Source of the DNA: Trifolium pratense
Taxonomy: Eukaryota > Streptophyta > Magnoliopsida > Fabales > Fabaceae
Length of the DNA: 64,000 bases
Assembly: GCF_020283565.1 (NCBI RefSeq)
Contig: NC_060064.1
Location: forward strand, 2,812,001-2,876,000
Direction: 5' to 3'
Numbering within the stretch: the first letter of the stretch is position 1; each line of letters begins with the position of its first letter. Shown here one piece after another: positions 1-64,000 of this stretch. Position numbers and translations under genes: made by a program. The notes under the pieces are model-generated. The model did not search any database, was not told the origin of the DNA, and saw only the letters and a program-made list of their open reading frames with translations.

Positions 1-186
1 TTTTGGGCACAAGTTAATGCAATTTTATCTTTTTTTTTACCCTCCAAAGTTTCATCAAACTTGAAGATTAGATCCTGTTGAAAAATAAAATAGGTTGTCC
101 AATGGACCAGATACCGGTTGTAAAAACAAAACACAAAAAATAATGATAAAAAAAATTAACTTCGATTCCAATATACAAATAGTAAG

Positions 187-480
187 AAACCTCAAACCTG
201 AAAAGATCAAATAATCGAAGGAAAAAAATAATCATAGAAGAAACCTGTAAAATGGGAAAAAATAACAAATTAAAGAAAATAGTTAGAGTGAAACAACAGA
301 AAAAAAAAAAACTATTCAAACAATAAACTGAAAAGAAACCTCAAAACCTGAAAAGATCAAATAATCAAATGAAAGAAATAATCATAGAAAAAACCTGTAA
401 AATTGAGAAAAAATAACAAATTAAATGAATGAGTAAGAGTGAAACAAAAGAAAAAAATAACTATTCAAACAATAAACTGA
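187..480. repeat. 148-bp tandem duplication, two units
   Basis: Two adjacent copies of about 148 bp begin with the phrase GAAACCTCAAA(A)CCTGAAAAG at 187 and 335. Both end in ACTATTCAAACAATAAACTGA. They differ by scattered substitutions and a few small indels, so the duplication is not brand new. No coding content. Confidence 0.8.
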
Positions 481-1319
481 TGTTCAAACAAATAAAAATT
501 AATAAAAAATAATACTATCATTATATTGAGAAAAAGTATATGCTACATGTTTTTCAAATGAAAATGTGATGTATATATAATACTATGATGCTACTAACAA
601 TTAAAGGCAGTTTCATAAAGTTTTGCATAAAGTTTTGCATAAACTTTTACAGGATATCAATAATTAACAATTTTAAAAGAGCAATAATCTCATAAAAATG
701 GAATCAATTGAATGCTAATAATTTATTGAAAAATATAATAAATCAATAACCTCAACAAATAAAGAATTAAATGTTACCGTAAAAAAAAAAACTTTTAGTG
801 AACTATAGTGTTATTTTAATAAAAAGCATTAATTTTTTAATAAATAATCTAAATATTTGATTATAATTTGTTTAGTTTGAAAAAATTATAATAGGCGAAA
901 TTTATAATATAGTAGCCTTCAAAAATAAAAAGTTATTTAAAATTGTAACAATTTGTAAATTTTGTGTGTTAAAAACGCAACACTAATTTCGCGTGTTAAT
1001 TATTATATGCAGCTGGCAATCTTCCTTTCATAAAAAAATTTAAAAAAATAGAAACAATTGTTTTGGTACAAAAATTATTATTAGAGTAAATTTATGATTT
1101 ACCTCAAAAAAAATAATGACTATATAATTTCTTGCTATATACAGCACTTCAGAAATAATTCCTTATTATATAGGTATTGATGGCAATTATTATTATTATT
1201 ATGATTTACGGTCAATAATAATAATAATAATCACAATATAATAATAATGACTATATAATGGCATGCATTTTAAAACATTGAGAAATAACGCAAAAAAAAA
1301 AAAAAACGAAAAATCATAT

Positions 1320-1410
1320 ACTCCCTATGGCCCAAAATATAAGTGAAAATTGGTCAAACAATTTTATTAATGCACCAAAATAATAGTGAAGTCAAAATTC
1401 TTAATGTATT
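1320..1410. repeat. Possible truncated Stowaway-like MITE end
   Basis: The stretch starts TACTCCCTATGGCCCAAAAT, close to the Stowaway terminal consensus TACTCCCTCCGTCCCA. I could not find the opposite terminus downstream, so this is a truncated or badly decayed copy at best. Confidence 0.3.
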
Positions 1411-2095
1411 GTGCGATTACATGATTAAATTGTACGATTTTCCTTTTCTAATTTGAGGTAAATCATAAATTGTACGGTTTCATAATATCTTAATTTTTTC
1501 CTTACTATGACCAAAAAAGAATTAGAAGTAGTCAAAAGATAAAACTTTCTATAATAAAGGAATGCGATTCTTAATAGCAGTAACTGATGCTTATCCTTAA
1601 TTTTTTTTTATAAGAATGATACTACCTTAATTAGTTACCTTAACATCTTTACGGTTGACACAAATCAATTTTATGAAGGTAATTAATTGTAAGGTTAATG
1701 GTCATTCTTGCAGATCACTTGGATAAGGATTAAATCAGTTGAGACCTGCAAATGGATTGGACTGGACAAAAATAATTCGTGACTACCTTAATAGCAGTAT
1801 ATATGGAAAAAATATCATTATGAAAAAATAATTTGTGACTGGACACTTTTTTTTTTTTTTTGATAAGAATGGTAATATATATGAAAAAAATTGGACAGCT
1901 ATGGTGTATATATATATATATATGTTGATAAGAATCTTTATCGTTATATTAATTTTGTAATTTATCATGTAATTTTTTTTCTCATTTTTCTCATTATTAG
2001 TCAAAATTTTTAATACAATAATAACAAAAACTATCATTATTTAGTGTTTGCTAGTCAATTAAATCTTTAATATTTGTCAAAAAATAAAATCCTAC

Positions 2096-2165
<70 letters not shown>
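2096..2165. repeat. (AAT)n microsatellite, about 23 units
   Basis: An uninterrupted run of about 70 bp of trinucleotide AAT/ATA with a single G interruption at its right end. Length polymorphism would be expected. It lies about 1.1 kb upstream of the CSP41b start codon. Confidence 0.95.
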
Positions 2166-3221
2166 GTAATATTAATACCATAAACTTTTGAGAAAGTTAG
2201 AAGGAAACAAACCACATCATAACAGCTGTGGCAAGTGAGAGACGAACAAAATAATTGCACATTGTATTTCTTCTCTTAATTAATATGTATATCAACATTA
2301 AATGTGAGGAATGAGGTTGAATGAGGAGAGGAGAGAGAAAGGGAAATAAGTCTGGCTTTTTACATATTATAGATTTTTTTTATTTTTTATTTTTATCGGT
2401 AAGTAAAAAATGAGTTAAGGTAAAATGATTTATTTTTTATGCATCAATATTAATGTGGAAGTGAGTTGAATAAAATAATAAATTTAAGTCTTTTACTTCA
2501 AATTAAAATAATTTTGGAGGTAAAATTAATTTGATATGAGAGCAATGAAATATGTCAAGATAAGTTTTACACATCCAAAATTAATTTTAATTTGTAATTG
2601 TATGTGGGCTGAGCCCATTATAGGTCTCAACACATGGTGCAATAATGCTTCATTTCTAATCTTTTAGTCAAACTGTATTCAGTCATGTAATTAAGTCATA
2701 TCATATCATCCGATTAAGATCAAACTGTTTAGATTTAAAACAGTCATATAATTTGATTGATTTATTTTTCAAGTTGAAATATTCGATCATGATCAGACCG
2801 TCAGATCCATTCTGAGTGCATTTCGTCAATCCAAGTCCTGAAATTCGGGTCCTGAAATAATGCTTCCTTTCAAAATTCTGATATCTTTGTGTTATGATCT
2901 TATCTTAGCCATTAATCTGTGTGTGTATATGTCCTTATTTTAGCTCTAGATTCTGAAAGCATGAATTTTCTCACATTATTAGATGGGTGGTGCAATTTCT
3001 TTATCTTATAATAAATAAATAAATAAATAAATGGATTATATTATTTATAATCTAAAAAAGTGTTCAAAGGAGGGAAATGAAAGGCTGTGGATTGAAGGGA
3101 AATGAGGTGGAGGTAAGTCCTTTTCTTATCACAACATAACAATAAGAGGAAATGAAACAAACACACTTCAAAACTTCAAAATAATTTCAGCCTATACACA
3201 CCTCACAAGTCACACCCAAAC

Positions 3222-5663
3222 ATGGCAAGCATGGTGGCATTCCAACAGAATCAACTATCTTTCCCTCCTTTAGCTTCTTCTCTTTCTGATTTCACTGGAA
3301 CAAGACTTCAAACTCATATTCAGGTCCTTCACTTCACTCTTTTCATTTCATTCAATGCAATATCATTGTATTATGTAGTACTAAGTAACTATAAAACACT
3401 GATATAGACACGAACACACTAGATACGTCTGGTAATAGTTTGACAAAATAAAAGTAATTGAATATAATCACGTATGTCTATATGAGACATAGACACATGT
3501 CTGACACTAAACATGTCTTCAATTTGAAGTGCTACATAACTAAGTAATGTTGCTTGCTTGATGTCTTGGTTTGTTGATTGAATGAGATTTATATAGTACT
3601 CTCTAAGTGCTTGAATTTTTCAACAAATGTAATTTTGGTTACAGTTGAAAAGAAGAACATGGCAGTCAAAAGGGGCTTTATGTGTAACAGCATCAAGCAC
3701 AAAGAAAATCCTCATAATGGGAGGTACTAGATTCATTGGTGTGTTTTTGTCTAGACAACTTGTCAAAGAAGGTCATCAGGTATAATATGATTTACTACCA
3801 ATTTTACTTTATCTGGAAATAATATATATTTGAAGCCTTGAAAATACTAAATAACTAGTGAATTTGGTAGGTAACTTTATTTACAAGAGGAAAAGCACCT
3901 ATCACTCAACAATTGCCGGGTGAATCAGACACTGATTTTGCTGATTTTTCTTCCAAGGTATGCTAATTTTAAATGTAAGCGTCATTCATACCTGGACTAT
4001 GCATTATTTGTGTAATGTAACTTTTTCTATTTTATAGATCTTGCATTTGAAAGGAGACAGGAAGGACTATGATTTTGTAAAATCAAGTCTCTCAGCAGAA
4101 GGATTTGATGTTGTTTATGACATTAATGGTATTTATATTCCTACCTGTTCACACCTTCTGTACAAAATATATAGACTTATGATTTTCCATGGTATATATC
4201 TCTCTTAAAATTCAAATCATAATTTGTTGGCATATGTTTTAGGAAGAGAGGCAGAAGAAGTTGAGCCAATATTGGATGCTCTCCCTAATCTAGAACAGTA
4301 AGCTGTAGCAGTAGTGTTTTTTATGTATTCTATAAGTCTATTCAACTATAAATGCAATTTCCTTTGATCTATTCTTAAATAAGCCATTTAGTAAATTAAG
4401 TTTAAGAATGACTTTGAATACACAAATAAGTAAACAAATTTTTAGGATATATTACACTGTCATTGTAAAGATTTTTACACTCTCGTTTATAATTAAATGC
4501 GTTGTTCTAAATGTCAGGTTCATTTACTGCTCTTCTGCTGGTGTCTATCTCAAATCTGATTTATTACCTCACGCCGAGGTTAGTTTACACTTTACTGTAA
4601 TATTTTAGAAATATGTTGTGTCTTGCTAGAATTATGTCGCTTTTATTAGTTTCTTTTGTCGTTTAACTAGGCGATCCTTGTTAATAGGTTGATGCAGTTG
4701 ATCCTAAGAGCAGGCACAAGGGAAAGCTTGAAACTGAGAGCTTGTTGCAATCAAAGGATGTTAATTGGACTTCTATAAGGCCAGTTTATATCTATGGACC
4801 TTTGAATTACAACCCTGTTGAAGAATGGTTCTTCCACAGATTGAAAGCCGGTCGCCCAATTCCTATTCCCGGCTCAGGAATACAGATAACACAACTTGGC
4901 CATGTTAAGGTATGAATGAAATGAACCTTTCAATATTATGTGATTTTGTTTTGGCTAAAATATGGTTTTCAATTACGACAGGATTTGGCGACAGCATTTT
5001 TGAAGGTTCTTGGAAATGATAAGGCCAGCAAGCAGATATTCAACATCTCAGGAGACAAATATGTCACATTTGATGGATTAGCAAAAGCATGTGCTAAGGT
5101 AAGAAATGCATCATGCTATAACATGTTTATGGGCATAAACATATCATTGTTGAAAGTTCCTTGATATAAGTCTTGTATTTTATTTTGTGATTTTTCAGGC
5201 TGGTGGGTTCCCCGAGCCAGAGATCGTTCATTACAACCCTAAAGACTTCGATTTTGGGAAAAAGAAGTCATTTCCATTCCGCGACCAGGTGAAATATAAG
5301 CAAAATTATAACAAAACACTAAGGACTAAAAAATACTATAGGGACCAAAAGCAAAAAGTTGTATATTTGCAAGGACTAAAAACATATTTAAACCAATATT
5401 GAAACATCGGTGATACTAGTATTGTTTTATGTTGGTGAAATTATGATGAACAAACATTGATATTTTATTAAATATATATTGTGCAGCATTTCTTTGCATC
5501 AGTGGAGAAGGCAAAGAGTGTGCTTGGGTTGGAACCTGATTTTGGACTTGTAGAAGGTCTTACAGATTCGTATAACTTGGACTTCGGTAGAGGAACTTTC
5601 CGCAAAGAGGCTGATTTTTCAACAGATGATATAATTCTTGGCAAGAGTCTTGTTAATGTATGA
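3222..5663 (+). CDS. CSP41B: Chloroplast stem-loop binding protein CSP41b (CRB), atypical SDR
   Basis: Ten exons: 3222-3323, 3645-3779, 3871-3957, 4038-4128, 4243-4297, 4518-4578, 4688-4909, 4982-5098, 5199-5288, 5487-5663. All introns are GT-AG and the frame closes to 378 residues, the length I recall for the Arabidopsis protein. Residues 1 to about 52 are Ser/Thr-rich and acid-poor, like a chloroplast transit peptide. The NAD(P)-binding motif MGGTRFIG follows near residue 59. The later segments FIYCSSAGVY, WTSIRPVYIYGPLNYNP and the C-terminal FSTDDIILGKSL are characteristic of the family. Known for the family: plastid RNA-binding proteins, related to epimerases, that stabilise chloroplast transcripts and ribosomal RNA. 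It is the first gene of the block that resembles At1g09340-At1g09420. Introns are small and free of transposons, and no coding defect is seen. Confidence 0.95.
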
Positions 5664-6403
5664 TTATTACAAATTGCTCTTCTTTCAATTTTATGCACTT
5701 CACATATTAAAAAAAAGGCTGTTCTGGTTTGCTACAATATAATCAGATAAAATTGTGCAGTGTTCATGAGTTACTCATTCAGTGATTTGTTTTATAAAAA
5801 TGGTAAAAGAATGTATGTGAGGACCTTTTCTACAAATCTTTGATAGGATTTGTTAGTGCAAGAAGGATTTGGTAAGGATGAGTTTGAGCACTTTGTTCTT
5901 CCTTCTTATATGTTAATTAGTCCTAGTATGATAATACTTGGTGTTTCTATCCACATCTTTTATCCAATTCTTTGCATGAATTTTGAATCCAAATAGCTTC
6001 TTCTCTGTCAATGATCTCAGTTAACTAAACTACTATAGTTAATATATGAAAAGGAAATCAATATAAAGTGGGTTTGGTGTTTACAAGGTTTTAGAGAGTA
6101 AATAAGAAGTACCTGATCCGTTTGGATGAGAAGTTTATATAGTCTCCAATACGGAGTCAAGAGAACAGGGCCGAAGGCAACGAAAAAACTAAAAACACAA
6201 TAGAAGAAAAAAAAAACGGAGAAAGGGAAACCCGAGAAAAAAAACGGGGAAATAGACAGAAAAAAGATAACATTTAGCGGAGTTGAACGCAGCTTAACCG
6301 ATACGAAGTTTTCGCACTAATGATTGTCAGAATAATGATTGAAAAATCATGATTGACACTTGGTAGTAAATATCGGTCATTGTGATGTCGGCTGTTATAG
6401 AAG

Positions 6404-6926
6404 CAGTGGCGGCTTGCACACATGTACGAGGTGTGCGACGGCATCGGACCTTAAAATTTTGAGGGTCTCAGCTCAAAATTTTGAGGTCCTATAATATTAC
6501 TTATATATTATTTATACCTATAAAATATCATATGTATATTAATAGATTAATTTTTAGGCCATAAACTAATAGTTATATATTGTTAATGTTCATATAATAT
6601 CATATGAGTATCAATAGATTAGTAATCTATACTCGTAGATATAGTTTTAGTCCATTTTAATCTTTACATAAAATTTAACCTCAGATTAGAAGGTTCCTTT
6701 TTGACGTTATATACAAAGATAATTATTTTGTATTTCTTATCCATTTGATTTAATGCAATTAGTTTAATATTGATAATCTATATGTTTACAAGAATAAAAA
6801 TAATTTTTTTATATGATACGCAATTTAAATCGATAGTTTTTTTTATAAAAAAAAATAAAAAATTTATATTAAGGAGTCACTTTTATATTTTGCACAGAGC
6901 CTCCTAAAACCTGGAGACGCCCCTAT
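6404..6926. mobile_element. hAT-like non-autonomous element, 523 bp
   Basis: The element begins CAGTGGCGGCTTG and ends GGAGACGCCCCTA; the reverse complement of the end (TAGGGGCGTC) is an imperfect match to the start. It is flanked by a perfect 8-bp direct repeat TATAGAAG (6396-6403 and 6927-6934), the target duplication expected for hAT transposition. There is no transposase frame inside. The ends resemble those of the elements at 34739-35431 and, more loosely, 16194-16713. Confidence 0.75.
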
Positions 6927-8259
6927 ATAGAAGGCTAACTTTCTTTGACCGTTGAACAGAGAGGCACGACATTGGGCTTCTAACTTAATGGACCAAGTTC
7001 AACGATTAGGCAAGCGAGTTTCTCGTGTGTTGGGTGGCCTTAGGCCTAGTCCAGAACAGATATAATAATGAAATATAACATAATAAGCCTAAATATTTTA
7101 ATGAAAATATACAATTAAATAAGAAAAAATTGTTTGTATAAAAAAAGAAGAATAAATATGGACAATTGATAATCTTTATTGTATGCAATACCGTAGAAGA
7201 CAGAAAGAAAAAAAAAAAACTAATTTTCCCATCGAAGTTAAAAAAAAAATCTTTAATTGATATTTAATTTTCTTCAATTACTAATATTGAACATGATAAT
7301 TTTTATTTTAAGATAAATTTTCAATTTTTGGACACATTTAAAACTGCAAGTTTAAACCCCACCTTTTTTTGAAATAAAAACAAGCACTTTTTTTTTGACA
7401 GTATAAAAAATAACTCCTTTTTTTTCTAATTTAATTCATTTTATATTATCACTATTCAAATCTTTTAAAAATAGTTTTTTGTTTCATTTTTCAGTTTCTA
7501 GAAAATGTGTACCAGTCAAAATAAAATAAAAATGTTAACACCGTTCCCCACTCGTACTATACCTATATATTATAGAGTCTTGCTAATTGTGTCTTGTGAC
7601 GCTCTTTATATATTTTTAGTAAATTTTTATAAAAATAGCGATTCAAAAAAAAAATATGAAGATGTTTGAATCAATGTACTGAGAATTAAATATATTTAAT
7701 TTTTTGAATAAATAACTTATTTAAATTGAATGCTTAAAAAATATCTTATGAATACTCGTTAGCATTTTCCTATATTATAGATCACACGCCTTAACCAACA
7801 CAAGTTATAATGATGGTCAAGTCTACGGCAAAAGACCCCGTTAAGTATTTCATTGTGTACAAGTTATAAGGAAAGTATTTTGGAATGGGTCTAAGCCCAA
7901 ATTAATGTCGAATTTGGCTCATTTGGACGTTGATTTCATTTCAACATGACGTTGTCCTAACATCAAGTCCACCTGCCTAACGGCCACATAAGTCTGACAT
8001 TTTATAACGGCTGACATAGATCTAACATTATATATATTTTTCTCATGCAGAAGAGCTATGTATGATTCATTTCTACTCTAAAATTTTCATTTCATGCAAA
8101 TTCTAACTTGACCGTCGAAGTGTCTACAAGTAAGTAAAAGGAGCACCGTCGACCATGTCAATTTTAATCAAATAAAATCACAAAGCAAACCAATAAAATT
8201 AAAGATAAATAAGAAAAATTAATTGAAAATTATAAAGACCAAGGAATATTTTCAAAGTA

Positions 8260-8516
8260 CTCCCTCTGTCCCATTTTATAAGACCTCATTTGATTAAATG
8301 CATTATTCATATGTCTTGTTTTGACCGCATTTTTCTAGAAGTATATAAATATAAATATCATCATATAAGATCTTGTTTGATTTGTTTCGACGAGTGTTTT
8401 TCAAAATATCAAATTTCTATAATTTTTACTAATAGACAAATAAAAATATTCGTAAACAAAGTTATAAATTGGTGTACATGTAGTGGTCAACTAGTTCTTA
8501 TATTTTGAGACGGAGG
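8260..8516. mobile_element. Stowaway MITE (Tc1/mariner type)
   Basis: The left terminus is TACTCCCTCTGTCCCATTTT and the right end is TATTTTGAGACGGAGGTA, whose reverse complement also starts TACCTCCGTC. These are the canonical Stowaway ends with a TA target dinucleotide at both sides. The roughly 257-bp body is AT-rich and non-coding. Confidence 0.85.
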
Positions 8517-8946
8517 TACGATATATTTTCAAGAAGTTAATTTCTTTTACTGGTACTAGAAAAGAAAGAAAAAAAAGGACTCTCTAGACTATCTACTTTC
8601 TATAAAGCCAATTAGGCAATTACAGTTATATTCTGTTGGTTCAACTAAACTTAACAATCTCATGGCAAGGGCAAAAGTAGTAGACTTTTCATTTTAGAAG
8701 AAAAATCTTAACAAACCAAGATAACAAAATATTTAAATGGTCGGTTTAGTGGAACCGTTCCCAAACATTATCTACTAAGATAGATTAATGTTACATATAA
8801 TTTCATTATCCTAAATTGTGGTGCTAAGTGTATACTACATAACATGACCTTAATTAATTTGAACGTGTCTAACTTTGGACCAACTAACAAACCAGAAAAA
8901 ACGACCATGCGCCGAGCCATTGTTGGTCAACAAGAGTACACTAATC

Positions 8947-9278
8947 GCCATGTGGCGTCCTATCAAGACCTTTGATCAGCATCGTGCTGACACTTGTTCC
9001 ACCATACAAGGAGACACGTGGTGTTCAACACGCAATGGATTTTTTGGTCCCCACTAAATAAACTATAGTACTATAAAATTATTATTATATTTAATTTAAT
9101 ATTAATGACGAATTTTTAAGAAAAATAAAGTGTGGTGATGTAGCTGCCATGTGGAAAAGTGTAGCACGTGGCGACTGAGAGTGTCTGGTCCCACTTTTAA
9201 TTTTATCAAAGAGTGTAAAAAAAGTATAACAGCCGTTTGATTAAAAGGTACGTGTTCATCAGTAACGGTCGACGTGCC
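8947..9278. promoter_or_regulatory. Cluster of ACGT-core (G-box/ABRE-like) motifs upstream of GolS
   Basis: Two perfect CACGTG G-boxes, in ACACGTGG (9014-9021) and GCACGTGGC (9164-9172), plus TACGTGTT (9249-9256) and CGACGTGCC (9270-9278). Two related CCATGTGG boxes lie near 8948 and 9147. They sit 1.9-2.25 kb upstream of the galactinol synthase start. GolS genes are often induced by ABA, drought or cold, so an enhancer is plausible, but only motif density supports it. Confidence 0.35.
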
Positions 9279-10549
9279 TCACCAGCAGGTGACTTTCGTG
9301 GGAAAATATAGATAAGTTCATACTTCATATGTATAGGATTATTAGTTCATTCATATAAGCATATATAGTAGAGTGTAATATTAATATTAATATAACGTAA
9401 GTAAAAAAGATATACCTAATAGGGGCAGTCGGTGATGATATCTTTTATTTGATGAGCGTGCTTAATATTATATCATATCCTTACCACCAAACTTTGTCAA
9501 AAATATATGTGTAAATTAATAGCTTATAAATAACTGAAGTAGTATCTACTTAAAAAATAAGGAAGGTATAGTATTTTTTTTGGATCATGAAAGGAAGTAA
9601 AAGAGAAAATCATACAGAGTACAGGAGCTTGTGTATATTATATATTTTAGGGATGGCGTATGGTTGCTTGTTTGGGAAGAAAAGCTTAAAAACGAGTAAA
9701 ATGTCTCGATTTTTAGCCACATATTCCTCCACTTAATCTTTGTAATTTTGTAATAAAGAAAATATTAGAGAGGATTTCAAGCTTTGACCAGCAAAATATC
9801 AGATTGCTTCCTAAAACAGATGAAAAGGATGGTATTGTTGATTGCGATATGTGAAGGTAGTTGCTATGTATTTTATGTATTTTTAACCCTCTAAGGGAGA
9901 TATTTAATATATACAGATCATTCTCATTTTATGTATCCTGCTATTTTTCACAATTCTTTTAATTTATTGATGAAAAGGCGAAGAAATAGATTTCTTATTC
10001 CATTGTCATTCCAATCGACTCGTGAAATAAGTAAAATCTAACCAATAATTATTTCAACTAAGAATCAAACTCAGTTTCTTCTAAATAATAATCATAAAAG
10101 GAACTTATTAATTAACCATTTAAATTTAATGTCTTGATTAGTTATTAATTTACTTCTTGTCGCGATGAAAATATATATTTTCATATAATATTACCATGAT
10201 GAAAATATCTTCATATAATAATATATACTAATATTTTGACAGTCAATATATTCATTTTTTTTTGTTGGTCCCGGACAATCACTATAATATATTAGTTTGT
10301 CGGTAGAAATCAAGGAACCATACTTATAAAGATTTGGAACTTTTGTCCCCTAAACCCTTGCTCAACTAGTAAAAAATGTCGAAATTGTTAATTCGGACAT
10401 CGTGACTAGGGTTCGTATTCTTCGAGATCTCACAATTATGTGAGTTTATATTCAATGAATTTACCACTTAATCTAACAAAAAAAAATTGGAATTTTTTAT
10501 ATCTGAGTTTATTCACTAAAAAACTATTTGTATGCTATATATGCTAGGT

Positions 10550-10710
10550 ATTTCTCATATTTTTAGGGAAGGAAATTGTTGTGCTGATAAGCTCGCAAAT
10601 TTTAGTTTAAATTTTCAGGAAGATCATTGGTGAGAGAATATTCCTAGTTTCATTGCTGAGGATTTTTTTCACAATAGGACGACTTTGTCGTCTTATAGAT
10701 TCAGTTGATT
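10550..10710 (+). pseudogene. LINE (non-LTR retrotransposon) RNase H tail remnant
   Basis: The + strand translates as FREGNCCADKLANFS, the EGNxxAD-LA motif at the end of plant L1-type RNase H domains. An in-frame stop follows after EDHW, then residues resembling the usual LINE C-terminus up to a second stop near 10708. No upstream reverse transcriptase is visible, so this is a 5'-truncated, mutated copy. Confidence 0.6.
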
Positions 10711-11071
10711 TTTTTTTTGGTTTTGGCCTAGTCTCCCCAACACTCAGTTGCTTTCCTTTCAATAAATTTTTGTGTGTAGTACCACCAAATAATTGGTGGT
10801 GCGTAGTGTACCAACATAGTTGAGATGTCAAGTTTCTATGATCACTTTTCGCTGCACCGGCCTTTATATAAATAAAAAGTATGCAATATATGCTATATAT
10901 TTAGGCACTACTAAACCACGGGTGAAATTTTATACTTATTATACTTATAGCATGAAAAGAAAAATGGACTAAAGTAAAAAAGATATTATAGATTAAGTAA
11001 ATAATTTGATTATTTAATGAATGTCACTTTGTAACCGTTGGATTAAACTCCAATGACATAGCAAAAAAAAT

Positions 11072-11080
11072 CTATTTAAG
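11072..11080 (+). promoter_or_regulatory. Probable TATA box of galactinol synthase
   Basis: CTATTTAAG lies about 120 bp upstream of the ATG at 11199, at the AT-to-CT transition where a pyrimidine-rich 5' leader starts. It is the best TATA-like match in the proximal 200 bp. Confidence 0.5.
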
Positions 11081-11198
11081 CAACTCTCCACCCATACCAT
11101 TTCTCACACAACAAATTATCAAACACTCCTAACCAAAATAATTTCCCTCTAATCACTCCTTCACTTGTTCACTCAAACAAAACCTTCCTTCATATATA

Positions 11199-13140
11199 AT
11201 GGCACCAGACATCACCACCGCAGTCCTCAACACCACCGTGGAGAAACCCAAAGTTAACGGTGGTAAAGGCCGTGCTTTTGTGACTTTCCTAGCTGGAAAC
11301 GCTGATTACATAAAAGGTGTTGTTGGTTTAGCCAAAGGGTTAAGAAAAACCAAAACTATGTACCCTTTGGTTGTTGCAATTTTACCTGATGTTCCTCAAG
11401 AACATCGTAAGATCCTAGTTTCACAAGGTTGCATTGTTAAGGAAATTGCCCCTGTTTATCCTCCACCTAACCAAACTCAATTTGCTATGGCTTATTATGT
11501 CATCAATTACTCCAAACTACGTATTTTTGAGGTACAACTTGTTTTTGTTTAATTTTTTATGTACCATATGGTTTTGCATGTGTTACACGTATTTATTGTG
11601 GAGTGACACCTTTTTGAGTGTGCTTTTTTAATTAGTGGGACTGTCTTTGTTTCATGATTATACCTTTTAGAAATTAACATCTCTTACTCCTCTAAAGGAA
11701 TGACATTTTTGTACTTGACTAGCCCAAGATATGGTTGTACCATAAAGTTTAAGGACAAAATTTAAGCACTTGTTTTTAGGGATGTGCATGATTTGGAAAC
11801 CACACCACACCTAATTGATGGTTTTGGTTCTAAACCAAAATCATTTCAGTAACAAATCGGTTATTTTTTAAAACTAATTTGGATTTGGTTATTAACCGGA
11901 TCGAACCAATTTATAACCGGTTTGTAATAAAATTTAAGTTATTCACATGATCCAATTTTAAATAGATTTTTTTACTTAAACTAATTTTTTTTATTAGTTG
12001 ATTAAAAAAAATAGATTTATTAATTATTTTAAAAACATAATTTTTCATTAATTTTATGATTGAATTGGTTTATAATCAACGCACAAAATATTTTTTTTAA
12101 ACCCAAATTATTTTTTACTTAGCCGAAAACTTGTTTTTTATATTGTTTCAAAAATATTTTTTATTATTTAAAAAAAGAGTAATTTTTAAAATTAAAAAAT
12201 CTGATTTTTAAATACAAAAAAAACTAATAAATAGGAAAAAAATTAAAATACTAAATTTTTGAAAAACTAAAAACATTAAAAACTGATTTTTTAATTATTT
12301 TAAAAAAAACTGAATTTTTTAATTATTTTTAAAAATTAAAACATTAAAAACTGATTTTTTAATTATTTTAAAAATAATTATTAAAAATCTGATTTTTAAA
12401 ATAAAATAGTATGGGTGGTTGGTGGTGGCCGGCCGCCGGAGCACCACCACCGACCGCCGGAGCACTACCATCAGCTGTCGTGAAAGTCGCCGAAGGTCCG
12501 CCGGAAAACCGCCGTGCCGGTCGGAGCGCCGCCGTGCCAGCCGCCGGTGGTCCGGCGTTGACCACCGGTCCTCCACCCCCTCTTTTAATTAATTATTTTA
12601 TTATATAATAAAGAATTTTAAAAAATTAAAGATTGGGCCTAAATTAGCTATTGGGCCTAAATTTTCAAACCAACTCCAAACCAAATTACAAAATGTGGTT
12701 ATGGCTTATAATTGGTGTTTTTTTATTGGAGTGGTGTGGTTTTTTTTTTAAATGGATTTTGCAAACTAAAATTGAATATGGATTGGTTGGTAATTTGGTT
12801 AAGGATAGCCAAATTTTTTGCACACCCCTACTTGTTTTATAGTGTTTCTTTTTCCTTTTTACTCGGTAATTTAGTAGTCAGAATTTTACCTTTTAACAGA
12901 AATAAGTTGAGAGTTTTAGATTTGAGTTCCAACTCTTACATTTTTCACTGAAACTCTGACATATTTAGTGTCTAAACGAATTGAATTATGATCAGAGGGT
13001 GTTTCTAATTCTATTGATCACCAACTATAACATGTTTCATGTATTATGGACCTACATAGTACTACTCTGGTTGCCTTTTTATAAGAGACAAATCATTTTT
13101 TATATTTATTAAATAATTGTGTATTTAATTTATAATATAG

Positions 13141-13211
<71 letters not shown>

Positions 13212-14296
13212 GAATAGTATTAAAGTTATTTTTATAAAAAAAATTCTAAATAGCATGTGCTTGACTCCTTTTGTTGGTATTAATTGTGACAACTTTTTAT
13301 ATGGGATAGTTTGTTAATTTTGCACATGATTGAAAATTTTGCAGTTTGAGGAGTATAGCAAGATGATTTACCTAGATGGTGATATTCAAGTTTTTGAAAA
13401 CATTGACCATCTATTTGATCTACCTGATGACTACTTCTATGCTGTGATGGACTGTTTCTGTGAGAAAACTTGGAGTCACACCCCTCAGTATAAGATTGGA
13501 TACTGCCAACAATGTCCTGATAAGGTTCAATGGCCTTCTGATTTTGGGCCCAAACCTCCTCTCTATTTCAATGCTGGAATGTTCGTTTTTCAGCCTAATG
13601 TTGCCACATATCATGATCTCCTTGAAAAAGTCAAAATTGTCAAACCAACTCCCTTTGCTGAACAGGTATATATCAATTAAATACTAAATTTGTTTTTTTT
13701 TTTAAAAAAAAAAAAATACATACCTATGAATTTTATTTTATTTTTGTCAAATAGTCCAGTGACCACCAGAGTTTGAATTTCAGTCCCTCCCTCCATATTA
13801 CATGGAGTATTCCTATCAATCGAGTTATACTCACTGGACACATGAATTATTTTTTATGTACAGGACTTTTTGAACATGTATTTCAAGGATAAATACAAGC
13901 CTATACCTAATGTATACAATCTTGTCTTGGCTATGCTGTGGCGTCACCCTGAGAATGTTGAGCTAGAGAAAGTTCAAGTTGTTCACTATTGTGCTGCGGT
14001 AAGATTTATTTACTATTTCTAATTATTTTCAATTAATAATAAGTATATATATTATGATTGTGAATTAATTAATTTTGATTATGTTACATTATTTATAGGG
14101 GTCTAAACCATGGAGGTACACAGGGGAGGAAGAGAACATGGACAGAGAAGACATAAAAATGTTGGTGAAGAAATGGAAAGAGATATATGAAGATGAGACA
14201 TTAGATTACAACAACAATGTTAGAGTTGAACGTTTCACAGCTGCACTATTAGAGGCTGGTGGGATTAAGTCAGTGATCTCCCCAAATGCTGCTTAA
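11199..14296 (+). CDS. GolS: Galactinol synthase (GT8 family)
   Basis: Four exons, 11199-11531, 13345-13665, 13864-13998 and 14099-14296, give 328 residues, the usual size of galactinol synthases. It transfers galactose from UDP-galactose to myo-inositol, making galactinol for raffinose-family oligosaccharides; the family is cytosolic. Visible evidence: N-terminal RAFVTFLAGNADYIKGVVGL, the DxD metal-binding motif in KMIYLDGDIQVF, the PLYFNAGMFVF block, the HPENVEL segment, VQVVHYCAAGSKPW, and a C-terminus ending SPNAA, close to the APSAA pentapeptide typical of the family. Intron 1 is 1.8 kb because it contains a hAT element and a long TA microsatellite; the other introns are 100-200 bp. G-box-like motifs lie 2 kb upstream. 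In Arabidopsis GolS3 (At1g09350) sits next to CRB, as here. Confidence 0.96.
11777..12830. mobile_element. hAT non-autonomous element in GolS intron 1, with GC-rich cargo
   Basis: The ends are TAGGGATGTGCA (11777-11788) and TGCACACCCCTA (12819-12830), an 11/12 terminal inverted repeat. A perfect 8-bp target duplication CTTGTTTT flanks it (11769-11776 and 12831-12838). The subterminal parts are AT-rich with inverted GGTTTGGTT-type motifs. The centre (about 12411-12583) is an abrupt GC-rich block of CCGCCGG repeats with no stop in several frames. No transposase. It lies between exons 1 and 2 of GolS and leaves both splice sites intact. Confidence 0.9.
13143..13208. repeat. (TA)n microsatellite in GolS intron 1
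   Basis: About 33 uninterrupted TA dinucleotides, roughly 135 bp upstream of the exon 2 acceptor. Likely length-polymorphic. Confidence 0.97.
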
Positions 14297-15109
14297 TATG
14301 CTTCACTAATTATTAATTAAATTAATTAATAATAAAGTCTATGAAGATGATCAACAAAGTATTTGTATCGTCTTAATTTTACATGTTTGTTTTGTTTTTC
14401 TGGAAATTTTTATAGTTTTTGAGAGGACTTTGTTTGTTTTTTAGGAGTCCCTTTTTTCTTTTTCTTTTTTTCTTGATGAAATCAGCCGTTACCTAAACGG
14501 TGCTGTGCTGTAGATATATCTTTAATTAATAATAATATTATTGTTATTATTGTAAGATGAAGATTTTATTTTATTTATTTATCTATTTATTCATCTCCTC
14601 TTGATGGTTTGATTTACATTTTTTCCTCTTATATTATGGAAAAAGCTTACAATTACAATTGTGCCTTATCTGTGGCCGTTTAAATTAACTTATTTTTAAG
14701 TTTATAGAAAATGATTCATGCAAATAAGTAAACTTTTACATTAATTCATAAGTTCTCGCTAAAAAGGACATAAATTGGTTAGGGATGTTTTGCCTGATGG
14801 TTGATGGAATTTGGAGGTGGAAAAATGAATCTATATTTTTCTCATGTTACTACATATGTGCAATCAGTTGTAGCTATAGCATGCAAGCAATTTTTTACTT
14901 TTTAGTGAGACCAAACTTGATTTCTTTGGATACTTCTCACACTCAACATCCAAAGAATTCAATTAGACAAAATGTTTGTGCTTAGAGTTCTCCCATTAAA
15001 TGGTGATGATTCTATTATTATAATTAATCATGGAGTAGTTCAAAATACTGTTGGTGTCTTTTTATTTAGATTTTCTTGTAATTTAGGGGTTTGCACCATT
15101 ATGTAATGG

Positions 15110-15480
15110 ATCTAAGAATGAAACAAGGAAATGATTTGTATTATTAATAACTCAATTACAACTTCCGGTGTATGAATTAGAAGGAATTGAGAGCAATTAC
15201 AAATCTAAGATGAATGAATATAGAAAATTAGGAGAGAACTTCCAGACCTGAGAAAGAAGAGAATAATTCTCAATAATCATCCACACCCACATTCAATATA
15301 TATACTAAGCTCAAGTGTAGAAATCACGTAGAGCGCGAGACCTCACTCCCTTTCTCATTCCCGGCATTTGCGGAGCACTAACAGATTTTGTTGCTCCTTC
15401 ATTTTCTAGAATCATTGACACCGGTCCTTTCTGCTGACGTGACATTTTCATTACACATTACTATAGTTGAATTTAATTTT
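15110..15480 (-). repeat. Possible decayed solo LTR
   Basis: Read on the minus strand, this stretch has the texture of a retrotransposon LTR: a CT-rich leader, then ATTGAGTTATTAATAATAC-like AT sequence, with a TATATATA box on the strand near 15295. Clear TG...CA ends and a target duplication could not be fixed, so this is only a suggestion. Confidence 0.2.
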
Positions 15481-15489
15481 GGGCTATTT

Positions 15490-15847
15490 CTAAAGGTTTG
15501 TGGTTGGAAAAGGATGTGAGTTTATGTGGATTGAGGTGAAGTCTAATTCATCATCAACGGTGTCCTTGATATCAAATGGTTGTGGGTAACGCCATTCCTA
15601 TAAGCTATTCCTTAATGATCTTCTTATGTGGTTGTCTTCTTGTTCACTTATCCATGTTGCTCATTATTTTGCCAAGCATGGTTCTAGTATTTCAAGTATT
15701 AGTAGTGTTAAAATTTTGGATATTGTTCATGGTTTTGCTTCTCTAGCCTAGATCGGGGATGCCTCATACATAATTTTCTTAGAGATTTTTAGTATTTTGT
15801 TTGCAGCTAGCCCCTTTATTTTATTTATAAAAAAAAAAAAAAAAACT
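15490..15847 (+). pseudogene. LINE RNase H-region remnant with poly(A) tail
   Basis: Broken frames on + read EVKSNSSSTVSLI (the DS..V-I core of LINE RNase H) and, after a frameshift, LIHVAHYFAKHGSS (equivalent to the conserved H..R..N..ADxLAKxG segment). After a further 150 bp the copy ends in an A-run (15829-15845) as expected for target-primed retroposition. Frameshifts and stops make it non-functional. Confidence 0.55.
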
Positions 15848-16193
15848 TTAAGAACATTTTGTATTTGTAATGCCACATATATCACAATTTTTTTTTGGAG
15901 AGAATCAAAATATATCAAATGCATGTAAGAATGTATATCAGCAATTTAAAAGCAAGTTAGGTTTTTATTGTTGTTTCCTTTTCTTTTTTATTTTTATAGA
16001 GCCTTTTCATTGTTGTTTGTTATGCCAACATTTTGGAAAATACACAAAATGATAATTAGAGAGTCACACATATAAGTAAGGGAGTCGAAGTTCGGACTCT
16101 AATCATAGTATTTAACCTAACAATTTCAGAATTTTTTTCTTCAGTTGAAATGGAATTTGTGAACTTTAATTTCACTTATTAACATAGTCTTAC

Positions 16194-16713
16194 CAAGAGC
16201 GGTCCTTAGGAGGTGCAAGATACCCTAAGGTGTCGGGCCTCCATTTCATGAGGGCCTCAGATTATTTTTATATGGTAGTAGGTCTCTTAAAAAAAGGATG
16301 ATTCAAAAAATTAAAATAAGAAGTCCCGATATTTTTTAATCTATTTTTGTTTGTCCAATTTAAAGTAGTTAGGTCCATTAAATTTTCAAAAAATAAAAAA
16401 TAAAAATTTGCCTTGTCTCTAACACAAACAAAAATAACAGTATTTTTCTCCTTCTCCCTCTTAATACTAGAAGGGTTTTTTTTAAAGTAGCTAGAAAATA
16501 TTTTATTTTTTTTTAAGAAAAATAAAATATTTTGTTGTTGTTGATTAAAATATAAATATTTTGTATGTCGATTAATTACAAAGATGACTATTTTTTATGT
16601 TATTTATATTAATTATAATTTATATGAGTATTATTCTTTGTATTTTTTTTATTATATGTCTCATTTTTAGTATTTGGTGTGGGACCTTTAAATTATCGGG
16701 ACAGGCCTTAAGT
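16194..16713. mobile_element. Degenerate hAT-like element candidate
   Basis: The left part reads CAAGAGCGGTCCTTAGGAGG and the right part GGGACAGGCCTTA. The layout resembles the CAGTGGCGG elements elsewhere in the window, with GC-richer ends around an AT-rich body. Flanks TAGTCTTA and AAGTCTTG match at only 6 of 8 positions, so the boundaries are approximate. Confidence 0.3.
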
Positions 16714-17212
16714 CTTGTATATCATAATGTTCATAATTACTACTTTTTAATTTCATAAATTATTATTTACAAATTTAAAAAGTACGTGAAAGTGATTAAA
16801 GTGAAGAAGGGTAACTCTTTTATGTCCATTTGGTTGAGTAGAAAAAAAAAAGAAAAAAAAATTACGAAAATTAATAAAATAATTTATATTAAATTTAGTC
16901 CAAATTCATCCATTAGTTTTCGTAATTTTTTTTTTTTTCTCTTTCTTTTCACTCAACCAAATGGACCCTTAGAGCTTAATTGAAAAAACCAAAAACTCTT
17001 TTAAGAGTAAGACTCAACATCTTTGTGCAAAAGAAGAAAAATAAAAAAGACACCACCACACAACTCTACGACTATGCGACAAAATATTATCTTTTTCTCA
17101 CTTAGGTAACCTACTACTAACCTATACGGCTATGCTACAAGATTACGTTCAAGGGTTCAAGGGTATTATAGAAAGGAATACATAGCATTTAACAAATAAT
17201 ATGAATATAATT

Positions 17213-17286
17213 GGCCCATTAGCTCAGTTGGTTAGAGCGTCGTGCTAATAACGCGAAGGTCGCAGGTTCGAGACCTGCATGGGCCA
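17213..17286 (+). tRNA. tRNA-Ile (AAU anticodon)
   Basis: A 74-nt cloverleaf. The acceptor stem pairs GGCCCAT with ATGGGCC and the discriminator is A. The D arm contains TAGCTCAGTTGG (box A), the anticodon loop reads CTAATAA giving anticodon AAU, and the T arm is GCAGGTTCGAGACCTGC (box B GGTTCGAGACC). There is no intron. A run of T starts immediately after at 17287, a standard RNA polymerase III terminator, and CAA-containing sequence lies about 20 bp upstream as in plant tRNA genes. All stems appear fully paired, so a functional nuclear tRNA gene is likely. Confidence 0.97.
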
Positions 17287-17795
17287 TTTTTTTATTTATT
17301 TGCTCAATTTTTACTTCCTTTCAGCGTTCGCTCTGTGCTTTTGCTTGGGCTTTCATGGTCCAAGCATTTCAATATCATCTCTGGGCTTTTGAACATAGAT
17401 AATGTGGTGGAACTGATCTCTACGATTTGTGTTGTTTGGAAATTTCAGTTTTTTATATACTATTTCAAAACAAAAATCTTGTTCTACATAGACCTCTTTT
17501 TTGGTAGACTTATTTAATAGTTTTTTTTTTTTAGTTTTAACCCCAAAATGAAAAGCTAATCCTAGATTTTATAGAATCTATTTTTTAAAAAAGATTTTAA
17601 AAAACGTAAAGTAGGTTTAAAAATTTTAAAAAATCTCTAAAAAAAAGAATCAATAAATTTTTTCAAAACAAAATTGTTGGTTTTAAAGCTTAAACAAACC
17701 CACTCATTGATTTGTCAACACTACTTAAAATCCACTTGTCCAAATGAAATATGTCATCCACCTCCGTTGTTAAAAAGACTTTCTAATGATTCATT

Positions 17796-18030
17796 TTTTT
17801 TGAAAACTTGGTATCCGGCCTTAGAACCGACTAATCCAAGGGGACTAATCCCACCGCCCACTTGCGGGGGCCCCATTTAAAGCCAGAGTTTTTTTGCTCT
17901 GTATGGACTTGGCCCACCAAAATTGGCACCAGTGGGAATCGAACCTGAGACCTTGAGAGGAGCATACTCCAAGGGCCCAAGCCAACACCACTCGACCAAC
18001 CCCAAGTGGGTTTGACCCAAGTCCATACAG
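17796..18030 (-). mobile_element. tRNA-derived SINE, copy 1
   Basis: On the minus strand it has a box A-like GGTTGGTCGAGTGG and a box B GGTTCGATTCC about 40 nt apart, then a unique 3' body and an A-run (TTTTTTT on + at the left edge). It is flanked by a perfect 16-bp target duplication TTTCTAATGATTCATT at 17780-17795 and 18031-18046. It interrupts the left arm of the large inverted repeat, so it inserted later. Two shorter relatives occur at 42483-42609 and 50931-51026. Confidence 0.88.
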
Positions 18031-18158
18031 TTTCTAATGATTCATTGCAATTGAATCGACTTCAACTTCTTCATAAGTCAAATTTGAATCCGTCTCTTGT
18101 TTGTGTTATTGTGTTATGTTTAAATGGAATACTTAAAGAGTGCCCCGGGGGCACTCGT

Positions 18159-18322
18159 TAGCAAGACCCTAAAAGAAATGTGGGGGTCAGGAGAGAAAAG
18201 TTCAAACTTGATTTCAATATATTAAACATAACACACTCATTAGCAAGACCCTAAAAGAAATGTGGGGGTCAGGAGAGAAAAGTTCAAACTTGATTTCAAT
18301 ATCATTAAACATAACACAATAA
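18159..18322. repeat. 82-bp tandem duplication inside the inverted repeat
   Basis: Two copies beginning TAGCAAGACCCTAAAAGAAA at 18159 and 18241, each continuing through GTGGGGGTCAGGAGAG and ATTAAACATAACACA. A diverged relative (GTTGGGGGTCGGGAGAG) appears at about 19053, and the phrase TTTGTTTGTGTTATTGTG appears near 18098 and 19134, tying the whole 17.6-19.2 kb zone into one repeat family. Confidence 0.85.
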
Positions 18323-18739
18323 CACAAACAAGAGACGGATTCAAATTTGACTTATGAAGAAGTTGAAGTCGATTCAATTGCAATGAATCATTAGAAAGTC
18401 TTTTTAACAACGGAGGTGGATGACATATTTCATTTGGACAAGTGGATTTTAAGTAGTGTTGACAAATCAATGAGTGGGTTTGTTTAAGCTTTAAAACCAA
18501 CAATTTTGTTTTGAAAAAATGGGTCTTGCTAACGAGTGCCCCCGGGGCACTCTTTAAGTATTCCATTTAAAGAAACTTTTTATTCAAAAAGTTAAATACT
18601 ACAATTTCCAATGCGTTGACTTTACGCATTCCGATAAAAATTCTATAAAAAAACTTACTATTTAGCATTTGTCTTTCTTTTATACCCCCTAAAAATCTCA
18701 TTTTGCCCCTTGCGGTTTGAAAAAATTTTGCCAAAAAAC

Positions 18740-18966
18740 TTCGGTTTATATTCACCGAAGCCAAATGATGAAGGTTTTAAGTTTTTGCTGATATATTAGA
18801 CCATTTCGGTAACTGCGAACCGAAATATCCTAGATTTCGGTACGTTGTTACCGAAAATTTCATTGGGTCGCTGAAATTAGGCCATTTTCGGCAAAAGTTT
18901 ACCGAAATAATTGTTTCGGTACCTGCGAACCAAAATGTCCCAGATTTCGGTAAGTGGTTACCGAAG
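18740..18966. repeat. Six consecutive TTCGGT...ACCGAA hairpins
   Basis: Short inverted repeats of TTCGGT and ACCGAA (or one-base variants) occur at 18740-18759, 18805-18825, 18836-18855, 18887-18907, 18915-18935 and 18946-18966, each spanning about 20 bp. Spacing between starts is 28-65 bp. Several contain the longer phrase (A/C)CTGCGAACC. No coding frame explains the pattern; it is probably the internal part of a repetitive element. Confidence 0.75.
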
Positions 18967-20250
18967 TTTATCTGCATGTCAAATTCCTTCAGTTCGTATA
19001 AACCGCAGTACCCCCAAGGACAAAAATGGAAATTCAGGGAGCGGAAAAGAAATGTTGGGGGTCGGGAGAGAAAAGGTCATCATGTTTTTCTACTGTTTAC
19101 TATATATTATACTAAATTTAAATTTGTTTACATTTGTTTGTGTTATTGTGTTATGTTTGATTAAACTTCGGTTGTGATGATAATGCTTTTTATTCTGACA
19201 CCTCTTGTATGAGATGAATCAACAAATTCATCTCTGTGCACATTAAGCAACTCTATGAGTCCTTTTATTATTTCAATTTCTCTTTTGTTGGTACTCAAAT
19301 AAATGATGATATTAGCCTAATATTACACTTCTTTGATAATTGATTTGGTATTTTAATGAATTATATATGTTTATATTTTATTCATGCACTCTATCTTTAG
19401 CTCCCCGAATATACTTTTTATAGGATTTTTTGGTGACAAGATAGTTACAATTTTCTTCACAACCTAAAGTAATGTTTCTAACCTATCAATGTTTTTTCAT
19501 TGTTGTTTCTGTTTATATGATTATTATTGAAAATTATGACTTGATCCGTGCACAATAAGAACGAACAATCATTAAGTATAAAAAGATTTTTTTCGATTGA
19601 GTGACTGCAGAGAATTTGAATTCCTCGCAACAATGGATCCATTTCTGGGGATCGTGGATGAACAAATTTTTGGAAGATGTCAAAAGTTGCTAGATATAAA
19701 TAAATAAGTTACTAAACTGAAATGCCTTTAAAAATTTGAAGTTGATAGTTGATACATAAACAGATTTGAATCACTGTCATCAAATGTGACACTACTACAT
19801 GAGAATATCACATCACACACACAAATGTGACAATGGTGTGTTTTACATTAATAATAATAATTTGTTGCATAGAAAAACAAACAAAAAAAACTTAAAACCG
19901 TTAATTAATAATTGATCCCGTAATTGGATCCTCTCATCAATTGCCTGATGACAATAATGACCATATGACCCAAATATCCTAATAAATATATTAATTAGGC
20001 AAATTCTTATTTACCCATTGCTATCCCTACCCATGCTACTACCCATCCTAGTTGTCAAACTATAAATTTGAGTCACTATTATTGATAGATTAAAACATGA
20101 TGTTATATATAATTGCGCGCATATTTAACCCAAAGGCATTAATTGCAACTTTTGCCATTTCCTATTCAATTAAGTGTTCGGTTCATTTTTTCAAAGTAAC
20201 CCTCCATAACAATACTAATAACATGATATAATATATCTCTAATAATGATC
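18967..20250. other. Intergenic region downstream of the first WAT1-related gene
   Basis: Apart from the diverged repeat near 19053-19160, nothing recognisable was found. The DNA is AT-rich with small ACACAC and TAA runs. Confidence 0.5.
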
Positions 20251-23200
20251 TCATATATGACCGTTACCATTGGATGGTAAATAAGATTGCATTTCCATAT
20301 CATTCTTCTTAATTCCTTCTTGTGGCAATGCTTTATCATCAGTAGCATCATCCACTCTGTTACTATCCATCTCTTTGCTCTTCCCCCATAAAACAGCATA
20401 AAGCCCACCAACTATGAGAACAGACCCTATAGCCCTGCACCAAATTATAATATAGATGATGAGTAGGTAATTAATTAAGTAATTAGTTAAATTAAATTGC
20501 ACATAATATAATTATAAAATAAATAAATAAATAAATTTCTTACGTTCCAAGGAATAATTTCTCCCGGAGAAAAGCCCAACTAATCATAGCAGTGAGGATA
20601 AGCTGCATTGGGGTAAATACAGACACATAGAGTGGGCCTTTCTTTTCAATGGTCCATGAAAGTATACAATATGTAAGCCCAGTGCAAATTACTCCCTGAA
20701 ATCAAAATTAGCACCATATATTATATATAAATAAATAATACGAAAATTTCTCAACCCACCCCTGAATTTCTCTTTTCGTTTCGGAAAACGTTTTCCGATT
20801 TTTTTTTGTGTAAATTTTACACTAAAAAAACACTTTGTAACGTATTTTCCGAAATTTTGGGGGGTGAAAAAGAAACATGAGGGGTGGGTTGAGGAATTTT
20901 TAAATAATAGTACTACATATAGTGTACTAGCTTGAATAGTTAAATTAAACTATGTGAACAAATAAAAGCAATTAATTAATTAAATGAATGTAGTTACCGA
21001 ATAAAGAGAAGAGGTAAGTCTCATAGTATCAACGAGTGACCAAGATGAGACACTATGATCAAAAAACAAAGCAATGATCACACATTGAAAACTTGCTAAG
21101 AATAACATGTATGCTGTGCTTGTATATGGTACTGGAAAAGTCCTGCACATATCTGCCTGAAAATATAATTAATTAACAAAAGTATATATATTAGTATTAA
21201 TTAATTTTTTGTTAATTAATTCATACTAAATAGTAGTTATAATATTATTGCATTGCTTACTTGAATGATGAACCATAATGACCAAATAAGAGCGCTAAGA
21301 ATTAAAGCAATAGGGCCAACAAGGGAGTTTGAGGAGGAATCACCACCACTACCACCTTGAACTCTTTGTGCATAACTCCAATGAATACTTGAGTCTGGAA
21401 TACTAATTACTTTTCCATGGTAAAATGATAAAAGTATTGCTCCACCAACACACAAAATGGTTCCTACAACCTTTGCTACACCACTCTTCGTCTTTATTCC
21501 CAATTTCTCTTGTCTACCACAATCACCAATAATAAAATTAATTAATTAATTAATTAATTAATTAATTAGAAAATTTCTTAATTTTAAAATCAGTATTTTC
21601 TACTAATTAATTACCTGAATAAGATTGCAAGAACAAATGTAAAAGCTGGGAGCAAATTGGTGAGTGCACATGCAATTGTTGCTGTTGAATATTTTAGCCC
21701 CACGAAATACAGAACTTGATTTCCTGTTACTCTGCATTCATATAAATGTATACTCAACACTTTGTTTTAAGTCTAAATTGTATTAAATAATTGAAAATTA
21801 TCTTTAGCAACCAAATTTTGCAATTGAATATTTAGTACATAGTTTTTTTTTTTGACACATATTTAGTACATAGTTTTTTTTTTTTCACCATCAGTTTTTT
21901 TTGATAAATTTTTTTTGGTATTTTAAGACAAAATTGAAATTTTAGAAATTATTTTAAGGCAAAATTGAGATATTTTGTTCAAAATTGATTTTTATTTTTT
22001 GTATGAAATTGAGACTTTGTCCAAACTTTAAAAATTCCCTAACTCCGCCACTGGTTATCTCCGCGTCATCACCATTGATAGAGTAATCAAAGGTAGAAAT
22101 AATTTAACAGACATAACACAATTTCAAAAGGGATATTTAACCTTTTGAAAAAATTTGGAGATATTCGAGGATTTTCGCAATTTCAAAGAAGCGTTTGTAT
22201 ATTATATTCACTCAATATATATTTTAAAACTTCAAGTCAGCACGAAATTCACCGTAAATTCAAACATACACTACATTTGATAAATTTATAAAATGTCACT
22301 AAACTAGTGATCAATTTGACTTTTTGATCTCTAAATCAATTACACTGTATATGATGATGTATTTTATAGTGGATTAAGTAAATAAAACAAAAAAGGTTGC
22401 AATATGAGCATAAAGTAGAAATGTCAAAAGATTACCCTGTGATGGAAGATAACAAAATCTGAACCATAATGCGCTTTGTCATCCTTGGAACCATATCCCT
22501 AAAGAAGGGACAAAAAATAATACTTAATAAAACGTGACATAAAATATCAATCTTATGTGTAGCAACCTATATATAGTGCATTTTTTTTTTTTATCCTCAT
22601 CTTAAATTAAAATCACAAAAGTAAGTAATGCATGATGCCAGTAATTAACAACACGACAATTTACACCGAACAATTTTCTGTTAGAAGTAAGACAAAAATA
22701 TGATGTTTAACTAAATGGAAATATTGGCATTATTGAAATCATGATAACTAAAACTCTACACATTTTGCTCATTAGTATTATAGCTATAAACATTGAGAAA
22801 CAAAATGTTAAACGTGTACCATCATAACGTGAAGATTTTTACAATAATTTGAAAAGACGGAAATTTTACATAAACATTTTTTTTAATGGCAAATAATATT
22901 TTATATAATATGCAAAACGAACAAAAGAAAATTAGAATATAAAGGATATCAAAAGTAGATCTACTAAGATCTAATAACCTCTAAAAACACACACAACTCT
23001 ACAAGAAGGCACGCTAAAAGTTAAACATTTTTAATCCAACACCACAAGAAGATCTAAGAACCCCTAAACATGTAAAAAAATGTACTTCTAATTAATATTT
23101 TAAAGAAAATGTTTAATATCGTGAAGTTTTGTTAGTTGTCGGTATTTTGTAGATAAAATTAATTTAAAAATTAAATGTAAAAAATAACATGACATTAACG

Positions 23201-23707
23201 GACAATATTAAACTCCTAGTCAAAATCGATGTCCATCAAACTTCTACTTGTAATTTTGAAAATGAACATTGTTAAGAGTCCTACATCAGATATGATGGTT
23301 TGACTGTGAATTTATAAGTAGAGACAGTCGTTATTTTACTAGCCCGTTTTTTAGAGTTGAGGTAGGAATCTTAATAAACATCATTGATGCATGCATGTAT
23401 TATGTAAATATAGAACTATAATAAAAAGAAAGAAAGAAAAAAAACGTTACATAAATATATATTATATTCAGTTTTTTAGCATATGCATGCATGCATGTAA
23501 ATAACATATAACATATACATATTAATATTACCGTTCAAGAAAATATGCAAAGGGAGCAATGGCAATAGTTCCAAAGATTTGACGATAAGCAACAAGGATA
23601 AGAGGGTTCATGCCACCAAGAATAGCAAGCTTTGAGGTAATATTCATTCCAGCATAGGCTAATTGAGTAAGAAACATAAATATTAATGTAATGAAACTAG
23701 CTGCCAT
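20251..23707 (-). CDS. WAT1-related / UMAMIT transporter (EamA), copy A
   Basis: Seven exons on the minus strand: 23707-23532, 22498-22436, 21731-21615, 21513-21261, 21156-20998, 20695-20544, 20434-20251. All junctions are GT-AG and the frame closes to 367 residues. The protein starts [20 protein letters not shown] and contains the first EamA repeat ([22 protein letters not shown]), a second repeat with [20 protein letters not shown] and [20 protein letters not shown], and the signature [16 protein letters not shown]; ten membrane segments are expected. Nodulin MtN21/UMAMIT proteins export amino acids or move auxin; the substrate here is unknown. It is near-identical to copy C (28069-31533), differing in the first residues and a K/E change in the tail. 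Its 5' flank lacks about 1.1 kb present upstream of copy C. Synteny suggests At1g09380 as counterpart. Confidence 0.93.
20741..20900. mobile_element. 160-bp palindromic MITE in intron 5 of copy A (Mutator-like)
   Basis: The left end, CGAAAATTTCTCAACCCACC, is the inverse of the right end, GGTGGGTTGAGGAATTTTT, apart from a couple of mismatches. The inner arms (CGGAAAACGTTTTCCG; ACGTATTTTCCGAAATTTTG) also fold back. It is flanked by a 9-bp direct repeat TAAATAATA (20732-20740 and 20901-20909), the size typical of Mutator-like elements. The same insertion is present in copy C, so it predates that duplication. Confidence 0.8.
21537..21568. repeat. (TTAA)n-type run in intron 3 of copy A
   Basis: About eight tandem ATTA units; an equally long run occurs at 29356-29387 in copy C, which supports recent shared ancestry. 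Confidence 0.9.
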
Positions 23708-24001
23708 TTTTTTTTTCCTCTCTAAGTTTCACACTCTCTTTGATATCAAATGTGAGAGAGGGGGGGTATATATAAAGGAAAAGATAGGTATGAGTCCAAA
23801 AAAGAGTCCAAAAAACGTGATAAAAGAGTCCAAAAAAGATAGGTATCTTAGTAGTACTAGCTAGTAAAGTATGTATGAAAATGAAAATACTCTTCTCCAC
23901 TCACTCATCACTATAGGGTTTAATTAATTTGTCTCATCTTACCTTCTTCACCTTCACTTACCTTCACGAGAGGTTTGCTTCTAATTATGAATAAACGTTT
24001 T

Positions 24002-25480
24002 AATGCATGATGCCAGTAATTAACAACACGACGATTTACATCGAATAATTTTCTGTTAGAAGTAAGACAAAAATATGATGTTTAACTAAATGGAAATATT
24101 GGCATTATTGAAATCATGATAACTAAAACTCTACACATTTTGCTCATTAGTATTATAGCTATAAACATTGAGAAACAAAATGTTAAACGTGTACCATCAT
24201 ATATTGCTTTGAAAAGTAGATAGTTTCTGGCACGTAACTAAAACACTCATAAGCCCATAATGCGTCAAACATGCATCTCATGATTAGTGTTCTGTTTTTA
24301 GATTGTCTATATAAATGTTGTTTTTTTGTGTAGTCAAATCTCTTCATTAAGATTTAAGGATCATTAAACTAGCTAGGGTTGGTGATTAACCTTTGCTTGA
24401 TCTTCTCTTCTTTCAAATTTCCAGCTAGCAAGGAACCTCATACAAATCAACTTTTTTTTCTCTTTCCAATTTCATTAACCATTTGTTCAGTTTTATATTA
24501 AGGTAATGACTTATAAATTTTGATTTAGTAGAATTGTAAATTATTTTAAAAGCATTATTTCTAGCTAGTTTTGGTTGAAGATTTTTACAATAATTTGAAA
24601 AGACGGAAATTTTACCTAAACATTTTTTTTTAATGACAAATAATATTTTATATAATATGCAAAACGAACAAAAGAAAATTAGAATATAAAGGATATCAGA
24701 AGTAGACCTACTAACATCTAACAACCTCTAAAAACAAACACAACTCTACAAGAAGGCACGCTAAAAGTTAAACATTTTTAATCCAACACCACAAGAAGAT
24801 CTAAGGACCCCTAAACATGTAAAAAAATGTACTTCTAATTAATATTTTAAAGAAAATGTTTAATATCGTGAAGTTTTGTTAGTTGCCGGTATTTTGTAGA
24901 TAAAATTAATTTAAAAATTAAATGTAAAAAATAACATGACATTAATGGACAATATTAAACTCATAGTCAAAATCGATGTCCATCAAACTTCTACTTGTAA
25001 TTTTGAAAATGAACATTGTTAAGAGTCCTACATCATATATGATGGTTTGACTGTGAATTTATAAGTAGAGGCGGTCGTTATTTTACTAGCCCGTTTTTTA
25101 GAGTTGAGGTAGGAATTTTAATAAACATCATTGATGCATGCATGTATGCATGCATGTATGCATGCATGTATGTAAATATAGAACTATAATAAAAAGAAAG
25201 AAAGAAAGAAAAAAACGTTACATAAATATATATTATATTCAGTTTTTTAGCATATGCATGCATGTAAATAACATATAACATATACATATTAATATTACCG
25301 TTCAAGAAAATATGCAAAGGGAGCAATGGCAATAGTTCCAAAGATTTGACGATAAGCAACAAGGATAAGAGGGTTCATGCCACCAAGAATAGCAAGCTTT
25401 GAGGTAATATTCATTCCAGCATAGGCTAATTGAGTAAGAAACATAAATATTAATGGAATGAAACTAGCAACACTTGCCAT
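24002..25480 (-). pseudogene. WAT1-related gene fragment B1: exon 1 and part of intron 1
   Basis: Exon 1 (25480-25299, encoding [14 protein letters not shown] to FLER with an intact GT donor) and the adjoining half of intron 1 are nearly identical to the intact copies. The fragment ends near 24002, where sequence equivalent to intron 1 of copy C (about 30446) joins sequence equivalent to that gene's far 5' flank (about 32968). Exons 2-7 are missing. About 370 bp at 24205-24575 is absent from introns 1 of copies A and C. It could be transcribed from its own promoter-like flank but cannot encode a transporter. Confidence 0.88.
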
Positions 25481-26231
25481 TTTTTTCTCCTCTCTAAAGT
25501 TTTTTCTATTTCACACTCTTTGATATCAAATGTGAGAGAGGGGGTGTATATATATAGGAAAAGATAGGTATGAATTAAGAGAATTTCACAAGCAAAAACC
25601 GATAATCTCTTGTATTATAAGCTTGCTAACATAAGCTAACCCTAAACCAAATTTTTTCCCCTCTCATTTTCTCTTTCTTTTTATTGCAGTTTTATATTAA
25701 AAAAATACAGATTTGTCATCGAACCTGAATCCCTTACTTACAATAAAACTTTTCAACCGCTAAAACATGTGCTTCAATTATGAAAGAATTTAGGAATCCT
25801 AATACGTTAACCCTGTTTTCAATAAATTTGAACGGCAGAATTAATCACAATTTTTATTTATTTATGGATGTCTACTTAAGTTTATGTGTTCTTGATTATG
25901 TCTTTAATTTTTTTTAACCTTTAATTATCATCAATTTTTTAACTTTTAGTTATCAACAATTTTTTTTTAATAAGTAAACAAAACGATGGGGTTCCAAAAT
26001 TATTTAAAAAATATATAAAATATAAAATAAGCACATAAACAAATATAGAATAATTAGTCCATAAAATTTCATATACTACTCTTATTGAAAATGCCCTTAG
26101 AACTTTTGTATTTTTTTTTTTGTTACATATTACACCTAATTAGACCCATGCACCGCATGGGTCAAAGTTCTAGTAAATATATAAATTAAGTACTAATAAT
26201 AATACTAATAACATGATATCTAATAATGATC
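25481..26231. other. Spacer between fragments B1 and B2
   Basis: The left 100 bp resemble the 5' flank of the intact genes. The rest is AT-rich; about 25950-26231 is duplicated at 27780-28068, immediately 3' of copy C. No gene recognised. Confidence 0.6.
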
Positions 26232-26672
26232 TCATATGTGGCCGTTACCATTGGATGGTAAATAAGATTGCATTTCCATATCATTCTTCTTAATTCCTTC
26301 TTGTGGCAATGCTTCATCATCAGTAGCATCATCCACTCTGTTACTATCCATCTCTTTGCTCTTCCCCCATAAAACAGCATAAAGCCCACCAACTATGAGA
26401 ACAGACCCTATAGCCCTGCACCAAATTATAATATAGATGATGAGTAGGTAATTAATTAAGTAATTAGTTAAATTAAATTGCACATAATATAATTATAAAA
26501 TAAATAAATAAATTTCTTACATTCCAAGAAATAATTTCTCCCGGAGAAAAGCCCAACTAATCATAGCAGTGAGGATAAGCTGCATTGGGGTAAATACAGA
26601 CACATAGAGTGGGTCTTTCTTTTCAATATTCCATGAAAGTATACAATATGTAAGCCCAGTGCAAATTACTCC
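26232..26672 (-). pseudogene. WAT1-related gene fragment B2: exons 6 and 7
   Basis: Exon 6 (26672-26521) and exon 7 (26415-26232) are complete, with splice sites and the terminal GHI-stop codons. Exon 6 carries changes not shared with copies A or C. The fragment stops a little beyond exon 6, where the left arm of the intron 5 MITE is cut off after about 25 bp (near 26740). Exons 1-5 are absent. The 3' flank and the last codons match copy C better than copy A. Confidence 0.88.
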
Positions 26673-26744
26673 CTGAAATCAAAATTAGCACCATATATTA
26701 TATATAAATAATACGAAAATTTCTCAACCCACTCCTGAATTAAC

Positions 26745-27726
26745 CCACTCATTAAACTAGCTAGGGTTGGTGATTAACCTTTGCTTGATCTTCTCTTCTT
26801 TCAAATTTCCAGCTAGCAAGGAACCTCATACAAATCAACTTTTTTTTCTCTTTCCAATTTCATTAACCATTTGTTCAGTTTTATATTAAGGTAATGACTT
26901 ATAAATTTTGATTTAGTAGAATTGTAAATTATTTTAAAAGCATTATTTCTAGCTAGTTTTGGTTGAAGATTTTTACAATAATTTGAAAAGACGGAAATTT
27001 TACCTAAACATTTTTTTTTAATGACAAATAATATTTTATATAATATGCAAAACGAACAAAAGAAAATTAGAATATAAAGGATATCAGAAGTAGACCTACT
27101 AACATCTAACAACCTCTAAAAACACACACAACTCTACAAGAAGGCACGCTAAAAGTTAAACATTTTTAATCCAACACCACAAGAAGATCCAAGGACCCCT
27201 AAACATGTAAAAAAATGTACTTCTAATTAATATTTTAAAGAAAATGTTTAATATCGTGAAGTTTTGTTAGTTGCCGGTATTTTGTAGATAAAATTAATTT
27301 AAAAATTAAATGTAAAAAATAACATGACATTAATGGACAATATTAAACCCATAGTCAAAATCGATGTCCATCAAACTTCTACTTGTAATTTTAAAAATGA
27401 ACATTGTTAAGAGTCCTACATCATATATGATGGTTTGACTGTGAATTTATAAGTAGAGGCGGTCGTTATTTTACTAGCCCATTTTTTAGAGTTGAGGTAG
27501 GAATTTTAATAAACATCATTGATGCATGCATGTATGCATGCATGTATGCATGCATGTATGTAAATATAGAACTATAATAAAAAGAAGAAAAAAAACGTTA
27601 CATAAATCTATATTATATTCAGTTTTTTAGCATATATGCATGCATGTATATATATAACATATACATATTAATATTACCGTTCAAGAAAATATGCAAAGGG
27701 AGCAATGGCAATAGTTCCAAAGATTT
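26745..27726 (-). pseudogene. WAT1-related gene fragment B3: intron 1 piece and truncated exon 1
   Basis: This is a second copy of the intron 1 region seen at about 24350-25345, including the roughly 370-bp segment special to B1. It ends in only the last 49 bp of exon 1 (27726-27678). Exon 1 breaks off at a T-run, followed by reiterated ACATATACATATA sequence and a jump into sequence matching 25950 onward. It arose from B1 or its sibling, not directly from A or C. Confidence 0.85.
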
Positions 27727-28068
27727 TTTTTTAATAACATATACATATAACATATACATATAACATATACATATTAATATTACGTTATCAACAATTTTTT
27801 TTAATAAGTAAACAAAACGATGGGGTTCCAAAATTATTTAAAAAATATATAAAATATAAAATAAGCACATAAACAAATATAGAATAATTAGTCCATAAAA
27901 TTCTCTATACTACTCTTATTGAAAATGCCCTTAGAACTTTTGTATTTTATTTTTTTTTGTTACATATTACACCTAATTAGACCCATGCACCGCATGAGTC
28001 AAAGTTCTAGTAAATATATTAATTAAGTACTAATAATAATACTAATAACATGATATCTAATAATGATC

Positions 28069-31000
28069 TCATATGTGGCCGTTACCATTGGATGGTAAAT
28101 AAGATTGCATTTCCATATCATTCTTCTTAATTCCTTCTTGTGGCAATGCTTCATCATCAGTAGCATCATCCACTCTGTTACTATCCATCTCTTTGCTCTT
28201 TCCCCATAAAACAGCATAAAGCCCACCAACTATCAGAACAGACCCTATAGCCCTGCATCAAATTATAATATAGATGATGAGTAGGTAATTAATTATGTAA
28301 TTAGTCAAATTAAATTGCACATAATATAATTATAAAATAAATAAATAAATAAATTTCTTACGTTCCAAGGAATAATTTCTCCCGGAGAAAAGCCCAACTA
28401 ATCATAGCTGTGAGAATAAGCTGCATTGGGGTAAATACAGACACATAGAGTGGGCCTTTCTTTTCAATGGTCCATGAAAGTATACAATATGTAAGCCCAG
28501 TGCAAATTACTCCCTGAAATCAAAATTAGCACCATATATTATATATAAATAAATAATACGAAAATTTCTCAACCCACCCCTGAATTTCTCTTTTCGTTTC
28601 GGAAAACGTTTTCCGATTTTTTTTTGTGTAAATTTTACACTAAAAAAACACTTTGTAACGTATTTTCCGAAATTTTGGGGGGTGAAAAAGAAACATGAGG
28701 GGTGGGTTGAGGAATTTTTAAATAATAGTACTACATATAGTGTACTAGCTTGAATAGTTAAATTAAACTATGTGAACAAATAAAAGCAATTAATTAATTA
28801 AATGAATGTAGTTACCGAATAAAGAGAAGAGGTAAGTCTCATAGTATCAACGAGTGACCAAGATGAGACACTATGATCAAAAAACAAAGCAATGATCACA
28901 CATTGAAAACTTGCTAAGAATAACATGTATGCTGTGCTTGTATATGGTACTGGAAAAGTCCTGCACATATCTGCCTGAAAATATAATTAATTAACAAAAG
29001 TATATATATTAGTATTAATTAATTTTTTGTTAATTAATTCATACTAAATAGTAGTTATAATATTATTGCATTGCTTACTTGAATGATGAACCATAATGAC
29101 CAAATAAGAGCGCTAAGAATTAAAGCAATAGGGCCAACAAGGGAGTTTGAGGAGGAATCACCACCACTACCACCTTGAACTCTTTGTGCATAACTCCAAT
29201 GAATACTTGAGTCTGGAATACTAATTACTTTTCCATGGTAAAATGATAAAAGTATTGCTCCACCAACACACAAAATGGTTCCTACAACCTTTGCTACACC
29301 ACTCTTCGTCTTTATTCCCAATTTCTCTTGTCTACCACAATCACCAATAATAAAATTAATTAATTAATTAATTAATTAATTAATTAGAAAATTTCTTAAT
29401 TTTAAAATCAGTATTTTCTACTAATTAATTACCTGAATAAGATTGCAAGAACAAATGTAAAAGCTGGGAGCAAATTGGTGAGTGCACATGCAATTGTTGC
29501 TGTTGAATATTTTAGCCCCACGAAATACAGAACTTGATTTCCTGTTACTCTGCATTCATATAAATGTATACTCAACACTTTGTTTTAAGTCTAAATTGTA
29601 TTAAATAATTGAAAATTATCTTTAGCAACCAAATTTTGCAATTGAATATTTAGTACATAGTTTTTTTTTTTGACACATATTTAGTACATAGTTTTTTTTT
29701 TTTCACCATCAGTTTTTTTTGATAAATTTTTTTTGGTATTTTAAGACAAAATTGAAATTTTAGAAATTATTTTAAGGCAAAATTGAGATATTTTGTTCAA
29801 AATTGATTTTTATTTTTTGTATGAAATTGAGACTTTGTCCAAACTTTAAAAATTCCCTAACTCCGCCACTGGTTATCTCCGCGTCATCACCATTGATAGA
29901 GTAATCAAAGGTAGAAATAATTTAACAGACATAACACAATTTCAAAAGGGATATTTAACCTTTTGAAAAAATTTGGAGATATTCGAGGATTTTCGCAATT
30001 TCAAAGAAGCGTTTGTATATTATATTCACTCAATATATATTTTAAAACTTCAAGTCAGCACGAAATTCACCGTAAATTCAAACATACACTACATTTGATA
30101 AATTTATAAAATGTCACTAAACTAGTGATCAATTTGACTTTTTGATCTCTAAATCAATTACACTGTATATGATGATGTATTTTATAGTGGATTAAGTAAA
30201 TAAAACAAAAAAGGTTGCAATATGAGCATAAAGTAGAAATGTCAAAAGATTACCCTGTGATGGAAGATAACAAAATCTGAACCATAATGCGCTTTGTCAT
30301 CCTTGGAACCATATCCCTAAAGAAGGGACAAAAAATAATACTTAATAAAACGTGACATAAAATATCAATCTTATGTGTAGCAACCTATATATAGTGCATT
30401 TTTTTTTTTTATCCTCATCTTAAATTAAAATCACAAAAGTAAGTAATGCATGATGCCAGTAATTAACAACACGACAATTTACACCGAACAATTTTCTGTT
30501 AGAAGTAAGACAAAAATATGATGTTTAACTAAATGGAAATATTGGCATTATTGAAATCATGATAACTAAAACTCTACACATTTTGCTCATTAGTATTATA
30601 GCTATAAACATTGAGAAACAAAATGTTAAACGTGTACCATCATAACGTGAAGATTTTTACAATAATTTGAAAAGACGGAAATTTTACATAAACATTTTTT
30701 TTAATGGCAAATAATATTTTATATAATATGCAAAACGAACAAAAGAAAATTAGAATATAAAGGATATCAAAAGTAGATCTACTAAGATCTAATAACCTCT
30801 AAAAACACACACAACTCTACAAGAAGGCACGCTAAAAGTTAAACATTTTTAATCCAACACCACAAGAAGATCTAAGAACCCCTAAACATGTAAAAAAATG
30901 TACTTCTAATTAATATTTTAAAGAAAATGTTTAATATCATGAAGTTTTGTTAGTTGTCGGTATTTTGTAGATAAAATTAATTTAAAAATTAAATGTAAAA

Positions 31001-31533
31001 AATAACATGACATTAACGGACAATATTAAACTCCTAGTCAAAATCGATGTCCATCAAACTTCTACTTGTAATTTTGAAAATGAACATTGTTAAGAGTCCT
31101 ACATCAGATATGATAGTTTGACTGTGAATTTATAAGTAGAGGCAGTGGTTATTTTACTAGCCCGTTTTTTAGAGTTGAGGTAGGAATCTTAATAAACATC
31201 ATTGATGCATGCATGTATTATGTAAATATAGAACTATAATAAAAAGAAAGAAAGAAAAAAACGTTACATAAATATATATTATATTCAGTTTTTTTGCATA
31301 TGCATGCATGTATATATATATATATATATAACATATACATATTAATATTACCGTTCAAGAAAATATGCAAAGGGAGCAATGGCAATAGTTCCAAAGATTT
31401 GACGATAAGCAACAAGGATAAGAGGGTTCATGCCACCAAGAATAGCAAGCTTTGAGGTAATATTCATTCCAGCATAGGCTAATTGAGTAAGAAACATAAA
31501 TATTAATGGAATGAAACTAGCAACACTTGCCAT
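28069..31533 (-). CDS. WAT1-related / UMAMIT transporter (EamA), copy C
   Basis: Seven exons: 31533-31352, 30316-30254, 29549-29433, 29331-29079, 28974-28816, 28513-28362, 28252-28069. The frame closes to 369 residues. It has the same domain plan as copy A: two EamA repeats, about ten membrane helices, C-terminal LWGKSKE followed by a hydrophilic tail ending GNGHI. Compared with copy A it reads [12 protein letters not shown] at the start and has Glu for Lys in the tail; I saw only silent changes elsewhere. Its introns, including the 9-bp-duplication MITE and the TTAA run, are almost unchanged, so duplication or gene conversion is recent. The last 200 bp resemble fragment B2, making this copy a mosaic. 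The upstream region (to about 32970) is more complete than that of copy A. Substrate unknown. Confidence 0.93.
28559..28718. mobile_element. 160-bp palindromic MITE in intron 5 of copy C
   Basis: Same element, length and 9-bp flanking repeat TAAATAATA (28550-28558 and 28719-28727) as at 20741-20900. It is carried along by the gene duplication and is not an independent insertion. Confidence 0.8.
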
Positions 31534-34500
31534 TTTTTTTTCCTCTCTAAAGTTTTTTCTGTTTCACACTCTCTTTGATATCAAACTTTGTGTAGAGAGT
31601 GTTAAACAGAAGAGAAACGAGGAAATGTGTGCTAGTACATATGAAATGTGAGAGAGGGGGGTTGTATATATAGGAAAAGATAGGTATGAATTAATTGTTA
31701 GAAAGTGTGTGAGTTTTTATAAAGTGTGTGAGTTATGACAAGGTGCGTGATAAAAAGAGTCCAAAAAACGTTTGCAACAATTTTTTCCTAATTTTTTTTA
31801 AGGAAAAAAGAAACGGTTACAATCGATTTCTTGCTACACATTTTGCTTATGTACAAGGTTGGAAGCTTTCACTTCATTTAGAGTCTTCAAGCAACTACTC
31901 ATTTGTTAACTAGGTATACTTCCAAATCCCTTCACTCACACATGATATACACAAATTATTTTTGAATGCATTCGGTCGTATTAACGTGTACCCTAAGAAC
32001 ATATCTTAAATAAATAAAATATAAAAAATTTATAATAAAAAATATAACAGTTTAATCTTTAAAAATTTAAACGCACACCTTTTAATATACATATTTATTT
32101 ATTTAGTTCATTGACATATGCACTAAAGACACATATTAGCATTTTCCTCGTTATAATTTACAAACAAAACAAATTTATTTTACATGTTAAATTTCAAATA
32201 GTATTACTATGTCACTCATTGCGTAAGAAATGGAATAAATTTTTACTATAAAAGTGCAGGAAAAAAGAACAACTGTGTCCCTCATTGTGGTGGAATGGAG
32301 AAGTAGCAATTAATAAAATTAAATTTTGAGTTCAAATTTAACCAATGAATGAAAACGGTTTAGAAATGAAAGGAGTGTACAGTACAGTATCTACTATAGC
32401 TGGCAATGTAAGTGAATTTGAAGTCATAAGCATAGTTGGACAAAACACAATAAATAAAGATGGTCCCATCACATTATATTCATTCATGTTAATATCGATC
32501 ACTTGCATTTTCCACCCTACCATAGGGCTAGGGCTATACCTTAGCTACCTTATTCTACGTTAACAACTGTTTGCCAACAATTGCATGATGATGCTTAATG
32601 CTTCTCTTCCATGAATTAAGCTGTTTTTCATATTAAGAAAAAGAAACAAGTTTCAATTTCAGCTTTTCAAGGTTGCTATTGTTTCAAGCTTCAATGCCAA
32701 ATTAATTACGTTATTTAATTTTTTTCTTGGGAAATGAATTCTAATGCATGCAGTGTTAGTAGTAAATATTTGTGGGGGTGCAGTTAAGAGTTAAGACTCA
32801 ACCGGTATCTTCTAGTAGTACTAGCTAGTAAAGTGCTCTATGTATGAAAATGAAAATACTCTTCTCCACTCACTCACACTATAGTCTATAGGGTTTGTCT
32901 CATCTTACCTTCTTCAGCTTCACTTACCTTCACGAGAGGTTTGCTTCTAATTATGAATAAACGTTTTAATTGAGCTACACGAATATATACTCATATAGAC
33001 ATTTGCTTCAAAATCATTTTTCCGTCTACATTTCAAACTTCTCCATATGTATGCCTATAATTAATCATCGTCTATATACGTCACATCACATTTGTCACGT
33101 ACATATACGTGTTGTGAAATTAATAAATTATTAAGAGAAATATATATATTAATTACACTAAATACAAGAAAACTTTACACGAATGTTTGTCACTGGAGTA
33201 ATTGTTTAAGGCAATCTTTTAAAATTCAGGTTGGATATCAAATCGGTGAGAGTATTACTTCATTAGTCCAACTATTAGAAATAAATCACATAAAATCGAA
33301 TAACTAAATTGAATAAATCAATCTCTATAACAAAATCATATAGGTATTAAACCAGGTCGAACATGATGACTCACTCTCTAAAAAAATTCATGACCCTTAA
33401 AAAATGTGAAAGTTTTAAAATCCAATAATTTCACAAGTTCATTCGTTAAATTCAAATTTTAAAACATAGTCATTACACACACAACAAAATAGTATAAACC
33501 CAAATAAATTTTAATCAAAATCTAACTCTCATATTTGTATGAATTGTATTAGTTATCACTCTCTGATTTTCTAATCTCAATTTTAATAGTAGTATTTTTT
33601 CAAAAAGAAAAAAAAATTAAAATAATGTTGTTTTGCTCTTTTAAAAATTAATAAGCATTGAATCGGCCGATTTGAAAAAATCCTCGGTTCATCGATTTTT
33701 TCCGGTTTTGACCAGTTCACTTCGGTTCCTTCCAGATCAATAGCATATTCAGTCCAACTATCAGACCAGATCGGCGACCCTCCGATTTTCAGTTTAACCG
33801 ATTCGGTCCACTTTTTAAAACATTGGTTTAAGGAGTATAAGTCACACATTTTTAAAAGTAACAAGGATTTTGAGTTTTATATCGAGTTTCGACATGCAAC
33901 AATGTTAACACTTTTATAGAGAGTTAGACGCTCATTTGTGTCTTACAAAATTCATGAGATTAGTAACGTGGACAGAGACGGATCCAGAAACTTATCATAC
34001 CGGAGACCGAAAAATAGTAAAATAATAAAAATTAATTTATTTATTGATAGAGATTATTTTTGTTTTCACCGTCCATGTAAAAAAATTTATGTTAATTATC
34101 ATATTATATTTACGATGTTTTCATCTTTGTTCGGTTATCAGTGCCTGGCTAATCGTCTTCGAGGAATCTGTGTAGCACAAAAAATGAGATATTCCCTCTC
34201 AATTAAATTTTATTCATACACAAGTGTTAAATATTGAACTTTTGACCACTTGTTTAAAGGACTCAAAACTCTTACCACTAGGACCAACTTATTTTTTAAT
34301 TAAAAGGTTATATTTTTAATAATCCAACACTTATAATTGTTCAACAATATAAATATTTTTACACTATCAATGCATATCAATTAAATACTTATTTATATAA
34401 TATAAATGATAAATAACAAATATAATTATAAATTATGATACACAAATTATATAAGATATAATATGTATGTATTTGAGACATTTGTCTTTGTAGTTGTATG

Positions 34501-34738
34501 AGATATCCCATTTACACTAAAAAAAACTAAAATCTGAATAATAAAATATACTGTATTAATGAAAACCAAAAACAAAGGTAAACCAAGAAAAATGTGTACA
34601 AGAAGTACTAGTATTCTAATTCAAAGATACAACTAAAAAAAAATAGCAACCTGCAGAAAAACGAGGCAAACGTACACCAATAAAAATTAACTAATTTCAT
34701 GATTATTATTAGTATTTTGTATTCATGTGATTGCGAAC

Positions 34739-35075
34739 CATCAGCGGACCTAGGGGGGCTGGGAGGGCCATGACCCACCCCCAAAAAATGTGAAATTACT
34801 TAAATTCCCTTGGTAGCTTTATAAAATTATACCTATCTACTATATATAGGCTTAGTGGGAGAAATATATTAAACTGGGATTTTGGCCTAGTGGTCGGTAG
34901 CATGGTTTTATGGCAAGAGGTCCTGTGTTCAACTCCCTCTTCTCATATTTTTTGCATTTTCTTCTTTTCTTTTAAAAAATTCATGTCCATAATTTGAACC
35001 CATGGAGAGTTTGAGAACAAAACAATTCCTCAAACCACTTAACCAAACACATTTTTTCATAAAATGTTAATTTTC

Positions 35076-35120
<45 letters not shown>

Positions 35121-35431
35121 ATTTTATTTTTCTTTTATAAAAAAAGCACAACTATTTTCAATTAAAAATAATTATTATCTTTTAAGCAATAAAATATATA
35201 ATTGTTTGATGATCCAACTTATATAAATATTAATTTAAAATAAATCATTGATAATTTTTCAAGTCATTTGGAACACGTCGAATATTATTTAGAGCGTGAA
35301 ATTTAATTTTATGGTAAAATTTATATTTATTCTAAATTTAATTTTTGTATGAAATATAATTTTTATATTTAATTTAAATATTATAATTTTTTTGCGGCCC
35401 ACCCAAAAATTATTTTCCAGTTCCGCCACTT
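34739..35431. mobile_element. hAT-like element, 693 bp, with a tRNA-like internal module
   Basis: The left end is CATCAGCGGACCTAGG and the right end, read inversely, AAGTGGCGGAACTGG; the terminal repeats share the AGCGGA/GGCGGA core but are eroded. A perfect 8-bp target duplication TTGCGAAC flanks it (34731-34738 and 35432-35439). Inside, at 34880-34940, box A-like GGCCTAGTGGT and box B-like GTGTTCAACTCC are spaced as in a tRNA promoter. A (TA)n tract lies at about 35078-35116. No transposase. Confidence 0.72.
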
Positions 35432-35959
35432 TTGCGAACAATGTATTGTATTATGAATCATGCTTATTATTAATGGAATAGATCTGAACTCTATAATAAT
35501 GCTGCTTATTTCTGTCCCAAAGAAAAAACAACAACGCTATTTTTTGAAGATATCTCTTTGGTAGTATTTATCAACATATAATCTCTAGCTCTGGTTTCAT
35601 TTTTAGAACTCCTATTCTACAAAATAATTGACTATACGACCATATGACAAACCACTATTTTGTCTTCAAAGAGTATAATTATTAACAAATTTACAAACTA
35701 GAACTGATGTAATTTTCAGTAGGTTGGATTTTTCTATACAGAAAAGTTTAGTGGCGAAGTTTGCTATCTGGTTATCTTTTATTCATTGTAATTATCTTGG
35801 GTAATTTAAAGTTGATATAAAAGTAAAATAAAAAGATTTTACCATTGAATCTATCTTTAGTTATCAAATAGTATATTTTTTGTTTGTCAAATTAGTCTAT
35901 AAAATCGCTCAGAAAAAAAAAGGTTAGGAATGTATTTACAATTATTTCATACTACTATA

Positions 35960-36427
35960 TAGTAGAAACTCTTTAAATTAATACTCGGTAAATTAATAAA
36001 CTCTCTAAAATAATAAATTTGTCCGATCCCGACTTGGGCCAATGTAAAAAATTGAAAAACTCGATAAAATAATTAGATAATAATTTTTTGGGAGATCCCT
36101 TTATAATTTTCAGTCCCAAGAAAATCATAAATTAATAATTCATAAAACTGGAAAAAATATATTACACTCTATTGAAATATGATTCAATAGTTGTCTGTTT
36201 TCCAATGCATATGAACACAGTAGTTACTAATTTACGTTGAGTCCCAAGGTTCGCTACAACGTAATTCTAAGTGACATAAACTAATTTGTCTTTTTGTTTG
36301 GTATGTATAGTATAATTACTTAAAAACTCTTTAAATTAATAATTATTAATTTATCGATAAATTAATAACTCTCTAAATTAATAAATTTTTCCGGTCCTAA
36401 CATTATTAATTTAAAGAGTTTCTACTG
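35960..36427. mobile_element. Emigrant/Lemi-like MITE (pogo, Tc1/mariner)
   Basis: The ends read (T/C)AGTAGAAACTCTTTAAATTA in inverted orientation, close to the Emigrant terminal repeat CAGTAAAACCTCTATAAATT, with TA at both flanks (35958-35959 and 36428-36429). Subterminal AACTCTCTAAA(A/T)TAATAAAT is also inverted. The body (468 bp) has no coding potential. Confidence 0.75.
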
Positions 36428-36646
36428 TATATGCAAGTACACGAGTTTGATAGCGAATTACACTTTCATAAATAAAAAATGCTTGTTTGCGCAATTCATA
36501 AATGTAAAGAGTAAGTTATTGATGAGTAGGTGAGTAGTTCAACTGGTTTGAGTTAAAGGTTTAAAGAGGTCAGATATAAAGGGTTTAAAGAGTTCAGATG
36601 TAAAAGGTCTCATGTTCTCAAGATTTGGTGTTATTAATATTAGATG

Positions 36647-37220
36647 TAGGGTTGGGAATAGGTCAGGCGGCCTACAGGCGCCTTCGGCCTGGCCTGTGCA
36701 AGTCTGGCCTGGCCTGACCTGTTTATTAAAAATGACAGGTTTAGGCTTTGAAAAAAGTCTGTTTACATAAATAGGTCAGACTCATGCTTCTAAAAAAGCC
36801 TACAAAACCTGATAGGCAGGCCGACATGTTTATATTTAATTATTATTTATATAATTTTATTTTATTTTTTTTGCCAAAGAAAATATATATTATTATTTAA
36901 TCATATTTGTTATTTTATTAACTTTTAATTATTGTGCTAATCATTTTATTAGCTTTTTCTTAATGTTGAAGAAATTATAAAAGTTTAAATGTGAAATAGA
37001 CTTTTAAGGTCTGTTTAGCCTATTTAAAAATATTATATAGAGACATTTATGTAACACGGACTTTTAAATAGGCTACAAGGTCAGGCCAGACTTTAAAAAG
37101 ACTCAGGTCAGGCCAAAATAAATAACATTTGATAAGCCGTAGGCCAGGCTCGGGCCTAAAGAAAAATCGTAGGCTAGGCTCAAGCCTATCAAGACCTGAC
37201 CTGACATGTTCCCAACCCTA
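36647..37220. mobile_element. hAT MITE, 574 bp, TAGGGTTGGGAA type
   Basis: Termini TAGGGTTGGGAATAGGTCAG and the inverse of ACATGTTCCCAACCCTA form a strong inverted repeat. A perfect 8-bp target duplication ATTAGATG flanks it (36639-36646 and 37221-37228). Subterminal arrays of GGCCTGGCC/AGGCCAGG motifs at both ends are typical of transposase-binding regions of such elements. Non-autonomous. Confidence 0.9.
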
Positions 37221-38309
37221 ATTAGATGTAAACATTGAAAAGAAATAATATTATTATAGTAAAAATTAAAATGGATAATTCATTTCGGGACAACTTTTTT
37301 TACAAATGAATATGTTATTTTGGAACAAATGAGTAAATCAACAATATTTTACAAGTATTTTCATAAATCAATGTCATTTTTTTGAATAAACTAACTCATT
37401 TTACTTTTTGTTGCTGCTCATTTCGTCTCAAAATAGTACTACCATATTTTAAAAAAATTGTTCAAAAAAAAACTTATCTACGCATGTAGTTAGTACAACT
37501 CAACGAATAATATTTTAGTTTTCACACATTTTATTATAGAAATCAACATAATTTTGTTCACACATGTAATCACAAGATACTCTACCTCAATAACACATGG
37601 TCAATGTGAACAATGAAAAACCTCAACTTCAAAGAATCCAGTTATTTATTTTGTTTGCGAGAAATTATGCATAATTTATGCAACAATTACACAACTCAAG
37701 CAAGCAAGGGTTATTAGCATTTTATTATGAAAAAAAGAAGTTTACACTTTACACTCTCCTATTTCTTTTCAGATTGCATGAGAATTGTATTTTTTTTAGA
37801 GTTTAATTGTTGTGCACTATCGGTGTAAATTTTTTTTACACTTACATTCAATGACGCGTTGTCACATCATTTAATGAATGTGACACATCATGTGTTTTTA
37901 ATTACCATACATGATGTGTCGGTATATTATTGAATGCACGTGTAAAATAATTTTAATTTTTTTTTATATGTAAAAACCGGCACTCCTCATTTTTTCCGTG
38001 TTGGTGTTATATAACAACCTATTATTATTAAGGCACTAAGCTTAATTTATGGCCAGGGAAATTTGAGTAGTATATATAAAATTAAGTTTAAATTTAGGGG
38101 CGTTTATGAGATTTTGTTTGCTTAGAGATGAACTTATAATTTGGGCTATAACTAATAAGTAAGATAAAAAAAAATGAATTCTCGAAAAATATTGATTTTT
38201 TATTTAATATATAATATTCATATAAAACAATTTCTACAAATATTTCAAAATGTAAAGTAACAAATAATTGTGTTTCCATTAATATGTTCATATTTTTTTT
38301 AATACATAA

Positions 38310-38685
38310 AATGGTTAGACTACGAGCTGAGACTTATCTGCCTAGACTTTCTTTCTACCGTTGTTCCATCAATTTTAGCTCGAGGAGACGCTTTTTGGAT
38401 TCTGATGGACCGATCATTCTTGCTTCGAGATCGGAGTTAGAGTCTAGTGGCATATCTTTGGGTCGGGTTGGTGTCTTCTTTCGTGGTTTGGGGCTGAGGA
38501 GTGTCTTTCTAAGTATGAGATTAGAAGTTGACCTCCATTAGGTGGTGTTGGTTTTAGTTTTATTCATTGGTGTTCCGTATATATACGGCGCCTTTGTTTT
38601 TGCAGTTCCGTTTCTCCCGGCCTCTGTCCGTCTTGTACATAGACCGGTTATTTATAATAATATATTTTGTTGTTAAAAAAAGTAA
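38310..38685 (+). repeat. Possible LINE 3' end
   Basis: This is a locally GC-richer stretch. It ends TTATTTATAATAATATATTT-TGTTGTT and then an A-run (38673-38679), the style of plant L1 3' termini. The 85- and 61-codon frames across it are not recognisable proteins. No target duplication was identified. Confidence 0.3.
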
Positions 38686-39362
38686 TTTTTCAATAATTTT
38701 AACTTTGAAAACTTCTTTTAAAAGAAGAAGAAGCAGCATATACCTTTTATAGATTACCCTTTCAAGAATGTGAAGTAAAAAAACAATAGTTTATCGATAA
38801 CAAATACAAATTTATAATGTGACTTATTCTTATATTAGTTATTAGATAAATACCTCTAATTCTTCTAAGGGTCAGGTCTGGCCCACACTCATGTGTAGTA
38901 GAGTGTGCGACGACATCCCTCCAAATTGTGACGCCTTGTAATAATAATTGTATATTATCAATTTTCGTAAAATATCAAACATGCATCAATATATCAACAG
39001 TAGAGTGTGATGTTTTTGTGTGTAATGTATCTGGTTCAAATTTTCAAATGTGCATCAAACCCATATTTTGTTTTTAAAAAACCTAAAAATTGAAACTCAT
39101 TATATGTATCACTCATTCACAAACTCAAACACCAGAACAATTACAATCTTTACATCAAATTTAGTCTTTAACTAGGACATTTTTTTATATTTTATATACA
39201 ATAATAATTAACTTATAAGTGTTTTTATATTATTTACAATTTAAATAAAAAATATTTTTTATTATAATCCATTTTTAATATTGAAGCCGTACCTCTTAAC
39301 AATCAAAAGCAGACAAACTAGGTGATATATATCTTACCTAAAAAACGAGCAGTTGAAAATAC

Positions 39363-39672
39363 TAAGTATGTGTTTGGTTCTGCTGTGGACAGAATTGATT
39401 TTGACATAATTAAGTTTGACAGAATTGATTTTGATAGAATTGAGTTTGATAGAATTGATTTATGTTTGTATATATTCATACAAAAGTGAGTTGAACAAAA
39501 AATTTGAGTGTAAAAATCAATTTTAGAATGAGAAGCTACAATTTTTAGCTTCAAGTGGAATCAATTCTGGAGGCAGAATCAATTCTACTTTTGAGAAACC
39601 AAACAAGCCAGAATTAATTTTACGGGTCTAGAATCAATTTTGACTGCTCCAAAATTGAAACCAAACATAAGC
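39363..39672. mobile_element. Foldback MITE with AGAATTGATTTT repeats
   Basis: The ends TATGTGTTTGGTTCTG and, inversely, TTATGTTTGGTTTCAATTTT form an inverted repeat. The interior has four or more tandem variants of GACAGAATTGATTTTGA near 39390-39460 and their inverse AATCAATTCT near 39560-39590. Target duplication not fixed. It lies about 330 bp upstream of the GDSL start codon, within its likely promoter. Confidence 0.55.
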
Positions 39673-40006
39673 TAAGATCTATGATTGCCTCTAAATTCAA
39701 AAAATCTAGAATATAAATTACGATATCTATGTAATTTCTCTCGGCCGCCTCCCTCATTCTTTTCGACACTAGTTTATTCTTTTTCTTCATCCATTATTTA
39801 ATAATACGACATATTATATATTTTTAAATATCATGTGTTGATATATTATTGGAAACATGTGTAAAATAATTTTACATTTACATTGCATATAAATTATTTT
39901 TTTTAATTATTATTATTTATTATTTATATGAGTATAAAAATGACAAGTAATTAGGCAGTGGTGAAGTAGAAGCAGAAAGGTAGATTGGCAAGTCTGAACC
40001 GACACT

Positions 40007-43000
40007 ATGAGTAGCTATGGCGGTAACTCTTCTCAGATTCAAAGTGTGCCATTATTCTCATTTCTATTTCTATTTCTATGGATGCTTTCTTCTTCTTCTT
40101 CATTAGTTGTCAGTGTTGTTAATAACAATGGATGCAATAAACCAGCAGTTCTATTCGTGTTTGGTGATTCAAACTCGGACACGGGTGGACTCGTTTCTGG
40201 ACTCGGTTTTCCTGTCAATCTTCCCAATGGTCGGACTTTCTTTCACAGATCCACCGGTCGTTTGTCTGATGGACGCCTCGTCATTGACCTTCTCTGTAAG
40301 CCTTTCTTTTAGTTACTTTTCAATTATTACTCACTTTACTTTATTTATCCACATCCAAAGGTTCGAGGTAAATGGAGGGGATGGGAGGGGAGGTGAGAGA
40401 ATATTTTTAATGAAATGTGTTTGGTTCAATTTTTAGGAGGGGAGGGGAGGTGAGAGGAGGTGAGCAAAATCCTTCCAAAACTCAATTTTTGCTTTCCCCC
40501 AAATTGGGGGGATTTGGAGGGGAGGGAAGGGGAGAGAGAATGTGTTATTATAATTCTAATTATATTGACATAATTGTCCTCATCATTATTTTAAAATGCC
40601 AAAACTATCCTATTTTTTTTATGTTCCTAATCTGTTTTTCTTTTTCCAAATTTTCCAAATAATTTTGTACTAATTTTTTATGTACCAAAAGTCCAAAACT
40701 ATCCTCCTGTCTACATATAATTATTTTGCTCCGTTGCAATGCAATGTAATGTTTTTTTTTTGGTAGAAATGCAATGTAATGTATTACTGTATAAATATAA
40801 TCATATAACACATTTGAAAAAATTTATACACATTTTCTTTACGTGTACTGTACAAATTTTTTATATAATCTTATTTTGCTTTTTGCTTTTTTTTTCTCTC
40901 TTTCTTGTTCATTTTATTTAACGTTATAATTGTTTTGTTAGGTTGAGCTACATAATAATTTTTTTGATAATTGAATTACATAATAATTTAAATTTTTGTG
41001 TAGAGTTTAATTTTATAGATAAAAAAATAGATGATTTGATTCGTGGAGTTTTCGACTCTCGAGTTTTTATATTTAATTATTTTTAATTCGGGTAATTTTA
41101 AAATTAAGATAACCCTTATATGATTATAAGGATAAAAAAGTAATTTAGTTTCATCATCCCTCCCCTCCCCCCGTGAACCAAACATATTTGTAATTAAAAT
41201 TCCTCCCCTCCCTCTTTTGAACCAAACATATAAATAATTAAAAGATCTCCCCTCCCCTTCCCTCCCCTTCCCTCCCCTCCCCTTCATTAAAATCCCTCCC
41301 CTCCCCTCTCATTTTTTGAACCAAACAGACCCTAAGTTAAAGATGTTTCAACATTGATTACAGTACTTACTAGTAATAATAATGCAGATTAAGATTAGTT
41401 TGGTTAATTAATTAATAAATCCAATACGGTGTCGTTTGCATCTTGACTGTACCACGTGACCTTTGATTTCCCCTTGATTTAAATGGGAGCCTGAGTTGGC
41501 GGGGCCCGTATTTTTTCGGATTTTTCGATTCTTCCATTATGGACCGATATCACTCGGTTTCTGTTTCTGTTCAATACAAATGGCCCATTTTTAAATTAAT
41601 TTTCACAGTTCTATTTTTTTATAAGAAATTATTTTGTGTTGAATGGTTATTCATGAATCATGGGTAAATTATTTTGGTGTACTCAACTTATATGCTTGTG
41701 AGCAAAATTCAATGTTATTTCATATTTTCATATTAATTTATATTTAAAAAATTTATATATTAAATGAATTTTGTTAGCGTTACCCAACAATGTAAGTTCG
41801 TAACTAATGAGTTTGGATTTATTCATTAATTATCTACTAAACATTCGCATATTTAAATTGTGTTGACCATTTTAAACCCGAAGGTGTAGCCCAGTGGTAA
41901 AAAAGTTGGGACATTAAAATAGTTTGGAGTTTAAGGAGGTCCAAAGTTCGATAACATACTAACAGCTAACATTTGTTTATAAAAAAAATTGTCTAAATTT
42001 GATAGGTTTTCTACAAAAAAAAATTGTCTAAATTTGAAAGATACGGATCATTACTAATGTGAGATGAGATAAGATGAGATGTCAATCAGTCCACTCTAAT
42101 TTGCATTCTCAATGCTTATAATATTTATATTAAGGAAAATGACAAAATCAATGCCAAGAAAAAAAATGCTCCGTAGTATACTGACCGAGTCTAAAATTTA
42201 GTGATGATTTTCTTTGACAATCATGGAAGCACTTTTGAACTTTGCAAAATCAATAGTAGTAACTTTCTTTTGGATTATGTCTAGTCGAGAATTTTAACTT
42301 CAATTATTACAGGTATACTTGTGGGTTTATGAAGAAATAAATTTTTATTTTACAACAATTTTTGTATTAAGCCTAAGCGTCAAAAAAAAAAAAAATAGTA
42401 AGCCTATGTTTGGCATGACACTATAAGGTGGAATGAAATGAGATAACATCCAATTTTTTGAAAATAATTTTCCACTCACTAAAACCCACTTGGGTTGGTC
42501 CGGTTGTATTGGCTTGGGACCTGGGAGTATGCTCCTCCTTAAGATCTCAAGTTTGATTCTCTCTTGTGCCAATTTGGGTGGACTAATTTAGCTTCTTTAA
42601 AAAAAAAAATTCCACTCACTAATGGATGTACTAAAAACTTACAGCTAGTAAAAATTGAGTGATAGGAAATTGAGAATTGAGATGCAAGTTCATGCTTTAT
42701 ATCCAATATTAGTAGTAATCTTCAATTTTCTTCAAACCTTTGGCAGGCCAAAGTTTGAATACAAGATTTTTGACCCCATACTTGGACTCCATGTCTGGAT
42801 CCACATTCACAAATGGTGCAAACTTTGCAGTGGTAGGATCCTCTACCCTTCCAAAATATGTTCCTTTCTCTTTAAATATTCAGGTGATGCAGTTCCAGCA
42901 TTTCAAAGCTCGTAGCCTCGAACTTGCTACCACAGGTAGATAGATTTTGTTCGCTATCTTATTTCCTTCACTTGGAAAAACTATTGTAACTGTCCTTATA

Positions 43001-44194
43001 GCCCTTGTTTGAAATATTTGATTACTACATTTATTTTCCTCTTAGTATGCATGATCTTAATTTGAATCCAATAATGAACCTGTTGCAATGCAAACTTATA
43101 GGTGCAAAAAATGCGATCAACGACGCAGGCTTCCGGGATGCACTCTACTTGATTGACATTGGGCAAAATGACCTTGCTGATTCATTTACCAAGGGTCTAT
43201 CATATGTGCAAGTCACCAAGAGGATCCCAACAGTTATCATTGAAATTGAGAATGCTGTTAAGGTCAGTCTAGTGTTCTTTCAAACTGTTGAGTAACTTGC
43301 TCATCACCTTTATGCGGCTATTTTTTTGTTTCGTAACGGTGAAATATAGAACTGATCCACTTCTATATCTGTATGCAGAGTCTGTATAATGAAGGTGGCA
43401 GGAAATTTTGGATACACAATACTGGGCCCTTTGGCTGTCTTCCTAAATTAATCGTACTGTCTCAGAAGAAAGATCTCGATTCATTTGGATGTCTTTCTAG
43501 TTACAATTCTGCTGCAAAATTGTTTAACGAAGCGCTGTATCATTCAAGTCAGAAACTAAGAACTGAATTGAAGGATGCTACCATAGTCTATGTTGATATT
43601 TATGCCATTAAGAATGACCTCATCACAAATGCCACCAAATATGGTAAACCATGCATTCACTTTCATCTCATTAAGCATCGATTATTAATGGACTCACGGT
43701 TATGATGCTAATTTTAATCAAGTTTTCCTCACTTTCAATCTGTAAATTATGATGGCATAATTGATAGATTTAGATAACTTATATTGAGTTATCTGGAAAG
43801 TAGTCCAACAGCACACACTTGTTGAAGCAAACACGTAAAAATGCTTGTGAATATTTTCTCGCTTCACATGAATCAAGTTATTGCATGTTCCACTGAAAAA
43901 CATTGTTGAGTGTTATTATTATCATGATTGTGATGTAGTTTGTTAATGCATTATCAATTAGGTTTCTCAAATCCATTGAGTGTATGCTGCGGCTATGGAG
44001 GTCCTCCTTATAATTTTGATGTAAGAGTGACATGCGGTCAACCTGGTTATCAAGTTTGTGATGAAGGATCTAAGCATGTGAGTTGGGATGGAATCCATTA
44101 TACAGAGGCTGCAAATACATGGATAGCTTCTAAGATACTTTCAACGGCTTATTCCACACCACGGATACCTTTTGGTTTTTTCTGCCGCAACTGA
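40007..44194 (+). CDS. GDSL esterase/lipase (SGNH hydrolase), secreted
   Basis: Five exons: 40007-40295, 42747-42935, 43102-43262, 43379-43643, 43962-44194. The frame closes to 378 residues. The N-terminus (PLFSFLFLFLWML then Ser-rich) is a signal peptide, so secretion to the apoplast is expected. Block I is FVFGDSNSDTG with the catalytic Ser at about residue 55. Block III is DIGQNDLAD with the oxyanion Asn. Block V is SWDGIHYTEAAN with the catalytic Asp and His. PFGCLPK and CCGYGGPPYNF are further family blocks. Plant GDSL enzymes hydrolyse esters of lipids or polysaccharides; the substrate here is unknown. Intron 1 (2.45 kb) carries a G-rich foldback element (40360-41333) and a SINE (42483-42609). 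The neighbourhood suggests At1g09390 as counterpart. I saw no coding defect. Confidence 0.95.
40360..41333. mobile_element. Foldback element with G-rich and C-rich arms in GDSL intron 1
   Basis: The left part (40371-40530) is a repeated GGAGGGGAGGGGAGGTGAG-type purine tract with TGTTTGGTTCAATTTTTAGG. The right part (41155-41333) is the complementary CCCCTCCC tract ending TTTTTTGAACCAAACAGACCCT. GTTTGGTTCAA and TTGAACCAAAC occur in both halves in inverse order. The AT-rich centre has no coding potential. Outer boundaries are approximate because the left terminus is not clear. Confidence 0.6.
42483..42609 (+). mobile_element. tRNA-derived SINE, copy 2
   Basis: It reads ACCCACTTGGGTTGGTCCGG (box A region), CTCAAGTTTGATTCTC (box B region), and TGCCAATTTGGGTGGACTAA, and ends in a run of 11 A. 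A 13-bp target duplication TTCCACTCACTAA flanks it (42470-42482 and 42610-42622). It lies in GDSL intron 1, in the sense orientation, about 140 bp upstream of exon 2. Confidence 0.88.
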
Positions 44195-45534
44195 TATCTT
44201 ATGGTGATCAAATTATGCACATTACAACGGTGCAAAACAGTGAACCTCCGGTTAGTTCATTTGTTGTTGTATTACTATCTCTGTACTTCTCCAAGGATAG
44301 GTTTTTGGTCATACTCACACTGAAGCTCTAAGAAATCAAGGGACATGCAATTTGAAGCCTTATCACAGTGTCTTTGTTATCTGTCAAAGGAGAGTGTTTG
44401 ATGTTGTATTATGTATAAACAATGGTTGAGAAAAATTTATGCATTTTCCTCAATGCCAGTATTATTATGAACAATATATGAAAGCAATAATTTACTGATC
44501 AAGTAACATAAAACCATGTAGCAAAAGTCATTTACCATTTTTTATTACTCTATAGCACTTTTTTCTGTAAAAAAAAAAGCACATTTGCTAACCTCAATTA
44601 TTATTTTCCCTCAAGATTGTAATGGCTAAATCCTCTACAGATAACAGATAATAGGGACTGAACCTCAATTATTATTTTTAGTAGACCAATCTGCAGACAT
44701 AGTAAATTTCACTGTCATATGGTTGTAGAAGAGTTTCCATTAAATCCTTACCTTTGGTATTGACTATTGTTTCTTCTGGAACCATTATTTGACCAGATTT
44801 TCAGTGGTTAATGACTTAATGGGGTATGCAATGTGCACATAAAAATTCCCTCTCTGAGTGGATGTCAATTTAATGGTAGTAGGTGGTACTAAAAATGAAA
44901 TGACAATATTTTAATTCATAGTACTAAACACATGTTCTTAATTCTATATAGCAACTTATAGTTTATAGGTTTTAAAATAATTCATTAAAATAATACTTGC
45001 AAATATATGTTGTCAACATTACAAACTTAATTAATAGGATTTGAACCTTCCCAACTAACATAACCATGTCGTAATATGAAAAAAAATTAATAAATAATTC
45101 TGTAAACAATGGTCAGTAATTTTTGTTACAGTTACCTTTGTAATATATTTTTCTCTCACGACATTATAAAAATTAATATAAGAGAGAATTGATCAAATCA
45201 AGATTAATAAGCTGCAACCACAATATAATAAGAAGCTTGAAAATTGAGCAATGAAAATTGCCAAACATGAGCAAAATGGCCAAACATGAGCAATGAAAAT
45301 TGAAACTAACAACATGGGATGACTAAGTCAATAAATATAAGGTCAACAAATTATCATGGACAAAGCCGACCTATAAAGTACTGACATAGACACGAACACT
45401 ATAGTGTCATATGCCATATCGATATTGATAATAATGATAATTAAAAATAATTACACGTGTCAGGCATCAGACACAACTTAAATCTAAAGTGTCGATGCTA
45501 CATAGAAGTCAATCCATCATATGGAATGGTATTA
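44195..45534. other. 3' flanks of the convergent GDSL and NIMIN genes
   Basis: The GDSL and NIMIN-type genes converge here. The first 250 bp is likely GDSL 3' UTR. Otherwise AT-rich with no recognised gene, RNA or mobile element. Confidence 0.55.
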
Positions 45535-45939
45535 TTACAAAGAAAGATTTAAGTCTAAGCGATTATCACTGATTTTCTCTTTGTCTTCAATTTGGTCCGC
45601 TGGTGCCTCTACTGTAGTGGTTGCAGCTACTTCTTGAACACATTCTTTCTCAATTATCATAACCTCTTTTTCTTTCTCTGAAGAAGGACCAGCTACAGCA
45701 TCATGAGTAAATGAAACAGAAACATTACTCTTTCCTAATTCATCACAACCAATGAAATCTTCTAGTTGAAAAGTTGGATTCCAAATACTCTTTTCTTTTT
45801 TTCCCTCATCCACTTTCTTATCTGGTTTAGAGAGTAGATCTCTTGTGTTCTTTATCAAGGCAAAGAACTTCTCCATTTTCTCCTCATCATTTTCTTCTTC
45901 CTCTTCTAATAATTTTCTCTTCCTTCTTTCTCCTTCCAT
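45535..45939 (-). CDS. NIMIN-type NPR1-interacting repressor protein
   Basis: A single-exon frame of 134 residues from the ATG at 45939. An upstream in-frame ATG at 45966 would add nine residues (MLIHQLRKS), but family members begin ME-G-RRKRK, so I prefer the inner start. Features: a basic patch RRKRK (residues 5-9), an acidic run (11-20), the helix MEKFFALIKNTRDL (22-35) resembling the NPR1-binding motif of NIMIN proteins, WNPTFQLEDF (53-62), and a C-terminal EAR repression motif LDLNLSL. Known family role: small nuclear proteins that bind NPR1 and dampen salicylate-induced defence genes; the EAR motif recruits TOPLESS-type corepressors. The position between a GDSL gene and a G6PD4-like gene matches Arabidopsis NIMIN-3 (At1g09415). 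Confidence 0.85.
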   Translation of the reverse strand: MEGERRKRKLLEEEEENDEEKMEKFFALIKNTRDLLSKPDKKVDEGKKEKSIWNPTFQLEDFIGCDELGKSNVSVSFTHDAVAGPSSEKEKEVMIIEKECVQEVAATTTVEAPADQIEDKEKISDNRLDLNLSL

Positions 45940-45966
45940 GCTCTTTCTCAATTGATGTATCAACAC

Positions 45967-48900
45967 ACCAGCTAGACAATTAATATATGACTGTGTATAT
46001 TTTGTACTAATATTTATATCTGCCGTGTAGAAGAAAACAAGAATAATATCGAGAAGACTATTTGTAATTGTCTATGGAGCTAGCTAGGTAGTTGTTCATA
46101 TATATTATAGTTTTTTTTCGCAAGAGAATATTTAAAAATATAAAACTAGAGAATATAATATAATTTAGGCAAAGATCTTTAAGTTTCGTATTTGTAAGAA
46201 TGAACACTGGTACACATCTCATTTAAACATGTACTGGTATATTGTTGAGGTGAACAGTTTTAATAGATACACAAATAGTATTTACTATAAAAAAAATTAA
46301 TAAACATTATATGTGAACTTATCACAATTGTCCATCTCAGCAAGTATACTGGTACATATTTAAATAAATGTGTACTGAAGAATTTACACATTTATAATTC
46401 TTACTTGTTGCCCAGTTACTTTTTTAATTAACCTACTTTATCTTGTTGCACCGTGATCGTTAACATTGATGAAAAATGCACGTATGTTGGAGGATATTAA
46501 CCGAAAGGGTAACGAACACATTTTTGTAATAGAGGATAAATAGAAGAGTAACGGTGCAATAAATTAAAAATTTAAAGGACTTATTTGTTATTAAAAAATT
46601 AAAATGACCTAACAATTACAAACGGGAAACTTTTTAGGTTACCATGATATTAGTACAAAGTTTTCACTGCCGTTAGGTATGACTAATTTCCGTCGGAGAA
46701 CCTGTGGAGCACACAAGGTGAGTTCTCCTCTTCAAATCGAATTTTCTCCACAGCATGAATGAAAAATCGTACCCCTAACAACATGCTTAAAGGAAAGGTT
46801 TAATTAATCTATTAGTCCTTTAAAGATATTTTAGGTTTCACAATGGTCCCTTAAAGAAAAAAAGGCTCAGATTGGTCCCTTAAAGAAAAAAAAGTCCGAA
46901 TTGGTCCCTTAAAGACATATATGTTTGTCATATTGGTCATTTCCGTTAAATTTTAACTCCAAATATAACAAAAAAATTCAATGGTTAAAATTTTAAAAAT
47001 TAATAAGGTTTTTGGTAGACCACTTACACTTAATGACATCCACAATTCAGTCAATTAAAACTAACGTTTTTTGTAAAAAATTGACAGAAAGGACCAATTG
47101 TGAAACAAATGTGTCTTTAAGGGACCAATCCGGACCTTTTTTTCTTTAAGAGACCATTGTAAAACTTAAAATGTCTTTAAGGGACCAAAAGACTAATTAA
47201 GCATAAAGAAAATAACTTTTAAAAAATTATTGTGGGTCGCCGTGATTATGACAAATATGTCCTTATACCAAAAGTGTGTTATATTGATCGATAACCGGCT
47301 TGAATTGAGCCATGTCAATAAATGAACAATGACATTGTCGATTTAGTGAACCAAAACCATATTGACTCTCAAACAGAGGTGAGGTCAATACCGCGTTTGA
47401 GTAGAGATTATTATAGTGATAAATATGCCCCGGGAGGATGAAAAATACTCTAATGAAAGAGAGGGTAGAATGGTAAGTTGGTAAAGAAAATAATTTGTTT
47501 GAGATGAGAAGATTTATAAGCATAATAAGGAATCATCTTTCGTCATCTCCATTACGTAATATTTCCACCTTTATCATGTGTAATACAAATACAACTTCAC
47601 AAATTTTCTATTTGCAGCATCTTGCGGGTAAATGGTTCCACTCAATAGGATACTTTTTAGGTATAGTTGTAGGTCACCATACCATATAGATGGACCCATA
47701 AGAACCAATTATCAAAGAAAATTTAATACTTAATGAATCATTAGTGTCTCAACCCAAGCAAACACTATATCATTATCAGATTGAAATCTTTGCTGAAATC
47801 CGCGTTACAACATGTATGACAAACAAGATATTTAATCAATTATTTATATGCTACCAACTTGTGTTTAAGAAACAAAAAAGAAAGCAAAGAATAGTTTTTC
47901 ATTGATTAATTTATTATTACATTAGTAGACCAATTTCAAGTCTGTGCGACCAAACAAAGGCAATGACTACACTGATTTGAATGGGTTGGTTGGTCATATA
48001 TGACTTGGCTAAATACTGTAGTTAATTAAAAGTGGCCACAATAATGATAATAATAATCACCGCCATTAATGGTAATCATGGTGAAGAAATAATGGCCACA
48101 ATAGTGTACTTTTCATCAGAGCTGTGCAAGCACGTGATGTAAGTATGGGGTGATAATGCAACGAGCCAACGACAACTCATGATGCTGATAGATGTGGTCC
48201 TACGTACAGTGGAATAAAGGGATTGAAATTGAACTACTCCTTTGAGTTAGAACTACGCCACTTTACATTCTTGCTTAATATGCAGTATTATTTTGGTTAA
48301 TCTCTTTGAGAAGTTACCGTTCATTTGAATGATATACTTGATTTATCTTGCATGATAAGTAACATGAACCTACTCACCACGCAAACAAGAGAGTAGAAAA
48401 AAATCTCCTAGTAGATTAGTGTATGCTTGATACAGAAGGAAAGATCAACCACATTTCAGAAAACCATCTTTGTCATACAGAAAATAAAGCTTAGCTAATT
48501 CTAGGATACGTAATCATATAACTAATCGGAGTAAGGATTTCAATCCTTAACTGTATGTTTGAATGTGCGGCACATTTGTGAAAACCACGGCAACCCAAAA
48601 TCTGTTTTGTAGCCTTTGAAAATCACGGCAACTTGTCTCAGGAAACCCATAGATGCGTGGTGGACTAGTGGCGGCAAAATGAAATTGATCCAAACAGACA
48701 CTATATGTATCTTATTTTTAACCTTCTAATAAAAGAAAAATGTAACACAAGGTAAAATGCCTTTAACAGCTATGAAAGTTGATCCTTCAAACGTCCCATA
48801 TTTGCAACTCTTCTAAAAGAAGAGAATATGATTTGTTTAGCCTTTATCGCTTTGTTTTCTATTTTTACTTAGTTTATTTTCTTCCGTTCTCCAACCAAAA

Positions 48901-49837
48901 GTGAGTCAAAAACTATAGTTTTCAAGATCGGCAATGTCTACAGTGCATAACCTTAGTAGGTCTTGCGCAGGACAATTTTTAATCATTAGATTAAAAAGTT
49001 ACACCAAATGTAATTGTACACCCTACCCACCAAATCTATCCCCTCTTCTTCTGCATCCTTTTCTTACTTGTCAGAACCACAAGTATAGCAGAAAAATAAA
49101 GAGAAGAGGAGGTAAGTTAGGTAGGCACACGACGGTGGAAGCGCACAGAGTCCTCAGCTAATCTTGGCCGTACATTTTCGAATTTAGGCACAAGCCGATC
49201 CGGGTCGGTCCCCTTCTGAAATCACGGGTGCCACAACCATTGTCATCGATCCCTTAATTCCTTTCCATCTTCATGTTTATCCTCCAAATCAAAACAGAGC
49301 TTCTATTATTTTCCTTCAAAGGAACCTGCAACCTATGACCTTAAAATTCATAAACTTTCTTTGTTATTTGTTCTTAATTCTTAACGCGATTTGTTGATGA
49401 TTCAGTTCGATAAGATTTTTGTTGATACCATTTGATGGTTTTGAATGATTGTTGCAAAGAAAAGAACAAAAGTGACGAGATGTTAGGTGATGAAATGACT
49501 TCTTTGAGGGTTCTCCTATGTCTCTAGTGGCCGTGTGTGAGACAGATTTGGAGTGTCAGATCTTGTATCAAGAGTCCACAGATAGACTACCATAAGATCT
49601 ATGAAATCACTTAATCCAAACATTTATAAGGAATTGTGTATGTGCAAGACTTTCCTCACGTGTTCACGTTAGAAAAAGTCTTCAAGATCATGTGGTTGTC
49701 GAATATGAGGCCAGTTACATGTTAACGTACATTCAAATATACTTATATTCTTGGTGGTATAGTCCTTACGGTTACGGGGCAGGTAAAGTGAATATAAACA
49801 CAGTAAGGAGTAAAAGGGAGAAACAATGAGAGAAATG
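45967..49837. other. Intergenic region between the NIMIN-type and G6PD4-like genes
   Basis: No gene recognised. It contains a foldback MITE (46799-47201). About 48540-48700 is a slightly GC-richer tract with CACGGCAAC repeated twice. The part to the right of about 49500 may be 3' flank of the G6PD4-like gene. Otherwise AT-rich, unassigned. Confidence 0.5.
46799..47201. mobile_element. Long-armed foldback MITE (TGGTCCCTTAAAG type)
   Basis: Arms of about 120 bp read in inverse order: left TTTAATTAATCTATTAGTCC then CAATGGTCCCTTAAAGAAAA and a further GATTGGTCCCTTAAAG; right CTTTAAGGGACCAATCCGG, then TCTTTAAGAGACCATTGTAA, ending GACTAATTAAGC. Each arm contains three or four phased copies of GGTCCCTTAAAG. 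The centre is AT-rich. No target duplication was secured. Confidence 0.7.
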
Positions 49838-52800
49838 CTAGTCCTCTACCCAACGGACGCCGTGTTTTGCCCAGAGGTAGTATGCCCCAACTGGACCACG
49901 ACCCCCCAACTCATAAAGCTCCACTGATATATTGTCCTTGTCTATCTCATTCATAATTGGAGTTAGAATGTTCCATGCAGCTGCCAGTTCATCGCTTCTC
50001 ATAAACAGATGGTTATCCCCATCGATGACATCAAGCAGAAGATGCTCATATGAATCCGGCACCTCCATGTTGTACCTTAAAAACATTAATGAACAAGCAG
50101 TACGTAGATATTGTTATCCAAGCATGCATGTTAGAAGAAGCGTTTCGTCAAAGTATGATGCAAACAAATATAATCCAAGAAGGGGGTGCTTACTTGTCCT
50201 TGTAAAGCAAATTCAATTCTGAAGAATCCAATTGTAAGCCTAATCCTGGAACCTTGTTGTTAACTTTCACCAGAATAGCTTCATCGGGAACATCCCGAAG
50301 AATGAGCTCATTTGTGGCACGGTCAATATTGTGCCCGATGCATTCATGGTAAACATTACCTGGAACATGTCGAAACTGAATCCGTATCTCCATTCTGCAA
50401 TACAAATATTTGAACCTTTAGGAGAAAATGACATGACATTTGAACCACTAATTTTCAGGCTATTTCTACATACGCCTGTAAATAAAATTGACAACAAACA
50501 ATAATGTTTTTTTACTGGTGTTTGATGAGTCCCAAGCCTGTTTTAACCAAAAATGGTACACCATCCCATCGTGCATTGTCAATGTATAGTGCAGCAGCAA
50601 AATAAGTAGGTGTAGGACCATCTAAGCACTTATCAATTCTGTCTCTGCTACTTGCTTTATATTGGCCAAGAATGACATCCTTAGGCTCCAATTTACGCAT
50701 TGATCTTAAAACCTTGACCTGAAAAAAAAGCTAATTACTTGCACTACTTGGCGATAAAGTGGAAATCATTCATCTTTCAAGCTCTTGTTTATAACCAACC
50801 ACCCTAATATCTTTTTTTTTTTTTTTTTTTACCAAAACCACCTTAATATCTTAACAACAATTTCTTTTCTTTTTTAAGGAATCTTCACAACAATTATATA
50901 TAGTATTAATATACTTGTTGTTCAAGTATTATTTTTTGAAGAAGCTAAATTAACCCACACAAATTGGCACCAGAGAGAATCGAACCTCAGACCTCAAGAG
51001 GAGCACACTCCCAGGTCCCAAGCCAAGTTGTTCAAGTATTGTTAATTATGTTTGAGTAATTTTTGTAGAATTTTATTTTTTTGACATGTCAGTTCGGTGA
51101 TTTTTCGTACTTCAAGTGCTAGTTAGTCAGCCCCCGAGTACTTGAGCACCGGAATGCCAGCACCTACCGCGCACCGAGAAAAAGGCAAATTGCCTATCCC
51201 GGATAACCAGCACCTAAGTGCTGGTTAGTGCCCGAGTACTTGCATGCATTGACACATACTTGCAAGATTCAACGCAGGGTCATTGAACCCTAAACCCTAA
51301 ACACCTGAGTGTTGGAATGTCGCTGCCTACACCGATAGTCATTTTTGTCTGACAGTATACAAAGACAGAAGGATGAATCTAAAAAGATAGAATGGATCAG
51401 CAGGTGAACAGACTACAGAGAAGGTACAGTATATCTTAATTGGGAAGGAAGAAGTCCTTACTAATGGAAGACAGTTGTATCTTCATTTCCTTTACAATTT
51501 AACTATATAATTCACCTATTTTGCATTTTTTCCTCTTCAATTATGCTTGAGCTAAATTTTTATAGCTAGAGTCAAGATGATCTAAGTTCTCAGAAAGTTG
51601 TTTAAGGCATGTCACTAAGAATGTTGTTATAGAGTTTATAATCTGTATGTGTGTGTACCTTTTCATTTCGAATATCTTCTCCATCAAGGCTAATTGGCGG
51701 TTCCATAGCAAGCAATGCAATTGTTTGGAGCACATGGCTGTGAACAATATCTCGGATAATCCCATAGCCACCGAAATACCTGCACGTGTAGCAAAGCCCT
51801 TAGCTGAAATCATATCACAAGAAAAACGTGTGGACAATAATTTCTGTATGCATATTCAGTACAGAATGATACATTGCACTATATCTACTCAAATGACAAT
51901 ACAACCACTATGATCACCTTCCTGGATGCACAGCCAAGTCCTCTGATAAAACGACCTACAGTGATTGCATTAACAATTTGATTACAACGTTATATTTCAG
52001 AATAGAAATTTGGATTTTCATTGAAGTTTAGAAATTCAGGGGCACCAATCAGATTAAACAATGGGGCTGACCTGCACATTATCTATGTAAGTTCGACTCC
52101 ATAGAGGCTCAAAAACTAGATTGGCAAACCTTAGAACTGTGAGGTTTTCAATGAGATTCCTTCCTAGAAGATGATCAATCCTGACAACAGATTGATTAGA
52201 ACCAAACCATCAGTTGATGAACAGTATTTTTGTGTGCAAGTGGTTCATCCAAACTGAATACTTTTTATTGGTTCAAAATTCAAATTTTTCTCTCAAATAC
52301 CAAACCAAATCAACCGGTTACACATCCATTTGTGTATTTGTGTGCATTAGCATTTGGGTGAAGATGAGAGAGGAAGGTATAAATACCTATATAGTTGGTT
52401 TTCCTCAAACTTCGAGAGAAGATATTGTGTCAGCCTTTGGGAAGAGAGAGGATCAAAGCCAAATGGCTTCTCGGTTATTATGCGATTCCATCCCTTTAGG
52501 GTCTGAGCACTGCTAGCAAGACATGAAGCAACATCCAAAAGAGCTTCGTGTGGCACAGAAAGGTAGAAAATCCTGTTGGCTTTGGATCTTCCCTGAAGTA
52601 AATAATAAGCTGTAATAGAATCAAATATCAAAGGGCCAACAACTCAAAATGAGTTTACACTGCAGGAAAATCATTTATGAATAAAAGAACTACTTCCGTA
52701 AATACTAGTCACTTAGAGATATTTGTTCAAAGTTACCTCAATCTGCTCCATTCTGGCCTTCAGTAAGGACATGCCATATTTGTTATCGTAACCTCCATTT

Positions 52801-52851
52801 ATGTAGTGTGTTCTATCAAGGAAAGCTTTTAATTTGTCCCCACAATCCTGT
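49838..52851 (-). CDS. Glucose-6-phosphate dehydrogenase, G6PD4-like (5' partial, split by retrotransposon)
   Basis: Eight 3' exons on the minus strand: 52851-52737, 52592-52387, 52180-52072, 51955-51918, 51779-51659, 50718-50516, 50394-50194, 50075-49838. They encode about 410 residues in one continuous frame ending GVRWVED. Family evidence: [57 protein letters not shown] [24 protein letters not shown] and [13 protein letters not shown]. Active G6PDs have RIDHYLGKE at the substrate site; here it is RIDHLLGRN, with Tyr and Lys replaced, as I recall for Arabidopsis G6PD4 (At1g09420), a plastid isoform thought to act as a non-catalytic partner. The N-terminal NADP-binding exons are not in the window. 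Next upstream is a Tat retrotransposon from 53193 onward, so the gene either has an intron over 11 kb or is broken. Confidence 0.9.
50931..51026 (-). mobile_element. tRNA-derived SINE, copy 3 (5'-truncated)
   Basis: On the minus strand it reads TTGGCTTGGGACCTGGGAG, GGTTCGATTCTC (box B) and GGTGCCAATTTGTGTGGG, followed by an A-rich end. A perfect 14-bp target duplication GTTGTTCAAGTATT flanks it (50917-50930 and 51027-51040). Same family as 17796-18030 and 42483-42609 but lacking the box A region. It lies in the G6PD4-like intron between exons 51779-51659 and 50718-50516. Confidence 0.85.
51105..51305. repeat. Palindrome-rich GC island in a G6PD4-like intron
   Basis: A perfect hairpin AACCAGCAC-CTAA-GTGCTGGTT sits near 51210. 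AGCACC/GTGCTGG and CCCGAGTACTTG motifs recur through the stretch. It ends in CCCTAAACCCTAAAC (51288-51302), two units of the plant telomere repeat (telo-box). Likely a transposon remnant; no ends were defined. Confidence 0.45.
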
Positions 52852-53192
52852 CTGCAATTGGAAGATTTTATCTTTCATGTTAATGTAAAAGCCAGAAATA
52901 TCCTACAATTTTGACCACTACAGGGGAAAAAATTAAGATAGACTTCATTAATTCTTTCTAAAGCCAGAAAGCTGTATAACTTTGTATTTCAAATTAAATG
53001 AACTAAATTAATTACAAATTTGGAATTGGGTATAAGACACTTATAAATGTATAAACGTAAAAGTAAATTTTCTTTTAGATTTTATCTGCTGTAAATTGGT
53101 TGTAAATTTTAATAAATCACTACCTAGAAAGCAGTTTCCCAAGTTGGCATATGTAAAATTCAGTGCAAACTATTGAGGATTTTTACTATGAA

Positions 53193-53785
53193 TGTGTTCT
53201 GGACTGGGCCAAGAGCTGGCCCAATCACTTATGCCCGACATTTGGGGCATGGCCCAATAAGGGGATACTTCCCCGACACGTCAGCCAATGACGTGTCCTG
53301 CTCGACATAACAGATTAGCTCCGCGCTAATCACGTGCTCGGCTATCCGTGCACGACGACTCATTCAGCCTTAGCTTAACAGCTAAGCAGCATGTTTAACA
53401 CGTGCTCCATTGACCAACCATATCCGTCACGGAGTCATCCATTACCCGCCAATAGCGGAACGACTCCAAACCAGGATAGAGGCAAATAACTGCCTTCCCC
53501 TACGATACAGGGGCTATCCTGGCAGTTGGGCCTATTGGGCCGGTTATCCAGGCCCAATAGACCAACCTTTGGCCCAGCGCTGGGGGCACTATATAAGCTC
53601 TCCTATACAGGAGAGCCAGGTATTCAGAACCATTCTACACTTTCTTTCTCTCTCTTCTTTTGTATCTCTCTGTTCACTTTGCTGACTTAGGCATCGGAGC
53701 ACCTGCAGGCACAAACCCCCCCTTCGGTGTGGACGCTCGCTCAACGGACCGGCCATCAATCTATTCTGATCACCAGGTACGATCA
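53193..53785 (+). repeat. 5' LTR of the Tat element
   Basis: It starts TGTGTTCTGGACTGGGCC and ends GTACGATCA, directly before the primer-binding site. It contains self-complementary motifs (GGGCCAAGAGCTGGCCC; TGGGCC...GGCCCAATAG) and a TATATAAG box. The start could be two bases later because of the TGTG. The partner LTR is outside the window. Confidence 0.8.
53590..53597 (+). promoter_or_regulatory. TATA box of the Tat LTR promoter
   Basis: TATATAAG about 195 bp before the LTR end, followed about 50 bp later by a CT-rich stretch (TTTCTTTCTCTCTCTTC) typical of the transcription start and R region. Confidence 0.7.
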
Positions 53786-53786
53786 G

Positions 53787-53804
53787 TGGCGCCGTCTGTG
53801 GGAA
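53787..53804 (+). other. Primer-binding site of the Tat element
   Basis: TGGCGCCGTCTGTGGGAA starts one base after the LTR end. TGGCGCC is the usual opening of primer-binding sites in plant gypsy elements, complementary to a CCA-ended tRNA. I did not determine which tRNA. Confidence 0.8.
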
Positions 53805-56800
53805 CTGAGTTCTTCCCCATTCTTTAACCTTTCCTCAAAGAAACAAAGATAAAAAACCAAACCTCTCAAGAAACTTCATCATGGCCAGTTCTTCGCAGCC
53901 ACTCAACACCGACGCCGGCGACGACAACGTGCTCAACGTTCCGTCCTCTCCGCCGCCGCAGCATAACACCGTGCTATCACCGGTGCGTGACGATACCACC
54001 GTGGCACACGGTCCAGAAACCGACCCCCGCGACGGACGGGAAACCTCACTTTCCTCCGATGAAGAGGACGTCGAGGCCCTAACCGATCGTCGGAAGGGAA
54101 AACGCCAGCAATTCAAGCAAGAAGCTCCGGCAAACAACGCCGAACAGCCCGCCGTCTTGGCCAACTCTGAGATCGCAGCCTTGATCGCTGCCCTCAAACA
54201 AACAACGGAGGCCATGCAGGCTCAAAATCGTCGACTGGACGAGCAAAGCGAAAGGATTGCCGCGCTGGAGAAAAGCCGGCCACCTAGAAAGACCAACTCT
54301 CCCCCGCGGAGACGCCAAGCTGATCCTTCCCCTCCCCGTCCGGCGGCCGTCAAACATCGACGCCCCGACCTAGAGAGGGTAGAAGTTACTCCTCGGAAGA
54401 AGGACCGCACTCCTCCCCATCGCGAGGGTAGATCCTCTCCGGGCAAGAAAGGGAAGCACGAAGCCCCTCGCCGCCATTCACCGCAAGGGTTGGCACTGAT
54501 GTCCAAACAGGGCATGTCGAGCAGCTATCGTCCCCGCGGCTACAAGTCTCGTAGTCCAACACCGATGCCCGGTGATTCTCCCCGGTCTTCCGAGGACCGT
54601 TCTCCCAACGGGAGTGACGAGGGTGATCCCCGATGCCCCCTGTCCGCAGACATTCTGAAGAAGCGTGTTCCAAAGGGCTTCGAGAGACCTCCCACGCTCC
54701 CCGCGTATGATGGTTTGACCGACCCCGACGATCACATAGCCAATGTCAACGCGAACCTGGATTTCAGGAACATTAGCGGTGCCATTAGGTGCAGACTGTT
54801 CCCAACCACGCTGAGGAAGGGAGCAATGGCATGGTACCAAAGCCTGCCCCCTCAATCCATCCATTCATGGAGGGATCTTACTGAACAGTTTTGCAGACAC
54901 TTCACTGCTTCCCGCAAGCACCCAAAGACTGTGCATGCCCTGGAGGCCATATACCAAGCTGAAGACGAAACTCTCCGCAACTTCGTCGAGAGATTCAACA
55001 AAGAGGCTGTGCAGGTCGAAACGACCGACGACATGAAAAAATACTTGCTGCAGAGGGGCCTTCGCCCGGGCAGCGATTTTGCCAAAGCTGTGGGCATAGA
55101 AAAACCACCCACCTGGGACGACCTCCTCCTAAAAGCTCAAAAGTACATTGATTACGAGGAAGTCCAGGCAGCTGATGTCGCCCGCCTTGCCCGACCTGGA
55201 AGCAGCCACCCTGCCCGCGAGCCCTCCCATAGGAACGATGACAGGGGTGGCGACAAGGGAAGCGATAGAGGCGGCGATAGGGGTGGCGAGAGGGGTAGAG
55301 ACAGAAGGAAGGGCGAAAGACGAGAGCCTCGTGGCCCTCCAAGCACATTCGCCACCTACACCCCCCTCGTCAAATCACGGGGAGAGATATTCGCTGAGGT
55401 TCACATCTCTGAGTTCGACAGAGCAAATGTGAAGCAACCAAAGCCAACCCCCCTGAAGCCCGGCCAAGACAAAAATAGGTATTGCAGATACCACAAGAGT
55501 TATGGTCACAGGACCGACGACTGCATCCAACTGAAGGATGCTATTGAAATCATGATCAGAAACGGACAACTAAGACAGTTCGTAAGAAGAAACAATGATC
55601 CTCGACCAGAAACCGCGAAGACTCGTGCGGTCGAGGAGGTACCTCCACAGCCTACCGGGCAGAAAAACGTCAAGCAGATAGCTATGAGCGTATCCCGGCC
55701 AGAAGATTTTGCTATCCCCAGCGGTTCTGGGGACACCTATACTGGTCCTACGCTTAGCACGGGGGACTACTTCACAGACTCACTCGTCATATCCGGCGGT
55801 CACATGGACAAACACACCGTCGGATCAATAAAAAGAAAATTCGAGGATCTCATCAACACGTCCTCGAATATGAACGCAACACTGGACAAGGCGAAGGGGC
55901 GATCAATGCCTTTAGCCTTCTATCAAGAAGAGCTGCCCGGTGGGACAGCCAATTTCCAAATTCCCCTCCTCGTCCGGGCAGACATGGCCAACATGGACGT
56001 TCGTCGGGTCCTCATCGATCCGGGGAGCTCCTGCGACATCATGTACGCCAGTTTGTTCAGGACCTTACAGCTGGACGAGACACACCTCACCCCGTACTTG
56101 GGCTCAGATCTCACAGGATTCAACGGGGCAACCACTAGGCCTTGGGGCTATGTCGACCTCATAGTTACTTTTGGCTCCGAGGAAACGGCCAAGTCAATCA
56201 GGGTCAAATTCTTGGTCGTAGACTGCCCCTGCCTCTACCAGTGCATCATCGGCAGGACGGCCATAGCAGACCTGATGGCTGTCCCCTCCACCGCCCACCT
56301 GAAGATGAAATATTACACTCATAAGGGGCAGGTTGCTACTTTGCACGGGGACATCGAAGCCGCGAGGAGGTGCTTTGACGCAGCATCCAAAGGCAACAAC
56401 TTCATTGGCAAAGCTCCTGAAGCAAAGAAGCCAAAGCCTTCCTCGGAAACACCACCAAAGCCATCCCCGGAAGCACCACCAAGTCTGCCCGGTCCAAGTG
56501 TGAGCTCTGTTGATCTTGACAGCCGCACCTCCAAGAAAGAGCATAAGGAGGAGAAAAAGCTGAGGAAGGAGGAGAAGGAGGACGACGAGGCGAGCAAAGA
56601 GCATTATCGCCCCATTCCAGATGGAGACTTTGAGATAGTCCAGTTTGGCGAGGATCCAGAAAAAGGAGTCAAGATTGGTACGGGGCTCCCCGAGTTGGCG
56701 AGGAAGCAGCTGAAAGCCTGCCTTAGAGAAAATGCTGACTTGTTCGCATGGCACGCTGCCGACATGCCCGGGCTGGATCCAAACATCGCTTGTCATCAAC

Positions 56801-59576
56801 TTACTGTCGACCCACTTGCTAGTGCTGTAGTGCAACGTAGGCGTAGGCAGTCTCCCGAAAAAGCGGAGGCTGCTGAAAAAGCTGTAAAAGACCTCCTAGA
56901 GGCAAATTTTATTTCTGAAGCCAGATACACTACCTGGTTGTCAAACGTTGTACTAGTTAAAAAATCTAATGGAAAATGGCGCATGTGTGTTGACTATACC
57001 GATCTCAATAGGGCTTGCCCTAAAGATTCCTATCCTCTACCTTGCATTGATAAATTAGTCGATAATTCTTCTGGCTTTAAATTATTGTCTTTTATGGATG
57101 CATATTCAGGATACAACCAAATCCCAATGGCTGTGGCCGACAGGGGAAAAACAGCTTTCATGACCGAGTCGGGCAACTATTACTACAACGTAATGCCCTT
57201 CGGTCTAAAAAACGCTGGTGCTACATACCAGCGGATGATGAACAAAGTATTCCGGGCAGAAATAGGCGACATGCTCGAAGTCTACATGGACGACATGATC
57301 GTAAAATCCCATGAGGAAATCGACCATACCGCCCACTTGCGTAAGGTCTTCGAGCAGGCCAGAAAACACAACATGCGATTCAACCCAGAAAAGTGCACCT
57401 TCGGGGTACGAGCAGGAAAGTTCCTCGGATTCTACCTAACAGAACGAGGAATCGAAGCCAACCCCGACAAATGTCGTGCCTTTACGGAGCTCCCAACTCC
57501 GAGCAACAAAAAATCCATACAAACCCTGAACGGAATGCTGACCTCATTGTCTCGCTTCGTAGCAAAATCTGCTCAACACGCATTACCGCTTTTCAAATTA
57601 CTAAGGAAAGAAGCTGTGTTCGAATGGACGGACGAGTGTGAACAGGCCCTCCAACATCTTAAGAAGGCCCTGTCCGAACCCCCAGTCCTCTCGCGCCCGG
57701 ATGTCGAGGAAGTGTTATACATCTACCTCTCCGTCGCATCTGAGGCCGTCAGCGCAGCCCTTGTCCGTGAAACAACGCAAGGACAAAAACCAGTGTACTT
57801 CACAAGCAAGGCTCTCCAGGGGCCCGAACTCAGATATACACAAATCGAGAAGGTGGCCCTTGCCTTGATCAACGCAGCAAGAAGACTACGTCACTACTTC
57901 CTAGCACACACAATCGTAGTCCGAACCGACCAACCAATCAAGTCATTGCTTGGTCGACCAGATATGGCGGGCAGGATGCTCAAATGGTCCCTCGAGCTTT
58001 CCGAATTCGACATTCGTTACGAAAGCAGAAAAGCACTAAAATCACAAGTCCTAGCAGACTTTGTGGCCGAAATGACGAGTCCAGCCTCCTCGACAAGCGA
58101 GGCAGACAAATGGACAATATTCGTCGACGGAGCGTCAAGCTCCACGGGAGCAGGAGCAGGAATTATCCTGGAAAACGAAAATGGGATCATCATCGAAGTA
58201 TCCCTAGCACTATCCTTCCCGACATCAAATAACCAAGCAGAATACGAAGCCTTCCTAGCAGGGCTACGGTTGGCCGAGGACATGGAGGCAAAAGAAGTAA
58301 AAATTTTCACAGATTCACAACTTGTTGCCTCACAAGTATTGGGAGAATATCAAGCCAAAAATGACAATCTCTCTGAATATCTAGCATTAGTGAAGGAAAA
58401 AATCACTAAGTTCGAATCCGTGGAAGTGCAACACGTTCCACGCGAGCACAACAAACGGGCAGACATCCTGTCCAAACTGGCGAGCACAAAAAAGAAAGGC
58501 GGAAACAAATCCGTCATTCAAGAAGTACTCCCTCGACCAAGCATCGAGAAGACGACCAACGTCCTCGACATAAATGTCATTGGCGACAAAAATTCCTGGA
58601 TGACCCCCGTCTACAACTTCCTCGCAAACGGAACCCTCCCCGACGATCAGAAAGAAGCTGCAATAATAAGACGTCGAGCATGCGCATACGTCATCCTCGA
58701 CGGAAAGTTATACAGACGAGGGTTCTCAATCCCGCTCTTAAAATGTGTCGACGAGGAAACAGTCGACTACATCCTGCGCGAGGTTCACGAGGGGATCAAC
58801 GCCCAGCACCTGGGAGGAAGATCGCTGGCCAGGAAAGCTCTTCGAGCAGGATACTACTAGCCCACCATGCAGCAAGACGCAAAGGACCATGTGAAAAAAT
58901 GCGACAAATGTCAACGACATGGGGACATGCACCTGGCTCCTCCCCATGAACTCAAATCTTTGTCGTCACCATGGCCCTTCGCTTGGTGGGGCATGGACAT
59001 ACTTGGCCCCTTCACAAAGGGACTCCACCAAAATAAATTTTTAATAGTCGCCGTGGACTATTTCACCAAGTGGGTAGAGGCAGAACCCCTCTCCGACATA
59101 ACGTCGTTCAGGATACTCCGTTTCTTCAAACGCGACGTACTCTGCCGATTTGGAATACCACAAGCCGTCGTCACAGACAACGGGACACAATTCACGGACA
59201 AAGGATTCCAAGACTTCCTCGCTGCTCTGGGGACCAAGCAACATTTTACTTCAGTGGAACATCCCCAAACTAACGGGCAAGCCGAGGCCGCCAACAGAGT
59301 AATCCTGCGCGGCCTACGACGAAGATTGGATCAAAACAAAAAGAAATGGGTCGAGGAGCTCGAAAGCGTCCTTTGGGCCTATCGCACGACACCACACTCC
59401 ACAACCGGGGAGACTCCATTTAGAATGGTATATGGAACAGAAGCAGTCATCCCCGTGGAGGTGGGCGAGCCATCTCGCCGAACCGAGCAGCCCCTCGAAG
59501 AAGAAATGAACGACGAAGCTCTCCGTGAAGAGCTAGATCTCGTCGAAGAAATTCGTACGGGGGCATCCCTTCGGGA

Positions 59577-59976
59577 TGACGCAGTACGGAAGCGCTAGGT
59601 TAGCAAAACGCTAAACCTAATGGATAAAGACAAGCCGCAAACACAAACTTGTCAAAATAGGGTTTCGGAGTCCACCGAAAGAGTAATTTGGAGTCCACCA
59701 AATTTGAGAAAATTCTCTATAATTTTATTGAATGAAAAAGTTGCCTTCAAGGCTACAAGAGTTTACCTTAAATAGTAGTGAAAAATAAAAATAACAAATC
59801 TTCTAAAAGATTGTAAAAATAAAAATAACAAACCTAGCTAAATAAAAATAACAAATCTACCTAAAATATAAAAATAACTAATCTAGGTGAAATATAAAAA
59901 TAAGAAATCTACCTAAAATATAATAAAACTAAATCTAACTAAAATAATAAAATACTGAAGAAATCCTCCTACATCA
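59577..59976 (-). repeat. 3' LTR of the zf-XS element
   Basis: Reads TGACGCAGTACGG to CCTCCTACATCA on +. Identical by eye to 61304-61703. In element orientation it supplies the last 21 codons and stop of the zf-XS protein. It contains repeated AAAATAACAAATCTA units. Confidence 0.92.
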
Positions 59977-61256
59977 GTCTCCTCTACCTCAAAAGAACTC
60001 GACCCCGAGTTCTCATCTTGATAAGGAGCTTCCCTTGCAAGTTGATTCCTCCAATGAACAAGAGACCACCCTCCTGGATCCCATTGAGTGAAGTGAGAGG
60101 ACCCGTCTTGTGCCAACACATCCAAATTACCACCGGGGTCCCATTCCTCAAAGATGGCATACAAAGTTGGAAATTTATCACAGAAGGATGTTTGACCCAC
60201 CTTAGTTAACATGTATGAGTTAGTGTCACTAACATCAAGTTCACTAATTAGGTAATAATAATGGTGCTGAATGAGGGAAGTTTGAGAACTCCAAGTATCA
60301 ACTTCAAGTGGCTCATTCTCACTTATTTGAATCTCGGTTGCTGCATCCATGATCCTTTCAAACGCAACCATTGATTCATTGTGATATTTAGACGCTGGTA
60401 CTATGCAATCTGTGACTGTCGTCGCCTCTGTTTGGACACAGATTAAAGGAGCAGATTGCACATTGGGATTGATGACGTTTGAAACCATAGCTGATTTGGT
60501 GTTATCGATTTCAAAATCCACGACTTCATCGTGTTGGGAATCTCTAATAACATCGTGAACTTGCTCGACTTCATCGGCCTCTTTATTTTCATCTTTGGAT
60601 TCTTCACCTTCAACTGAAACATCTGGTTCAACAACTACTTCAGTTTCTTTCGGTTTGGATTTATCAGCAGAATCGTCAAGTTTCTCGGGATGAGATGGTT
60701 GGTTATCATCTAGGGTTTCATTAGCTATGTGACGTAGTTGAAAATTGTTGGCATGATTGTTGTTGTTGGAATTATTGAGGAGGCTCCATGCTTCATCGAA
60801 TTTAACCTTAACATACCAATTAATATACGTTATCAAAACAGAATGTTTAGCAATATCTTTAATCGTCTTACGCAAGTTACCTGACATTCTGTAAGCATGT
60901 CTCAAAAGGTCGGACAAGGAGTAATCTTTGTTGCAACAAAACGGACAACGATATGTCGAATCAGAGATTTTAAACGTGTAGTAATCATCCTTCAACCTTT
61001 TGTAGTATCTACGCTCATAGTATTCCAAATCAGATTCACCACGCGTATGTTCTGATTTTATGTAGGTAACAATAGTTTGGTTGTTATTACGAACCCTAAT
61101 AACCGGAATTCGTTCTCCTCCCCTATTCGGATTGATTCTGTTGTTGTTAACGTTGTTGGATAACGTCGTCATCTGTGTTGTCAGAGCGGTGATGGCCCAG
61201 GTTAAACCCGCTATGGCACCATCAAACTCTGTTTTCATCACCAGTTGATCTCCCAT
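59913..61256 (-). CDS. zf-XS domain protein encoded by an LTR retrotransposon
   Basis: A single frame of 447 residues, starting 34 bases downstream of the primer-binding site and ending inside the 3' LTR. Residues 1-60 resemble a retrotransposon gag N-terminus (ALTTQMTTLSNNVNNN, then NRGGERIPVIRV). Residues 77-150 are a zf-XS domain: EYYERRYYKRLKDD, ISDSTYRCPFCCNKDYSLSD, LLRHAYRM, then AKHSVLITYINWYV. Putative zinc ligands are Cys104, Cys107, His120 and His138. Residues about 190-265 are strongly acidic, and 160-170 are Asn-rich. Residues about 365-427 (EEWDPGGNLDVL, QWDPGGWSLVHW) look like retroelement-derived sequence. Known: zf-XS occurs in SGS3, IDN2 and FDM proteins of RNA silencing, usually followed by XS and coiled-coil domains, which are absent here. 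Capture of a host gene fragment by the element is my inference. Function unknown. Confidence 0.85.
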   Translation of the reverse strand: MGDQLVMKTEFDGAIAGLTWAITALTTQMTTLSNNVNNNRINPNRGGERIPVIRVRNNNQTIVTYIKSEHTRGESDLEYYERRYYKRLKDDYYTFKISDSTYRCPFCCNKDYSLSDLLRHAYRMSGNLRKTIKDIAKHSVLITYINWYVKVKFDEAWSLLNNSNNNNHANNFQLRHIANETLDDNQPSHPEKLDDSADKSKPKETEVVVEPDVSVEGEESKDENKEADEVEQVHDVIRDSQHDEVVDFEIDNTKSAMVSNVINPNVQSAPLICVQTEATTVTDCIVPASKYHNESMVAFERIMDAATEIQISENEPLEVDTWSSQTSLIQHHYYYLISELDVSDTNSYMLTKVGQTSFCDKFPTLYAIFEEWDPGGNLDVLAQDGSSHFTQWDPGGWSLVHWRNQLAREAPYQDENSGSSSFEVEETDVGGFLQYFIILVRFSFIIF

Positions 61257-61289
61257 CTGATCACGTTAGAAAAGAACAGGAGAAACCAG

Positions 61290-61301
61290 GCTCTGATACC
61301 A
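61290..61301 (-). other. Primer-binding site (initiator tRNA-Met) of the zf-XS element
   Basis: Minus strand TGGTATCAGAGC, the standard site complementary to the 3' end of initiator tRNA-Met, begins two bases after the LTR end. It defines 61304-61703 as the 5' LTR. Confidence 0.93.
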
Positions 61302-61303
61302 AC

Positions 61304-61703
61304 TGACGCAGTACGGAAGCGCTAGGTTAGCAAAACGCTAAACCTAATGGATAAAGACAAGCCGCAAACACAAACTTGTCAAAATAGGGTTTCGGAGTCC
61401 ACCGAAAGAGTAATTTGGAGTCCACCAAATTTGAGAAAATTCTCTATAATTTTATTGAATGAAAAAGTTGCCTTCAAGGCTACAAGAGTTTACCTTAAAT
61501 AGTAGTGAAAAATAAAAATAACAAATCTTCTAAAAGATTGTAAAAATAAAAATAACAAACCTAGCTAAATAAAAATAACAAATCTACCTAAAATATAAAA
61601 ATAACTAATCTAGGTGAAATATAAAAATAAGAAATCTACCTAAAATATAATAAAACTAAATCTAACTAAAATAATAAAATACTGAAGAAATCCTCCTACA
61701 TCA
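61304..61703 (-). repeat. 5' LTR of the zf-XS element
   Basis: Identical by eye to 59577-59976 and of the same 400-bp length, pointing to a very recent insertion. On the minus strand it starts TGATGTAGGAGGATTTC. Confidence 0.92.
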
Positions 61704-61958
61704 CGGGAAGCCACCCTTAAACAAAAAATAGCTGCCCGACATGACGTCAAAGTCATCAAAAGAGAATTTGAACTGGGCAGCCTCGTCCTAAGACGAAATG
61801 CTAAGGACTCCCAGGATGGTAAACTGGCGGCCAACTGGGAAGGACCATATCGCGTCATTGACAAAACAGAAAATGGCGCATACTATCTCGAGGATCTTCG
61901 AGGAAAGAAACTTCCTCGACCGTGGAACGCCCAAAAATTAAAACAGTATTATAGCTAA

Positions 61959-62665
61959 GTTATTGCCAAAACTAAAAACAATTCTAAAAGGCTGCTCGGA
62001 TCCTCTAGCAACGAGCCCGACACCCCGACAACGGAAAGCACGCGGGCACACGTGCTCGATCCAATAACTGAAAAAGAGATACTTTGGCTCAGGAAGGGCA
62101 GAGCGTCTCCCCGACGAGGATGACCTTTGAGACAAGCTCCTCGTCTTCGTGCCAAGGCTTAACGCCCAGCTCGCGATGGGAAGTTCAAGCCGCGGGGACG
62201 GGCACAACGTGTCGGTCTCCGTATTAGCCTCAGAAAACAACTCTAGGCGCTTAGTTAGTTCCCTAAACTTTCTAAGTTAAATCCGAGGACGACCTCCTCG
62301 ACGAAACGCGCTCGCAACAAAAAACTTACAAATATAAAAACGGTTTTGTCGAGCAGGCATACAACAATGTCGAGCAAGAATACGAATACCAAAACCAAAA
62401 ATTTGTTAAGTTAAAAACGAGCAAGCATAAAGACATGCATATTCCACGCAGGCATAACTTAGCAAAACAAAAACAATAATTTAAACATACACACGAGGAG
62501 AACGAAATAAACGAGCAGGATTAACAAAACGGGCACTGTTATAAATACCGGGCATAAAAACCCACTTGTTCAAATATTACAAAACCGGGCACGCAGGCCC
62601 CCAAATATTGTTCAGAAAATTACAAGTTAACGGCGCGCAGGCCCAAATAAAACAGTCGAGGAGGA
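61959..62665. other. Spacer between Tat pol and the antisense ORF
   Basis: No coding frame on either strand is convincing. The sequence has several CGAGCAGGCATA/CGAGCAAGCATA variants (about 62340-62460) and GGGCA(C/T)-rich words, like the short-repeat 3' regions of Tat elements. Confidence 0.55.
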
Positions 62666-64000
62666 TCAGGTGCTCTCATCATGGCCCTCTGGGTTATCCT
62701 CCGGTGCCTGGTCCTCCCCGACAGCTTCCTCCTCAGCTTCCTCCTCCTCCTCGTCATCACCATCCTCATCGTACTTCTCCTCCTCAAGGGCCATTTTCTT
62801 ATACTCTTCAGGAATAACAATCTGCCCGTTCTCAACCCGTTTGAGCTTGTGAATGCCATCAGTAATCAAGCCATGCTCGGCATTCACAACCCTGAGTTGG
62901 GCGATCGCATTCTTCCACCCATGCACCATGCTCGCCAACATTAAGCCCCCTTGCCTCTTGATTTCCTTAACCAGGTCCGCTCGACTTACCAGCCTGGAAG
63001 TCTCAATGGCCTCGTCGGCAGCTGGAGCAAGCTGGGATTGCAGGTCAGCTATCACCTCCTCCAGCCTCTTCTTCTCCTTGGCACCCCGGGTCTCCACATC
63101 CTCGAGCTTCTTCTTTGTATCTTTCAGCTCATCCCGGGTCAACCTAACATCCTCCAGCAAATTCCCATAATTCTCCTGTTTCCCCCTCAGATCGATCAGC
63201 TCACCCTCCATCAGCACAATTTTTCCCTCCAGCTTGGCGTTCCGGGCAGCCAGCTTTTCCACCTCATGAGTTGGCCCCCCTTCATTTAACACCAAGGCTG
63301 TCTCCGCCAGCCGGATGACAGCAGCAACATCTTCGTTGAGCTGGTTCTGTCGGGCAGATGAAGAAGCACCCAGGATATAATTCCTCTCCGATGCAGGCAC
63401 CTGAAGAGGATTCTTATCAAAAAATTTCCTGTTGCTCAAACACGCGGGGAGGACAAAGCCACCTTCCCCCTCCGACAAGTCGACGATAGGCGTCATCTGC
63501 TCCTCCCTCTGCCTTTTAACTCGACCTCCCGGGGTTCCCGCTGAGCTTCCCACCGGTGAAGACTGACTAATGCTCCCCGAAGCAGCTTGTTCAGCAATCA
63601 AAACACTAGGCTTGGATTTCCTCGCCTTCTTCTTTGATTTCTCTCCCTTCTGCTCAGCAGCTATCCTCATCAACTCGGAAGCTAGATCAGCCATTCTACC
63701 TGCAAAGGTGGAAACGTGGTCAGAAACACGGGGAGGAACTCAAAACATCAAAATGCTGAATATAAAACAAGTAAAAAACGGGCAGGAATTGAAGAAAATA
63801 CCCAGCAAAGTATTCTCAGCTGCAACAGTCTTGCACGACAGTAATAATTTGGTATTAACAAAACGAGGCTCGATCCTCGGTTGACCATGCCTATCTAAAG
63901 CAACTTCCCCTAAACTAGTCATTACTCTACAAGGCTTAAAGCCATCCACGTAGGCCTTAAGCTTCTCAAAGCCTGCCATCTCCGCCGGGGTCAGGTCCTC
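62666..64000 (-). CDS. Antisense extra ORF (aORF) of the Tat element, 5' partial
   Basis: Exon 2 is 63699-62666. Upstream exon sequence is 64000-63802, open to the window edge and including FEKLKAYVDGFKPCRVM and the segment just before TVAAENTLLG. The intron 63801-63700 is GT-AG and restores the frame as LLG-RMADLASELMR. Exon 2 encodes basic KSKKKARKSK near its start, a nuclear-localisation-like cluster, a Ser-rich stretch, a central coiled coil (about LAARNAKLEGKIVLMEGEL to LEEVIADLQSQL) and a Glu/Asp-rich tail (DEDGDDEEEEEAEEEA) ending DEST. Antisense ORFs of this type are known from Retand-like Tat elements; some are annotated as putative gypsy-type transposase or plant transposon protein domains, and their role is unclear. 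It is transcribed opposite to gag-pol and has no visible break. Confidence 0.8.

What the first reader, a model, noticed from the sequence alone, without database searches (positions are those of the whole stretch)
59577..61703. A young LTR retrotransposon whose only gene encodes a zf-XS (SGS3/IDN2-type) zinc finger
Seen: two seemingly identical 400-bp LTRs, a 5-bp target duplication, an initiator-Met primer-binding site, and one 447-codon frame containing the STYRCPFC...LLRHA...AKHSVL pattern. Known: zf-XS belongs to plant RNA-silencing proteins (SGS3, IDN2/FDM). Inference: the element captured part of an RNA-directed DNA methylation gene and has kept it open, raising the possibility that the product interferes with silencing or serves as the element's nucleic-acid-binding protein in place of gag. 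I know of no described element of this kind, but could not search.
Basis: partly seen in the sequence, partly recalled or inferred. Interest (0 to 1): 0.92.

Follow-up and report, generated by a model that had tools for sequence, protein, structure and literature searches.

The report
Retrotransposon keeping a stolen silencing-gene finger
In red clover, a small jumping element that lacks the genes to move itself carries in their place a zinc-finger segment that evidently came from a plant gene of the DNA-methylation (silencing) pathway; the codons of that segment bear the mark of selection while neighbouring cargo drifts, so it likely does a job for the element, perhaps blunting the plant's silencing of it.

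Summary
In detail: 59577-61703 is an intact LTR element with identical 400-bp LTRs, target duplications and one 447-codon frame with a zf-XS finger. It lies in a Trifolium pratense genome, inside a Ty3/gypsy integrase frame, and is one of 23 near-identical full-length copies, all open to codon 433. The frame is a composite: a Ty3/gypsy gag start, a finger from an FDM4-like RdDM gene, other cargo, the end of pol. A copy with a 1459-codon gag-bearing frame shares the LTR end, leader and gag start: a likely autonomous partner. Element fingers from Trifolium and Medicago form one clade within FDM4-type proteins (99/97), so the insertion is young but the capture old. Across 40 loci the finger is constrained (omega 0.53, p about 1e-4); linker (0.91) and TPX2-bearing tail (0.86), in subsets of these loci, do not differ from neutral. 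Variants seen once look neutral: copies decay, source lineages keep the finger. It lacks the XS part that IDN2 uses, with its coiled coil, to bind RNA, so a decoy disturbing RdDM is likelier than a gag substitute. Function is untested, and family members without the finger multiply too.

The parts
59577..61703 (-). whole element, 2127 bp, non-autonomous LTR retrotransposon
   Evidence: LTRs, TSD, PBS, PPT; 23 full-length copies
61304..61703 (-). 5' LTR (400 bp, TG...CA)
   Evidence: identical to the 3' LTR
59577..59976 (-). 3' LTR (400 bp)
59572..59576 (.). target-site duplication CGGGA, left
61704..61708 (.). target-site duplication CGGGA, right
61290..61301 (-). primer-binding site TGGTATCAGAGC (initiator-Met type by recall)
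   Evidence: an autonomous-type copy has it with one base different
59977..59990 (-). polypurine tract GAGGTAGAGGAGAC before the 3' LTR, also encoding ..EVEET
   Evidence: sequence; its role is by position
59913..61256 (-). 447-codon open frame
   Evidence: 23 of 23 full-length copies open to codon 433
61122..61256 (-). remnant of a Ty3/gypsy gag N-terminus (about codons 1-45)
   Evidence: tested with the 98%-identical P0002: matches the N-termini of P0150, P0148 and P0180, 0 of 1000 shuffles as good
60819..61064 (-). segment homologous to FDM4 (codons 65-146), under purifying selection
60840..60947 (-). zf-XS zinc finger (codons 104-139); presumed ligands C104, C107, H120, H138
   Evidence: Pfam PF03470; these residues kept in 39, 37, 40 and 39 of 40 loci
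60552..60806 (-). linker (codons 151-235), no selection detected
   Evidence: omega 0.91, not different from 1
59958..60035 (-). remnant of the pol C-terminus (codons 408-433, ENSGSSSFEVEETDVG)
   Evidence: tested with P0002: matches the C-termini of P0150, P0151 and P0053, 0 of 1000 shuffles as good
59814..59952 (-). 26-bp tandem array (5.5 units) inside the LTR; second copy 61541-61679

Best explanation
This is a young, non-autonomous Ty3/gypsy-derived LTR retrotransposon of red clover whose single frame joins remnants of gag and pol to a zf-XS finger homologous to FDM4-type silencing genes, and it likely uses that finger as a decoy that would disturb RNA-directed DNA methylation of its own family. 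Shown: anatomy, copies, a gag-bearing relative with a matching LTR end, a single finger clade, and lower dN/dS in the finger than in its neighbours. Inferred: that relative or its kin supply capsid, reverse transcriptase and integrase. Inferred: lineages that change the finger leave fewer copies, so the translated finger is used. As the frame has no XS or XH domain, the finger would occupy a partner or site of FDM/IDN2 proteins without completing the complex (dominant-negative). Untested: expression, binding partners, effect on methylation.
For: Anatomy and youth: (19 of 23 full-length copies with perfect 5-bp TSDs; 13 substitutions in 20 LTR pairs, 8144 bp). The frame's two ends resemble the two ends of Ty3/gypsy polyproteins. 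A copy whose gag rows lie in a 1459-codon frame shares the last 105 bp of the LTR (103 identical), PBS but for one base, leader and gag start (score 261 against a maximum of 37 in 300 shuffles). Element fingers are one clade beside XS-bearing proteins, 99/97, 98% of bootstrap trees. Selection: finger omega 0.53, lnL -1355.6 against -1363.4 at omega 1; linker 0.91 and tail 0.86 without significant gain. Shared variants N:S 33:28 (omega 0.42, p 0.0008), singletons 48:13; holds for variants in three or more loci (p 0.014) and in subfamilies A and B alone (p 0.018). Subfamily B lost the gag start but keeps an ATG before the finger frame. A prominent role of zf-XS in RdDM has been suggested, uncharacterised (PMC3935573, passage).
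Against: No expression, protein or methylation data. Members without the finger multiply: 20 of 124 rows match only the C-terminal part (14 of them in frames of 271-274 codons), so it is not needed for movement. Under a deamination-only mutation model the neutral N/S is 1.73, and the shared variants' 1.18 is then only mildly low. The A/B fixed differences alone (5 S, 7 N) are not significant. 7 of 40 loci have stops in the finger segment and 1 a frameshift. Within the young subfamily N:S is 29:10, neutral. The finger-against-rest comparison of shared variants is modest (one-sided p 0.026).
Confidence: 0.45

Rival explanations
1. The finger serves the element as a nucleic-acid-binding or packaging part, a substitute for the lost gag zinc knuckle, attached to the remaining gag N-terminus so that the RNA enters capsids made by the partner.
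For: The finger follows a gag N-terminus, where relatives have capsid and zinc knuckle; the finger is selected.
Against: IDN2's zinc finger is not required for RNA binding (PMC3342958, passages); subfamily B has lost the gag N-terminus and still keeps the finger; finger-less members multiply.
Confidence: 0.2
2. The finger is neutral cargo: one more host fragment in a gene-capturing element family, seen open because copies are young.
For: Other members carry TPX2, importin/HEAT, WGR, pectinesterase and kinase fragments; young copies evolve neutrally; the TPX2-bearing tail is not distinguishable from neutral.
Against: Finger omega 0.53, p about 1e-4, while linker and tail in subsets of the same loci look neutral; presence in Trifolium and Medicago.
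Confidence: 0.2
3. The frame is kept open only because a translated long frame protects the RNA from decay; residues do not matter.
For: Long frames occur whatever the cargo.
Against: It predicts open frames but not fewer amino-acid changes in the finger alone.
Confidence: 0.08
4. One or a few copies are domesticated host genes under host selection and the rest are their decaying kin.
For: Some copies are annotated as genes in T. pratense, T. repens and M. truncatula.
Against: Young copies with perfect TSDs carry the intact frame, so intact frames are being propagated by retrotransposition.
Confidence: 0.07

Closest known systems
[quoted passage not shown] PMC8704663, passages)
   Same: Two LTRs, one frame, no pol, a larger relative with matching ends.
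   Different: The frame is not gag: capsid and zinc knuckle are missing, a finger from a host silencing gene stands in their place.
TRIM elements and TRIM-borne gene fragments (PMC4717578, passages)
   Same: Small, non-autonomous, tandem arrays sharing LTRs, host exon fragments.
   Different: Larger LTRs and a long coding frame with a selected domain; TRIMs are described there as without coding capacity.
VANDAL transposons with VANC anti-silencing proteins, and KIU elements with a captured Ulp1 domain (PMC13317346 passages; PMC10398659 abstract)
   Same: A mobile element keeps a protein or captured domain over long times; VANC counteracts silencing; VANC targets are tandem repeats, and this LTR has a 26-bp array.
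   Different: DNA transposons, other proteins; here the part comes from the silencing pathway itself and no anti-silencing effect is shown.
IDN2/FDM family, FDM4-like (donor type)
   Same: zf-XS and the residues around it, about 68% identity to T. pratense FDM4-like P0041.
   Different: No XS or XH match in the element's frame.
Bs1 and other plant LTR elements with captured host gene parts (Bs1 seen in the reference list of PMC13317346; otherwise recalled)
   Same: Host gene part inside an LTR element.
   Different: One capture found in two genera with region-specific purifying selection.

Membership tests
LTR retrotransposon, non-autonomous, Ty3/gypsy-derived | Paired TG...CA LTRs, 5-bp TSD, PBS, PPT | tested here: met
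LTR retrotransposon, non-autonomous, Ty3/gypsy-derived | No capsid, protease, RT, RNase H or integrase in the element | tested here: met
   Pfam gives only zinc-finger models for the frame. Other minus-strand ORFs of 60 aa or more touching the element are two (65 and 63 aa) inside the frame's span and one (74 aa) running in from the flank; these were not scanned
LTR retrotransposon, non-autonomous, Ty3/gypsy-derived | Parentage: ends shared with a gag-pol element | tested here: met
   protein ends; LTR end, leader and gag start. The clover partner is known from 201 bases, its gag rows and a listed frame of 1459 codons (one TAG listed in its second gag row); its RT and integrase were not read
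TR-GAG | Single frame encodes a gag protein | tested here: not met
   no Retrotrans_gag match in the frame, only the gag N-terminal stretch
TRIM | Very short LTRs and internal region, no coding capacity | tested here: not met
   400-bp LTRs, 1327-bp internal region, selected coding segment; size limits of TRIMs recalled
IDN2/FDM (XH/XS) family | zf-XS finger | tested here: met
   (score just under the Pfam cut-off)
IDN2/FDM (XH/XS) family | XS and XH domains | tested here: not met
   no Pfam XS or XH match, against P0041 which has both
IDN2/FDM (XH/XS) family | coiled coil | not tested
   no coiled-coil prediction was run
Anti-silencing element proteins (VANC-like) | Loss of methylation at the element's own copies when expressed | not testable with these tools
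   needs plants

The most novel reading that the evidence does not exclude
An LTR retrotransposon lineage has turned a piece of the host's own RdDM machinery (the FDM4 zf-XS finger) into a maintained anti-silencing factor, a class-I counterpart to VANC, and shares it as an exchangeable cassette among recombining subfamilies that shuffle other host domains onto it.
Probability: 0.33. Interest if true: 0.93.

Novelty: new variant of a known kind. Interest (0 to 1): 0.8.

Why it matters
Host fragments captured by plant transposons are common (PMC13317346, passages). Here one fragment, from the pathway that silences transposons, is maintained while its neighbours in the same frame drift. That makes testable whether LTR elements fight RdDM with stolen parts, and it isolates the zf-XS finger, whose function in IDN2/FDM proteins is called uncharacterised in PMC3935573 (passage). 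A sequence search with an FDM4-like protein found a solved structure for its XS part only.

Tried and rejected
Chance or artefact: rejected by 23 full-length copies, 19 with clean TSDs. Independent captures from several FDM4 genes: not favoured, one element clade with 99/97 support and shared non-FDM sequence upstream of the finger. I first took a one-residue deletion (NKDY-SL) as an element-only mark; an XS-bearing protein, labelled host, has it too (P0080), so it is not used. Proof of capture from spliced mRNA: homology starts exactly at the ATG of an FDM4-like paralogue (L088), after an acceptor-like TTTTCAG, but no upstream exon matched in about 4 kb before that copy or 2.5 kb before a second one, so undecided; the gene of P0041 itself was not located. 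Collections of viral contigs (query P0015) and prokaryote genomes (query P0009): no relatives. PDB with the frame: only a chance-level hit, E 3.2. Structure prediction: not available. Literature, listings only unless said: zf-XS with retrotransposon, 1 paper, a root GWAS; SGS3, zinc finger and non-autonomous LTR retrotransposon, 1 review; XS domain, LTR retrotransposon and captured, 0; XS domain with LTR retrotransposon, 0; three of four of factor of DNA methylation, transposable element, captured, XS zinc finger, 1 paper on MORC6; Trifolium pratense with LTR retrotransposon, 38 papers, 15 listed, one looked into by passages. I found no description of such an element in these; they cover open-access PMC only.

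Full report
What is there. The window lies in a 413.6-Mb genome held here as G000 (C6:2812001-2876000). The closest protein to the frame is a Trifolium pratense one at 98% identity, and lengths of G000 contigs (59,241,982; 57,907,604; 46,137,615) equal those of T. pratense records. The element spans 59577-61703 and reads on the minus strand: two identical 400-bp LTRs, CGGGA on both sides, primer-binding site, polypurine tract, and one frame of 447 codons whose last codons lie in the 3' LTR. It sits inside the integrase frame of another Ty3/gypsy element: the plus-strand frame with the integrase core (58867-59598, Pfam rve) runs into it from the left, and a plus-strand frame goes on to its right (61710-61955).

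Family in this genome. A protein search gave 124 rows (a lower bound by the tool's own note). Of these, 71 cover codons 104-139 (my count of the listed rows): 25 of this subfamily (A), of which 23 are full length, and 46 others. All 23 full-length copies are open to codon 433; two have stops at codons 434 and 435, inside the LTR-coded tail. Of the 23, 19 have perfect 5-bp duplications; two form a tandem pair whose outer flanks match each other (ATTTA); two were not resolved by the script. Twenty LTR pairs (those 19 and the broken copy L032/L035) hold 13 substitutions in 8144 bp, about 60,000 years on average at a recalled rate of 1.3e-8 per site and year. Copies L018, L028, L030 and L031 join nearly the same interior to different LTR variants, and L034 joins an A front to a B rear, so I read the family as recombining. 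Subfamily B lacks the gag start, keeps an ATG directly before the finger frame, and ends in a fragment of a TPX2 gene (Pfam TPX2 in the B-type gene model P0006).

The frame is a composite. Tested with the 98%-identical P0002, the first 48 codons match the N-terminus, and codons 406-434 the C-terminus, of Ty3/gypsy polyproteins such as P0150 (gag, protease, RT, RNase H, integrase, SH3), with 0 of 1000 shuffles as good. The C-terminal match overlaps the polypurine tract, so part of it is a DNA constraint. In G000, close gag relatives (70% identity or more) sit in frames of up to 1459 codons. In one of them (C7:44738292-44739926; one TAG is listed in its second gag row) the last 105 bp of the LTR (103 identical), the PBS but for one base, the leader and the gag start align with this element (score 261 against a maximum of 37 in 300 shuffles). 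I saw only 201 bases of that copy, so its RT and integrase are inferred from frame length.

The finger. Codons 65-145 match the FDM4-type XH/XS protein P0041 of T. pratense at 68% identity. Of that protein only the finger and the residues around it are present: no Pfam XS or XH match. In a tree of 45 rows chosen from fetched proteins (28 element; 17 labelled host, of which 16 carry Pfam XS and P0097 a partial XS by eye) the element fingers are one clade, 99/97 and 98% of bootstrap trees, beside the XS-bearing P0080; the 14 host rows with a named source are legumes. The clade holds M. truncatula (P0036, P0056, P0085) and Trifolium rows, so the capture most simply predates their split; PMC9277957 uses 17.23-32.3 million years as its calibration (passage). 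Horizontal transfer or very similar repeated captures are not excluded.

Selection. I used 40 loci: this copy plus 39 of the 46 finger-covering rows outside subfamily A (the 7 left out all lie in tandem arrays; the other 24 A rows were left out as near-identical). Seven have a stop and one a frameshift in the finger segment. For the 87-codon segment (codons 64-150), codon models give omega 0.53 with lnL -1355.6, against -1363.4 for the best fit at omega 1 over a grid of kappa (39 distinct rows; likelihood ratio about 15.6, p about 1e-4). An earlier run on 20 loci gave 0.58. In subsets of the same loci the linker gives 0.91 (33 rows, gain 0.2 lnL) and the B tail with the TPX2 fragment 0.86 (17 rows, gain 0.9 lnL), neither different from neutral. 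Variants seen once have N:S 48:13; variants shared by two or more loci 33:28 (omega 0.42, p 0.0008; bootstrap range 0.25-0.74), single against shared p 0.007. In the linker shared variants are 38:17 and in the tail 48:20, both near neutral. Among shared variants the finger differs from linker plus tail (one-sided p 0.026). Pairs of loci with intact fingers mostly gave omega 0.28-0.67, pairs with the decayed L078 or L086 about 0.5-2.4. The presumed zinc ligands persist in 39, 37, 40 and 39 of 40 loci. Results against: in the young subfamily N:S is 29:10, neutral; A/B fixed differences alone are 5 S and 7 N, not significant; under a deamination-only model the expected neutral N/S falls to 1.73. 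My reading: each new copy decays freely, while the lineages that give rise to new copies keep the finger.

How it most likely works. Inferred: a gag-pol relative with a matching LTR end supplies the machinery. The finger product most likely interferes with FDM/IDN2-type RdDM as an incomplete copy. In IDN2 the XS and coiled-coil parts suffice for RNA binding and the finger is not required (PMC3342958, passages), so a gag-like RNA-binding role is less likely, though not excluded. Mutants of IDR genes, whose proteins lack zf-XS, showed no clear methylation change at the loci tested, unlike idn2/fdm combinations, and the authors took this as a hint of a prominent zf-XS role in RdDM, still to be characterised (PMC3935573, passages). 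Against any essential role: 20 of 124 rows match only the C-terminal part and are multicopy without the finger.

Other cargo. Relatives join the same ends or the same finger to importin/HEAT (P0026), TPX2 (P0006, P0031), WGR (P0034), pectinesterase (P0035), kinase (P0017), a gypsy protease (P0022), and WGR plus PFK plus myosin in one frame (P0055). Some of these may be gene-model fusions. The family looks like a domain shuffler in which the finger is the part that selection retains.

Noticed in passing
window 53881-59598 and 61710-61955, plus strand: Ty3/gypsy element: a 1659-codon frame with gag, RT and RNase H and a following frame with the integrase core (Pfam); the element of this report is inserted in the integrase frame. 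Resemblance to the Tat/Ogre group is recalled only.
   Followed up: partly
window 62666-63694, minus strand: A 342-codon antisense frame downstream of that integrase, without Pfam match; possibly an extra ORF of that gypsy element.
   Followed up: partly
window 20235-31572: Several interleaved repeat families of 164-300 bp reported length, 2-4 copies each, mostly 97-100% identical with one copy at 87%; looks like a recent local duplication array.
   Followed up: no
window 59814-59952 and 61541-61679: 26-bp tandem array (5.5 units) in each LTR; VANC targets in Arabidopsis are also tandem repeats (PMC10398659 abstract), a lead only.
   Followed up: no
window 59994-60013: Perfect 8-bp inverted repeat AGAACTCG-GGGT-CGAGTTCT just before the polypurine tract, in the codons for the conserved ENSGSSS (seen).
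   Followed up: no
G000 C1:46933962-46940917; C2:55979675-55982744; C7:8103111-8105439; C2:1508514-1510668: Tandem arrays of these elements spaced about 1.5-1.7 kb, as described for TRIMs (PMC4717578).
   Followed up: partly
P0009, P0012 (T. repens), P0036, P0056 (M. truncatula): Element-type frames annotated in public genomes as XH/XS or zf-XS genes; likely mis-annotated transposon frames.
   Followed up: partly
G000 C4:37722260-37724542: Five zf-XS matches over the Pfam cut-off within 2.3 kb, an unusual tandem finger array, perhaps in a host gene.
   Followed up: no
window 17212-17287, plus strand: tRNA-Ile (AAT) gene.
   Followed up: no
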